Positions 1 through 38,676 of a stretch of 38,676 nucleotides of DNA are shown piece after piece. The notes beneath the pieces were generated by a model. That model saw only the letters and a list, made by a program, of their open reading frames with translations. It was not told the origin of the DNA and ran no database searches. A program made the translations under genes and the position numbers. Within the stretch, counting starts at the first letter, position 1, and each line of letters opens with the position of its first letter. This DNA is from an uncultured bacterium (lineage in GTDB: Bacteria; Bacillota; Clostridia; Lachnospirales; Lachnospiraceae): positions 1 to 38,676 of the forward strand of contig CALZQA010000016.1 in the NCBI GenBank assembly GCA_945828315.1, in the 5' to 3' direction.

Positions 1-1518
1 CTGGATGTCTCCTATTTCAACAGCCTGATGTATACAGCTGCGGATATGAAGAGGCGGCGTCTTGCGTTACAGGAACATCCGGGACTGGCTGCATGCGACG
101 GTGTGTCGACTGAATCGGCGGGAGATGACGGATCGCAGACGGTGCGCATTGTGCTGGCAGAGGAAAATACCGCTGCGTATGCGGATCTTTGCAGTGAGGC
201 ATCAGAGACGGTGCGGATCGAGATCCTGCAGGCATTGCACAGCAGGGGCATTACATATGGTATTCGCTATGATGCCATCGACCGGATGGCGGCAGGAGAA
301 GAACCGCGCGGGCATGTGCTTGTTGCAGCCGGTTCTCTTCCGGAGGATGGTCAGGACGGGTATTACGAATATTTCTTTCGCACGAATGTCGCACGGACTC
401 CGAAGACGATGGCGGATGGCAATGTTGACTATCGTAACGTCGAGTGGTTTGAGCAGGTGAAAAAGGGACAGAAGCTCGCGTGTTATCATGGGGCTACCAC
501 CGGTAAAAACGGTATGGCGGTGACCGGTCGGGAGATCCCGGCACGAAAGGGAAGAGAGCAGTGTATTCTCACCGGAAACGGTTTTCACAGGCTGGAGGAC
601 GGAAAGACTTATGTCGCGGATCTGGACGGTATCGTCAGTCTCGCGGAGGATTATGCGGGGACGGACACCGTGATGGAGATACAGCTGAATGTGACAAATC
701 TCCTGACTGTCGAGGAGGTCACGCTGGCAACCGGAGATGTACATTTTGACGGAAATGTCTTTGTGAAAGGCAACGTTGGAAGTGGAGCCGGAATCTATGC
801 CACCGGCGATCTGCTTGTCGGTGGTTTTGTGGAGTCGGCACATATTGAGACGGGTGGTGACATCATGATCCGGCAGGGTATGAATGCGTCAGGCGAGGGA
901 GAGATCCATGCCGGCGGTGATGTGAACGGCTATTTCTTTGAGGCAGTAAGGATCCATGCCGGCGGAAACATTCACGGAGATTATTTTATGAACTGCGATC
1001 TTATCGCACAAGGCAGGATCAATGTGATGGGTAAAAAAGGCAGCCTCGTAGGCGGCAGAGCATGTGCGGAACAGGGACTTCGGGCAAATCGTCTCGGCAA
1101 TCAGGCCGGGCTGGCGACATATGTCCAGTTGGGCACAGGTGAGCGCCTGCACAGACAGGAACTGGATCTGAATGAAGCTGTCCGGAGCGTGAGCGGCGAG
1201 CTGGAGGTGCTCAACCATGCACATGAAGAATTTATGAAAAAGTACCAGCCGCAGGTTCGCAATACCATAGAACTGTTCCTGAAGGTTGAGAGCGCGATCT
1301 ACACAAAGGAGCAGGAAATGGATGAGTTGATGGAAAAGAAGCGAAGACTCGAGGAAGAGAAGCGCAAGGCTGCTGCGGTCAGCGCGGTTGTGGAGACGAA
1401 GCTGTACGAGGGCGTGACCTTTGAGATCGAGCGGGTGCGATGGACCAACTCAAAGAGACTTGGAAGTGTCCGGGTCAAAAAATCAGAAAATAAAATTGTA
1501 GTGTTTTCTAATCGATAG
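1..1518 (+). CDS. fapA: FapA / DUF342 family protein, 5' end cut by window
   Basis: The reading frame is open from base 1, with codons for LDVSYFNSL before the first ATG at 28, so the true start is probably upstream and this is a 3' portion. The middle (about residues 200-370 of the visible part) is a run of short glycine-rich repeats such as GDVHFDGNVFVKGNV, GGDIMIRQG and AGGDVNGYFFEA. These are typical of the right-handed beta-helix of FapA (DUF342) proteins, which are polymer-forming or bactofilin-like in fold. The last about 110 residues are charged and helical, predicted coiled coil. Family members are linked to flagellar or cell-envelope assembly; the exact role is not known here. Motility-type neighbours (two chemoreceptors) fit. 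Its stop (TAG, 1516-1518) lies 30 bases before the next start, so the genes are probably co-transcribed. Confidence 0.85.
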   Translation: MDVSYFNSLMYTAADMKRRRLALQEHPGLAACDGVSTESAGDDGSQTVRIVLAEENTAAYADLCSEASETVRIEILQALHSRGITYGIRYDAIDRMAAGEEPRGHVLVAAGSLPEDGQDGYYEYFFRTNVARTPKTMADGNVDYRNVEWFEQVKKGQKLACYHGATTGKNGMAVTGREIPARKGREQCILTGNGFHRLEDGKTYVADLDGIVSLAEDYAGTDTVMEIQLNVTNLLTVEEVTLATGDVHFDGNVFVKGNVGSGAGIYATGDLLVGGFVESAHIETGGDIMIRQGMNASGEGEIHAGGDVNGYFFEAVRIHAGGNIHGDYFMNCDLIAQGRINVMGKKGSLVGGRACAEQGLRANRLGNQAGLATYVQLGTGERLHRQELDLNEAVRSVSGELEVLNHAHEEFMKKYQPQVRNTIELFLKVESAIYTKEQEMDELMEKKRRLEEEKRKAAAVSAVVETKLYEGVTFEIERVRWTNSKRLGSVRVKKSENKIVVFSNR

Positions 1519-1548
1519 GTGGACAATACGATACAGGAGAGATATAAT

Positions 1549-2097
1549 ATGCGTGATAAGATACTCATTGTAGATGACGTGGAGATCAACAGAGAATTGC
1601 TTTCAGAAATACTGAGCAGTGAATACGAGATCCTGATGGCAGAAAACGGAAAGCAGGCGATGAAGGTTCTGGAAGCACGCCATGAGGAGATAGCGGTTCT
1701 GATGCTTGATCTGGTCATGCCGGAGATGGATGGCTTTGTGTATATGAAGTCTCATACCACAAAGGGTGGAGAGATATTAAACAGCATCAAAAATGTCTGG
1801 GATGAAGAATACGGAAAGGTCAGCTATGAGATCTGTCGGCACCACCATGAGAGGTATGACGGCAGAGGTTATCCGGATGGATTAAAGGGGGAGCAGATCC
1901 CACTCTCCGCTCAGATCGTGTCGATCGCAGATGTGTATGATGCGCTGGTCAATGAGCGTGTATATAAGAGTGCATTTTCCAAGGAAAAGGCTTTCCAGAT
2001 GATCGTGACGGGGGAGTGCGGTGTCTTTTCACCGAAGCTTCTGGACTGTTTCTGGAATGCGCGCAGGGCTTGTGAGAGGCTGGCAGATGAGGCATAG
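1549..2097 (+). pseudogene. REC/HD-GYP response regulator with internal in-frame deletion
   Basis: This encodes 182 residues if started at ATG 1549, which has AGGAGA at 1535-1540; a GTG at 1519 abutting the previous stop has no ribosome site. Residues 1-63 are the first half of a receiver domain, with the acidic pair D9/D10 and phosphoacceptor D54 in LMLDLVMPEMDG. Residue 64 runs straight into the latter part of an HD-GYP phosphodiesterase domain (MKSHTTKGGEIL, then HHERYDGRGYP at 98-108). The second half of the receiver, the linker and the catalytic HD motif are absent, although REC/HD-GYP proteins normally exceed 330 residues. The frame is intact, so a protein may be made, but it should not hydrolyse c-di-GMP. 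It is classed as a pseudogene on missing catalytic parts, by inference. Confidence 0.75.
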
Positions 2098-2209
2098 ACA
2101 GAGTCTTTCAGGCGTAGCTGGTGAAGCAGTACCCGTTCGAAGCATGAAAGCCACTTTTCAAAAGTGTAACTGTCGTGTTAAAAAATGGATGAGAGGAAGT
2201 ACAAAAGAG

Positions 2210-3613
2210 ATGAAAAAGGGAAAACAGAGTATTGCGACAAAAATGATCCTGATCATGACAGTGATGGGAATCATCACGATTCTCATGTGTGTGATGAATG
2301 CGGAAGCATTGACGGCGATCAGCGGCTATAATCAAACTCTGGAAGAGGGCATTCGCCAGATTGAGCAGGGAAATGAGTCGAAAGAGATCATGAACGAAAT
2401 TGATTATGCACTGTCAAAGACGGAGATCAGAGTGAGCGGAACGTATTATTTTAACCTGATCCTGGTGGTATTGGCGATCATTAATACCGTGATTGCAATG
2501 ATCGTTTCGATGCGAATGATCGTGAAACCGGCAAAAAAGGCAAGCTTAGAGCTGGATGAGATCGTGAAAGGCATCGAGGCACAGGAGGGAGACCTGACTG
2601 CCAGAGTCAGTGTGAGATCCAACGATGAGATCGGCAGTCTTGCTTCGGGGATCAATGCATTTATCTCTGTTTTACAGGATTATATGTCTACAATGAGAGC
2701 AAATGCGGACTCCATGATGGAGTCGGTAGATAAGGTCACAAGGGGAGTGGAGGATTCCAACCAGAGTGTATCCAATGTATCTGCGGCTTCCGAGGAGCTT
2801 GCTGCCAGCATAGAGGAGATTTCCGCTACTTTACAGCAGATCTCCGATGGAAGTGAGGACATTCTTGAAAAGGTAAAGCGCATGAGTACAGAGGCTGATT
2901 CGGGCGCCGGCACTGCATCAGATATCATGGAGCGCGCGATCCGGCTGCGGGAGCAGACGATCTCCAGCAAGCAGGAGACGACGGACGTTTTCCAGAGGAT
3001 CGAGGCAGGATTGGAGCAGTCTGTGAATGACAGCCGGAGTGTGGAGCGGATCAATGTGCTGACCGGAGATATCTTAAGTATTGCCGGACAGACCAACCTG
3101 CTTGCGCTGAATGCATCCATTGAGGCGGCACGTGCGGGAGAAGCGGGACGGGGCTTTGCGGTTGTGGCAGATGAGATCCGTGTGCTTGCTGACAATTGTC
3201 GTGAGACCGCCAACAGTATTCAGGAGATCAGCCAGACAGTTGTCGGAGCGGTGGAGAATCTGACGATCAATGTGGATGAAATGCTGAAGTTCGTAAGCGG
3301 AAATATTATGAACGATTACGATACGTTTGTTGGTGTCGTAAATCAGTATCATGCGGATGCGGAACAGATGAACCGGATTTTATCGGGTTTTGCAGGAGAG
3401 GCAGGTGTGATGTCCGACACGATGCAGAATATGACCTCCGGTATCCATGATATTACGCTTACCATGGATGAGAGTGCCAACGCTGTCACGAGTGTCGCTA
3501 CGGAAGCATCCGATCTGGTGACTGCGATCTCTGATATTCAGAGTGAGACAGACCATAACCGGAAAGTCTCTGCGGAAATGGATGAGCAGGTACAGCGTTT
3601 TAAGAAGCTATAA
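2210..3613 (+). CDS. Methyl-accepting chemotaxis protein, membrane-bound with small ectodomain
   Basis: This is a 467-residue chemoreceptor. The ATG at 2210 is preferred, with GAGAGGA at 2191-2197; an open frame extends back to 2021 but overlaps the previous gene and is unconvincing. Transmembrane helix 1 is about residues 11-29, a small extracytoplasmic segment spans about 30-79, helix 2 about 80-100, and a HAMP domain about 102-157. The signalling domain follows, with the conserved hairpin tip ([21 protein letters not shown], in two overlapping parts at about 291-311). The ectodomain of about 50 residues is too short for a Cache or classic four-helix sensor, so sensing may be through the membrane, HAMP or a partner. 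It follows the degraded REC/HD-GYP gene in the same direction and ends at a terminator. Confidence 0.9.
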
Positions 3614-3630
3614 AACAGAAAATGATATGC

Positions 3631-3664
3631 AGGAGATGTATCGAAATCGGTACATCTCTTTTTT
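3631..3664 (+). terminator. Rho-independent terminator after the chemoreceptor gene
   Basis: An 8-bp stem (GAGATGTA at 3633-3640 with TACATCTC at 3651-3658) is followed by a run of six T. It sits about 20 bases after the stop of the chemoreceptor gene. Confidence 0.85.
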
Positions 3665-3672
3665 AGTTTCCC

Positions 3673-3701
3673 TTGCAAGCGGAAAGTAATTGTACTACAA
3701 T
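3673..3701 (+). promoter_or_regulatory. Sigma-A promoter for kdgK
   Basis: TTGCAA (3673-3678) and TACAAT (3696-3701) are separated by 17 bases. The promoter lies between a terminator and the KDG kinase start, with the ribosome site GGGAGGG just before ATG 3737. Confidence 0.75.
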
Positions 3702-3736
3702 ATGAGTGATTATGAAATCTCTTCGGGAGGGACAAA

Positions 3737-4825
3737 ATGGAGCATAAAAATCCGCTTTTGGCGGACAATCACGAGACACAAAAGTTTATTACGATCGGCG
3801 AGATCATGCTACGGTTGACACCGCCGAACTATGACAAGATCCGGATGGCGACGAATTTTGAGGCAAGCTATGGCGGCAGCGAAGCAAATATCGCGCTGGC
3901 GCTGGCAAATCTCGGTATTGACAGTACATTTTTTACGGTTGTACCGAACAATAGCCTTGGAAAGAGTGCAGTGCGCATGCTGCGCAGCAACGATGTCCAC
4001 TGTACACCGGTAATCCTGACTACTCCGGAGCAGACACCGACGCACCGACTGGGCAGCTATTATCTGGAGACCGGTTATGGGATCCGTGCCAGCAAAGTGA
4101 CCTATGACAGAAAGCATTCCGCCATGGCAGAATTTGATTTCGACACGGTGGATCTGAATGAACTGTTGGATGATTTTACATGGCTGCATCTGAGCGGTAT
4201 TACGCCTGCCATCTCAAAAAGCTGTCGCAAGCTCATTTTAGACAGCCTTCGGATCGCGCGGGAAAAGGGTATGACGATCAGTTTTGACGGTAACTTCCGC
4301 AGCAAGATGTGGACGTGGGAGGAAGCGCGGGATTTCTGTACGCTGTGCCTGCCGTATATCGATGTGCTTTTTGGCATTGAGCCGTACCATCTGTGGAAGG
4401 ATGAAAATGACCACACGAAGGGTGATGTGAAGGACGGCGTGCCGCTGCAGCCCAGCTATGAGCAGCAGGATGAGATCTTTCAGGCGTTTATTGAGCGATA
4501 CCCGAATCTGAAATGTATCGCGCGCCATGTTCGCTACGCACACAGCGGCAGCGAGAACAGCCTGAAGGCATATATGTGGTATGAGGGGCACACGTTTGAG
4601 AGCAAGCTCTTTACATTTAATATTTTGGATCGTGTGGGCGGAGGCGACGCGTTTGCCAGTGGTCTGATCTACGCGATGATGAATGATTACAAACCGATGG
4701 ATGTGGTAAATTTTGCGGTGGCAAGCAGTGTGATCAAGCATACGATCCGCGGGGACGGCAATATTACGGATGATGTATCCACGATCCGGAATCTGATGAA
4801 TATGAATTATGATATCAAGCGGTAA
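3737..4825 (+). CDS. kdgK: 2-dehydro-3-deoxygluconokinase (PfkB family)
   Basis: This is a 362-residue PfkB/ribokinase-fold sugar kinase. The N-terminal substrate region has GEIMLRLTPP and the YGGSEANIALALANLG glycine-rich segment. The C-terminal PfkB signature GGGDAFASG carries the catalytic base D304 and the anion hole. The sequence best resembles KDG kinases, which phosphorylate 2-keto-3-deoxygluconate to KDPG with ATP in uronate breakdown. Length is a little over the usual 310-350. A ribosome site (GGGAGGG) and a good promoter precede it, and it seems to be monocistronic. No KDPG aldolase is next to it, so substrate assignment rests on sequence resemblance alone; a related ketose kinase is the alternative. 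Confidence 0.8.
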   Translation: MEHKNPLLADNHETQKFITIGEIMLRLTPPNYDKIRMATNFEASYGGSEANIALALANLGIDSTFFTVVPNNSLGKSAVRMLRSNDVHCTPVILTTPEQTPTHRLGSYYLETGYGIRASKVTYDRKHSAMAEFDFDTVDLNELLDDFTWLHLSGITPAISKSCRKLILDSLRIAREKGMTISFDGNFRSKMWTWEEARDFCTLCLPYIDVLFGIEPYHLWKDENDHTKGDVKDGVPLQPSYEQQDEIFQAFIERYPNLKCIARHVRYAHSGSENSLKAYMWYEGHTFESKLFTFNILDRVGGGDAFASGLIYAMMNDYKPMDVVNFAVASSVIKHTIRGDGNITDDVSTIRNLMNMNYDIKR

Positions 4826-4868
4826 TATAATGAGTGCAAACGAGTCAACATGCTTGCATGATTGACGA

Positions 4869-4902
4869 GTGACAAATGATTGTCGTGACCGGTTTTGTCA
4901 CG
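4869..4902 (+). other. Overlapping alternative hairpins upstream of soluble chemoreceptor gene
   Basis: GTGACAAA (4869-4876) can pair with TTTGTCAC (4894-4901), and CGTGAC (4884-4889) can pair with GTCACG (4897-4902). The two pairings exclude each other. No T run follows, so this is not a normal terminator. It ends 11 bases before the ribosome site GAGGGGGA of the next gene. A regulatory role is only a guess. Confidence 0.3.
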
Positions 4903-4929
4903 ATAAAAGAGTGAGGGGGATTGAGACAA

Positions 4930-6396
4930 ATGAAGAGACGGAAAAACAGTTGTCAGGTCATCTATGAGGCGATCAATGAGGCGGAGGAGGCTGTCACAAA
5001 GGTTCCTGTGAGTGGGGAAGCGCAGGCTGACGAAGCGTCTGTAAAAGAAGAATTACAGGGATTGATCGCAAATGAGGTACGGCTGTCAGAGGCATCGAAA
5101 TCTCTGATGGATACGACCGGTACGCTGAGCAGCTTTGATGTGGGTATGACTTATATGTCCGGACAGCTGATGGACTGTGCGAGATCACTGTCAGAGGTCA
5201 GTGATTCGAATCTGGCGATCGTGGAAGAGACGACTGCAAGTCTGAACATGGTGGATGAAAATGCGAAGGCAACCGCCACAATGCTGGGAAACTTAAATGA
5301 TGATGCACAGCTTCTGGCCACAAAGACGGAGGAGAGCCAGCAGCTTCTGAATAACGCGAAAAAGCTCAAGGACGAGCTGGTGGAGGACATGAAAGTCATG
5401 GCTGATGAGATGTCACAGCTCATGCGGCTGGTCAGCGAGGTCAATGAGATTGTGGACAAGGTACAGTCGATCGCGGGGCAGACAAATCTGCTGGCACTCA
5501 ACGCTTCCATCGAGGCGGCACGAGCAGGCGAGCTGGGAAAGGGCTTTGCCGTTGTTGCAGACGAGGTGCGAAAGCTTGCGGATGACACAAATGAACAGCT
5601 GGTTGACATGCGCCAGTTTGTGAGCCAGATGAACAAGGCAACGGAGGAGAGCAAGGCGAGTCTGGAAAAATCCGTGGCTTCCGGAAACCGTATGGGTGAG
5701 ATGATCGACGGTGCAACTGCCAGCGTACAGGCAAACACAAGCCGGCTGGCCAATATTGCTGAGGATGTGCAGGAGATGAATGCATCTGTCGGAGAGATCC
5801 GGGATGCGATCCACGAGATCAATGCGGCGATGGACGCTTCTACACAGGATGCGGAGCAGCTCGCGGGAATGACGGCAAATATCCGTGACGATGCAGAGAA
5901 GAGTGTCGACTACGCAAAACAGCTGGCAAAGATCGACGATGATCTGTCTGCGATCGTGGAAAAAATTTATATCGGGCTGGAGCAGAGCAGGCGCGCGCCA
6001 AAGAATGAGGAGATCATCGATATCCTCACAAAGGCAAAGACCGCGCATACGAACTGGCTTGCGCTGTTAAAGCAGATCGTGGAGGAAGGTCAGGCACAGC
6101 CGATTCAGGTGAATTCCAGAAAGTGTGTGTTTGGTCATTACTATTATGCATTGGCAGTGAAGCATCCACGGCTTTCTGAGCAGTGGAATCGGATCGGCAC
6201 GCTGCATGGTACATTCCACACATTGGGGCAGACTGTGCTCGAACGGTTGAATCAGGATATGGAGTCCAGACAGGCATTATATGAGGAAGCGGTAGAGGTT
6301 TCCAAACAGCTGATGGATGCCATCGATGCCGTCATCGGAGAGATCTTGCGGATGGCGGAGGAAGGAGAGGCGGTTTTTGAAAAGAGCCTCTGGTAA
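4930..6396 (+). CDS. Soluble methyl-accepting chemotaxis protein with C-terminal CZB zinc-binding domain
   Basis: This is a 488-residue cytoplasmic chemoreceptor with no membrane helix. The start at ATG 4930 is 9 bases after GAGGGGGA; a TTG at 4921 is an in-frame alternative but abuts the ribosome site. A helical region (about 40-170) leads to the signalling tip ([17 protein letters not shown], about 181-197). The last about 120 residues match the CZB chemoreceptor zinc-binding domain: H373 in HTNWL, C399 in the CVFGHYYY motif, and H426/H430 in LHGTFHTL, the expected three His and one Cys ligands. In known CZB receptors zinc occupancy tunes signalling and can respond to oxidants such as HOCl. 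It would couple cytoplasmic zinc or redox state to chemotaxis. Confidence 0.9.
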
Positions 6397-6421
6397 AATG
6401 AACTAAAAGAGTCTGAAAAAT

Positions 6422-7444
6422 ATGGACAGAAATAGGAAAAAGAAATTAGCGATCAATGTAATATTATTTTTAGCCATCATGGTTTTTACCATGTGGTTTG
6501 TCTTTCGGGATGAGGGAGTGGAAGCGGTGCTGACCGCCATGAAGCAGATGTCTTTTGCACATCTGCTTCTGGCGATCGCGATCGCTTTGTTTTTCGTCAG
6601 TGCGGAGGGCGTCATGATCTGGTATCTTCTTCGTTCCATTGACGGAACGAGCAGTCTTTTTAGCTGTATCAGATGCTCCTTTATCGGATTTTTGTTTTCG
6701 GGAATCACGCCGTCGGCCACCGGAGGACAGCCGATGCAGCTCTACTATCTGAAAAGAGACGGAAATTCGTGGTCACTCAGTTCTGTGGCACTCATGACCG
6801 TGGCGCTCATGTACAAACTGGTGCTGGTGCTTTTTGGGGTGGGAATCCTGCTGTTCTGGCATGCGCCGCTTCGTGGATATCTCGGCACTGGCTATTACCG
6901 CCTGTTTTTGCTGGGTCTGACGTTGAACACACTGCTTGTCGTGGGACTTTTGATGGTGATGTTCACACCATCCGTGATCCGTCTGTTGAGCGGAAAAGCG
7001 GAATGGCTGGCAGTGAAGCTGCATCTGCTGAAAAAAGCGGGATCAAAACAAGCGAGGCTTGATCATTTCATGGATAATTATCAGAATGCACTGAGCTTTT
7101 TGAAAGAACACAAGGGAAAGATGTTTGTGGTGCTTCTGGGAACAGTTGTGCAGCGCGCGGCAGTGTTTGCGCTGACTTATGTGGTGTATCGCGGTATGGG
7201 AATGAGCGGGGTCGCGCTCACAACGATCATGTGGTTGCAGGCTGCGGTGTACATAGCTGTCGATATGCTGCCGATTCCGGGTGCGCAGGGCATTACGGAG
7301 GCAATGTACCGGCGTGCGTTTCTGAATATTTTTACGGCAGGCCATGTAACTGCATCCATGTGTATCAGCAGAGGCGTCAGCTTCTATTTGATGATATGCG
7401 TGGGACTGGTTGTGACATTATATGAGTTTTGCATAAAAAAATGA
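6422..7444 (+). CDS. Flippase-like integral membrane protein (LPG synthase TM / UPF0104 family)
   Basis: This encodes 340 residues with about eight hydrophobic helices, including LAINVILFLAIMVFTMWFV, LLAIAIALFFVSAEGVMIW and the conserved region around GFLFSGITPSATGGQPMQLYYL. The motif ITPSATGGQP and the later PIPGAQGITE are hallmarks of the family related to the N-terminal flippase half of MprF, also called the lysylphosphatidylglycerol synthase transmembrane family. There is no C-terminal aminoacyl-transferase domain, so it cannot itself make lysyl-PG. It may flip or handle a lipid; the substrate is unknown. The gene starts 25 bases after the chemoreceptor gene, and its stop codon lies inside the stem of a bidirectional terminator. 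Confidence 0.85.
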   Translation: MDRNRKKKLAINVILFLAIMVFTMWFVFRDEGVEAVLTAMKQMSFAHLLLAIAIALFFVSAEGVMIWYLLRSIDGTSSLFSCIRCSFIGFLFSGITPSATGGQPMQLYYLKRDGNSWSLSSVALMTVALMYKLVLVLFGVGILLFWHAPLRGYLGTGYYRLFLLGLTLNTLLVVGLLMVMFTPSVIRLLSGKAEWLAVKLHLLKKAGSKQARLDHFMDNYQNALSFLKEHKGKMFVVLLGTVVQRAAVFALTYVVYRGMGMSGVALTTIMWLQAAVYIAVDMLPIPGAQGITEAMYRRAFLNIFTAGHVTASMCISRGVSFYLMICVGLVVTLYEFCIKK

Positions 7445-7469
7445 GACTGCGAAGCAGTCTCATTTTTTT
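7434..7469. terminator. Bidirectional terminator between convergent genes
   Basis: A 10-bp stem (ATGAGACTGC at 7441-7450 with GCAGTCTCAT at 7454-7463) has a GAA loop. An A run before it and a T run after it let it serve both the flippase-like gene and metY on the opposite strand. Confidence 0.9.
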
Positions 7470-7477
7470 ATGTCTAT

Positions 7478-8752
7478 TTAACATTTTTCCAGCGCCTGCG
7501 CGAGGTCTGCGATCAGATCCTCAATATCCTCCAGACCGACACTGATGCGGATCAGCTCGGCGGGAACACCGGCTTCTTTAAGCTGTTCGTCTGTCATCTG
7601 ACGGTGTGTGGAGGAGGCAGGATTCAGGCAGCAGGTTCTGGCATCTGCCACATGTGTCTCGATGGCTGCCAGCTTCAGGTTTTTCATGAAAGTGCTGGCG
7701 GCTGCGCGGCCACCGGCAAGCCCGAAAGAGACAACGCCGCAACTGCCGTTCGGCAGATATTTTTCTGCCAGTGCGTGATACGGATCATCCGGCAGTCCGC
7801 AGTAGTTAACATAGGCTACCTTCGGATGATCGTGCAGAAATTCTGCGACAGCCTGACCGTTTTCACAGTGGCGTTTCATGCGCACATGCAGGCTTTCCAG
7901 ACCTAAGTTCAAGAGAAACGCATTCTGGGGGCTCTGGATCGAACCGAGATCACGCATGAGCTGCGTGGTACACTTCGTGATAAAAGCGCCGGCATTGCCA
8001 AAACGCTCAGAGTAATTGACACCGTGATAGCTCTCGTCAGGAGTGGTCAGTCCGGGATACTTGTCCGCATGTGCCATCCAGTCAAAGTTACCGCTGTCTA
8101 CGATCGCTCCGCCGACACCTGCACCGTGGCCATCCATGTATTTAGTGGTAGAGTGGGTGACGATATCTGCACCCCACTCGAAGGGACGGCAGCCCACCGG
8201 AGTTGCAAAAGTGTTGTCTACGATGAGCGGAACGCCATGCGCGTGAGCAACCTTTGCAAACAGTTCGATGTCAAGAACCGTCAGCGCCGGATTCGCGATG
8301 GTTTCACCGAACATTGCTTTGGTGTTCGGACGGAACGCGGCATTTAATTCTTCTTCAGTGGCAGTCGGTGAAACAAAGGTCACATCGATACCCATACGCT
8401 TCATTGTGACAGAGATGAGATTGAAAGTTCCACCGTAAATGCTGCTGCTGGATACGATATGATCACCGCACTCACAGATGTTGAACAGTGCAAAAAAGTT
8501 TGCAGCCTGTCCGCTGGAGGTCAGCATTGCTGCCGTACCGCCTTCCAACTCAGCAATCTTTGCAGCGACATAGTCGTTGGTGGGGTTTTGCAGACGGGTA
8601 TAAAAATAACCTTCCGCCTCAAGATCAAACAGCTTACCCATATCCTCACTCGTGTCATACTTGAAGGTTGTGCTCTGCACAATGGGGATCTGACGGGGTT
8701 CACCGTTACCGGGCGTGTAGCCGCCCTGTACGCAAATAGTATTTGTTTTCAT
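7478..8752 (-). CDS. metY: O-acetylhomoserine sulfhydrylase (homocysteine synthase)
   Basis: This is a 424-residue PLP enzyme of the Cys/Met metabolism family. It has YTRLQNPTND (phosphate contacts), SIYGGTFNL (the PLP-stacking Tyr), VDNTFATP (the aspartate to the PLP nitrogen) and HSTTKYMDGHG with the Schiff-base lysine K204. The roughly 425-residue length and the long insert after the lysine point to O-acetylhomoserine sulfhydrylases, which make homocysteine from O-acetylhomoserine and sulfide, rather than to the shorter MetB/MetC (about 380). A ribosome site (AGGAGGAC) precedes the ATG. The promoter is TTGTGA-17-TAGAAT on the minus strand, followed by a CCTA..TAGG box, so cysteine-responsive repression by an Rrf2/CymR-like factor is likely. 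A second metY begins at 38034. Confidence 0.9.
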   Translation of the reverse strand: MKTNTICVQGGYTPGNGEPRQIPIVQSTTFKYDTSEDMGKLFDLEAEGYFYTRLQNPTNDYVAAKIAELEGGTAAMLTSSGQAANFFALFNICECGDHIVSSSSIYGGTFNLISVTMKRMGIDVTFVSPTATEEELNAAFRPNTKAMFGETIANPALTVLDIELFAKVAHAHGVPLIVDNTFATPVGCRPFEWGADIVTHSTTKYMDGHGAGVGGAIVDSGNFDWMAHADKYPGLTTPDESYHGVNYSERFGNAGAFITKCTTQLMRDLGSIQSPQNAFLLNLGLESLHVRMKRHCENGQAVAEFLHDHPKVAYVNYCGLPDDPYHALAEKYLPNGSCGVVSFGLAGGRAAASTFMKNLKLAAIETHVADARTCCLNPASSTHRQMTDEQLKEAGVPAELIRISVGLEDIEDLIADLAQALEKC

Positions 8753-8775
8753 ATGATGAAAGTCCTCCTGATTCT

Positions 8776-8794
8776 CCTATAGTTTACTAGGAAT
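8776..8794 (-). promoter_or_regulatory. Rrf2/CymR-like operator upstream of metY
   Basis: On the plus strand CCTA (8776-8779), eight bases, then TAGG (8788-8791) and AAT. The core matches the box in front of the Rrf2 gene at 37398 except for one missing base in the spacer. It lies just downstream of the predicted transcription start for metY, where a bound repressor would block transcription. Confidence 0.65.
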
Positions 8795-8807
8795 GATTCT
8801 ATCACAT

Positions 8808-8836
8808 ATTCTAGCATTAGAGGTGGATTTTCACAA
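8808..8836 (-). promoter_or_regulatory. Predicted metY promoter
   Basis: On the minus strand, TTGTGA (8836-8831) and TAGAAT (8813-8808) are separated by 17 bases. The -10 is about 55 bases before the metY start. Confidence 0.6.
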
Positions 8837-8843
8837 CACTTTT

Positions 8844-8895
8844 GTGCTATGATATAGTTCAGAGCCAAATTTAGCTCTGAACTATATCATAGCAC
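8844..8895. repeat. Perfect 22-bp inverted repeat between metY and the PIN-like gene
   Basis: The left arm 8844-8865 and right arm 8874-8895 are exact reverse complements over 22 bp, with an 8-base loop (CAAATTTA). Each arm begins with GTGCTATGAT, which contains an extended -10-like element (TGCTATGAT), so the dyad carries one such element facing each way. No T run follows, so it is not a standard terminator. It lies immediately before the ribosome site of the PIN-like gene. Confidence 0.9.
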
Positions 8896-8915
8896 GAATG
8901 AATTGGGAGAAATTT

Positions 8916-9791
8916 ATGAATCAGGAAAAAACACCTACCGTATATCTGGTAGACAGTGAAAATGTAAATGATGTTTGGATCAGGCTGGTAACAAATATGG
9001 AGGCACAGGACGAGATCCTTGTGTTCTATACAGAGAAAAGTCCGCATATGAGTTATGAGAAAGTGATCGAACTGACACAGCTTTCTGACCGCCCGATCCG
9101 GTGGATCAAATGCGTGGAGGGAAGTAATGCGCTGGATTTTCAGCTTGTGACAGAACTGGGTGCGCGTGTGGCAACAGAGCCGGGGCATACATTTGTTATT
9201 GTTTCCAACGATAATGGCTTTGACGCGGCAGTCAAATATTGGACACAGCGTGACAAAGATGTACGCCGTATGAAGAGTGCGGAGTGCAGACAGCTCAGCC
9301 GCAGGCATGCTGACAAGGCAGAGCCCGTCGCAGACCAGCTTGCGCCGGATGCTGCGCTCATGCAGGATGAGGAGGATACATCGGAGCAGATGTTTGCTTA
9401 TCTGGCGGATGTGGAGCAGCTCAGCCGTTCCATCCAGATGTCGAAGCTTACGTTGTTTCATGATGCGTTTGTATGCATGTTTGATCAGGAGATCGGCGAC
9501 GAGATCTATTATTATATGAAGGAGCATAAAGAGGAACTGGCAGGTCTGTCTGAGAACTATCTCCCCAAGCGCAAGGCACGTCTGAAAAATTATTTTCAGA
9601 TGGCGTTGGCACATGCAGGCGGCGATACTTCAGGAACAGATGAGGTGATGGAGATCTACAATCACATCGATGAGCCAAAGAAAAATCTGCAGAAGCTGAA
9701 TGTAGAGGCAGTCAAAAAATTTGGTCAGGAGCAGGGGAGCAGCTATTATAAGGTGCTGAAAAAGCATGTGAAGATCATGAGCAAGCTGTAG
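8916..9791 (+). CDS. PIN/NYN-like domain protein, predicted nuclease
   Basis: This encodes 291 residues from ATG 8916, which follows TTGGGAGA; an in-frame ATG at 8898 has no ribosome site. The N-terminal about 130 residues have the acidic pattern of PIN/NYN folds: VYLVDSENVND (D13, E15), SNALDFQLVTELG, and IVSNDNGFDAAV. These could form a metal-dependent RNase site. After an acidic linker, the C-terminal half is mainly helical and of unknown function, with LPKRKARLKNYFQMAL. I recognise no named family with certainty. It is divergent from metY and separated from it by a large perfect inverted repeat. RNA processing or a toxin-like role are both possible; neither is shown. Confidence 0.75.
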   Translation: MNQEKTPTVYLVDSENVNDVWIRLVTNMEAQDEILVFYTEKSPHMSYEKVIELTQLSDRPIRWIKCVEGSNALDFQLVTELGARVATEPGHTFVIVSNDNGFDAAVKYWTQRDKDVRRMKSAECRQLSRRHADKAEPVADQLAPDAALMQDEEDTSEQMFAYLADVEQLSRSIQMSKLTLFHDAFVCMFDQEIGDEIYYYMKEHKEELAGLSENYLPKRKARLKNYFQMALAHAGGDTSGTDEVMEIYNHIDEPKKNLQKLNVEAVKKFGQEQGSSYYKVLKKHVKIMSKL

Positions 9792-9842
9792 CGCTAAGCG
9801 GATTGCAGTCGTGGGGTAGTGGAGAAGGGACAAGGAACACCG

Positions 9843-11474
9843 GTGAATATGTTTGAAAATTTTTTAAAATTTAAAAAGCCTCTGGCGGTGTGCGTTGCGC
9901 TGCTCTGGCTCGTGGCGTTTGGCAGATGTTTCTTCATCGGACCGCTGGCACATAAGATCGCACCGTCTACGATCCATGTGGATGAGATCGACTGGACGGG
10001 CTGCACGCAGATCGATGAGGATACATGGGATTATACTTACAAACTCCCAACGCAGGTCGTGGCAGATGACATTGTCAGCATTGCGACCTACTGGGTGAGT
10101 GCCAGTGTTTATGTAGATGAAAATCGTATCTTTATTTTTGATGATACATATAAGGACAAGGGATCGAGCCGACATTGGATCAGGCTTCCGCTCTGGGCGG
10201 GCGGTCGTACACTGCACGTTGTTTACTCGGGAGAACAAAGCAGGGTAGAGATGTCTGCGGACGAAGATACATACTATGGGAATGCAGCATTGGTCTACCT
10301 TACTTTTGTAGCAGATAAGGCATATGCACTTGTGTTTGCAGTCTGTGTGTGTCTGATGCTGCTTTTGATCATTTATTTTTACCGGCTGATGCGCCGGCAG
10401 ATGGATGACAGCATGAAACGCGGGATCTGGTGCCTTGCACTGTTCATGTTGACGACGGGTATCTGGATCATCTGTGATTCACAGATCCTGTTTACGATAA
10501 CAAGAAATGTGGCGGCGAATACGGTTGCATCGTTCAGTGCATTGCTGCTTTTTCCGATGTTTCTGGTCATGTTCGTGAGCGAGATGACAGATCATAGGAG
10601 CAAGACGCTGGATATACTGCCTATTTTTTATCTGCTTGATTTTTTGTTTGTGATGGGCACACATGTGACACATCTGATCTCACTGGATCATTCGCTCATT
10701 ACGCTGCATATGCTGATGGTGTTATCCATCGTAGTGATCATCATGTTTGGCATTCAGGATGTGCGAAAACATCATAACAAAGATATGAAAAAGATAATGG
10801 CGGGTTTTGCCGGAATGGCGTGCTGCGGAGTGGCGGCAATGGTGCTGTTTTATATCTCGCCGACGACGAATTATTCGATCCTGTACTGCGTGGGGCTGCT
10901 GATCTTTATCTTCTTTGTTGTCTGGGCAGCTTACGAACGTCTTTATCGTGTCATGGGTCACAATGCCAATGTGCTGGCATACCGGCGGTTGGCATACAAG
11001 GATGTGCTGACAGATCTTGGAAACCGGGCGGCTTTTATGAAAGAGCAGCAGGAGCTTCCTGCAGAAGCTTCGGTGGGGTTTGTTGTCATGGATATCAATA
11101 ATCTCAAGCATACCAATGACTGCTTCGGACATCAGGCAGGTGACGAGTTGATCTGCAGTGCGGCAGACTGCATTTCGAAGGTGTTTAAAGGTAAAGGGAA
11201 GGCATACCGCATCGGTGGCGATGAGTTTGTTGTGATCGTGAAGGATGCTACAGAGGAATATCTGGAACAGCTTTTGAGAAGGCTGGAGGAGGCGCAGGAA
11301 GAAAAGCAGAAGGCGCTCGGAAAGCCATGGAAGCTGCAGATCGCACACGGCTATGCAGTACATAAGGAGGAGAGCAGTTACGAGGATCTGTTCCGGCTGG
11401 CGGATGACCGGATGTACGAGTGCAAGCGCCGGATGAAGGAAATGGAACAAAGTGCAGCAAGCGAAAAAATGTGA
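9843..11474 (+). CDS. Diguanylate cyclase with 7TM sensor module and GGDEF domain
   Basis: This encodes 543 residues if started at GTG 9843, 6 bases after AAGGA; ATG 9849 and GTG 9819 are in-frame alternatives. After one N-terminal helix comes an extracytoplasmic domain (about residues 35-150), resembling the 7TMR-DISM layout. About seven closely spaced helices follow (about 155-370), then a GGDEF domain with DVLTDLGNRAAF, MDINNLKHTND and RIGGDEF (458-462). The intact active-site motif predicts synthesis of c-di-GMP from two GTP. No EAL or intact HD-GYP partner is visible, and the HD-GYP remnant at 1549 is defective. A strong terminator follows. Confidence 0.9.
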   Translation: MNMFENFLKFKKPLAVCVALLWLVAFGRCFFIGPLAHKIAPSTIHVDEIDWTGCTQIDEDTWDYTYKLPTQVVADDIVSIATYWVSASVYVDENRIFIFDDTYKDKGSSRHWIRLPLWAGGRTLHVVYSGEQSRVEMSADEDTYYGNAALVYLTFVADKAYALVFAVCVCLMLLLIIYFYRLMRRQMDDSMKRGIWCLALFMLTTGIWIICDSQILFTITRNVAANTVASFSALLLFPMFLVMFVSEMTDHRSKTLDILPIFYLLDFLFVMGTHVTHLISLDHSLITLHMLMVLSIVVIIMFGIQDVRKHHNKDMKKIMAGFAGMACCGVAAMVLFYISPTTNYSILYCVGLLIFIFFVVWAAYERLYRVMGHNANVLAYRRLAYKDVLTDLGNRAAFMKEQQELPAEASVGFVVMDINNLKHTNDCFGHQAGDELICSAADCISKVFKGKGKAYRIGGDEFVVIVKDATEEYLEQLLRRLEEAQEEKQKALGKPWKLQIAHGYAVHKEESSYEDLFRLADDRMYECKRRMKEMEQSAASEKM

Positions 11475-11480
11475 TTGACA

Positions 11481-11512
11481 AACCCCTCCTACGGTTGTAG
11501 GAGGGGTTTTTT
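11481..11512 (+). terminator. Strong Rho-independent terminator
   Basis: A 12-bp stem (AACCCCTCCTAC at 11481-11492 with GTAGGAGGGGTT at 11497-11508) has a four-base loop and ends in six T. It ends the diguanylate cyclase unit. Confidence 0.95.
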
Positions 11513-11546
11513 AGAAATGGGAGCGAAAAATATCGTAAAATTTCTC

Positions 11547-11575
11547 TTGCCATACTGGGGAAAATACTATACAAT
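11547..11575 (+). promoter_or_regulatory. Promoter for the first ABC importer operon
   Basis: TTGCCA (11547-11552) and TACAAT (11570-11575) are 17 bases apart. They lie between a strong terminator and the permease gene. No CCTA-N9-TAGG box was seen here. Confidence 0.75.
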
Positions 11576-11638
11576 AGCAAAAGTGCTTTAATTGATTAAA
11601 GAAGTAAATCAAAGAAGTACAGAAATGACAGGAAGCAT

Positions 11639-12436
11639 ATGGAGAGTATGAAGATGAAGAACAAAAGACGTTACATAAATGTCGAGCACCTGCTCAGCTT
11701 TATCTGTTTTGCGCTGATCATCGGGTTGTGGTGTGTCTTAAGCTTTGGAGGGATGGTATCAGAACTGTTCCTGCCGTCACCGGTGGCGGTGGCAAAACGT
11801 ATCGTGGAACTGTATAAGGACGGTTCCCTGTGGGCGAACTGTTTTGAATCGACTGCCCGCGTGGTTGTGGGATGGTTCTGGTCAGTAGTTGTGGCGTTGC
11901 CTTGCGGTATGCTGATGGCGAATTCCAGAAAGTTCAGTGCCTTTATCCAGCCGATCATTGAGTTTGCAAGGTATCTGCCGGTGGTGGCTCTGGTGCCGTT
12001 GACGCTGCTCTATCTCGGCATTGATGAGACGCAGAAATATACGATCATTTTCCTTGGTACCTTTTTTCAGCTGGTGCTGATGGTGTGTGATACGGTGTCC
12101 GGTGTGGACGCTAATCTGATCAACGCGGCAAAGACGCTTGGTGCAGGAAAATGGCAGGTCTATAAAGAAGTTATTTTTCCCGCGGCACTGCCGGGACTGA
12201 TGGATGACTTCCGTCTGACGATCGGATGGGCGTGGACTTATCTGGTGGTGGCGGAGATGGTGGCGGCACAGAACGGTCTTGGTTACATGATCCTGCGTTC
12301 CCAGCGTTATCTTGCGACGGACACGATCTTTGCAGGATTGATCCTGATCGGACTCATCGGACTGATCACGGACTTTTTATTCCGTCTGCTGACACGCATT
12401 GTAGCACCGTGGCATGAGCGGCTGACAGATAAGTAG
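11639..12436 (+). CDS. ABC transporter permease (SsuC/TauC/ThiX-type)
   Basis: This is a 265-residue permease with about six membrane helices and the binding-protein-dependent signature (AAKTLGAGKWQVYKEVIFPAALPG, about residues 162-185), typical of importers for sulfonates, taurine, nitrate or thiamine precursors. AGGAAG precedes the ATG at 11639 closely; an ATG at 11654, with GGAGAG seven bases before it, is an equally good start. It is first in a permease-ATPase-binding-protein operon. Substrate cannot be told from sequence. The lack of the sulfur box that marks the second, similar importer (32979-35730) suggests that the two are regulated differently. Confidence 0.9.
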   Translation: MESMKMKNKRRYINVEHLLSFICFALIIGLWCVLSFGGMVSELFLPSPVAVAKRIVELYKDGSLWANCFESTARVVVGWFWSVVVALPCGMLMANSRKFSAFIQPIIEFARYLPVVALVPLTLLYLGIDETQKYTIIFLGTFFQLVLMVCDTVSGVDANLINAAKTLGAGKWQVYKEVIFPAALPGLMDDFRLTIGWAWTYLVVAEMVAAQNGLGYMILRSQRYLATDTIFAGLILIGLIGLITDFLFRLLTRIVAPWHERLTDK

Positions 12437-12449
12437 AAGGGCGATAAAA

Positions 12450-13238
12450 ATGGAACAGTACAGATTACAGGCGATAGACCTGACAAAAGTATATGAGGAT
12501 GGAAAAAAAGGACTGGTGACCGCGATCGACCGTGTGAACCTTGAAGTGAAGGACGGAGAATTTGTCATGATCGTCGGCCCTTCCGGATGCGGAAAGACGA
12601 CACTGATCAATATTCTGGGTGGACTCAATACAGCGACTTCCGGAGAGGTACTTTTGGACGGAAAGCCGGTACAGGGACCGGGCGCAGACCGTGGCATGGT
12701 ATTTCAGGGGTACAGTCTCTTTCCGTGGCTTACCGTACAAAAAAACGTGGAATTTGGTCTGAAAATGAAAAAGATGCCGAAAGCACAGCGTGCCGAACAG
12801 GCAAAGAAATTTATCGATCTGGTTGGTCTGACCGGATTTGAGAACGCACTGCCGAAGCAGTTGTCCGGCGGCATGAAACAGCGTGTGGCGATCGCCCGCA
12901 CACTTGCTAACGAGCCGGAGATCCTTTTGATGGATGAGCCCTTCGGAGCACTGGACGCACAGACGAGAGTTGTCATGCAGGAGCTTTTGGCGGACATCAG
13001 TAAAAAGACGAAAACGACCATTTTATTTATCACCCATGACATTGACGAGGCAGTGCTGCTGGGCGACCGCATTTATGTCATGAGCCGCAGACCGGGTACG
13101 ATCCGAGAGGTATTGGATGTCAACATTCCCGGTGTGCGCAGCCACGAGAGTCTGGTGTTGCCGGAATTTCTGGCGACAAAGAAGAAGATCATGGACATGC
13201 TTTGGCAGGAGAGTATGGACGCGGCGATGGATCAGTGA
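12450..13238 (+). CDS. ABC transporter ATPase (SsuB/TauB-type)
   Basis: This is a 262-residue nucleotide-binding subunit. It has Walker A GPSGCGKTT (43-51), a Q-loop in MVFQGYSLFPWLTV, the signature LSGGMKQR, Walker B ILLMDEPFGALDA, and the switch His in FITHDIDEA. The FPWLTV motif and general length match the SsuB/TauB/NrtD group. It starts 13 bases after the permease stop, with AGAAGGG as ribosome site. It would power the importer formed with the permease at 11639 and the lipoprotein at 13355. Confidence 0.93.
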   Translation: MEQYRLQAIDLTKVYEDGKKGLVTAIDRVNLEVKDGEFVMIVGPSGCGKTTLINILGGLNTATSGEVLLDGKPVQGPGADRGMVFQGYSLFPWLTVQKNVEFGLKMKKMPKAQRAEQAKKFIDLVGLTGFENALPKQLSGGMKQRVAIARTLANEPEILLMDEPFGALDAQTRVVMQELLADISKKTKTTILFITHDIDEAVLLGDRIYVMSRRPGTIREVLDVNIPGVRSHESLVLPEFLATKKKIMDMLWQESMDAAMDQ

Positions 13239-13253
13239 TCAATTTGTATTTTA

Positions 13254-13314
13254 AGAAGCATACGATTTTCGCGCTGCATCTGGCGTGCGAAAGCTCGAAA
13301 ATCGCATTGCTTCT
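13254..13314 (+). other. Long imperfect hairpin between ATPase and binding-protein genes
   Basis: AGAAGCA (13254-13260) pairs with TGCTTCT (13308-13314), and CGATTTTCG (13263-13271) with CGAAAATCG (13296-13304), giving a two-part stem with a small internal loop. No T run follows. Its place just before the binding-protein gene fits an mRNA-stabilising or processing element that raises binding-protein expression; this is inference. Confidence 0.6.
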
Positions 13315-13354
13315 CGATAATAAATGAATGATACATAGAAAAGAGGAGAAACTT

Positions 13355-14347
13355 ATGAAAAAGAAATTATCATTATTATTAGCAGCACTTTTAGTTGCCG
13401 GTACAGTGTTTACCGGCTGCGGCAGCAAGAAGGCGGAGGCAGACGCGGACGGTCTGACTGAGGTGACGATGGCATTCTGCACATTTACCGGTTATTCACC
13501 GATGTTTATCGCACAGGAGCAGGGCTATTTCGAGGATGCAGGTATTAAGATGGACATTCAGGTCATCGAGGATGAGTCCACCTACGCAAGTCTGATCACA
13601 AAGGGCGATGTACAGTTTTTGGCGACCGCACAGGACCCGAATATCAAGATGTTCGCAAACGGTGCAACAAGTAAGTATGTACTCACGATGGATCAGTCAT
13701 TTGGTGCGGACGGCCTGGTGGCAACCGCAGATATCAAGACATTGGATGATCTGAAAGGAAAATCCGTTGCACTTGATAAATCTGCATCTTCCTATTATTT
13801 CTTCCTGAAGGCACTGGAGGCCGGATCTTCCCTGACAGAGGACGATATCGATGTGCAGGATATGGGAGATACGACGGAGGCAGGTGTAGCCTTTATCGGC
13901 GGACAGGTGGATGCGGCGATCATGTGGGAGCCGGAGTTATCTGATGCATTGACAGAAGTGGCAGGAGCGCATACAATTGTAACGAGCGCGGACTATCCCG
14001 ATGCGATCTCCGACAGTCTGGTCGTCAATGCAAAGTTTGCCGAGGAGCATCCCGAGATCGTGGATGCAGTTGCAGAAGCATGGTACAAGGCAGTTGATTT
14101 TTATAACTCAAATGCGGAAGAAGCCTATAAAAATATGGCGAGCGGTTTTGAGGAGGTCACGGCGGAGGATATCGAGAGTGACGCTGCAGGCTTGCACTTT
14201 TTAGGAAAGGAAGAAAATGAGGCGCTGCTCGTTGAGGGATCAGAGGGCAACATTTTTGATCTGTGCAAGGAGATGGCAGACTTTTGGATGAGTAAAGGCG
14301 AGTGCAAGACGGATGAATTAGATGATTACTTTACTCTGGTAAAATAG
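13355..14347 (+). CDS. ABC transporter substrate-binding lipoprotein (NMT1/SsuA-like)
   Basis: This is a 330-residue extracellular solute-binding protein. The start at ATG 13355 has AGAGGAGAA just before it; an earlier in-frame ATG at 13328 lacks a site. The signal peptide has a lipobox ending at C22 (VFTGC). The mature part is a periplasmic-binding-protein-like type II fold of the NMT1/SsuA/ThiY group, with FTGYSPMFIAQEQGYFEDAGI and GGQVDAAIMWEPE. Third in the importer operon. The ligand is unknown: a sulfonate, a thiamine-precursor pyrimidine or another small molecule are all possible. Its stop overlaps the GTG start of the next gene. Confidence 0.92.
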   Translation: MKKKLSLLLAALLVAGTVFTGCGSKKAEADADGLTEVTMAFCTFTGYSPMFIAQEQGYFEDAGIKMDIQVIEDESTYASLITKGDVQFLATAQDPNIKMFANGATSKYVLTMDQSFGADGLVATADIKTLDDLKGKSVALDKSASSYYFFLKALEAGSSLTEDDIDVQDMGDTTEAGVAFIGGQVDAAIMWEPELSDALTEVAGAHTIVTSADYPDAISDSLVVNAKFAEEHPEIVDAVAEAWYKAVDFYNSNAEEAYKNMASGFEEVTAEDIESDAAGLHFLGKEENEALLVEGSEGNIFDLCKEMADFWMSKGECKTDELDDYFTLVK

Positions 14348-15798
14348 TGACAGACCCTGTATATATTGCAATTGATCTGAAATCTTTTTATGCATCGGTA
14401 GAATGCATGGAACGTAAGCTGGATCCGATGACGGCCAATCTGGTCGTCGCGGATGAGAGCCGTACGAATAAAACGATCTGTTTAGCCGTGTCACCTTCCC
14501 TGAAATCCTATGGCATTCCGGGAAGGGCGCGGCTTTTTGAAGTCGTGGAGCGGGTGCGGGAACTCAATGCAACGCGTCCGCCCGAGGATCAGATCACGTA
14601 TGTCACGGCTACTCCGCGTATGGCGCTTTACCTGAAATACAGTGCTCGTATATATGAGGTTTATCTGAAATATATTGCGCCGGAAGACATCCATGTGTAT
14701 TCTATTGATGAGATCATGTTTGATGCGACACATTATCTGGGTACTTATCAGATGACACCGGAACAGCTGGCGTCAAAAATGATCATGGATGTGTATCGTA
14801 CAGTGGGAATCCCTGCGGCGGCGGGCATCGGAACGAATCTGTATCTGTGTAAAGTCGCGATGGATATCATGGCAAAACATGCCGAGCCGGATGAGAACGG
14901 TGTGCGCATTGCGAGACTGGATGAGATGAGCTACCGGAGACAGTTGTGGACCCATGAACCGATCACGGATTTCTGGCGAGTTGGGCGCGGATATGCAAAA
15001 AAGCTGGCGGCCCACGGACTTTATACGATGGGTGATGTGGCGCGCTGCTCCCTGGGAGGGCCGGAGGACTTTCACAACGAGGAATTGCTGTATCGTCTCT
15101 TCGGCGTTAATGCGGAGCTGCTGATCGATCATGCATGGGGCTATGAGCCGTGCACGATGGAGGCCATCAAAGCCTACAAGCCCGAAAACAACAGTATCGT
15201 CTCCGGACAGGTGCTGCGCTGTCCCTACGAGTACGAGCAGGCGGAGCTGGTCGCCCGCGAGATGGCGGATCTGCTGGCACTGGATCTGGTGGAAAAGCGG
15301 CTGGTGACGGATCAGATCGTACTTACTGTGGGATATGATATTGACAATCTGACTGACCCGGAGCGAAAAAAGCGTTACAAGGGACCTGTGACGACGGATC
15401 ATTATGGCCGAGCGGTGCCAAAACATGCCCACGGCACGACGAACCTGAAGCAGAAGACATCCTCAACAATGCTCATCACAGATGCAACGATGGAACTTTT
15501 CTCACGCATCGTGGACCATAATCTGCTGATACGCAGGATCAGTCTGTGCGCGAATCATGTAGTGAGTGAATCAGAAGCTGCACGGGAGGAACGTTACGAG
15601 CAGCTCTCCCTTTTTGCGGAAGAAACACAGGAGGAGAAGACCGATGAGGAAAAACTGGAGCGGGAGCGCAAGCTCCAGCAGGCGATGATCGATGTAAAAA
15701 ATCGCTATGGGAAAAATGCGATGGTAAAGGGCATGAATTTACAGGAAGGTGCCACCACAATGGAGCGCAACCGGCAGATCGGAGGACACAAGGCATGA
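14347..15798 (+). CDS. Y-family DNA polymerase (DinB/UmuC-like)
   Basis: This is a 483-residue translesion polymerase. It has catalytic motif DLKSFYASVE with D10 and the FY steric-gate pair, and the second acidic motif YSIDEIMFD with D121/E122. A palm, helix-hairpin-helix (WRVGRGYAKKLAAHGLYTMGD) and little-finger regions follow. The length and the C-terminal QLSLFAEE segment, a possible sliding-clamp-binding motif, resemble UmuC/UvrX-type enzymes of Firmicutes. The GTG start overlaps the previous stop and has no clear ribosome site, so translation may be coupled. Its expected induction by DNA damage cannot be judged here. The small gene after it overlaps by four bases. Confidence 0.92.
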   Translation: MTDPVYIAIDLKSFYASVECMERKLDPMTANLVVADESRTNKTICLAVSPSLKSYGIPGRARLFEVVERVRELNATRPPEDQITYVTATPRMALYLKYSARIYEVYLKYIAPEDIHVYSIDEIMFDATHYLGTYQMTPEQLASKMIMDVYRTVGIPAAAGIGTNLYLCKVAMDIMAKHAEPDENGVRIARLDEMSYRRQLWTHEPITDFWRVGRGYAKKLAAHGLYTMGDVARCSLGGPEDFHNEELLYRLFGVNAELLIDHAWGYEPCTMEAIKAYKPENNSIVSGQVLRCPYEYEQAELVAREMADLLALDLVEKRLVTDQIVLTVGYDIDNLTDPERKKRYKGPVTTDHYGRAVPKHAHGTTNLKQKTSSTMLITDATMELFSRIVDHNLLIRRISLCANHVVSESEAAREERYEQLSLFAEETQEEKTDEEKLERERKLQQAMIDVKNRYGKNAMVKGMNLQEGATTMERNRQIGGHKA

Positions 15799-16058
15799 GT
15801 GAGCGTACAGATACACATCGTTACGATGATATCATCGATCTGCCGCATCATGTGTCAAAGACACATCCCCAGATGCCGCTTTCGGACCGGGCTGCACAGT
15901 TTGCACCCTTTGCGGCGCTGACCGGACATGCGGACGCCATCCGGCAGACAGAGCGCGTAGTGAGAGATCGTGTGGAGCATGAGACAGAGGTCGAGGCAGA
16001 GCCGGAGTACTGGTTTTGCGAAGATATAGAATCGCTTGGAGGATATGAGCATGAATAA
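15795..16058 (+). CDS. Small conserved partner of Y-family polymerase (YolD-like, uncertain)
   Basis: This encodes 87 residues, with start and polymerase stop overlapping (ATGA). It has the conserved stretch LPHHVSKTHPQMPLSDRAAQFAPFAALTGHADAI, which (from memory) accompanies Y-family polymerase genes in clostridia and is sometimes annotated as YolD-like. The C-terminus is acidic. It overlaps the next gene by 8 bases. Function is unknown; a role in controlling the polymerase is suggested by the constant pairing only. Confidence 0.8.
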   Translation: MSERTDTHRYDDIIDLPHHVSKTHPQMPLSDRAAQFAPFAALTGHADAIRQTERVVRDRVEHETEVEAEPEYWFCEDIESLGGYEHE

Positions 16059-17091
16059 AGACAATATCGTATTGATCGGAATGCCGGGTGTCGGAAAGAG
16101 CACTGTGGGCGTGGTACTGGCAAAAAATATGGGATATTCTTTTGTGGACAGTGACCTGCTGATCCAGGAGCAGGAGGGAAAGCTGTTGCACGAGATTATT
16201 GCGGAGCGCGGTCTGGACGGTTTTAATGAGGTGGAAGATCAGGTGAATGCTTCTATCAGTATCAACCGTGCGATCATCGCTACCGGAGGCAGTGTGGTCT
16301 ACGGTGAGCAGGCGATGGAACATTTAAAGAAGATTGGAACAGTGGTATATCTGTCTTTGCCCTATGAGGAACTGTCAGAGCGCCTCGGAGATCTGAAAGA
16401 ACGGGGTGTGTCTATCCGCGCGGGACAGACGCTGGCAGATCTGATGCAGGAGCGGACACCGCTGTATGAAAAATATGCGGATGTCACCATCGACTGTGAG
16501 GGCAGGCAGATCCGGGAGATCGTGCAAATGATAAAAGATGCGGTACAGAAAAATAAGAAACTGGAACGAAACCTGATCGATCTGATCAAGGAAGAACAGG
16601 CAAAGCTGGGTTACCGGAAAGAAGAAGTGCGCCTGTATTATCCGCTGCAGTCGCTGCAGCATTTTTATGACTGTAGCGACAGTGCGGAAGCGATGCAAAG
16701 GAGACTTGCGGATTTTCCGGCAACAGTCACGGATACGTTGGGAGCGGTAGAGGTTTCCCACAAGGGAGAACGCTTCTGTTTTGTGATACCGGAGGCCGGA
16801 ACGGAGTATGTGCATACACAGATGAAGGAAAATGAATTTATCCGTCAGCTTGTGGAACTGGTGGGCAGTCACGGTACGACCATGGAGCAGATCAAAGCGC
16901 TGTTTGAGGCACAGAACAAGCAGTGTGTCATTACGGATATGGACAGTGATGAGTTTGATGTGCTCATGCGCTTCACCGAGGGGGATGATCCTTATTATTA
17001 CTGTTTTAAGGATGAGGGCTGCCATATCATTTACCATCGGTTTTTGCCTGAGGATTATGCGGATTTCGGATTTGAAAAAAGTGAGCGTTGA
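16051..17091 (+). CDS. Shikimate-kinase-like P-loop kinase fused to a DUF3877-like domain
   Basis: This encodes 346 residues from ATG 16051, eight bases after GGAGG; TTG 16036 and ATG 16045 are less well placed. Residues 1-165 resemble shikimate kinase: Walker A GMPGVGKST (10-18), VDSDLLIQ, ATGGSVVY, and ERTPLYEKYADVTID. The arginine that normally contacts shikimate in the FRxxE motif is replaced: the segment reads GFNEVE with N59. Residues 173-346 form a second domain (EEQAKLGYRKEEVRLYYPLQSLQHFY, in overlapping pieces) that I recall as DUF3877, usually a stand-alone protein. The substrate may therefore not be shikimate. The stop codon lies in a bidirectional terminator. Confidence 0.75.
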   Translation: MNKDNIVLIGMPGVGKSTVGVVLAKNMGYSFVDSDLLIQEQEGKLLHEIIAERGLDGFNEVEDQVNASISINRAIIATGGSVVYGEQAMEHLKKIGTVVYLSLPYEELSERLGDLKERGVSIRAGQTLADLMQERTPLYEKYADVTIDCEGRQIREIVQMIKDAVQKNKKLERNLIDLIKEEQAKLGYRKEEVRLYYPLQSLQHFYDCSDSAEAMQRRLADFPATVTDTLGAVEVSHKGERFCFVIPEAGTEYVHTQMKENEFIRQLVELVGSHGTTMEQIKALFEAQNKQCVITDMDSDEFDVLMRFTEGDDPYYYCFKDEGCHIIYHRFLPEDYADFGFEKSER

Positions 17092-17106
17092 TCGCTCACT
17101 TTTTTG
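17075..17106. terminator. Bidirectional terminator
   Basis: GTGAGCG (17081-17087) pairs with CGCTCAC (17093-17099), flanked by an A run before and a T run after. It separates the convergent kinase fusion and MATE genes. Confidence 0.9.
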
Positions 17107-17116
17107 TTGCATTGTG

Positions 17117-18457
17117 CTATTTTGCTGCTTCTTCCTTATTCCAGTATCCATGTTTATAAAACAACAATGATAGAACTGTTGCGGTGCTCCAGCCGATCGG
17201 CCATGCACACCAGATGCCTGTGACACCAAGAGCACTGCGGGAAAAGACGAATGCCAGTACAACGCGCAGGATCAGGTCTGTAAAGGTAGCAATCATAAAT
17301 TTTGTCATGGCACCTGCACCCCGCAGGATGCCATCACCCACGAGTTTTGCGGATACTACAAAATAGAACGGTGAGAGGATACACAAAAACTGCATGCCCG
17401 TGTGTAGCGCATCCGTGGAGCTGCTGTCCATGAACAGGAGAAGCAGATATTTCCCGGCCAGGAGATAGAGCAGAACGATCGGGACGCACAGTGTCCAGAC
17501 CAGTCGGAGTCCGGCTGAAAAACCCTCGCGGATACGGGGGTATTTTTTTGCGCCGATATTTTGGGCCGCATAGTTTGATACGCCGTTTCCAAGGGTTGTA
17601 AAGGAGGTGATCACAAGGTTGTTGAGCTTAACAGCGGCTGCGTAACCCGCCACGACACTTGTGCCGAAACCATTGATCACGCTCTGGATAAAGATATTTC
17701 CAATGGAGATAAAGCTCTGTTGAAGGATGCTGGGCACTGCAATCTTTGCCAGTCGTTTCAGCATCGAAAGAGAAAAGACCCGCGAGGTTTCAGCAGAGCG
17801 GATCGCTGCGATCCGCCGCAGTACCAGTAGGAGGGAGAGTACGCAGCTTACTCCCTGACAGAGAAAGGTCGCCCATGCCACGCCTGCGATGCCCATATCA
17901 AAGGCAGTCACAAACAGGATGTCCACCGCAATGTTTGCTGTGGAGGAGATTGCCAGAAAAATGAAGGGTGTACGGGAATCTCCGAGGGCGGAGAAAATTC
18001 CTGTCGCAATATTGTAAAAGAACAGGAATGGCAGTCCTAAAATATAAATGTTCAGGTAGAGCATGGAATCGGAAAGAATCTCCGACGGGGTATGGATCGC
18101 TGTCAGAAGTGTCCGGCAGCCGATAAAGCCGAACAGCATGAGGAACGCACACAAAACGCCGCTGGCGATGAGTGTGGTGTAGACTGCAGTTTTCATGCTG
18201 GTGAAATCCTTTGCCCCGAAAAATTGTGAGACGACCACAGAGCAGCCAATGTTGCAACCGAAGGCAAATGCGATAAATATGAGTGTTACCTCATAACTGT
18301 TGCCGACGGCGGCGAGCGCCTGTTCGCCTACAAATTTTCCCGCTACCAGACTGTCCGCAATGTTGTAGAGCTGTTGGAAGATAATGCTGCCGAACATGGG
18401 CAGACAGAATGCCCACAGTACTTTTCTCGGATTGCCGACTGTAAGATCTTTATTCAT
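17117..18457 (-). CDS. MATE family efflux transporter
   Basis: This is a 446-residue membrane protein with about 12 helices, started at the ATG (18457) that follows AAGAGG on the minus strand; the open frame reaches 18532 without a better site. It has MATE hallmarks: LPMFGSIIFQQLYNIADSLV near the N-terminus, VGEQALAAVGNS, and the repeat in the second half (QQSFISIGNIFIQSVINGFG). It resembles the DinF/NorM clostridial group, sodium- or proton-driven exporters of drugs or metabolites. Alone in its transcription unit and divergent from the next gene. Confidence 0.92.
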   Translation of the reverse strand: MNKDLTVGNPRKVLWAFCLPMFGSIIFQQLYNIADSLVAGKFVGEQALAAVGNSYEVTLIFIAFAFGCNIGCSVVVSQFFGAKDFTSMKTAVYTTLIASGVLCAFLMLFGFIGCRTLLTAIHTPSEILSDSMLYLNIYILGLPFLFFYNIATGIFSALGDSRTPFIFLAISSTANIAVDILFVTAFDMGIAGVAWATFLCQGVSCVLSLLLVLRRIAAIRSAETSRVFSLSMLKRLAKIAVPSILQQSFISIGNIFIQSVINGFGTSVVAGYAAAVKLNNLVITSFTTLGNGVSNYAAQNIGAKKYPRIREGFSAGLRLVWTLCVPIVLLYLLAGKYLLLLFMDSSSTDALHTGMQFLCILSPFYFVVSAKLVGDGILRGAGAMTKFMIATFTDLILRVVLAFVFSRSALGVTGIWCAWPIGWSTATVLSLLFYKHGYWNKEEAAK

Positions 18458-18550
18458 AAAAAACGCCTCTTTTCGAAAAATCTTGGAATTTTTTGCCGAA
18501 TGTAATATAATCCTTTCAGAAAAATTTGTCAAACAATGGAGTGATGAACG

Positions 18551-19519
18551 ATGAGTAATGGAAAAAATAATAAAAAGATAGCAGTTGTGGGGATCGGCGG
18601 AGTCGGCGGATTTCTGGCAGGTGCGATCGGAAGTGTATATGAGGAGCAGCTGACGCTGGTTGCCAGAGGAAATCGCCTTGCATCATTGAAGGAGAGAGGG
18701 CTTGTCCTGCACAGTGATCTGCGGGGGGAGATCTGCGTGCATCCTCATGCAGTTGTGACGGCGCAGGAGCTGGAAGAACAGGATCTGATATTCCTTTGTG
18801 TGAAAAATTATTCGCTGGAGGAGGCGTGCGGGCAGATCCGGCACGCGGTCGGGAAAAACACGGTGGTGATCCCCGTGATGAACGGCGTTGATCCGGGAGA
18901 GCGGGCGCGGGCAGCGCTCGGACAGGGAATCGTGGTGGATTCGTTGATCTATATCGTGGCATTTATCGGGGCTGGCGGTGAAATCGTTCATCAGGGAGAT
19001 TTTGCGAGAATGCGCATCGGTATCAGGAATGCGGATGCGCACGAGCGACAGGCAGTAGCGCAGGTTTCTGAAATATTGACGGATGCGGGTGTGGAGCATC
19101 TGGTAGCTGATGATATTGAACTTGAGATCTGGCGCAAATATATTTTGAACTGTGCCTACAACGTGGCAACGGCTGCTTATGACAACAATATCGGTCAGCT
19201 GCGTGCTGATCCGGTCAAGGCGAAGGAGTTTGAGAATCTGGTCACAGAGGCGTATGAGGTAGCAATGGCAAAGGGCGTTGCGGTAAAACCTGAACACAAA
19301 ATGGAGTTTTTTGATCGCTTTCGTCATGTATACCGGGATGATGCTACCAGCTCGCTGCAGCGTGATATCAATGCCGGAAAACAGGCGGAGATTGAAACTT
19401 TCAGCGGATATCTGGTGCGTGAGGCAGCGCGCCTGGGCATGGATGCTCCGGTGTCGAAAAAAATGTATGATCTGCTGAAACAGCGGGCTCAAAAAAAGGA
19501 AGTTTACGATCGGTTTTGA
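18551..19519 (+). CDS. panE: Ketopantoate reductase family protein (ApbA/PanE)
   Basis: This is a 322-residue NADPH-dependent reductase. It has a Rossmann motif GIGGVGG (14-20), LCVKNY, the MNGVDPGE segment, and the C-terminal ApbA helix region with EIWRKYILNCAYN and YRDDATSSLQRDINAGKQAEIETFSG. The last stretch, with the SSLQRD motif, is typical of true 2-dehydropantoate 2-reductases, which make pantoate for CoA synthesis. The gene is alone and no panB or panC is near, so a related 2-keto acid substrate cannot be excluded. ATG 18551 has GGAGTG upstream. Confidence 0.82.
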   Translation: MSNGKNNKKIAVVGIGGVGGFLAGAIGSVYEEQLTLVARGNRLASLKERGLVLHSDLRGEICVHPHAVVTAQELEEQDLIFLCVKNYSLEEACGQIRHAVGKNTVVIPVMNGVDPGERARAALGQGIVVDSLIYIVAFIGAGGEIVHQGDFARMRIGIRNADAHERQAVAQVSEILTDAGVEHLVADDIELEIWRKYILNCAYNVATAAYDNNIGQLRADPVKAKEFENLVTEAYEVAMAKGVAVKPEHKMEFFDRFRHVYRDDATSSLQRDINAGKQAEIETFSGYLVREAARLGMDAPVSKKMYDLLKQRAQKKEVYDRF

Positions 19520-19520
19520 C

Positions 19521-19549
19521 TTGTACATAAAGTGCGGTTGTGCTATGAT
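19521..19549 (+). promoter_or_regulatory. Promoter for rpiB
   Basis: TTGTAC (19521-19526), 17 bases, then TATGAT (19544-19549) with an upstream TG that makes an extended -10. Confidence 0.65.
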
Positions 19550-19617
19550 CTGAAAAGAAATGATAACTGCGCGAAAATGCGGGCAGATAAAGATTTATCT
19601 AACAGGAGGATGTTGTA

Positions 19618-20259
19618 ATGAAGATCGCTTTGATCAACGAAAACAGTCAGGCTGCAAAAAATGCAGTCATCTTAAATGCATTGAAAAAGGTTGTAGAGCC
19701 GATGGGACATGAGGTATTTAACTATGGTATGTATACCGCAGAAGACGAAGAACAGCTCACTTATGTGCAGGTTGGAATTCTGGCAGCCGTTTTGTTAAAT
19801 TCCGGCGCTGCGGATTATGTGATCACCGGATGCGGAACCGGCGAGGGTGCCATGCTGGCATGCAATTCTTTCCCCGGTGTGATCTGCGGACATGTAGAAG
19901 ATGCGCTGGATGCATACACCTTTGCACAGATCAATGACGGAAACGCCATTGCAATCCCGTTTGCAAAAGGCTTTGGATGGGGCGGAGACCTCAATCTGGA
20001 ATACATATTTGAAAAGCTTTACTGTGAGGAGAGCGGACAGGGTTATCCGAGAGAGCGTGCGGTACCCGAGCAGCGCAACAAGAAGATCTTAGATGAGGTC
20101 AAGAAGGTAACTTACCGTGACCTTTGTGATATCTTAAAGGAGCTGGATCAGGATCTGGTGAAAGGCGCACTGGGCGGAGCACAGTTCAAAGAGCTGTTTT
20201 ACGCAAATTGCAAATGCGATAAGATCCGTGCGGCTGTGGAGGAAATTGTCGGAAAGTAA
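19618..20259 (+). CDS. rpiB: RpiB/LacA/LacB family sugar-phosphate isomerase
   Basis: This encodes 213 residues. The N-terminal about 150 residues are an RpiB fold, with the catalytic-cysteine segment GCGTGEGAMLACNSFPGV and the conserved NDGNAIAIP. It probably interconverts ribose 5-phosphate and ribulose 5-phosphate, or a related sugar phosphate. The C-terminal about 60 residues (KKVTYRDLCDILKELDQDLV) are an extension beyond the common 150-residue RpiB and are seen in a longer clostridial subgroup; their role is unknown. ACAGGAGGATG precedes the ATG. The gene has its own promoter and terminator. Confidence 0.88.
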   Translation: MKIALINENSQAAKNAVILNALKKVVEPMGHEVFNYGMYTAEDEEQLTYVQVGILAAVLLNSGAADYVITGCGTGEGAMLACNSFPGVICGHVEDALDAYTFAQINDGNAIAIPFAKGFGWGGDLNLEYIFEKLYCEESGQGYPRERAVPEQRNKKILDEVKKVTYRDLCDILKELDQDLVKGALGGAQFKELFYANCKCDKIRAAVEEIVGK

Positions 20260-20322
20260 TTGTCTGTCGGAGTGCCTGTTGGTAAAATGAATATGATCGA
20301 CCGGGCAATAGTGATCAGGCAG

Positions 20323-20346
20323 GGCGGGGATTATCCCCGCCTTTTT
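20323..20346 (+). terminator. Rho-independent terminator after rpiB
   Basis: A 7-bp GC-rich stem (GGCGGGG with CCCCGCC) has a five-base loop and is followed by TTTTT. Confidence 0.85.
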
Positions 20347-20349
20347 CTG

Positions 20350-20377
20350 TTGCAGAAATACCAGTAAATGTTATAAT
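20350..20377 (+). promoter_or_regulatory. Promoter for trkA-trkH
   Basis: TTGCAG (20350-20355), 16 bases, TATAAT (20372-20377), directly after the rpiB terminator. Confidence 0.7.
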
Positions 20378-20438
20378 ATCTTTATATAATCTTTATCTAT
20401 GTTTTTTGCAGTATAAATACAGGAGGATGTTTTCAGTC

Positions 20439-21800
20439 ATGAAGATCATTATTGCAGGAGACGGAAAAGTAGGCTCGATGCTTACCAGACAGCTGTCTGC
20501 CGAAGGGTATGATATTACGTTGATCGATGCAAATCCGAAAGTGCTCGAATCTACGGAGGAGATGTATGACATCATGGCGGTGCAGGGAAACTGTGCCACG
20601 ATGGAGGTACTGGAACAGGCGGGAGTGCGGGATTCAGATCTGCTTATCGCAGCGACCAGTGCGGATGAGATCAATTTGTTGTGCTGTCTGACTGCCCACA
20701 GCATGAATAAGAAACTACATACGATTGCGCGTATCCGCAATCCGGAATACACGGATCAGATCATGAAAATGCGTGACACTTTTCCATTGTCAATGACGAT
20801 CAATCCGGAAAAGCAGGCCGCGATCGAGATCGAGCGGCTGCTTAAATATCCGGGATTTTTAAAACGTGATACCTTTGCCAAGGGCAGAGTGGAGATTGTG
20901 GAACTGCGTGTGGATGCAGGCAGTCCGCTGTGTGATCATTCGCTGGCGGATCTGGATTCAGTTGTTGGATGTAAGGTGCTTGTCTGTGCTGTTCTGCGTG
21001 ACGGATCGGCAGTCGCGCCTGACGGTAATTATACATTGCTGGCCGGCGACCGTATTTTTGTGACGGCGCCCACCGACACGCTGCAAACATTGCTGAAAAA
21101 TCTGAATATCATTACACATAAAGTAAAACGCGTCATGCTCTGCGGTGGTGGGCGTCTCAGTTATTATCTGGCGAAGCAGTTGGAGAAAAGCGGTATTTCC
21201 GTTCGTCTGATCGAGCAGGACTACGATCGCTGTGTACATCTTGCAAATCTTCTGCCGGGAGTTACGGTCATCCACGGAGATGCCAGTGATGAGAGACTGT
21301 TGGAGAGCGAGGGCATGGAAGACTGTGATGCACTGGTGACAATGACCGGACTGGATGAGCTGAACATGGTCATCTCCCTGCAGGGTACGATCCGGCATGT
21401 GCCGCAGGTCATCACCAAGCTGGGACGAGTGGACAATTCGCATATTCTGGACCGCCTGCCGATCGGCAGTACGATCAGCCCTAAGCAGCTGTGTTGTAAT
21501 ACGATCGTGCGTTATGTCCGCGCACTGCGCAATCAGACCGGAGCAGCGCAGACGGTACATACGATCGCAGACGGACATGCAGAAGCGCTGGAGTTTCGGG
21601 TAGATGAGGGCACAAAGCATATTGGAGAACCTTTAAAACAGCTGCATTTAAAGAAAAATGTGCTGCTTGTCTGCATCACGCACAAGGGGAATCAGGAGAT
21701 TCCCGGCGGAGAATCCTTTTATGAGAAGGGTGACACGGTCATCATTGTCACGAGCGGGGATGTAGTGATCTATCAATTAAATGATATTTTTGAGGCATAG
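20439..21800 (+). CDS. trkA: Trk potassium uptake system, NAD-binding regulatory subunit TrkA
   Basis: This encodes 453 residues from ATG 20439; AGGAGG lies at 20421-20426, giving a rather long 12-base spacing, but the ATG at 20427 abuts it. There are two tandem RCK units, each with a Rossmann-type nucleotide site (IIIAGDGKVGSML near the N-terminus and MLCGGGRLSYYLAKQLE near residue 230), each followed by a TrkA-C domain. The two-unit architecture of about 450 residues matches TrkA. It binds nucleotide at the inner membrane face and gates TrkH. The trkH start is four bases after its stop. Confidence 0.93.
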   Translation: MKIIIAGDGKVGSMLTRQLSAEGYDITLIDANPKVLESTEEMYDIMAVQGNCATMEVLEQAGVRDSDLLIAATSADEINLLCCLTAHSMNKKLHTIARIRNPEYTDQIMKMRDTFPLSMTINPEKQAAIEIERLLKYPGFLKRDTFAKGRVEIVELRVDAGSPLCDHSLADLDSVVGCKVLVCAVLRDGSAVAPDGNYTLLAGDRIFVTAPTDTLQTLLKNLNIITHKVKRVMLCGGGRLSYYLAKQLEKSGISVRLIEQDYDRCVHLANLLPGVTVIHGDASDERLLESEGMEDCDALVTMTGLDELNMVISLQGTIRHVPQVITKLGRVDNSHILDRLPIGSTISPKQLCCNTIVRYVRALRNQTGAAQTVHTIADGHAEALEFRVDEGTKHIGEPLKQLHLKKNVLLVCITHKGNQEIPGGESFYEKGDTVIIVTSGDVVIYQLNDIFEA

Positions 21801-21804
21801 AGCA

Positions 21805-23259
21805 ATGAACAATAAGATGATCGCTAAATTTATCGGAAAAATTTTGATGGTGGAGGCGGCATTCATGCTGCCTGCGTATGCCATCAGTCTTTATAAGCAT
21901 GAGGAGATTGCCGCCCGGGCGTTTCTTGTTACGATCCTTCTCACGATGCTGGCGGGCGGTATTCTGGTCACCGCCACGCGAGGCGCAAAAAAAGGATTTC
22001 ATGCGAAGGAAGGAATGGTCTGTGTCGGCATCAGCTGGATCGTGCTGGGATTATTCGGTGCATTGCCCTTTTTTCTGTCCGGTGCGATCCCGCATTATGT
22101 AGATGCGCTTTTTGAGATCGTATCCGGTTTTACGACTACCGGAGCATCCATCCTGCCCGAGGTAGAGTCACTTTCGATGAGTCTGCTCTACTGGCGCAGC
22201 TTCAGCCACTGGCTGGGCGGCATGGGTGTGCTGGTATTTCTGCTGGCGGTTTCATCAGGAGACGAGCGAAGCAAGGGCTTTACCATGCATATCCTGCGGG
22301 CGGAGAGCCCGGGACCGAAAGTCGGAAAGCTTGTGCCGCGTATGAAACAGACGGCAGAGATCCTGTATATTCTCTACATGATCCTGACGGTGTTAAATAT
22401 CATATTCCTGCTCGCCGGAGGAATGCCTCTGTTCGATTCGATCTGCACGGCCTTTGGTACTGCCGGAACCGGTGGATTCGGTATTAAAAATGATAGCATC
22501 GCCGGTTACAGTCCCTATCTGCAAAATGTGTGTACGGTGTTCATGCTCCTGTTCGGTGTTAATTTCAGCTGCTACTATATGCTGATGCTGCGTCAGGTAA
22601 AGAGTGTATTCAAGGATGAAGAACTGCGCATGTATGTGGGCGTGGTGCTCGGAAGTATCGTGCTGATCGTCCTGAACCTGCGGGGATACTATGCAACGAT
22701 CGGCGAAACGATCCGGCATGTGGCATTTCAGGTGGCGAGTATTGTGACAACGACCGGTTTTGCCACAACGGATTTTGATCTGTGGCCGACATTTTCCAAG
22801 ACGATCCTGTTATGCCTGATGCTGGTCGGGGCCTGTGCAGGCAGTACCGGCGGCGGCTTTAAATGCGGGCGTGCGCTGCTCGTGTTCAAGGGACTCCGCA
22901 GAAGCGTCCGCCAGATCGTACACCCGGGAAAGGTGGAAGTCGTCCGTGTCAATGGGCGCGCCATCGAGGAGAAGGTGTTGGAGAACGCAAATGCATATCT
23001 GGCAGCTTATGCGCTCATCATTGTGGCGAGCTTTCTTTTGATCTCGGTGGATGGATATTCTGTTACGACAAATCTGTCTGCGGTGCTGGCTTGCTTTAAC
23101 AATATCGGACCCGGATTGGAAATGGTGGGGCCGACGTGCAATTACAGTGCGTTCAGCGTTTTTTCCAAGCTGGTTCTGATCATGGATATGCTCGCGGGAC
23201 GACTGGAAATCTTTCCTATATTGATCCTGTTTTCACGTACAACCTGGGGAAAAAGGTAA
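21805..23259 (+). CDS. trkH: Trk potassium transporter membrane subunit TrkH
   Basis: This is a 484-residue polytopic membrane protein with four pore-loop repeats. Filter-like segments include FTTTGASILPEVE, FGTAGTGGFGIKND, IVTTTGFATTDFDLWP and FNNIGPGLEMVGP. A conserved CAGSTGGGFKCGR lies between the third and fourth. The start at ATG 21805 follows GAGG at 21792-21795. With TrkA it forms the K+ uptake channel. Neither a second trkA nor kdp genes are in view. Confidence 0.94.
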   Translation: MNNKMIAKFIGKILMVEAAFMLPAYAISLYKHEEIAARAFLVTILLTMLAGGILVTATRGAKKGFHAKEGMVCVGISWIVLGLFGALPFFLSGAIPHYVDALFEIVSGFTTTGASILPEVESLSMSLLYWRSFSHWLGGMGVLVFLLAVSSGDERSKGFTMHILRAESPGPKVGKLVPRMKQTAEILYILYMILTVLNIIFLLAGGMPLFDSICTAFGTAGTGGFGIKNDSIAGYSPYLQNVCTVFMLLFGVNFSCYYMLMLRQVKSVFKDEELRMYVGVVLGSIVLIVLNLRGYYATIGETIRHVAFQVASIVTTTGFATTDFDLWPTFSKTILLCLMLVGACAGSTGGGFKCGRALLVFKGLRRSVRQIVHPGKVEVVRVNGRAIEEKVLENANAYLAAYALIIVASFLLISVDGYSVTTNLSAVLACFNNIGPGLEMVGPTCNYSAFSVFSKLVLIMDMLAGRLEIFPILILFSRTTWGKR

Positions 23260-23263
23260 AATA

Positions 23264-23281
23264 TTGTTAAAAAGATAACAA
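23264..23281. promoter_or_regulatory. Rex-like operator upstream of the [FeFe] hydrogenase
   Basis: The 18 bases TTGTTAAAAAGATAACAA match the Rex consensus TTGTTAA-N4-TTAACAA with one mismatch, and ATTGTTA..TAACAAT is a perfect inverted repeat. Rex senses NADH/NAD+ and represses fermentation genes in Clostridia. It lies about 90 bases before the hydrogenase start. A smaller dyad, ACGGT..ACCGT, follows near 23329-23344. Confidence 0.65.
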
Positions 23282-23369
23282 TGTATTGAATTAAAGACAA
23301 AAAAGCAGTAGAAAAATAGCGAAAACTACGGTATGATAACCGTGACAATAATGATAAACGGGAGGATAA

Positions 23370-24830
23370 ATGAAGATGTATGCAGACGAGAATGTCATCA
23401 AGATCAAGCATGAGGTGTTGTATGAGGTAGCAAAGCATGCGTTCGCAGGAGATTTAGAGGAGGCCAGAGATCACATTCCGATGGATCTGATCCCCGGACC
23501 TACGCCTCAGTTCCGCTGCTGTGTGTATAAGGAGCGTGAGATCATCCGCCAGCGTATTCGCCTTGCAGAGGGAAAAGCACCCGGTATGGAGGATACCGGA
23601 AATGTTATTCAGGTCATCAGTTCCGCGTGTGAGGACTGCCCGATCTCCAGCTATGTAGTAACGGACAACTGCCAGAACTGTATCGGTAAGGCATGTATCA
23701 ACGCCTGCAACTTCGGTGCGATCTCTGCCGGAGAGCACCGTTCTCACATTGATGCAAATAAATGTAAAGAGTGCGGAAAATGTGCAAAGGTATGTCCCTA
23801 CGGCGCGATCGCGCATTTGAAGCGTCCGTGCAAGTTTAAATGTCCGGTGAATGCCATCACATATAACGAGCTTGGCATTTCCGTTATTGATGAGAAGAAA
23901 TGTATTCGCTGCGGTCAGTGTATCCACAGCTGTCCGTTTGGAGCCATCGGATCCAAGGCATATATTGTTGATGTCATCCGCGCGTTGAATGAGGGCAAAG
24001 AGGTCTATGCGATCATTGCACCCGCAACAGAAGGCCAGTTTGGTGAGGGTATCACCATGCAGAGCTTCCGCGAGGCGGTGAAAAAGATCGGCTTTAAGGA
24101 CCTGATCGAGGCAGGTCTCGGCGGAGATATGACAACTGCCAGTGAGGCAGAGGAGTGGCTGGAAGCATACAGAAACGGCGAGAAGAAGACCACCAGCTGC
24201 TGTCCCGGATTTGTAAATATGATCCGCAGACACTATCCGGAACTGGCTGATAAGATTTCAACTACTGTATCACCGATGTGTGCGGTTTCTCGTCTGATCA
24301 AATCACAGCATCCGGATGCAGTGACCGTATTTATCGGACCCTGCGTGGCAAAGAAATCAGAAGTTGTAGATCAGAAGATCGACGGAAATGCAGATTTTGT
24401 GCTGACATACAGTGAGCTGCGCGCGATCCTGCGTGCGAAAGAGGTAAAACTTGAGCCGAAGGCAAATACTTACCAGGAGGCTTCCGTTTATGGAAAACGC
24501 TACGGAAATGCCGGCGGTGTGACCGCTTCTGTTTTGCAGTATATGAAAGAGACAAATCAGGAGTGTGATGCAAAGGTATGTACTGTCAACGGTGCGGCTG
24601 ACTGCAAGAAGGCGCTGTTGCTCATGAAGGTTGGCAAACTGCCGGAGGACTTCATCGAGGGTATGGCATGCGAGGGCGGCTGTGTCGGCGGACCGAGCCG
24701 GTTTGAAGAGATCGCTTCCGCAAAGAAGAATCGTGATGAGCTGCTGTCACAGGCAGATGACCGCACGATCACAGGTAACCTGAAAAATTATCCGATGGAT
24801 GCCTTCTCTATGCATCGTGACCACGCATAA
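23370..24830 (+). CDS. Monomeric [FeFe] hydrogenase, group B type
   Basis: This is a 486-residue iron hydrogenase. The N-terminal half has several cysteine clusters for [4Fe-4S] centres (CEDCP, CQNCIGKACINAC, CKECGKCAKVCP, CIRCGQCIHSCP). The C-terminal half carries the H-cluster motifs: L1 TSCCPGF (C277, C278), L2 GPCVAKK (C325) and L3 MACEGGC (C434, C438). The GPC form of L2, instead of MPC, and the cysteine-rich N-terminus place it in the group B type of anaerobic clostridia, not the classical HydA1. It should link ferredoxin to H2, though the physiological direction for this group is poorly known. The start has GGGAGG just upstream. A Rex-like site precedes it and a terminator follows. Confidence 0.9.
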   Translation: MKMYADENVIKIKHEVLYEVAKHAFAGDLEEARDHIPMDLIPGPTPQFRCCVYKEREIIRQRIRLAEGKAPGMEDTGNVIQVISSACEDCPISSYVVTDNCQNCIGKACINACNFGAISAGEHRSHIDANKCKECGKCAKVCPYGAIAHLKRPCKFKCPVNAITYNELGISVIDEKKCIRCGQCIHSCPFGAIGSKAYIVDVIRALNEGKEVYAIIAPATEGQFGEGITMQSFREAVKKIGFKDLIEAGLGGDMTTASEAEEWLEAYRNGEKKTTSCCPGFVNMIRRHYPELADKISTTVSPMCAVSRLIKSQHPDAVTVFIGPCVAKKSEVVDQKIDGNADFVLTYSELRAILRAKEVKLEPKANTYQEASVYGKRYGNAGGVTASVLQYMKETNQECDAKVCTVNGAADCKKALLLMKVGKLPEDFIEGMACEGGCVGGPSRFEEIASAKKNRDELLSQADDRTITGNLKNYPMDAFSMHRDHA

Positions 24831-24875
24831 AATAGAAGATAACGTATCGTTGCAGAACGTTTACGGAAAAAATCT

Positions 24876-24912
24876 GAGATTCCCGGCTTTGGTGTAGCCG
24901 GGATTCTCTTTG
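24876..24912 (+). terminator. Rho-independent terminator after hydrogenase
   Basis: A 13-bp stem with one mismatch (24876-24888 with 24896-24908) is followed by a short, weak T-rich tail. Confidence 0.7.
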
Positions 24913-24939
24913 TGTTATTTAGGACGAGAGGAAACTATC

Positions 24940-25671
24940 ATGAAAATAATCATCATACGACATGGCGATCCCGATTATGAGCATGATTCCCTGACCCCCA
25001 AGGGATGGCGGGAGGTGGAATATTTATCTGAGTGGATCTCGCGCATGGATGTCACAAAGGTGTATGTTTCACCACTGGGACGCGCGAAGGACACGGCGGC
25101 AGCTACTTTGAAAAAACTGCATCAGACAGCGACGGAATGTGAGTGGCTGCGGGAGTTCGATGCGCCGATTCATCGCCCGGATGTGACGGATCGCAAGATG
25201 ATCACCTGGGACTGGCTGCCGCAGGATTGGACCAAGGAGCATCTTTTTTATGATCATGAGCGGTGGGCAGACCATCCGATCATGGCAGAGAGCAATGTGA
25301 AAGCACAATATGAATGGGTCATTGGGAACTTTGATGCACTGCTGGCATCACACGGATATGTGCGTGAGCAGCACTATTACCGCGCAGAGCGGGCAAATAA
25401 GGATACGCTGGTTTTTTTCTGTCATTTTGGATTGGAGTGTGTGCTTTTAAGCCGCCTTTTGGACATCTCACCTATGGTACTCTGGCATCATGCGTGCGCT
25501 GCGCCCAGCTCTGTGACGACGCTTGTTACGGAAGAACGCCGGGAAGGGATCGCACTGTTTCGCATGACCGGATTCGGAGATATCTCTCATTTGAATGCAA
25601 ATGGTGAAGAACCGTCTTTTCAGGCGCGTTTCTGTGAGACATTTGATGATGAGACGCAGAGGCATGATTAA
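24940..25671 (+). CDS. Histidine phosphatase family protein
   Basis: This encodes 243 residues from ATG 24940, which follows GAGAGGA; the frame opens earlier at 24910 without a site and inside the terminator region. The N-terminal IIIIRHGDPDYEHDSLTPKGW carries the phosphoglycerate-mutase-like RHG motif with the catalytic His, and VFFCHFGLE near residue 165 supplies the second His. The substrate is unknown. It heads a run of three co-directional genes with tcdA and the rhodanese-TtcA gene. Confidence 0.85.
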   Translation: MKIIIIRHGDPDYEHDSLTPKGWREVEYLSEWISRMDVTKVYVSPLGRAKDTAAATLKKLHQTATECEWLREFDAPIHRPDVTDRKMITWDWLPQDWTKEHLFYDHERWADHPIMAESNVKAQYEWVIGNFDALLASHGYVREQHYYRAERANKDTLVFFCHFGLECVLLSRLLDISPMVLWHHACAAPSSVTTLVTEERREGIALFRMTGFGDISHLNANGEEPSFQARFCETFDDETQRHD

Positions 25672-25740
25672 GCAGGAAGCTGACGGGATGTATGTACGAT
25701 CGTGTACGCGGGAAGAATTTGATCGTTGGAGGAAACGTGT

Positions 25741-26526
25741 ATGTTGACACAATTTTCGAGAACAGAATTATTGCTGGGAAAGGACGCGATGGATCGTCTG
25801 GCAGGTGCCAGAGTAGCGGTGTTTGGCATCGGTGGTGTCGGTGGATATGTCTGTGAGGCACTGGTGCGAAGCGGTGTAGGTGCCTTTGACCTGATCGATG
25901 ATGACAAGGTCTGCCTGACAAATCTCAACCGGCAGATCATCGCCACGAGAAAGACAGTGGGGAAATATAAGACAGAAGTGATGAAGGAGCGGATCCTGGA
26001 TATCAATCCTGATGCGGATGTGCGGATCCACAACTGCTTCTTTCTGCCGGAAAATGCGGATGAATTCCCCTTTGAAGAATATGACTATGTGGTGGATGCA
26101 GTGGATACGGTGACGGCGAAGATCGCGCTGGTCATGAAAGCACAGGAGACCGGTGTACCGATCATCAGCAGCATGGGAGCAGGAAATAAGCTGGACGGCA
26201 GTCAGTTTCGGGTGGCGGATATTTATAAGACAAAGGTCTGTCCGCTGGCAAAGGTCATGCGCAGGGAATTAAAAAAGCGCGGGGTGAAAAAACTGAAGGT
26301 CGTCTATTCTGAAGAACAGCCCACCAGACCGGTGGAAGATATGGCCAACAGCTGCCGGACAAACTGCATCTGTCCGCCCGGAGCACAGCACAAGTGCACG
26401 GAGCGGCGTGACATTCCGGGAAGTGTCGCATTTGTTCCGTCTGTGGCGGGGCTGATCATCGCCGGGGAAGTTGTGAAGGATCTGTGTAAAAATACGAATG
26501 GTGCAGATGGTCAGCACAGCTGCTGA
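25741..26526 (+). CDS. tcdA: tRNA threonylcarbamoyladenosine dehydratase (TcdA/CsdL)
   Basis: This is a 261-residue E1-like ThiF-family enzyme started at ATG 25741, eight bases after GGAGG. It has the nucleotide motif GIGGVGGYVCEALVRSG, the IDDDKV segment with RQI, DAVDTV, and the C-terminal SVAFVPSVAGLIIAGEVV. The NSCRTNC and GAQHKC cysteines may bind metal. TcdA uses ATP to cyclise t6A to ct6A at tRNA position 37. The alternative, a sulfur-carrier adenylyltransferase, is less likely because no ThiS/MoaD partner is adjacent. Next to another tRNA-modification gene. Confidence 0.85.
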   Translation: MLTQFSRTELLLGKDAMDRLAGARVAVFGIGGVGGYVCEALVRSGVGAFDLIDDDKVCLTNLNRQIIATRKTVGKYKTEVMKERILDINPDADVRIHNCFFLPENADEFPFEEYDYVVDAVDTVTAKIALVMKAQETGVPIISSMGAGNKLDGSQFRVADIYKTKVCPLAKVMRRELKKRGVKKLKVVYSEEQPTRPVEDMANSCRTNCICPPGAQHKCTERRDIPGSVAFVPSVAGLIIAGEVVKDLCKNTNGADGQHSC

Positions 26527-26564
26527 TATGTGAAACCTTATTGTCAGAAACAAGGCAGGTAAAG

Positions 26565-27707
26565 ATGAATATTACGATCAATCAATTAAAAGATTTAAAT
26601 AAAAGCGATTACCAGATCATCGACATCCGTGACGAGATCGAGATTTCTCACGGAGCCATCCCGGGCGCGGTGGCGCTGCGGCCGGAGGAGATTGAGTCAA
26701 GTGAAAAAGCAGACCGCTCCAAAAAGCTTGTGATCTGCTGCAGCAGAGGCAAAAACAGTGTGGAAGTGGCGGAAAACCTGAGAGAAAAAGGGTATGACGC
26801 ATGCAGTCTCGAGGGCGGATATGCGGCGTGGCTTCTGGATTATTTTCAGGAACAGGAGCAGAGCGAAGATGAAGAGTTCGCAAAAAATGTGGAGCTGAGT
26901 CTGCGGAAGAAGTTCAAGAAAAAGATCTGGTCAAAATTCACAAAGGCGATCAACACTTATGAGCTGGTCAAGCCGGGTGATCGGATCGCAGTGTGCATTT
27001 CCGGCGGAAAAGATTCCATGCTCATGGCAAAATGCTTTCAGGAATTGAAGCTGCACAATAAATTTGATTTTGAAGTGAAGTTTCTTGTGATGGATCCGGG
27101 TTACAGTCCGGCAAACCGCCGGGTGATCGAGGAAAATGCGAGAAGGCTCCACATCCCGATCACGATCTTTGAGTCCGACATTTTTGAGAGTGTCTACAAT
27201 ATTGAGAAAAATCCCTGCTATCTGTGTGCCAGAATGCGCAGAGGACATCTGTACCATTATGCACAGGAGCTTGGCTGCAACAAGATCGCGCTGGGTCATC
27301 ACTACGATGATGTGATCGAGACGATCCTGATGGGCATGCTTTACGGTGCGCAGATCCAGTCCATGATGCCGAAGCTGCACAGTACTAATTTCGAGGGAAT
27401 GGAACTGATCCGCCCACTGTATCTGGTAAGGGAGGACGATATCAAAGCATGGCGGGACTACAACGGACTTCGTTTTATCCAGTGCGCCTGCAAGTTCACG
27501 GACACATGCACGACCTGTAATAATGAGGAAAACCGTTCCAAGCGGATGGAGATCAAGGAGCTGATCCGGACGCTGAAAGAGGTCAATCCTTATGTGGAGG
27601 GTAATATTTTTAAGAGTGTGGAAAATGTAAATCTGGACACGATGATCTGCTATAAAACAGGCGGAGAAAAGCATCATTTTTTGGAGACTTATGATAATAT
27701 GGAATAG
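26565..27707 (+). CDS. Rhodanese domain fused to TtcA-like tRNA thiolation ATPase
   Basis: This encodes 380 residues from ATG 26565. Residues 1-95 form a rhodanese domain (IIDIRDEIE, then VICCSRGKNS with the sulfur-carrying cysteine). From about 120 on comes an N-type ATP pyrophosphatase with the PP-loop SGGKDS, ALGHHYDDVIETILMG, and the cysteine pairs CYLCARMRR and CTTC typical of TtcA enzymes, which thiolate C32 of tRNA and can carry an Fe-S cluster. The fusion would let a persulfide sulfur pass directly to the thiolase. It sits behind tcdA, in a sulfur-rich neighbourhood. Target tRNA base is inferred from family only. Confidence 0.85.
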   Translation: MNITINQLKDLNKSDYQIIDIRDEIEISHGAIPGAVALRPEEIESSEKADRSKKLVICCSRGKNSVEVAENLREKGYDACSLEGGYAAWLLDYFQEQEQSEDEEFAKNVELSLRKKFKKKIWSKFTKAINTYELVKPGDRIAVCISGGKDSMLMAKCFQELKLHNKFDFEVKFLVMDPGYSPANRRVIEENARRLHIPITIFESDIFESVYNIEKNPCYLCARMRRGHLYHYAQELGCNKIALGHHYDDVIETILMGMLYGAQIQSMMPKLHSTNFEGMELIRPLYLVREDDIKAWRDYNGLRFIQCACKFTDTCTTCNNEENRSKRMEIKELIRTLKEVNPYVEGNIFKSVENVNLDTMICYKTGGEKHHFLETYDNME

Positions 27708-27715
27708 AGTTATCT

Positions 27716-27762
27716 CTGCCCGACCTTCACTTGCAGTGGAAGCTCGGGCAGTATTTATTTTG
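27716..27762 (+). terminator. Rho-independent terminator
   Basis: CTGCCCGA (27716-27723) pairs with TCGGGCAG (27744-27751), extended by an inner TTCAC/GTGGAA stem, and is followed by a T-rich tail. Confidence 0.8.
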
Positions 27763-27868
27763 CATGTTATAGGATAAAACTATGACAGGCTCTAGAAAAT
27801 TGAAATTATACAAATGCTACATTTAGGGTTATAGTAAAGAAAAATGTAATCGAATGAGGTGATATACT

Positions 27869-29074
27869 ATGGACGAAAAACGCGAACGGAACCTTGATTT
27901 TGACAAAATTGTCGATCGGAAAAACACCGGTTGTCTGAAATATGATTTTGCAAAGCAGCGCGGAATGCCGGAGGATGTGCTGCCTTTGTGGGTGGCGGAT
28001 ATGGATTTTGAGACGTCGTCTTATATACAGGATGCGCTCACTGAGCGGATCAAACACGGAATCTTTGGATACAGTGAGCCCACAGATTCCTACTTTGAGA
28101 GTGTCAGTGGATGGATGCGTGAACGGCATCACTGGGAGGTAAAACGGCAGTGGCTGGTCAACACACCGGGTGTTGTATTTGCGCTGGCAACAGCGGTCAA
28201 GGCATACACAGAGCCGGGAGATGCAGTGTTGATCCAGCAACCGGTCTACTATCCGTTTTCAGAGGTCATCAAGGATGCCGGCAGACGCGTCGTGAGCAAT
28301 ACGCTGTATCTGGGTGACGACAACCGCTATCATATTGACTTTGATGATTTTGAAAAGAAGATCATCGATGAGCAGGTGAAATTGTTTCTGTTGTGCAGCC
28401 CTCACAACCCGGTTGCGCGTGTCTGGACGAGGGAGGAACTGGAACAGCTCGGCGATATCTGCCTGAAGCATGGCGTTCTTGTTGTGGCAGATGAGATCCA
28501 CAATGATTTTGTTTTCAAGGGTGAGCACACGGTGTTTGCCACTGTGAAAAAGGAGTTTGAGGACAACTGTATCATCTGCACGGCACCAAGTAAGACGTTC
28601 AATCTTGCCAGTATGCTAAACTCCAATATTTTTATACCCAACCAGCAGCTGCGCCGGAAATTCAGAAAAGAAGTAAATGCAGTGGGTCTGAGTCAGATTG
28701 GTGTGCTGGGCTTTGTGGCTTGCGAGGCTGCTTACCGGGATGGCGGCGAATGGTATGAGGCGATGATGCGTTATGTGGCTGATAACATTGCATTTACAAA
28801 GAAATATGTAGAGGAAAATCTGCCCGGCGTACATATGACAGACCATGAGGGCACGTATCTCGTCTGGCTGGATTTCCGTGAGATCGGACTAAGTGCAGAT
28901 GAATTGGACGACTTGATCATCCATAAGGCGAAACTGTGGCTGGACAGCGGAAAGATCTTTGGCGAGAGCGGAAACTGTTTCCAGCGGATCAATGTGGCAT
29001 GTCCCCGTGCGACACTGCTCGATGCGCTGGAGCGGATCCGGAAAGCGTTGCAGGAAAATGAAGGCTGTGCCTAA
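27869..29074 (+). CDS. patB: MalY/PatB family PLP-dependent C-S lyase
   Basis: This is a 401-residue fold-type I aminotransferase-like enzyme. It has PLWVADMDFE near the N-terminus, FLLCSPHNPVARVW, VVADEIHNDFVF, and APSKTFNLAS with the PLP lysine K242; all are typical of MalY/PatB cystathionine beta-lyases, which release thiol or sulfide, pyruvate and ammonia from cystathionine or cysteine S-conjugates. GAGGTG precedes the ATG. No CCTA..TAGG box was seen in front of it, so it may not be in the Rrf2 set. It fits the sulfur theme of the right half of the window. Confidence 0.88.
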   Translation: MDEKRERNLDFDKIVDRKNTGCLKYDFAKQRGMPEDVLPLWVADMDFETSSYIQDALTERIKHGIFGYSEPTDSYFESVSGWMRERHHWEVKRQWLVNTPGVVFALATAVKAYTEPGDAVLIQQPVYYPFSEVIKDAGRRVVSNTLYLGDDNRYHIDFDDFEKKIIDEQVKLFLLCSPHNPVARVWTREELEQLGDICLKHGVLVVADEIHNDFVFKGEHTVFATVKKEFEDNCIICTAPSKTFNLASMLNSNIFIPNQQLRRKFRKEVNAVGLSQIGVLGFVACEAAYRDGGEWYEAMMRYVADNIAFTKKYVEENLPGVHMTDHEGTYLVWLDFREIGLSADELDDLIIHKAKLWLDSGKIFGESGNCFQRINVACPRATLLDALERIRKALQENEGCA

Positions 29075-29127
29075 ACAGTGTGAGGGCTGATCTGCTACAG
29101 ACTGTCAGGCAAAGGAGGTATCAAACA

Positions 29128-29523
29128 ATGACCAGAGAAGAAGCATGGGATTTATTAAAGGAATACAATCAGGATGAATTTCATCTGGAGCACGCTGAGA
29201 TCGTCGGCAAGACAATGCGTTATTTTGCGGGAAAGCTGGGGTATGAGGATGAGCAGGATTTTTAGGAAGTCGTAGGCATCCTGCACGATCTGGATTTTGA
29301 GATGTATCCGGAGCAGCACTGCATCAAAGAGCAGGAGCTCATGCGCCCGTCAAAGAGTGTGCAGGATCTGGAACTGAAATCTGTAAAGAAAAAATATAAG
29401 AGCAAGGGCTTCGCCGCCGGCTGCTCCCGAGAAGTGATCGAGCGCGGTGCCGAGATGCTCGGGTGGACGCTGGATGACCTGATCACACAGACGATCGAGG
29501 CGCTGCGGACATTTCGGCCCTGA
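29128..29523 (+). pseudogene. HD-domain hydrolase gene broken by an amber codon and an internal deletion
   Basis: The frame starts at ATG 29128 behind AAGGAGG and reads MTREEAWDLLKEYNQDEFHLEHAEI onward, in pieces, then meets TAG at 29263-29265. The same frame continues with EVVGILHDLDFEMYPEQHCIKEQE to a TGA at 29521-29523. The HD signature (HLEH and LHDLD) is split by the stop. The codon was probably TGG (Trp) before one G-to-A change. Further on, QELMRPSKSVQDLELKS joins two parts that in relatives (from memory) are separated by about 45-50 residues, including an SHGYG region. It was probably a small HD phosphohydrolase. Two independent lesions make real decay likely. Confidence 0.78.
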
Positions 29524-29527
29524 GAAT

Positions 29528-29570
29528 ATACCCATTGACGGTTACGCTGTTGATGGGTATCTTTGTCAAC
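29528..29570 (+). promoter_or_regulatory. Promoter within a 33-bp dyad, upstream of the PLP enzyme gene
   Basis: The promoter is TTGACG (29535-29540), 17 bases, TATCTT (29558-29563). It lies in the dyad ATACCCAT (29528-29535), N17, ATGGGTAT (29553-29560), followed by TTGTCAAC (29563-29570). The same dyad, spacing and downstream motif occur at 30889-30931. A shared operator is the natural reading. Confidence 0.7.
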
Positions 29571-29594
29571 ACAAAATAAAGAGGAGGCATGAGA

Positions 29595-30791
29595 ATGGCG
29601 AAGAAAGAGAACAAGTATAAAGGTTATGATATCACCACACAGGCAATCCATACCGGCACAGATTATGATCTGGAGACAGGTGCTGTCCGGCGTCCGCTTC
29701 ATATGGCAAACAGTTTCAAACTGCCGGATGACTTATCGCAGGTCAATTATTCTTCCACAGATCTTCTGATGTATGCAAGAAACGGAAATCCGAATCAACA
29801 CTGGCTGGAGGAAAAGATTGCCGCACTGCACGATGCGGATGATGCGATCGTGCTGGCCAGCGGAGTTGCGGCGCTGCATGCACTGTTCTGGACGCTTCTG
29901 GAATCAGGAGACAGGGTGGTGTATCCAAATGTCAGTTATATGGCTGTATACAGAATGTTCCATGAGCTGTTTAACCGTAAATTCAAAGTGGAAACAGTCA
30001 TGGTTGATATGACAGACCTTGAAGCCGTGAAGAAAGCAATTACACCGGGTACAAAACTGGTTCATATCGAAACTCCGGACAATCCTACAAACGGAATTAC
30101 GGACATTGCTGCGATTGCAGAGATCGCACATCAAAACGGAGCGGTGTTGTCTGTGGATAACACATTCGCTTCCCCTTTCAACCAGAAGCCGTTGGAACTG
30201 GGGGCTGATTTTGTGATCGAAGCCATTACAAAATACATCAATGGACACGGGGATGCACAGGGTGGGGCGATCATTTCCAATGATCTGGAGACGATGGACC
30301 GCATCCGGTATGAGGCACAGGTAAATGTGGGATCTGTGATCAGTCCCTTTAATGCATGGCAGATTTTTCGCGGTTCAGTTACGTTTCCGCTTCGCATGGA
30401 ACGGATCAACCGATCTGCGCAAAAGATCGCCGAATGGCTGGAGAAAAGGGAGAATGTCACGTTTGTATCATATCCGGGACTTGCCAGTCATCCGGGTCAT
30501 GAGACAGCGGTAAAACAGATGAAAAACGGCTATGGAGGAGTGATCTCCTTCGGATTGCATACAGATGATAAAACAGTGGAACGTTTCTGTGCAGCCCTGA
30601 AGGTAGTGACCTTTGCAGTTTCTCTCGGACATGATGAGAGTTTGATTTTTCCGCAGCCCAGCTATGATGAGCGGATCCATCTCTATCCGGAAAGGTTTCG
30701 GAAAGGCTTTATCCGTTTCAGTGTGGGGCTGGAAGATCCGGAGGATATTATCCGGGATATTGATCAGGCACTGAAAAGTGTAGGACTGTAA
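29595..30791 (+). CDS. Cys/Met metabolism PLP-dependent enzyme (gamma-lyase or gamma-synthase-like)
   Basis: This encodes 398 residues from ATG 29595, seven bases after GAGGAGG; ATG 29589 is too close to that site. Fold-type I features: YARNGNP (Y60, R62), the PLP-stacking region PNVSYMAVYRMF, LSVDNTFASPF, and AITKYINGHGDAQGG with Schiff-base lysine K213. Length suits cystathionine gamma-synthase, cystathionine gamma-lyase or methionine gamma-lyase. The usual LYGGT or LYGCT after the stacking Tyr reads SYMAV here, so specificity is uncertain. It has its own promoter inside a dyad shared with the downstream cysteine operon, which suggests that it works with that operon, perhaps in trans-sulfuration or release of sulfide. 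Confidence 0.85.
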   Translation: MAKKENKYKGYDITTQAIHTGTDYDLETGAVRRPLHMANSFKLPDDLSQVNYSSTDLLMYARNGNPNQHWLEEKIAALHDADDAIVLASGVAALHALFWTLLESGDRVVYPNVSYMAVYRMFHELFNRKFKVETVMVDMTDLEAVKKAITPGTKLVHIETPDNPTNGITDIAAIAEIAHQNGAVLSVDNTFASPFNQKPLELGADFVIEAITKYINGHGDAQGGAIISNDLETMDRIRYEAQVNVGSVISPFNAWQIFRGSVTFPLRMERINRSAQKIAEWLEKRENVTFVSYPGLASHPGHETAVKQMKNGYGGVISFGLHTDDKTVERFCAALKVVTFAVSLGHDESLIFPQPSYDERIHLYPERFRKGFIRFSVGLEDPEDIIRDIDQALKSVGL

Positions 30792-30888
30792 TAGACAGGG
30801 CGGAAAGCCCGATCATTCGATGGTAACTGATGCGTTATAGTTAAATGCTATAACAAGTAAAAGAAAACAGGTATTAGTAAATAACAGG

Positions 30889-30931
30889 ATACCCATTGAC
30901 ATCTCAGATGTCGATGGGTATAATTGTCAAC
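30889..30931 (+). promoter_or_regulatory. Consensus promoter inside a 33-bp dyad, for the tRNA-like element and cysteine operon
   Basis: TTGACA (30896-30901), 17 bases, TATAAT (30919-30924): a perfect sigma-A consensus. The dyad is ATACCCAT (30889-30896), N17, ATGGGTAT (30914-30921), extended inside by GACATC/GATGTC. TTGTCAAC follows at 30924-30931. Such a strong promoter is likely to be held down by a repressor. Confidence 0.85.
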
Positions 30932-30946
30932 ATGAATCACACAAAA

Positions 30947-30963
30947 CCTATTTGAAAAGTAGG
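30947..30963 (+). promoter_or_regulatory. Rrf2/CymR-like operator in the leader
   Basis: CCTA (30947-30950), nine bases, TAGG (30960-30963), within AACCTATTTGAAAAGTAGG. It is about 15 bases downstream of the predicted transcription start, the same placement as the boxes of the rrf2 gene and the second metY. Confidence 0.65.
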
Positions 30964-30974
30964 AAAACAAAAAG

Positions 30975-31044
30975 GATGTTGTAGCCGCAGGAATGGCATA
31001 GGTTTGCAAAACCGAAGTTGGTGGTTCGAGTCCGCCCGGCATCA
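30975..31044 (+). tRNA. tRNA-Cys(GCA)-like gene or element, atypical
   Basis: A 70-base cloverleaf can be drawn. The acceptor is 30975-30981 with 31037-31043 (7 bp, two G-U). The D arm is GCCG/TGGC around 30984-30997, with a short loop containing GG. The anticodon arm is 30999-31015 with loop TTGCAAA (anticodon GCA at 31006-31008, Cys). A four-base variable loop follows, then a T arm of GGTGG/CCGCC with canonical loop TTCGAGT. Odd points: an A-G mismatch in the anticodon stem (31000 with 31014), C instead of A at D-loop position 14, discriminator A at 31044 where bacterial tRNA-Cys normally has U73, and no encoded CCA. It may be a functional variant, a regulatory tRNA mimic or a decayed copy. 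Confidence 0.6.
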
Positions 31045-31046
31045 TT

Positions 31047-31085
31047 TCTATGGATCCCCATTCGTGATAAGGGGGAATTCATAGA
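31047..31085 (+). other. Strong hairpin between tRNA-like element and first operon gene
   Basis: TCTATG (31047-31052) pairs with CATAGA (31080-31085), and TCCCC with GGGGA further in, giving about 13 pairs with one or two bulges. No T run follows, so it is not a classical terminator. It may protect the 5' end of the mRNA after release of the tRNA-like part, or act in control. Confidence 0.7.
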
Positions 31086-31112
31086 TCAGAAAGAAAGTAA
31101 GGACAAAAAGAT

Positions 31113-32441
31113 ATGGATCAAATAGAAAAAAAAATAGTCAGACTGGTCGATGAGCATCGTGATGAAATCGTAGCATTTGGACGTGATATATATACGCATG
31201 CGGAGTTGGGCTACAAAGAGTTTCGTACCAGTGAAAAATTCAATAGCTTTATAAAAGATAAGGTTTCCGGGTTGCAGACAGGAATCGCAATTACTGGAAC
31301 AAAAGCTTATATCAATGAAGATAAAAAAGATAATTTTTCCCTTGCATTGATTGGAGAACTCGATGCGCTGCGGATTCCTAATCACAAATATGCAAATCCG
31401 GAAACACAGGGTGCACATTGTTGCGGACATCATGCACAACTGACAGGCCTTGTCGGAGCAGCTTTTGCTTTAACAGATCCTGAAGTAGCAGCGGCATTGG
31501 ATGGTCAGCTGGTTTTTGTGACTACTCCGGCTGAGGAATACGGTGAACTGGAATTTAAAAACAGTCTCGTTGAGCAGGGCAAGATCCGATACGGCGGTGG
31601 TAAGTGTGAGATGATTCGAATAGGCGCGTTTGACGATATTGATGCAGCTGTTGCCCACCATATTTCTATGGATGGTATCCGGATAGGATCCGGAAGCTGT
31701 AACGGATTTGTATCAAAAGTGATCCGCATAAAAGGCAAAGGTGCTCATGCAGCAGGTGCGAAGGAGGAAGGAATCAATGCACTCTATGCGGCAAATCTTG
31801 GTCTGCAGGCGCTTGCATTTAATAAAGATACCTTTTATGAAAAGGATTGCGTGAGAGTACATCCGATCATGACAAAAGGTGGAGATCTTGTGAATGTTGT
31901 TCCGGAGGAAGCAGTGATAGAAACTCTGGTAAGAGGAAAAACATTGGAAGCGTTTGCAGATGCAGCGAGAAAGACAGACCGGTCCTTTAAAGGTGGCGCA
32001 ATTGCGCTGGGAGCAGGATATCGGATCGAGACGATGCCGGGCTATCTGCCGGGAGTAGGGCAGAATGTTCCGGAGGAAATGATAGATGTGATTACATCGG
32101 CGGCAGAAGGAAAGCCGGTGACAGTCATTCCAAAGGAAACACATGATTGCGGCTCTACAGATCTGGGAGATCTGGAACATATGATGCCAGTACTCACCTT
32201 TTATACCGGTGGTGCTTCCGGAAGTGGTTTACATGCCTCTGATTTTGATATTATCGATGAGGATGAGGCGTATGTTCTGACAGCAAAGTTTTATGCGCTG
32301 ACAGCGTATCGCCTGTTAAAAGACAATGCCAGGGTTGCAAAAAAGGTAAAAGAACAATACAGGCCGATATTTGCAAATAAGGAAGAGTATATCGATTTTA
32401 TGGAAAAGTTTTATTCAGTTGAGGAAGCAGAAATTCAATAG
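31113..32441 (+). CDS. M20 family metallo-amidohydrolase
   Basis: This is a 442-residue M20-type amidohydrolase. It has ALIGELDALRIP, the metal motif AHCCGHHAQ (C104, H106), TPAEEYGE with the Glu pair, AVAHHIS, and a C-terminal GSGLHASDF supplying a metal His. The layout resembles AbgB-like and N-acyl or N-carbamoyl amino acid hydrolases, which cleave an amide to free the amino acid. Being directly followed by an ATC-hydrolase family gene, it could act on N-carbamoyl- or N-acyl-cysteine; in Pseudomonas the L-ATC route uses just such a second hydrolase. This pairing is inference. It is first in the leader-controlled operon, behind GTAAGGA. Confidence 0.88.
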   Translation: MDQIEKKIVRLVDEHRDEIVAFGRDIYTHAELGYKEFRTSEKFNSFIKDKVSGLQTGIAITGTKAYINEDKKDNFSLALIGELDALRIPNHKYANPETQGAHCCGHHAQLTGLVGAAFALTDPEVAAALDGQLVFVTTPAEEYGELEFKNSLVEQGKIRYGGGKCEMIRIGAFDDIDAAVAHHISMDGIRIGSGSCNGFVSKVIRIKGKGAHAAGAKEEGINALYAANLGLQALAFNKDTFYEKDCVRVHPIMTKGGDLVNVVPEEAVIETLVRGKTLEAFADAARKTDRSFKGGAIALGAGYRIETMPGYLPGVGQNVPEEMIDVITSAAEGKPVTVIPKETHDCGSTDLGDLEHMMPVLTFYTGGASGSGLHASDFDIIDEDEAYVLTAKFYALTAYRLLKDNARVAKKVKEQYRPIFANKEEYIDFMEKFYSVEEAEIQ

Positions 32442-32455
32442 AAAGGAGAATAATT

Positions 32456-32989
32456 ATGGGAAAAGAGTCTTATCGGATCACAGGAACAGTCGACAGAGAG
32501 TTGATGGTTGACCAAATTCGAAAGGCGGCAAGACAGTTTGCAATGCAGTACTTCCATTTTTGTAAAACACTATATGAAAGATATGGGAAAGAGGCTGCGA
32601 AGGATATTGTGAGACAAACGGTTCATGAGTTGGCTTTGGACAGATCTGAACAGATCCGGACAATATCACTTGCCAAAGGTAAAAAAGCAGACAGTGTGTC
32701 AGATTTTATGTCGGATATTGATCTGCCCTTTGAGGGATGGATCGCAGAGTGGGGAGAAGATCATTGCCCGTATGCGGAGGTATGGCGGAAATATTTCGAT
32801 GAATATCCGTGGTTTAAAGAATTTGCTTTATTTTACTGTGATGTGATCGATACATCGACGATTGAAAACTATTCAAAATGTTTATCTCATCGTATTACGC
32901 AAAATGTTATGGTGGAAGGAACTTCTTGTGAAAGAGAATATTTTGAGAGCGATGATGTAAAGGAAGGCAGGTATACATATGGCAGCTGA
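32456..32989 (+). CDS. L-2-amino-thiazoline-4-carboxylate (ATC) hydrolase family protein
   Basis: This encodes 177 residues with the features I associate with the ATC hydrolase family: EDHCPYAEVW (H103, C104), FALFYCDVID (C128), and NYSKCLSHRITQNVMVEGTSCERE (C142, H145, C158, in pieces). Characterised members open the thiazoline ring of L-ATC to N-carbamoyl-cysteine, a step to cysteine; many clostridial members have unknown substrates. AAAGGAGAA precedes the ATG, 14 bases after the M20 gene. It overlaps the permease gene by 11 bases, so the genes are tightly co-expressed. Family call is good; substrate is not established. Confidence 0.75.
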   Translation: MGKESYRITGTVDRELMVDQIRKAARQFAMQYFHFCKTLYERYGKEAAKDIVRQTVHELALDRSEQIRTISLAKGKKADSVSDFMSDIDLPFEGWIAEWGEDHCPYAEVWRKYFDEYPWFKEFALFYCDVIDTSTIENYSKCLSHRITQNVMVEGTSCEREYFESDDVKEGRYTYGS

Positions 32990-33809
32990 GAGAAGTGAAA
33001 AACAGGTGACAAAGGAGGATACCAGACCGGCAGTAGTCGGGAAAAAGAAATTCTCGTGGATCAATGCTGTGCAGGTTATTACATTAATCGCTTTGCTGGC
33101 ATATATGCAAGTAGTCGTGGACACAGGAAGGATCAGTAAAGTATTCATCGCGAGCCCTACGATGATCGTACAGGAGGCTGTGAAGATCATAACAGACGGT
33201 ACGCTGCTGCCTCATCTGATCCTCACGCTGGAAGAGGTGCTCGTGGGATATGCACTGGCGGTGGCGGTGGGAATCATCGTGGCACTGCTCTGGACCTTAT
33301 TTCCAAAGCTGGAGGCATATATGGATGTGTTTTGTGCAGCAATCATGGCAGTGCCCAAGACAGCGATTCTTCCGTTGTTGATCCTTTGGTTCGGTATCGG
33401 ATTTAAATCTAAGGTGGTTCTGGTATTTTTGTTCTCTGTATTTCAGATTTTATATAACACTGTTACGGGAGCAAAGCAGACAAATATCAAATATTTAAAG
33501 GTTGCGAAAGTGTTTAAGGCAAACCGATTGCAGACTGTATTCCAGATTATGATTCCTTCAGCACTTCCATCTATGTTTAGTGGTTTGCGGCTTGCGGCGG
33601 CAACGGCATTGACCGGTGTCATTTTTTCAGAGATGCAGTCGGCAAAAGGCGGACTCGGATATTTATTGTATGAAGCACAGAATCTGCTCAATTCAGCAAG
33701 AATGTTTTTTATTGTCATTCTTGTAACCGTGATCTCAGTACTTTTTGTCCAGGTCATTGCACTCATTGAGTTTGCAGTCTGTCATAAATGGCAGAACAAA
33801 ATCCATTAG
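32979..33809 (+). CDS. ABC transporter permease (SsuC/TauC-type), cysteine operon
   Basis: This is a 276-residue permease with an N-terminal cytoplasmic tail (about 28 residues) and about six helices. It has the conserved loop around AKVFKANRLQTVFQIMIPSALP that docks on the ATPase. It resembles permeases of the sulfonate/taurine/pyrimidine importer group, as does the one at 11639. AGGAAGG lies before the ATG. Its overlap with the ATC-hydrolase gene suggests that the imported compound is the substrate of the two hydrolases. Ligand unknown. Confidence 0.9.
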   Translation: MAAERSEKQVTKEDTRPAVVGKKKFSWINAVQVITLIALLAYMQVVVDTGRISKVFIASPTMIVQEAVKIITDGTLLPHLILTLEEVLVGYALAVAVGIIVALLWTLFPKLEAYMDVFCAAIMAVPKTAILPLLILWFGIGFKSKVVLVFLFSVFQILYNTVTGAKQTNIKYLKVAKVFKANRLQTVFQIMIPSALPSMFSGLRLAAATALTGVIFSEMQSAKGGLGYLLYEAQNLLNSARMFFIVILVTVISVLFVQVIALIEFAVCHKWQNKIH

Positions 33810-33861
33810 CTAATGACCGGCTCAGACCGATCAAAATAAATGATTAAGAAGGAGACACATT

Positions 33862-34926
33862 ATGAAAAGAAAAGTATTATCAGTAATTTTAACATTAGCC
33901 ATAACGGCAGGGCTGCTGTCCGGATGTGGTGCTGCATCCGAGACCGGATCAGAGAATAGCGCAGGAACAGCAACAGAGGAAACTTCAGCTGATGCTTCTG
34001 AAGAAGAAACGATCACGATCAATGCCTGCCTGGCAGTCGGAATGACCGGTGCAGTAAATAATTTTGCGATTGAAAAAGGTCTTTACAAGGATCTGGGTAT
34101 AGAATTTAATAATACTCCGTGGACATCAAATGATGAAGTTCTCTCACTGATTACTCGTGGAGAGATTGATTTCGCAGATGGAGATCCTTCTTCCTTTATC
34201 CCCGGAATTGCGAATGGTGTACCTGCAAAACTGGTAGGAAATATGTGGAGATACTCCGGATGCTACTGGCTTGTAGCAAATAACGATATTGAATCAATCG
34301 CTGATCTGAAGGGAAAAACGATCGGTACAGCGGCTGCCGCAGGCGGAATGAAACTTTCTGTATTAAAGATGCTGGAATCAGAGGGACTTACAGAGGATGA
34401 TGTGGAATTAGTTGCAAACGGTGTATACCAGGGAGCCTATGCAACACTGACATCGGGAGAAGTAGACGCAACGATCATTCATAATCCGTATGCTGCATTA
34501 GCTGAGGCAGAGGGAGAAGGTCATATCCTTGGCCGGGCATGGGATTATATTCCGGATTATTATACCGGTACATTACTTGCATCCGACAAGATCATCAATG
34601 AAGATCCTGATAAGCTGCAACGAGTGATCACCGCATATTATACCGTGCATGAGCAGGTGAAAAATGAATACTTCGATGAGTTTATCAAATGGGTATCAGA
34701 GCAGATGAATGTTGATGAAGACGTGATGAGAACAGCCGTAGAATCTGAGAAGGACGTATGGCTGGATTATCCGGTGATTCCGGAAGACCGAGTGAACAAT
34801 ACAGTAGATATTCTTCATCAATACGGCTGGTTAGATGAGAATATTACCGCGGATGGTACATATGACAACACGTTTGCCATAAAGGCAGCAGAAGAATTAG
34901 GAATGGAAGATCCTTATAAAAAATAG
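33862..34926 (+). CDS. ABC substrate-binding lipoprotein, cysteine operon
   Basis: This is a 354-residue lipoprotein with signal peptide and lipobox ending at C22 (LLSGC), then a Ser/Thr/Glu-rich linker (about 25-50). The mature protein is an NMT1/SsuA-like binding protein: GMTGAVNNFAIEKGLYKDLGI, TRGEIDFADGDPSS, and TSGEVDATIIHNPYAAL. AAGAAGGAGA is the ribosome site. Gene order permease, binding protein, ATPase differs from the first importer. The binding pocket sequence is clearly unlike that of the protein at 13355, so the two importers probably take different ligands. Confidence 0.9.
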   Translation: MKRKVLSVILTLAITAGLLSGCGAASETGSENSAGTATEETSADASEEETITINACLAVGMTGAVNNFAIEKGLYKDLGIEFNNTPWTSNDEVLSLITRGEIDFADGDPSSFIPGIANGVPAKLVGNMWRYSGCYWLVANNDIESIADLKGKTIGTAAAAGGMKLSVLKMLESEGLTEDDVELVANGVYQGAYATLTSGEVDATIIHNPYAALAEAEGEGHILGRAWDYIPDYYTGTLLASDKIINEDPDKLQRVITAYYTVHEQVKNEYFDEFIKWVSEQMNVDEDVMRTAVESEKDVWLDYPVIPEDRVNNTVDILHQYGWLDENITADGTYDNTFAIKAAEELGMEDPYKK

Positions 34927-34947
34927 GAACTGATGGGGGAGAATGTA

Positions 34948-35730
34948 ATGCCAACAATAAAAGCAAAGAATATTGAAAAATATTATCAGAGTACAGACGG
35001 AGAACAGGTCCACGCATTGAAGGATATTAGTCTTACTGTTGAGGATGGTGAATTCGTAGCCATTGTAGGACCTTCCGGTTGCGGAAAGAGTACCTTTCTT
35101 GAGATTGTAGCAGGGCTTCTCCCCCACGACGGCGGAGAAGTATATCTGGACGACCAGCTGATAACTGAAACAAGTCGTGAGATCGGAGTTGTATTTCAGG
35201 ATGCCTCTCTTTTTCCGTGGCGTACGATCAAGAGAAATATTGCTTACGGAATGGAGCTCGCGAAGGTTCCAAAGGAAGAACAGGAGAAACGTCTTACACA
35301 TTATATAAAAATGATGAATTTGGAAGGATTTGAAAATAAGTACCCTGCGCAGCTTTCTGGTGGCATGAAGCAGAGAGCAGGAATTGCACGGACGCTTGCT
35401 ATGAATCCGAAAGTGATCTTAATGGATGAACCGTTTAGTGCAGTCGATCATCTGACAAGGTGTACATTGCAGGAAGAGTTGATCAAGATCCACGAGCTGG
35501 AGAAGAAGACGATTCTGTTTGTCACACATGATATCAATGAAGCAGTATTTCTTGCCGACAGAGTGATCCTTTTGAGTCCGCGTCCGTCTGTCATACAGGA
35601 AGAGTATCAGATTAAGCTTCCTTATCCGAGACACAGAGATGATGAATATTTGTCAAAAGTGGCGGCAATGATCATGGCTGATATCAGCCGGGGCAGAAAA
35701 ACGGATGAGGATATTGAGTATTTTATTTAA
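34948..35730 (+). CDS. ABC transporter ATPase, cysteine operon
   Basis: This encodes 260 residues from ATG 34948, behind GGGGGAG; an ATG at 34933 is in frame but overlaps that site. It has Walker A GPSGCGKST (41-49), a Q-loop in VVFQDASLFPWRTI, the signature LSGGMKQR, Walker B VILMDEPFSAVD, and the switch His in FVTHDINEA. It is of the same SsuB/TauB type as the ATPase at 12450. It would drive the permease at 32979. Confidence 0.92.
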   Translation: MPTIKAKNIEKYYQSTDGEQVHALKDISLTVEDGEFVAIVGPSGCGKSTFLEIVAGLLPHDGGEVYLDDQLITETSREIGVVFQDASLFPWRTIKRNIAYGMELAKVPKEEQEKRLTHYIKMMNLEGFENKYPAQLSGGMKQRAGIARTLAMNPKVILMDEPFSAVDHLTRCTLQEELIKIHELEKKTILFVTHDINEAVFLADRVILLSPRPSVIQEEYQIKLPYPRHRDDEYLSKVAAMIMADISRGRKTDEDIEYFI

Positions 35731-35747
35731 CGTACAAGGAGATTATC

Positions 35748-36632
35748 ATGGCAAATATAGATACAAGTATGGAGTATTTACCGAAAGAAGAAGTGATGGC
35801 TATCTGGAATGCTAATTTGAAGCTTACAGATGAAGATTTTCTGGCGATGGATGATGATGAATTTCGTGCCCGTGTGAGAGAGCGTTGCCATCATACCTTG
35901 GAGATTCAGGTTTATCACGCGCAGCACAGAGATCAGAAGCTTTCATCGACGCAGGCAGATTATGCCAAACGCTTATTGCGATTATGGGTTGAAAAAGGTC
36001 TTTCTACAGATCTTCCGGAATATAAGTATGTTTCGTTTTTGATTGAAACTGCTGATAAGCTGGCAGCGGGAGAACATGTAGACTTGTCGTCTTACAAACC
36101 GACACCTGTAACAAAAGAAATGGAGGATACGTTCTTTACAATCTTGAAAGAGCGTCGTTCCGTGAGGGAATTTACGGACGAAGAGGTTCCGGATGAAATA
36201 ATCGACAAGGTTTTAGATGCAGGTCTTTGGGCTGCGCACGGCTGCAATGTGCAGTCAATCAAATATGTGGTTGTTCGGGAAAAGAATGAGCCCGGACTGT
36301 TCAGGGGCAGTGATGTTCCGGGTGGTCCGGTGCATCTGGTGATCTGCCAGGATATGAGATGTTACAGAGCAAATTCTTTTACCCCGCGAAGAAATCAGCT
36401 ATTGGATGCCGGGGCTGCGGGACAGAACATTGTTCTGGCGGCTCATGCAGCGGGATTGGAGGGTGTGTGGCTGACCTTTCCCAATGAAGCATTTTGCGAC
36501 AGATTGAGGGAGAAATTCAAGCTTCCCGAATATATTCGCCTTGTGACATATGTAGATGTAGGATATGGCGCACAAACGCCGCATCCGCCTCTTCGCTGGG
36601 ATGTGAAGGATACCATTCTCGGAAGATTTTAA
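35748..36632 (+). CDS. Nitroreductase family flavoprotein with N-terminal extension
   Basis: This encodes 294 residues. From about 129 on it is a nitroreductase-type FMN domain, with ILKERRSVREFTDEEVPDE (the RRSVR phosphate contact at 136-140) and a later AGAAGQNIVLAAHAAGLEGVW. The first about 120 residues are a mostly helical, acidic extension I do not recognise. Such enzymes use FMN and NAD(P)H on varied substrates, including ring oxidations or reductions; an action on a thiazoline or thiazole ring is only a thought. AAGGAG precedes the ATG, and spacing of 17 bases keeps it in the operon. Confidence 0.82.
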   Translation: MANIDTSMEYLPKEEVMAIWNANLKLTDEDFLAMDDDEFRARVRERCHHTLEIQVYHAQHRDQKLSSTQADYAKRLLRLWVEKGLSTDLPEYKYVSFLIETADKLAAGEHVDLSSYKPTPVTKEMEDTFFTILKERRSVREFTDEEVPDEIIDKVLDAGLWAAHGCNVQSIKYVVVREKNEPGLFRGSDVPGGPVHLVICQDMRCYRANSFTPRRNQLLDAGAAGQNIVLAAHAAGLEGVWLTFPNEAFCDRLREKFKLPEYIRLVTYVDVGYGAQTPHPPLRWDVKDTILGRF

Positions 36633-36644
36633 AGGAGAGCTTTT

Positions 36645-37340
36645 ATGAATATTGTAGTCGTGGGAGGAAGCCGAGGAATCGGAAAGGCAATTGCCACGCA
36701 GCTGGCAGGAGACGGAAATCAAGTCTTAATTGTCGGGAGAAACAGAGAGACACTCGAAAATACCGTAAAAGAGATCGGGAAAAATGCTTCATTTTATCAG
36801 GCGGATATCACAAAAGAAGTGGATAGTCTTGCATTAGCGGAATATGTTAAAACTGAATTTGTCATTGATGGTCTGGTGCTTTCAGCAGCGCAGTTTCCAA
36901 GACAGGAGACGAAAAAATCCGTAATCGAGCCGGATGTTGCGGAGTTATCTTCCATTTTGGAAGCAAATGTAGTGGCCAATTATCGGTTCGTAAAATATCT
37001 GATTCCGTTATTACAAAAACGCATTCATCCACGGATCGTTATTATCGGTTCTACATCCGGAATCAGGCAGGATAAAGGTGGAGTATACGGCATCTCAAAA
37101 TGGGCGCTTGCATCCTATGCATATAACTTAAGAGATGAGTGTAAAGCTTATGGGATAGGTGTATCACTGATTAATCCGGGAGGAACTTTCACAGAGACGC
37201 GGGTTAAAAAATCCGGGGATGATCATAGTCTGTTGGAGAGTAGCGATTTTGGCATTTTGGTTTCAGCATTGTTTCGAATGTCGCCTCAGGCGGTTATGGA
37301 GCGGGTGGATATCAGACCCATTGCTGGCGACACGTATTAA
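36645..37340 (+). CDS. Short-chain dehydrogenase/reductase
   Basis: This is a 231-residue Rossmann-fold oxidoreductase. The cofactor motif is GGSRGIG at 7-13, followed by IVGRNRE, which suggests NADP(H). The catalytic Ser is in IIGSTSG, and the YxxxK motif in YGISKWALASYAYNLRDE. The C-terminus after PGGTFTETR is short. Substrate unknown. It begins 12 bases after the nitroreductase gene behind AAAGGAGAG and is the last gene of the putative cysteine operon; no terminator is seen after it, but a new promoter follows. Confidence 0.88.
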   Translation: MNIVVVGGSRGIGKAIATQLAGDGNQVLIVGRNRETLENTVKEIGKNASFYQADITKEVDSLALAEYVKTEFVIDGLVLSAAQFPRQETKKSVIEPDVAELSSILEANVVANYRFVKYLIPLLQKRIHPRIVIIGSTSGIRQDKGGVYGISKWALASYAYNLRDECKAYGIGVSLINPGGTFTETRVKKSGDDHSLLESSDFGILVSALFRMSPQAVMERVDIRPIAGDTY

Positions 37341-37358
37341 GATCCTTTCTTTTTCTGA

Positions 37359-37417
37359 TTGACAATCTCACACAAATGCGGTAGATTGTTTTTATAACCT
37401 ATAAGTTTACTAGGAAT
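37359..37417 (+). promoter_or_regulatory. Promoter and Rrf2-type operator of the rrf2 gene
   Basis: TTGACA (37359-37364), 17 bases, TAGATT (37382-37387). A dyad ACAATCT (37362-37368)/AGATTGT (37383-37389) overlaps the promoter. The box CCTA (37398-37401), nine bases, TAGG (37411-37414), AAT follows just downstream of the predicted start, which suggests autoregulation. Confidence 0.7.
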
Positions 37418-37477
37418 AAAAGACTATATCATAGAAAACAGGTTAGGAAACATGAAACGACAGGAGTGTGAGAATAT

Positions 37478-37891
37478 ATGAAGATTTCAACAAAGGGGCG
37501 CTATGCGCTGCGTATTATGATCGATCTGGCACAACATGATGAGGGCGAGGCGATTCCGTTAAAGGAGATCTCCGAACGGCAGGGGATCACCTTGAAATAT
37601 ATGGAGCAGATCATGCCGCTTTTGACCCGTGCAGGCTATGTGCGCAGCTTCCGTGGGAACAACGGAGGATACCTGCTTTCAAAGTCACCGTCGGATTACA
37701 CGGTGGGCGACATTTTGCGCACAACAGAGGGATCACTGGCGCCGATCGCCTGTCTGGAGGATACGCCGAACCGGTGTGAGCGGCGTGAGGAGTGTAAGAC
37801 GTTAAAGTTCTGGGAAGGTCTTTGGCAGACGATCAATGACTATGTGGACGGCACAACGCTGGAACAGCTGGTAAATCAGAAAAATGAATAA
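37478..37891 (+). CDS. Rrf2 family transcriptional regulator (CymR/IscR-like)
   Basis: This is a 137-residue Rrf2 protein. The N-terminal winged helix (MKISTKGRYALRIMIDLAQH, then ISERQGITLKYMEQIMPLL) matches the DNA-binding part of CymR and IscR. The sensor region has C92, C100 and C106 (spacing CX7CX5C), close to the three cysteines that hold the Fe-S cluster in IscR, so it may bind a cluster or sense thiols; B. subtilis CymR works with CysK. CAGGAG precedes the ATG. The CCTA-N9-TAGG box in its own leader and in those of sulfur genes nearby makes it the likely regulator of the set, as repressor of cysteine and methionine genes. Confidence 0.88.
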   Translation: MKISTKGRYALRIMIDLAQHDEGEAIPLKEISERQGITLKYMEQIMPLLTRAGYVRSFRGNNGGYLLSKSPSDYTVGDILRTTEGSLAPIACLEDTPNRCERREECKTLKFWEGLWQTINDYVDGTTLEQLVNQKNE

Positions 37892-37910
37892 TTTGTCTAT
37901 TTATTCTGTT

Positions 37911-37946
37911 TTCCTACTTGACAGATAGGAAAATATAGGATATGAT
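37911..37946 (+). promoter_or_regulatory. Promoter of second metY with overlapping Rrf2-type box
   Basis: TTGACA (37918-37923), 17 bases, TATGAT (37941-37946). TTCCTA (37911-37916) and TAGGAA (37926-37931) form a perfect inverted repeat with the same CCTA-N9-TAGG geometry, lying over the -35. Confidence 0.75.
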
Positions 37947-37961
37947 ACATTTAACGAAAAA

Positions 37962-37978
37962 CCTATAGGAAAAGTAGG
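37962..37978 (+). promoter_or_regulatory. Second Rrf2-type box of the second metY
   Basis: CCTA (37962-37965), nine bases, TAGG (37975-37978), followed by AATA. It lies about 10 bases downstream of the predicted transcription start. Confidence 0.7.
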
Positions 37979-38033
37979 AATATAAAAACAGCCCCGTTTC
38001 AGAGAGGCGGAGCGCATAAGGAGGATACTGAAA

Positions 38034-38676
38034 ATGAGCGAAAAGATTACGAGAGACCAGAGAGATTTTAAATTTGAGACATTGCAGCTGCATGTGGGCC
38101 AGGAGAGTCCTGATCCGGCGACAGATGCGAGAGCAGTGCCGATCTACCAGACATCATCTTATGTATTCCGCAATAGTGAGCATGCGGCAGCACGTTTCGG
38201 ACTGACGGATGCCGGTAATATTTACGGACGTCTGACAAACCCCACCGAGGATGTGTTTGAGAAGCGTATCGCGGCACTTGAGGGTGGTGTGGCAGCATTG
38301 GCAGTTGCCAGCGGAGCGGCAGCGATCACTTATACGATCGAGAATCTGGCACAGGCAGGCGATCACATTGTATCTGCAAAAAATATTTACGGCGGTTCTT
38401 TCAATCTGCTTCAGCATACATTACCGCAGTATGGGATCAATACGACTTTCGTAGATATTTTCAATTTAGACGAGGTAGAGGCTGCGATCCAGGACAACAC
38501 AAAGGCAGTATATATTGAGACTCTGGGTAATCCGAATTCAGATGTTGTTGATATTGAGGCGATTGCAAAGATCGCGCATGCACACAAGATCCCGCTGGTT
38601 GTGGACAACACCTTTGCAACACCTTATCTGGTGCGTCCGATCGAGTATGGCGCAGATATCGTTGTACATTCAGCAA
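38034..38676 (+). CDS. metY: O-acetylhomoserine sulfhydrylase, 3' end cut by window
   Basis: The first 214 residues are visible from ATG 38034, nine bases after AAGGAGG. It has [13 protein letters not shown] and [12 protein letters not shown] at the N-terminus, [23 protein letters not shown], the PLP-stacking [16 protein letters not shown] and [10 protein letters not shown]. All are typical of MetY, which makes homocysteine from O-acetylhomoserine and sulfide. The PLP lysine should lie just past the edge. It differs clearly from the copy at 7478, so this is a paralogue rather than a recent duplicate. Two Rrf2-type boxes in front predict tight repression when cysteine is plentiful. Confidence 0.9.

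Follow-up and report, generated by a model that had tools for sequence, protein, structure and literature searches.

Among the systems closest to the locus described here, two control cysteine genes. The CymR system of Bacillus and Clostridium (Rrf2 family) resembles it in acting on cysteine and sulfur genes, in having an Rrf2-family protein nearby and in placing its operators at promoters, as set out in PMC3828012 and PMC2940859. The cysteine T-box riboswitch of clostridia (PMC2940859) likewise provides joint control of cysteine genes and involves tRNA-Cys. In our window (the whole stretch of DNA that was analysed, 38,676 nucleotides), a 33-bp dyad overlaps promoter-like sequences at two places, upstream of a gene for a pyridoxal phosphate (PLP) enzyme and in the leader of a cysteine operon. 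From the sequence, we consider the dyad to be probably (roughly 60%) a lineage-restricted operator for a shared regulator, itself probably a repressor, of two cysteine/sulfur promoters.

The dyads and their promoters

The two dyads and the features around them are as follows, with G399 denoting the genome of a sister species.

29528..29560, unstranded: dyad 1, ATACCCAT-N17-ATGGGTAT, upstream of the PLP enzyme gene; exact match
29535..29563, plus strand: promoter-like TTGACG-17-TATCTT in dyad 1, sigma-70-like, 9/12 consensus
29563..29570, plus strand: TTGTCAAC copy 1, overlapping the −10 end; kept in G399
29589..30791, plus strand: PLP enzyme, Cys/Met metabolism family (PF01053)
30889..30921, unstranded: dyad 2, ATACCCATTGACA-N7-TGTCGATGGGTAT, in the cysteine operon leader; exact match
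30896..30924, plus strand: promoter-like TTGACA-17-TATAAT in dyad 2, sigma-70-like, 12/12 consensus
30924..30931, plus strand: TTGTCAAC copy 2, overlapping the −10 end; TTGTCACC in G399

A preliminary description of this DNA had reported a repeated dyad with mostly differing internal spacers, enclosing the −35 to −10 region of two promoters and followed at a fixed distance by TTGTCAAC, and all of this was borne out. The pattern ATACCCAT-N17-ATGGGTAT matches at both places with 0 mismatches, and none of 100 dinucleotide shuffles of the window yielded two dyads. The repeat exceeds the 8+8 bases of that pattern, with half-sites ATACCCATYRAC; within the genome, the arms of the two dyads are identical and the spacers have diverged. 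TTGTCAAC starts 35 bases past each dyad start and has no further copy on either strand of the window. Across the 2.6-Mb genome (113 contigs), there are no exact copies besides these two, and seven of the eight weaker sites (2–3 mismatches) fall within stop-free frames of at least 200 aa. Chance origin is ruled out by the shuffles together with the whole-genome scan, and occurrence at many unrelated promoters, which the preliminary description had held would speak against a specific regulator, is not seen in this genome.

Both dyads overlap their promoter core at the same offset, and the hexamers with their 17-base spacer are kept in all four known dyad copies (two here and two in G399). The arm bases outside the hexamers, ATACCC and ATGGG, are also identical in all four copies and are symmetric. 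Conservation of the arms is explained in part by the promoter hexamers alone.

Among its best 25 NCBIfam matches, the PLP enzyme has none above cut-off. The gene preceding dyad 1 (29129–29523) has an in-frame stop and is missing an internal stretch relative to its G399 counterpart, and looks decayed.

The operon leader and the Rrf2-family gene

Behind the promoter in dyad 2, the leader comprises a tRNA-Cys gene flanked by a CCTA-N9-TAGG box and a hairpin, and the operon comes next; the ABC importer is followed in turn by genes for a nitroreductase-type protein, an SDR protein, an Rrf2-family protein and another Cys/Met PLP enzyme.

30947..30963, unstranded: CCTA-N9-TAGG box, presumed Rrf2/CymR-type site, in the operon leader; also in the G399 leader
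30975..31044, plus strand: tRNA-Cys (GCA) in the operon leader (ARAGORN; Rfam RF00005, 45.7 bits)
31047..31085, plus strand: hairpin between tRNA and first gene (−16.4 kcal/mol, z −2.25)
31113..32441, plus strand: M20-type amidohydrolase, operon gene 1 (TIGR01891 above cut-off; PF01546)
32456..32989, plus strand: L-2-amino-thiazoline-4-carboxylate hydrolase-like protein (PF14196, 27.1 bits against a cut-off of 28.1)
32979..35730, plus strand: ABC importer, comprising permease, binding protein and ATPase (PF00528, PF09084, PF00005)
37398..37414, unstranded: CCTA-N9-TAGG box upstream of rrf2
37478..37891, plus strand: Rrf2-family regulator (PF02082; under the IscR and CymR equivalog cut-offs)
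37913..37929, unstranded: CCTA-N9-TAGG box over the promoter of the next gene, of PLP/sulfhydrylase type
37962..37978, unstranded: second CCTA-N9-TAGG box before that gene (38034 onward)

All four copies of CCTA-N9-TAGG in the window stand beside sulfur genes or rrf2. Because one copy lies in the leader, another upstream of rrf2 and a further two upstream of the gene that follows it, the motif is likely to be the site of the Rrf2 protein, a pairing that we infer from position. Neither dyad contains the box, and there is none at the promoter of the PLP gene. At homologous loci, the box occurs within one mismatch upstream of the operon in 7 of 9 cases, to which the exact box of the window adds a tenth locus.

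The tRNA-Cys gene is present in the G399 leader too, and seven other genomes of the family have tRNA-Cys genes (ARAGORN) 83–90% identical to the leader copy. Similar genes lie beside apparent sulfur genes in family genomes and in a phage-labelled record (loci L160–L166 and L148), with neighbors that include radical-SAM, cysK-like and metK-like genes, all named by eye. Placement of tRNA-Cys beside sulfur genes looks like a recurring arrangement. Among the literature matches listed, there was no description of it; PMC8762117 deals with the SepRS route. Separately, short leader ORFs rich in Cys codons were seen upstream of homologous operons at 4 of 9 loci (L051, L055, L056 and L042), as attenuation would predict.

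Occurrence of the dyad in related genomes

Two of ten genomes of the genus carry the dyad at no more than one mismatch, namely our own and G399, which keeps both copies. Dyad 1 of G399 differs at 1 of 33 bases; dyad 2 differs at 4 of 33, all of them in the central 7 (chance 8.6e-4, for a center that was defined after looking). The two contigs that carry the G399 dyads both break off within the PLP gene or at its end, and adjacency of these dyads is inferred. One sister genome is weak phylogenetic evidence for an operator. The locus was compared among our genome, G399, G400 and G401. The Rrf2 protein is 97% identical in G399, 90% in G400 and 93% in G401, and the latter two genomes, in which the dyad was not found, retain CCTA-N9-TAGG. 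A site with 3 mismatches is shared by G400 and G150, the G150 copy lying inside a 587-aa frame.

Several differences in the surrounding DNA were also observed. At this place, G400 and G401 lack a block of about 10 kb (27695–37354) comprising a C–S lyase gene, the PLP gene and the operon, and their sequence continues with rrf2. In G399 (L149), the same leader and rrf2 enclose a cysteine-type operon wholly different from window positions 31113–37340. Behind its leader are genes for a family-3 binding protein, a permease, an ATPase, an EamA transporter and a PALP enzyme (cysteine-synthase type), with two proteins lacking a Pfam match between the PALP enzyme and rrf2. The G399 PLP gene (L150) is without about 150 bases near the contig end, reflecting either a deletion or an assembly error.

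Conservation upstream of orthologues, on which the preliminary description had made its reading depend, was not seen beyond the two dyad-bearing genomes. The dyad was missing, at up to 3 mismatches, from all 11 other PLP loci (those of G400 and G401 and nine more). Of 17 loci that have a related operon or its first gene, 16 likewise lack it; the seventeenth (L050) has a 3-mismatch site that is unrelated and lies at a distance from the operon promoter. We scanned 397 genomes of the family and 392 of the order, overlapping samples that each include our own. With up to 1 mismatch allowed, the 396 other family genomes contained no convincing site; 22 of them had one site each, 17 of the 22 in stop-free frames of 200 aa or more. 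With up to 2 mismatches allowed, the 391 other order genomes had no convincing site either; seven had one site each, five of these in frames of at least 200 aa. Two family sites with a TTGAC promoter-like layout, before a sucrose-hydrolase-like gene (L016) and a recA-like gene (L018), both named by eye, were taken as chance. Because the dyad is absent at the other PLP and operon loci and the scans gave isolated sites only, it is lineage-restricted, known from two genomes, and wide conservation is rejected. A mobile-element origin was considered and set aside: there was no plasmid match, the one phage-labelled record matches the tRNA only and no viral contig has the exact arm pattern.

Regulatory reading, alternatives and known systems

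As we picture it, a trans-acting regulator, most likely a repressor and encoded elsewhere in the genome, would bind the two inverted half-sites that cover the −35 and −10 elements, and the bound protein would shut off the PLP enzyme gene and the cysteine-acquisition operon jointly. The signal may be cysteine or sulfur status. Just downstream of the operon promoter, the CCTA-N9-TAGG box would add a further control through the Rrf2 (CymR/IscR-like) protein, while the PLP promoter would be controlled by the dyad alone. We regard a shared operator as the simplest account because the arms are fixed and the spacers free, the symmetry extends beyond the hexamers and a protein at this position would block RNA polymerase. 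Joint control of the PLP gene and the cysteine operon is a reasonable proposal. The preliminary description had assigned it to a dedicated regulator, and in its favor are the overlap of both dyads with promoters, their retention in G399 and the divergence of the spacers between unchanged arms. No linked regulator gene was found: among the main ORFs scanned in the 27.7–37.35 kb segment that G400 and G401 lack together with the dyads, none matched a DNA-binding family. It had also held the regulator to be distinct from the Rrf2-type protein. This is a plausible hypothesis because the box is different, is absent from the PLP promoter and accompanies Rrf2 orthologues in two genomes where the dyad was not found, although no candidate for the separate protein was found.

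The main rival, in our judgment unlikely, is that the dyads act as RNA hairpins in read-through transcripts of the C–S lyase gene, the PLP gene and the leader, serving processing, stability or message separation, with the promoter overlap secondary. As plus-strand RNA, each dyad folds into a stem of 15 pairs closed by a 3-base loop, at −19.5 and −22.6 kcal/mol (z about −5); folding of the minus strand is weaker, and dyad 1 begins a few bases past a stop codon. Within the outer 13 pairs of all four copies, every stem deviation is a G–U pair on the plus strand, at three positions (9, 10 and 13), shared descent making this count smaller than it appears. An RNA hairpin accounts for this pattern no less well than an operator does; an operator purely at the DNA level does not need G–U pairs. 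However, near-palindromic DNA sites all fold in this way, the hexamers keep their 17-base spacing in every copy and dyad 2 of G399 has lost pairs 14 and 15. Neither dyad has a U-tract or a terminator-like call, and an intrinsic terminator (a GC-containing stem followed by a T run) was dropped as a candidate at either site.

The dyad might instead be a second class of site for the Rrf2 protein itself, making an additional regulator unnecessary. IscR binds two types of site, Rrf2-family sites can be diverse, and in both dyad-bearing genomes the operon lies between the leader and rrf2 even though its body differs. Against this, the presumed Rrf2 box is CCTA-N9-TAGG, which the PLP promoter lacks, and Rrf2 proteins 90–93% identical occur where the dyad was not found; we consider such dual binding quite improbable. 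An old promoter duplication, in which insertion of the PLP gene next to the leader went together with copying of the promoter, would dispense with a dedicated regulator altogether, leaving the arms to inheritance and promoter constraint. The two copies align at 80% over 44–51 bp, the segment is either there in full or missing in full and PLP orthologues (83% identity in DNA to 90% in protein) sit in other contexts elsewhere. Promoter constraint does not demand symmetric arms, however, and bases outside the hexamers are identical in four copies whose spacers diverged, and we give the duplication very little weight. More speculatively, the dyad promoter, Rrf2 box, co-transcribed tRNA-Cys and hairpin could form a portable cysteine control leader that stays put as species exchange the operon behind it. 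A sulfur regulator not described so far, which would recognize either the dyad in DNA or the hairpin that its RNA forms, would link this leader to the PLP gene. We think this unlikely as a whole.

If the dyad does bind a regulator of its own, as in the shared-operator reading that we prefer, cysteine control in this lineage would have a second level in addition to the Rrf2-type protein, with the 33-bp dyad as a ready bait for that regulator. The promoter in dyad 2 would transcribe tRNA-Cys ahead of the cysteine genes, and tRNA and amino-acid supply could be set together.

Among described sites, the IscR type 1 site (ATASYYGACT...AGTCRRSTAT) has, by eye, the same inverted layout of ATAC...GAC and GTC...GTAT. 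The dyad spans 33 bp against 25 bp for IscR, and the ATA–GAC and central spacings differ, again by eye. Among the literature matches listed for the half-site, the top one, on CyuR of Escherichia coli, has a different motif. Unlike the cysteine T-box systems, the window has no T-box at the Rfam gathering threshold, the tRNA being the sole match, and it is the tRNA-Cys gene itself that lies in the leader. Compared with CymR, the dyad is unlike the CCTA-N9-TAGG box that accompanies rrf2, and the PLP promoter carries the dyad only.

What the first reader, a model, noticed from the sequence alone, without database searches (positions are those of the whole stretch)
30889..31112. tRNA-Cys(GCA)-like element in the leader of a putative cysteine-acquisition operon
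A 70-base cloverleaf with anticodon GCA sits between a perfect consensus promoter plus Rrf2/CymR-like box and the first gene of an operon with an ATC-hydrolase family member. Its discriminator is A, not the U73 that bacterial CysRS relies on; it has an A-G mismatch in the anticodon stem and no CCA. A cysteine tRNA form, transcribed under what looks like cysteine control within a cysteine operon, may be a sensor, a decoy or a stress-expressed tRNA variant. I know of no described system of this layout.
Basis: partly seen in the sequence, partly recalled or inferred. Interest (0 to 1): 0.85.

Follow-up and report, generated by a model that had tools for sequence, protein, structure and literature searches.

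The report
Sulfur-operon tRNAs with Cys/Met anticodons
The tRNA-like element is real and belongs to an apparently undescribed family, found in one family of mostly gut and rumen bacteria: one odd tRNA-shaped RNA, usually one copy per genome, lies among sulfur-scavenging genes and almost always carries the anticodon of cysteine or methionine, the two sulfur amino acids, which hints at an unknown way cells handle sulfur starvation.

Summary
A tRNA-Cys(GCA)-like cloverleaf lies at 30975-31044 (Rfam tRNA 45.7 bits), behind a 12/12 consensus promoter inside a 33-base palindrome, in front of a putative sulfur-acquisition operon. It is not a remnant. In 91 distinct sequences all four helices are kept with strong covariation, apart from one A.G anticodon-stem mismatch that is invariant (91/91). 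Anticodons are GCA/ACA (Cys) or CAU (Met) in all but one locus. In 111/119 loci sulfur genes lie within 2.5 kb, all 377 hits on the same strand. Usually there is one copy per genome (26/27), and a canonical tRNA-Cys exists in the window's genome. The element lacks the acceptor-stem determinants of bacterial Cys identity. Some copies are 3'-terminal in operons or directly followed by a terminator, so a purely cis leader role does not cover the family. In Pseudobutyrivibrio a Cys-rich leader peptide and a terminator precede it, which suggests expression on cysteine starvation. Best reading: a trans-acting, sulfur-regulated tRNA-like RNA addressed to Cys or Met codons (or their synthetases). The amino acid it carries, if any, is unknown. 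No description was found in the open literature searched.

The parts
30975..31044 (+). tRNA-like element, Cys(GCA) type: 7-bp acceptor stem, 3-bp D stem (optional G13.U22) with an 8-nt loop, 5-bp anticodon stem with A28.G42 mismatch, 5-bp T stem, A73
   Evidence: ARAGORN, Rfam RF00005 45.7 bits, family model R1 93.4 bits, covariation
31006..31008 (+). anticodon GCA
   Evidence: in relatives GCA, ACA or CAU
30896..30924 (+). sigma-70 promoter TTGACA-17-TATAAT (12/12), about 50 bases upstream of the element
30889..30921 (.). 33-base palindrome ATACCCATTGACATCTCAGATGTCGATGGGTAT over the -35 region; putative operator, regulator not identified
   Evidence: outer arms kept in relative L140
29528..29560 (.). 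second copy of the palindrome (2 mismatches), in front of the Cys/Met PLP gene
31047..31085 (+). hairpin TCTATGGATCCCC...GGGGAATTCATAGA directly 3' of the element, no T-run; partly kept in L140
27869..29074 (+). PatB-type C-S lyase
   Evidence: TIGR04350 471.8 bits
29589..30791 (+). Cys/Met metabolism PLP enzyme (cystathionine gamma-synthase / methionine gamma-lyase family)
   Evidence: PF01053 382.5 bits
31113..32441 (+). M20 amidohydrolase, first gene after the element
   Evidence: TIGR01891 158.1 bits
32456..32989 (+). ATC-hydrolase-like protein, just below Pfam's cut-off
   Evidence: PF14196 27.1 vs 28.1 bits
32979..33809 (+). ABC transporter permease (Ssu/Tau/Sao-like)
   Evidence: PF00528; NF040733 below cut-off
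33862..34926 (+). NMT1/SsuA-like substrate-binding protein
   Evidence: PF09084 86.3 bits
34933..35730 (+). ABC transporter ATPase (Ssu/Tau/Sao-like)
   Evidence: PF00005; NF040729 252 bits, below cut-off
35748..36632 (+). nitroreductase-family protein
   Evidence: PF00881
36645..37340 (+). short-chain dehydrogenase
   Evidence: PF00106
37478..37891 (+). Rrf2-family regulator (CymR/IscR-like), candidate regulator of the palindromes
   Evidence: PF02082 135.2 bits; NF047409 CymR 113.9 vs cut-off 195

Best explanation
The element is the gene of a trans-acting tRNA-like RNA that Lachnospiraceae transcribe together with sulfur-scavenging genes. Shown by sequence analysis: a selected cloverleaf with one conserved, unusual body; an anticodon that almost always belongs to a sulfur amino acid (GCA/ACA for Cys or CAU for Met); same-strand linkage to sulfur genes; usually one copy per genome; and, in Pseudobutyrivibrio, a Cys-rich leader peptide plus a terminator in front of it. 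Inferred: sulfur limitation turns on the transcript (repressor release in the window; attenuation at Cys codons in Pseudobutyrivibrio); the RNA is cut out by RNase P and a 3' nuclease and gets CCA added, like the genome's other CCA-less tRNAs; it then works on the ribosome at Cys (UGY) or Met (AUG) codons, in competition with starved canonical tRNA-Cys or tRNA-Met. Because it lacks the acceptor determinants of CysRS, and the same body serves both anticodons, it is probably not a plain second Cys isoacceptor. It may carry another amino acid (sulfur-sparing substitution) or be charged poorly and slow these codons. Which amino acid, if any, is unknown.
For: Covariation: 91 distinct sequences, helix pairing 99.7% (acceptor), 100% (D), 99.1% (T); 10 pairs with changes on both sides; covariation score 0.361 vs 0.182 shuffled, 0/500 shuffles reach it. 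Anticodons: a pattern with a free loop returned GCA, ACA or CAU, or 8-nt loops containing GCA or CAU, in 118 of 119 loci. Context: 111/119 loci have a sulfur reference gene within 2.5 kb and 377/377 of these hits are on the same strand. One copy per genome in 26 of 27 genomes. 3'-terminal cases, so not leaders: L107 behind metI, L139 and L179 behind patB, each followed by a convergent gene with Pfam support; L103 and L129 followed at once by a terminator. Discriminator is a purine in 116 of 119 and T-loop and elbow bases are conserved, as expected of an RNA that is matured and used as a tRNA. Expression logic: Cys-rich peptides such as MRHILKSENCCCMNMCMC upstream in the Pseudobutyrivibrio loci; terminator-like hairpin within 75 nt upstream in 50/118 loci vs 0/111 control windows. 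Cys identity: bacterial tRNA-Cys needs U73, G2-C71, C3-G70 and GCA (PMC9976931 Table 1); the window element has A73, A2-U71 and U3-A70.
Against: No transcript, processing or charging data. U33 is C in 15 of 90 distinct 7-nt-loop sequences, and 14 loci have 8-nt anticodon loops, which suits ordinary decoding poorly. A14, near-universal in tRNAs, is replaced by C/U in 89 of 90. No known synthetase would charge both GCA and CAU forms through this body, and no second CysRS accompanies it. 88 of 119 elements lie within 400 nt upstream of a same-strand sulfur gene, as a cis element would. No genome in the small sample had both anticodon types, which is odd for general sulfur sparing.
Confidence: 0.45

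Rival explanations
1. Uncharged tRNA mimic (decoy or sensor): an RNA that shows the Cys or Met anticodon to CysRS/MetRS or to the ribosomal A site but is not itself charged, and so tunes charging, the stringent response or an unknown regulator during sulfur starvation.
For: The anticodon is kept while all tested acceptor determinants of Cys identity are lost. U33 and loop length are relaxed but GCA or CAU is still displayed, e.g. GAGGCATC and TTTCATAG. The acceptor stem is free in sequence but always paired.
Against: Purine 73 (116/119) and G1-C72 are kept, as if the 3' end mattered. The T-box form of this idea fails in the window's genome: its 8 T-boxes precede genes read as ProRS, trpE, PheS, IleRS, AspRS, ThrRS, TyrRS and a CstA-like protein, none for Cys or Met. 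No partner protein was identified.
Confidence: 0.27
2. Cis-acting leader element: the tRNA-like domain in the mRNA binds CysRS or MetRS (as in the E. coli thrS operator) or is cut by RNase P and so controls the downstream gene.
For: 88/119 lie within 400 nt upstream of a same-strand sulfur gene, often 20-60 nt from its start. Promoter, palindrome, element and 3' hairpin stay together in L140 although the downstream genes differ.
Against: Element at the 3' end of operons in several lineages (L107, L139, L179, L103/L129). Mostly one copy per genome, although many sulfur operons exist. Only the cloverleaf, not the flanks, is conserved between genera.
Confidence: 0.16
3. Plain extra tRNA-Cys / tRNA-Met isoacceptor that family-specific CysRS/MetRS charge normally, supplying more decoding capacity for Cys-rich Fe-S enzymes in these operons.
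For: Most loops are ordinary (TTGCAAA, TTCATAG) with A37. Downstream genes encode nifB/H/D/K-like proteins.
Against: Against CysRS charging: A/G73, A2-U71, U3-A70, no A14. One shared body for two amino acids. Canonical tRNA-Cys with U73 is present in the window's genome (L016).
Confidence: 0.08
4. Pseudogene or processing spacer: a tRNA remnant without its own function.
For: Patchy distribution (15 of 397 family genomes). Two copies with inserts in the T arm (L094, L106).
Against: Strong covariation over 91 sequences, an invariant mismatch, anticodon restricted to Cys/Met, 377/377 same-strand sulfur gene hits.
Confidence: 0.02

Closest known systems
Canonical bacterial tRNA-Cys(GCA)
   Same: Cloverleaf, GCA anticodon, T-loop, G18G19; called as tRNA-Cys by ARAGORN
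   Different: A/G73 instead of U73, A2-U71 and U3-A70 instead of G2-C71 and C3-G70, D-loop of 8 without A14, invariant A28.G42 mismatch; some copies read CAU
selC* tRNA-Cys (Mukai et al. 2017, described in PMC7609411)
   Same: An additional, non-canonical tRNA-Cys family in anaerobic bacteria including Firmicutes
   Different: selC* tRNA-Cys has an 8/4 acceptor domain, Sec-like long variable arm, U73, and in some groups its own CysRS*; this one is 7/5 with a 4-nt variable loop and no second CysRS in the genomes checked
Allo-tRNAs (PMC7609411)
   Same: Non-canonical tRNA bodies that occur with different anticodons
   Different: Allo-tRNAs have a 12-bp 8/4 or 9/3 acceptor domain and Ser identity; this body is 7/5 with a short variable loop
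E. coli thrS operator (tRNA-like mRNA domain bound by ThrRS; from memory and PMC6542539 as context, not read in detail)
   Same: tRNA mimicry with an exposed anticodon near a start codon
   Different: A full cloverleaf; also occurs at operon ends; linked to sulfur genes and not to the synthetase gene
Cys leader-peptide attenuators (from memory)
   Same: Pseudobutyrivibrio loci have a Cys-rich peptide followed by a terminator
   Different: Here the first product behind the terminator is a tRNA-like RNA

Membership tests
tRNA (Rfam RF00005) | Cloverleaf scoring above the curated cut-off | tested here: met
   45.7 vs 29 bits in the window; 38.9-51.7 bits in 11 relatives
tRNA (Rfam RF00005) | Near-invariant tRNA bases: U8, A14, G18, G19, A21, U33, T-loop | tested here: inconclusive
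   U8, G18, G19, A21 and TTCRANT kept; A14 replaced by C/U in 89/90; U33 is C in 15/90
tRNA (Rfam RF00005) | Transcribed, matured, CCA-tailed, aminoacylated | not testable with these tools
   no RNA data; the genome's other tRNAs examined are also CCA-less in the DNA
bacterial tRNA-Cys | Anticodon GCA | tested here: met
bacterial tRNA-Cys | U73 | tested here: not met
   A73 in the window; Cys-type elements A 50, G 46, T 1; requirement from PMC9976931
bacterial tRNA-Cys | G2-C71 and C3-G70 | tested here: not met
   A2-U71 and U3-A70 in the window; AU 80/91 and UA 76/91 in the family
selC* tRNA-Cys | 8/4 acceptor domain, long variable arm, U73 | tested here: not met
   7/5, 4-nt variable loop, A/G73 (PMC7609411)
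T-box riboswitch | RF00230 match in the leader | tested here: not met
   tRNA is the only Rfam hit in the window
aaRS-binding operator (thrS type) | Synthetase binds the leader and represses in cis | not testable with these tools
   3'-terminal copies argue against it as a general role
CymR/Rrf2 regulon | CymR-type box at the promoter bound by the Rrf2 protein | tested here: inconclusive
   palindrome at both local promoters and an Rrf2 gene in the operon; no motif comparison or binding test

The most novel reading that the evidence does not exclude
A sulfur-starvation tRNA that deliberately inserts a sulfur-free amino acid at Cys or Met codons, one RNA body re-addressed by swapping its anticodon: regulated recoding to save sulfur.
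Probability: 0.15. Interest if true: 0.97.

Novelty: new variant of a known kind. Interest (0 to 1): 0.82.

Why it matters
A tRNA family whose anticodon is confined to the two sulfur amino acids, and whose gene sits inside sulfur operons, links nutrient supply directly to decoding or tRNA charging. If it is charged with another amino acid it would be regulated recoding; if it is never charged it would be a tRNA decoy that senses or tunes cysteine and methionine use. Either would be a new regulatory role for tRNA, and cultured species (Pseudobutyrivibrio ruminis, Eubacterium ruminantium) make it testable now.

Tried and rejected
T-box route: the 8 T-boxes of the window's genome serve other amino acids. 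Dedicated synthetase: one CysRS hit over the cut-off in 22 of 23 element genomes and only a fragment in the 23rd; the rest are weak cross-hits to longer proteins, taken to be other class I synthetases. YezD/DUF2292 as universal partner: a single copy beside the element in 11 of 18 genomes, absent from the window's genome. Viral origin: no match in viral contigs. Wider spread: no family-level hit outside the family among the order sample (next best 61.7 bits; those inspected were canonical tRNA-Cys) or the phylum sample. Strict anticodon-pathway match: there is a bias (58/96 Cys-type vs 0/22 Met-type before nifB/nifH/metK; Met-related genes within 700 nt in 12/22 vs 9/96; Fisher p 5e-8 and 1e-5, loci not phylogenetically independent), but the same operon type can carry either anticodon (L098 GCA vs L111 CAU; L184 vs L112; L107 vs L169). 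Folding the whole leader: the minimum-energy fold does not favour the cloverleaf, as often with unmodified tRNA sequences. Literature searches found no description; subscription papers are not covered.

Full report
What is there. The cloverleaf at 30975-31044 is confirmed by ARAGORN and by Rfam RF00005 at 45.7 bits. A perfect promoter (30896-30924) overlaps a 33-base palindrome (30889-30921). The palindrome occurs only twice in the 2.6-Mb genome, both times in this window, at the promoters of the PLP gene and of the element. The operon behind it encodes an M20 amidohydrolase, a weak ATC-hydrolase match, an Ssu/Tau/Sao-like ABC transporter, a nitroreductase-like protein, an SDR and an Rrf2 regulator; a PatB lyase and a Cys/Met PLP enzyme lie upstream. 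Sulfur acquisition is therefore a reasonable reading, not a proven one. Missing CCA is no anomaly: none of 17 canonical tRNA genes examined in this genome encodes it. A separate canonical tRNA-Cys with U73 exists (L016).

It is conserved. BLAST of the leader against 299 genomes of the family found the cloverleaf, and only the cloverleaf, in ten other genera at 82-90% identity, plus a partial match in an eleventh. A covariance model from 12 sequences scores family members at 72-100 bits and the canonical tRNAs of this genome at no more than 44. In the order sample hits above 75 bits came only from the same family and the next best was 61.7 bits, with those inspected being canonical tRNA-Cys; in the phylum sample no other genome matched. 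15 of 397 family genomes carry it.

The wider set. A DNA pattern for the D arm, anticodon stem and variable loop, with the anticodon loop left free, was scanned over genomes of 84,980 species. Over 91 distinct sequences the acceptor, D and T helices pair in 99.7, 100 and 99.1% of cells. All 7 acceptor pairs show double-sided changes, and no shuffle reaches the observed covariation. The A28.G42 mismatch is present in 91/91. So the RNA structure is under selection, including its one irregularity.

The anticodon. Among the 119 loci the 7-nt loops show GCA, ACA (both Cys codons) or CAU (Met), and 8-nt loops contain GCA or CAU; one locus (L141, TCACTAGG) is unclear. Apart from the anticodon loop the body is the same. 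Nearest neighbours of several Met-type elements are Cys-type, and the same operon type can carry either, so the anticodon has probably switched more than once; no tree was made.

Context. 111 of 119 loci have a sulfur reference gene within 2.5 kb, and all 377 such hits lie on the element's strand. These are reference hits, not an independent gene annotation, and closely related loci are counted separately. Cys-type elements mostly lie between cysK (often with yezD) and genes like nifB/nifX/nifH/cysK/nifD/nifK. These resemble methylthio-alkane-reductase operons (assignment from memory of that family, supported only by nif-like matches). In Pseudobutyrivibrio they precede yezD-metK and nif-like genes. 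Met-type elements lie near metNIQ, cystathionine-synthase-type genes, patB, and ThiS-MoeB or rhodanese genes.

Cis or trans. 88 of 119 have a supported same-strand sulfur gene within 400 nt downstream. But in L107 (behind metI), L139 and L179 (behind patB) the next gene is convergent and has Pfam support, and in L103/L129, L100, L114 and L169 a terminator-like hairpin follows within 80 nt. Most genomes have a single copy (26 of 27). In L140, a close relative of the window, promoter, palindrome, element and 3' hairpin are kept while the operon behind is different. Together this favours a trans-acting RNA co-expressed with sulfur genes; it does not prove it.

Control of expression. In nine of the 8-nt-loop metK-type loci a short ORF with four or five Cys in ten residues lies upstream (for example CCCMNMCMC); five-Cys windows occur 8 times on the sense strand and never in the antisense control. 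A terminator-like hairpin lies within 75 nt upstream in 50 of 118 loci against 0 of 111 control windows. In those loci transcription attenuation by cysteine starvation is the likely switch; in the window the palindrome over the promoter suggests a repressor.

Identity. Bacterial Cys identity needs U73, G2-C71, C3-G70 and GCA (PMC9976931). The element keeps only GCA. Position 73 is A or G in 116 of 119, which suggests that the 3' end matters. A14 is replaced by C/U in nearly all, U33 by C in 15 of 90, and 14 loci have an 8-nt loop, which weakens a plain decoding role. T-boxes for Cys or Met were not found in the window's genome (genes identified by reading their sequences), and no second CysRS was found. 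I therefore rank a trans tRNA acting at Cys/Met codons first, an uncharged mimic second and a cis element third, and state that the amino acid is unknown.

Known or new. It differs from selC* tRNA-Cys and allo-tRNAs in architecture and identity (PMC7609411). No description was found in the open-access papers searched, which cannot exclude a description in a subscription journal. Because it is recognisably a tRNA-type RNA, I rate it a new variant of a known kind.

Noticed in passing
L130, L134, L148, L156, L159, L182, L186, L193 (upstream 350 nt): Short Cys/Met-rich ORFs (e.g. MRHILKSENCCCMNMCMC...) upstream of the element: likely cysteine attenuator leader peptides in Pseudobutyrivibrio.
   Followed up: partly
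upstream of the element in L085, L119, L120, L162, L183, L201 and others: Conserved GACTGACTGGAAARACCAGAGGTTTTG...CCTCTGGTTTTTT terminator with a conserved 5' extension between yezD and the element: a candidate attenuator.
   Followed up: no
G446, G505, G153, G182, G276 and others: Every DUF2292/YezD gene found in the element-bearing genomes (11 of 18 genomes) lies within about 350 nt of the element; its function is unknown.
   Followed up: partly
L094 and L106, T arm of the element: Met-type elements with hairpin-containing inserts in the T arm; a similar hairpin sequence flanks the element in L173, so perhaps a mobile repeat.
   Followed up: no
L141:6658-6728: Element with 8-nt loop TCACTAGG, the only one without a clear Cys or Met anticodon (could be read as CUA).
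   Followed up: no
L109 (record titled Anaerolineaceae): A Met-type element in a MAG named as Chloroflexota; misbinning or transfer, not resolved.
   Followed up: no
L136 and L090, about 100-160 nt 3' of the element: A further short ORF beginning MRSVSIENRTCTCC / MRTLNIENRTCTCC in front of a cystathionine-synthase-type gene: another probable Cys leader peptide.
   Followed up: no

Follow-up and report, generated by a model that had tools for sequence, protein, structure and literature searches.

The window analysed here, a stretch of 38,676 nucleotides from an uncultured bacterium of the Lachnospiraceae, contains a seven-gene operon that we consider very likely to scavenge sulfur under common control with sulfur assimilation. 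Two lines of evidence lead us to this view: the linkage of these genes to sulfur genes in related bacteria, and a palindrome shared between their promoters; together, these point to a co-regulated operon for organosulfur scavenging. Taken as a whole, with regulation, import and chemistry included, this is the best explanation that we can offer, and one that we hold to be reasonably probable. The exact three-step chemistry of the operon, on the other hand, is tentative. How anaerobic bacteria of the gut and rumen acquire organic sulfur is poorly known. The locus offers a defined and conserved set of seven genes, whose enzymes can be named and for which a regulator and an operator can be proposed, and which can be set apart from the similar pathway for L-2-aminothiazoline-4-carboxylate (ATC).

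The operon and its relatives

All seven open reading frames are on the + strand, separated from first to last by 14, -11, 52, 6, 17 and 12 nt. In order, they encode an M20D amidohydrolase (TIGR01891; 31113..32441); a divergent protein of the ATC-hydrolase family (PF14196; 32456..32989), termed here ‘ATCh’; an ABC permease of the SsuC/TauC type (32979..33809); a substrate-binding lipoprotein (SBP) of the NMT1/SsuA type, with lipobox cysteine C22 (33862..34926); an ABC ATPase (34933..35730); an FMN enzyme of the nitroreductase family, with a conserved N-terminal domain of ~125 aa (35748..36632); and a short-chain dehydrogenase (SDR; 36645..37340). Each assignment is matched by Pfam or NCBIfam profiles, that of ATCh slightly under the cut-off, and the module described in the sequence-only reading is thus confirmed in place, strand and family. 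The Cys and Met content of its proteins is not low. The set is flanked by sulfur genes, and upstream of it lie a promoter of consensus sequence, a palindrome that resembles an operator, and a variant tRNA-Cys.

A gene-neighbourhood search found the set in 13 relatives, nearly all of them Lachnospiraceae, and the gene order exceeds chance. Two of the carriers, Anaerocolumna sp. MB42-C2 (L039) and Butyrivibrio sp. AC2005 (L040), can be grown in culture. ATCh, the permease and the SBP are present in all 13; the M20 enzyme, the ATPase and the nitroreductase in 12 each (one ATPase and one nitroreductase being partial). L093, the relative without three of the genes, stops at a contig end. This conservation upholds the earlier view of the set as a single unit for import and breakdown. 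It does not extend to the SDR, which at ≥57% identity occurs in only 4 of the 13 and is therefore an accessory gene and not a conserved step.

Genes of sulfur assimilation adjoin the module in 12 of the 13 relatives (in L093, only as a CysK stub at the contig end). PatB does so in 10, cystathionine lyase in nine, and CysK in six, of which two are stubs at contig ends and one is half-length. L035 has SUF genes beside the module, and L094 has Rrf2, O-acetylhomoserine sulfhydrylase (OAHS) and CysK; around the common sulfur genes, the arrangements differ among the 12. In the window, the neighbours are a PatB-family C-S lyase (27869..29074, +; TIGR04350, 471.8 bits), a PLP enzyme of Cys/Met metabolism of the cystathionine synthase/lyase type (29589..30791, +; PF01053, 382.5 bits), and an OAHS-type gene (38034..38676, +) that runs on beyond the window. 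The last shares 87% identity with L094:3882-5189 (636.7 with TIGR01326) and continues on contig C11, where cystathionine lyase, CysK and another Rrf2 gene follow it.

Promoter, palindrome and regulator

One sigma-70 promoter, TTGACA-17-TATAAT (12/12 consensus positions; 30896..30924, +), would drive the tRNA leader and all seven genes, presumably as a single transcript; the homologous leader in G587 has the same promoter. Downstream of it is an operator-like palindrome, CCTA-N9-TAGG (30947..30963, +). Three more copies occur on the + strand of the window: one (37398..37414) downstream of the promoter match (37359-37387) of an Rrf2-family gene, one (37913..37929) that overlaps the sulfhydrylase promoter match (37918-37946), and another (37962..37978) also ahead of the sulfhydrylase gene. 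These four, against 0.11 expected, all fall in three intergenic regions: those ahead of the operon, the Rrf2 gene and the OAHS gene. Across the genome, seven of the eight matches to the extended form, CCTAN9TAGGAA, are at the sulfur locus here or on contig C11, where they precede cystathionine lyase and CysK, although the pattern is not over-represented genome-wide (8 matches versus 17 for a reversed control pattern). The strict pattern gave single matches only among the relatives (L033/L093, L035, L036, L044 and L092), and a pattern search placed it ≤400 nt ahead of the variant tRNA at just two loci, the window's and that of L126.

The palindrome is probably read by the neighbouring Rrf2-family regulator (37478..37891, +). 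This protein and its putative sites resemble the CymR-type sulfur regulons of Firmicutes, in which an Rrf2 regulator acts through palindromic sites on targets such as CysK, cystathionine lyase and organosulfur importers. It differs in scoring under the NCBIfam cut-offs for CymR (113.9 versus 195) and IscR (125.4 versus 207.55), in having three spaced cysteines (C92, C100 and C106), and in having the module and a tRNA among its putative targets. The sulfur (cysteine) purpose proposed earlier now gains backing from gene linkage and a common operator-like site, and no longer from analogy.

Import, chemistry and competing explanations

Based on the protein families, we suggest the following scheme. 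The lipoprotein, permease and ATPase would bring in an organosulfur compound with a cysteine skeleton, its nitrogen most likely acylated or within a five-membered thiazolidine, thiazoline or thiazole ring. The FMN enzyme may set the redox state of this ring; ATCh would cleave the C-S bond of the thiazoline, yielding an N-acyl-cysteine; and the M20D amidohydrolase, a proposed N-acyl-cysteine deacylase, would strip the acyl group to leave cysteine. From there, the neighbouring PatB, cystathionine lyase, CysK and OAHS could pass the sulfur to cysteine and methionine. In favour of the scheme, ATCh-family proteins elsewhere stand with M20 and a redox enzyme, ProC, in six genera; ProC oxidizes thioproline (PMC12899673), which bacteria turn into N-formylcysteine (PMC9814826).

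The place of ATCh in the ATC-hydrolase family, as the sequence-only reading had it, stands with a caveat. Its score with PF14196, 27.1 bits, is under the curated Pfam cut-off of 28.1, as are those of its relatives in L046 (26) and L039 (22.5); those in G038 (67-68% identical; 32.3) and L045 (30.6) exceed it. Profile-profile alignment (hhalign) with other PF14196 members gives 95.4% (E 1.9e-8), and all four family-invariant residues are present: C104, C128 and D132, kept in 40 of 40 aligned sequences, and C158, kept in 39, the exception being truncated. A three-Cys cluster has been described for this domain (PMC5847659). The alignments thus support ATCh as a divergent branch lying inside, not outside, the family. 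A PDB sequence search with its profile gave nothing real, and Foldseek no match at E below 0.001. VIA-align paired the predicted model, which is mostly helical, with Bet3 and MopR at Z ~7, perhaps through a common arrangement only; the V4R link reported for the domain (PMC5847659) agrees with this. Since the V4R, MopR and Bet3 proteins bind ligands, ATCh could be a binder instead of an enzyme, if the model is right. It can also work outside the set, because homologues of 47-49% identity (L045-L047) have no other module gene in the stretches examined, apart from one weak ATPase-family match in L045.

The M20 enzyme, from its profile scores, is of the acyl-amino-acid (aminoacylase) type: it scores 158.1 with TIGR01891 (cut-off 153.75), and in an NCBIfam profile search had no match to TIGR01879, the carbamoylase family associated with the ATC pathway. 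Its solved relatives include YxeP. The importer is of the SsuA/TauA type yet scores under every named cut-off (e.g. TIGR01728, 90.9 versus 163.5). The nitroreductase is more conserved than ATCh, and at E≤1e-40 was found in 1 of 391 genomes of the class, namely the window's own; its structure model has a pLDDT of 53. ATCh and the N-terminal nitroreductase domain co-occur in four genomes, each being found in 5 of 200 (p 3.8e-7, a figure that ignores kinship).

One of the closest known systems is the Pseudomonas pathway from L-ATC to cysteine, in which ATC hydrolase is followed by a carbamoyl-cysteine amidohydrolase. Both have an ATC-hydrolase-family protein, an M20-superfamily amidohydrolase and cysteine as the likely product. 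The second Pseudomonas enzyme, which we take to belong to the hydantoinase/carbamoylase family TIGR01879, has an aminoacylase-type M20D counterpart here that does not match that family; the module's ATC hydrolase is a divergent branch; and the module adds an ABC importer, an FMN enzyme, Rrf2-type control and a tRNA leader. ATC forms from cyanide and cystine, and so could be met in the rumen. That ATC or N-carbamoyl-cysteine is imported, with ATC hydrolase opening the ring and the M20 enzyme removing the carbamoyl group, is suggested by the adjacency of the two hydrolases, and by the status of ATC as a recognised cyanide metabolite (PMC11269370). We consider it quite unlikely, and L-ATC, the substrate first proposed, is disfavoured: the enzyme is not of the TIGR01879 family that is paired with PF14196 in L097, the sole Lachnospiraceae cluster found to resemble the Pseudomonas pathway (TIGR01879 enzyme, 391 bits, and a PF03313 protein), and the nitroreductase, for all its conservation, would be left without a role. 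Clusters of ATCh, M20 and ProC in six genera of other Lachnospiraceae (L078-L083) also join both hydrolase families to a redox enzyme fit for a five-membered ring; they differ in that their M20 is ~27% identical, ProC replaces the nitroreductase, and neither the module's importer nor a sulfur locus was seen.

An N-acylated cysteine S-conjugate (mercapturate-like) or a sulfonate might be imported instead. The M20 enzyme would then deacylate it, PatB, as a beta-lyase, would split the C-S bond and free a thiol or sulfide, the nitroreductase and SDR would handle the leaving group, and ATCh would bind the ligand. PatB's frequent presence beside the module, the importer type and YxeP all fit this account; but PatB and cystathionine lyase serve normal methionine synthesis too, the importer falls below all named cut-offs, and the ATC-hydrolase fold is given no reaction. 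We regard it as unlikely. It is very improbable that an amide-ring catabolic operon landed in a sulfur locus by accident. L039 (Anaerocolumna) has the complete set yet none of the tested sulfur genes within 20 kb, and a nitroreductase paralogue (55%) keeps other company, on a 7-kb contig with an SDR and a different type of importer but without a sulfur gene; against accident, the same sulfur genes recur in varied arrangements in 12 of 13 relatives, and the operator-like site is common to them and the operon in the window.

A variant tRNA-Cys at the head of the operon

Between the palindrome and the first gene is a tRNA gene (30975..31044, +; ARAGORN; Rfam, 45.7 bits) with a GCA anticodon, A73, and an A.G mismatch in the anticodon stem. 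It represents a family found in 15 genomes, with a covarying cloverleaf, in which the anticodon is GCA in 14, including the window's, and in one is ACA, likewise able to read a Cys codon. The GCA anticodon is a major determinant for cysteinyl-tRNA synthetase (CysRS). U73 is another (PMC9976931), and it is absent from all 15, replaced by A in 11 and G in four; the determinant G2-C71 is lost in 14. The ordinary tRNA-Cys genes of these genomes have U73 (15 of 15), and none of the tested sulfur genes adjoin them.

All 15 variant loci are at sulfur operons, mostly adjoining nitrogenase-like genes, and in related genera the variant is also located at metK and cysK operons. No tRNA-Cys was found at the other module loci, so the tRNA tracks sulfur control and not the module. 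We recognised no precedent for a sulfur-operon tRNA-Cys in the open-access literature text. PMC8762117 describes tRNA-Cys in SepRS operons, and PMC7609411 describes selC*, likewise an extra tRNA with a Cys anticodon, from anaerobic Firmicutes; selC* differs in its 8/4 shape and in retaining U73, while the variant family has a 7/5 shape and purine-73 and heads sulfur operons. Scans of the window, of L035-L043 and of ten more loci, nine of them with the variant tRNA, gave no T-box or SAM riboswitch above threshold; a T-box partner was thus not found at those loci.

Through the variant, a tRNA without the mark for cysteine charging is tied to sulfur control. If it is charged, this happens in breach of known identity rules; otherwise its function must be something besides supplying cysteine. 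A speculative and rather improbable proposal, built on the loss of U73 and G2-C71, is that of a new sulfur-regulon tRNA family in which the Cys anticodon is kept and the cloverleaf is under selection, yet no charging with cysteine takes place. Under sulfur starvation, such a tRNA might persist as a signal of ‘uncharged tRNA-Cys’, or another synthetase might charge it, so that a sulfur-free residue at Cys codons spares sulfur. Between the tRNA and the first gene is a weakly supported hairpin without a T-run (31047..31085, +; -16.4 kcal/mol, z -1.88), which also occurs in G587 (z -1.64).

A conserved module, very probably for organosulfur scavenging

All seven open reading frames that the sequence-only reading grouped into one module (31113–37340, forward strand) are borne out as described, and the module is real, conserved and very probably a co-regulated organosulfur-scavenging operon. 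In order, it encodes an M20 amidohydrolase (31113–32441; PF01546/PF07687, and TIGR01891 at 158.1 bits versus a cut-off of 153.75), an ATC-hydrolase-like protein termed ‘ATCh’ (32456–32989; PF14196, 27.1 bits versus a cut-off of 28.1), a permease (BPD_transp_1), a binding lipoprotein or ‘SBP’ (33862–34926; NMT1, 86.3 bits), an ATPase (ABC_tran), a nitroreductase (Nitroreductase, 82.3 bits) and an SDR (adh_short, 112.3 bits). The intergenic gaps, in the same order, are 14, −11, 52, 6, 17 and 12 nt.

Searching species genomes with ATCh returned 13 loci, 10 of which contain the module. Among 200 Lachnospiraceae genomes the same query reached six at E ≤ 0.001; one of these is the window's own, and another, G104, has only a distant PF14196 protein. 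Those 10 loci, together with G161 (L092), G174 (L093) and G038 (L094), form the 13 relatives discussed here; G156, another of the six, was counted as one with L037 because their contigs are equally long, L037 and L038 are near-copies, and L093 stops at a contig end. They derive mainly from rumen/gut Lachnospiraceae MAGs, and also from Anaerocolumna, Butyrivibrio and one ‘Clostridiales’ MAG. ATCh, the permease and SBP occur in all 13, M20 in 12, the ATPase and nitroreductase in 12 each (both partial in L094), and the SDR, at ≥57% identity, in four. Gene order varies—M20 is first, M20 follows the SDR, or ATCh is last—and so the genes have been kept together despite rearrangement. ATCh homologues of 47–49% identity occur without the module at L045–L047, in Clostridiaceae and Bacteroidia; the one at L046 adjoins a URO-D family protein.

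Sulfur genes and a shared palindrome

The relatives' loci are rich in sulfur genes: a PatB C–S lyase at 10 of 13, a cystathionine-lyase-type gene at nine, and CysK at six (L036 and L093 have contig-end stubs, and the L041 copy is half-length). By eye, PatB is separated from M20 in L035 by a cysteine desulfurase and SUF-type genes, and L041 and L042 have a LysR gene. L094 reads PatB, cystathionine lyase, Rrf2, OAH sulfhydrylase, CysK (by eye and from the homology survey of the 13 relatives), module. Only L039 departs from this, with all of the above sulfur genes absent within 20 kb. The window's module is preceded by PatB (27869) and by a Cys/Met PLP enzyme (29589), and followed by an Rrf2 regulator (37478–37891) and then OAH sulfhydrylase (38034). 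Contig C11 of the same genome begins with ~20 residues that are shared with the end of the window, which suggests that the two are adjacent; next on C11 come cystathionine lyase and CysK, along with a second Rrf2 gene. Just before PatB, by eye, are a rhodanese + PP-loop (tRNA thiolation-like) protein (26541–27707) and, also upstream, a TcdA/MoeB-like protein (25726–26526), both fitting for a sulfur locus.

The palindrome CCTA-N9-TAGG occurs four times in the window (0.11 expected): once each ahead of the operon and the Rrf2 gene, twice ahead of OAH sulfhydrylase, and nowhere else. Promoter matches accompany it at the operon (30896–30924, 12 of 12), the Rrf2 gene (37359–37387, 10) and OAH sulfhydrylase (37918–37946, 11). 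Overall there are 16 promoter matches versus 15.1 in shuffles, and so only near-perfect ones carry weight. Genome-wide, an extended palindrome gives eight hit lines: five (four sites) in the window, two on C11, preceding cystathionine lyase and CysK, and one elsewhere. The reversed control gives 17, so that the clustering of the hits is informative and their number is not. Rrf2 is the probable binder. It scores under the CymR and IscR cut-offs; CymR-type regulons that include CysK are reported from Firmicutes (PMC3828012, PMC2940859). Its cysteines, C92, C100 and C106, are paralleled by 95/103/109 in the second Rrf2 (L099:2560–3006); such spaced cysteine triads, in both regulators of one locus, suggest Fe–S or thiol sensing.

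Proteins and candidate substrates

M20 residues C104, H106, E142, H182/H183 and H374, which we take to be metal ligands as in IAA-amino-acid hydrolases, are kept in all 11 sequences; its nearest solved structures include Xaa-Arg dipeptidase, HmrA, YxeP and ILL2. The lipobox cysteine of SBP (position 22) is invariant in 10 sequences, and SBP is close to SsuA/THI5-like proteins, yet under named cut-offs. Judged by eye, the window has another full set of permease, ATPase and SBP for an NMT1/SsuA-like importer, at 11639–14347. The nitroreductase averages 82% column identity over 11 sequences. Five of 200 genomes have its N-terminal domain, and four of these are among the five with ATCh (P = 3.8e-7, uncorrected for kinship). 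A paralogue (55%) with this domain, at L111:1756–6988, neighbors an SDR, an SGNH-type hydrolase and a Liv-type importer (by eye), with no sulfur gene on its short contig.

PF14196 is frequent, with 64 of 200 genomes of the family carrying it, and ATCh is a divergent branch. Profile–profile comparison with other members gives 95.4% (E 1.9e-8), and in an alignment of this branch with 31 others, C104, C128 and D132 are kept in 40/40 and C158 in 39/40. We infer a metal site and catalysis. The structure model (pLDDT 88.9) shows similarity to MopR/PoxR sensors and to Bet3, with Z reaching 7.6, a likeness described for the PF14196 domain (PMC5847659).

That the operon's substrate is a cysteine derivative is moderately likely; that it is L-2-aminothiazoline-4-carboxylate (ATC) is of low likelihood. 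A true ATC pathway in Lachnospiraceae is likely at L097 (6566–9724), where PF14196 stands side by side with a carbamoylase-type M20 and a PF03313 protein (presumably ‘cysteine desulfidase’), a set that fits ATC to cysteine to sulfide. Among the 30 best-scoring PF14196 loci examined, six (L078–L083), from six genera, combine PF14196, M20 and ProC (in L078, the M20 is TIGR01891 at 217.6 bits and the ProC TIGR00112 at 278 bits); ProC is present in two more, and a weak M20 in one. Thioproline is reported to be oxidized by ProC (PMC12899673) and, in bacteria, converted to N-formylcysteine (PMC9814826), making thioproline to N-formylcysteine to cysteine a candidate route for the triad. By analogy with ProC, the nitroreductase could be the module's redox partner; this is the weakest step.

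A variant tRNA-Cys at sulfur operons

The most surprising part, a family of variant tRNA-Cys at sulfur operons, lies just outside the region first singled out. The operon is headed by a tRNA-Cys with A73 (30975–31044; ARAGORN and Rfam, 45.7 bits), and the + strand has no terminator match between it and M20; in the other tRNA-Cys of this genome, position 73 is U. When 80 genomes were searched at the DNA level, the variant turned up in its own genome, in G587, which is of the same genus (97%), and in G014 (83%); pattern matching across 397 genomes of the family gave hits in 14 (reversed control: none in the genomes listed), 15 genomes combined (stretches concerned: the window, L118, L119, L120–L133 and L134–L145). 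In G587 the homology to the window's leader starts upstream of the promoter, extends as far as the ribosome site and takes in the operator, the tRNA and the hairpin. The genes that follow are different: they encode an importer of the amino-acid type, further proteins (by eye) and a cysteine-synthase-like enzyme, after which comes the same Rrf2 (97%). The leader is thus a unit with swapped cargo.

The 14 distinct variants covary (20 cells have changes on both sides; the score is 0.311 versus 0.176 shuffled, 0 of 500, and ≤0.087 when slid), and all 14 have an A·G mismatch at one anticodon-stem pair. Bacterial Cys determinants are reported as U73, G2–C71, C3–G70 and GCA (PMC9976931). The variants lack U73 in 15/15 (A in 11, G in four) and G2–C71 in 14/15; C3–G70 is also missing, but likewise from 2 of 15 ordinary tRNA-Cys. 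Those 15 genes, from 14 of the 15 genomes, all have U73 with G2–C71, often lie within Asn-Glu-Cys arrays, and have none of the tested sulfur or nif references in the flanking stretch examined.

The variant stands at sulfur operons in 15/15 loci. In nine it is directly flanked by cysK on the 5′ side and a NifB-like gene on the 3′ side; the others are one with cysK before only, one with cysK after, two with metK after, the window and G587. One metK locus continues into an ABC importer and NifH/D/K-like genes. The L134 operon encodes NifB-, NifX-, NifH-, CysK-, NifD- and NifK-like proteins; NifH is over its cut-off, and because NifB, NifD and NifK are under theirs we term it ‘nitrogenase-like’. 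It may encode a methylthio-alkane reductase, one of the nitrogenase-like enzymes reported to act on methylated sulfur compounds (PMC12552129).
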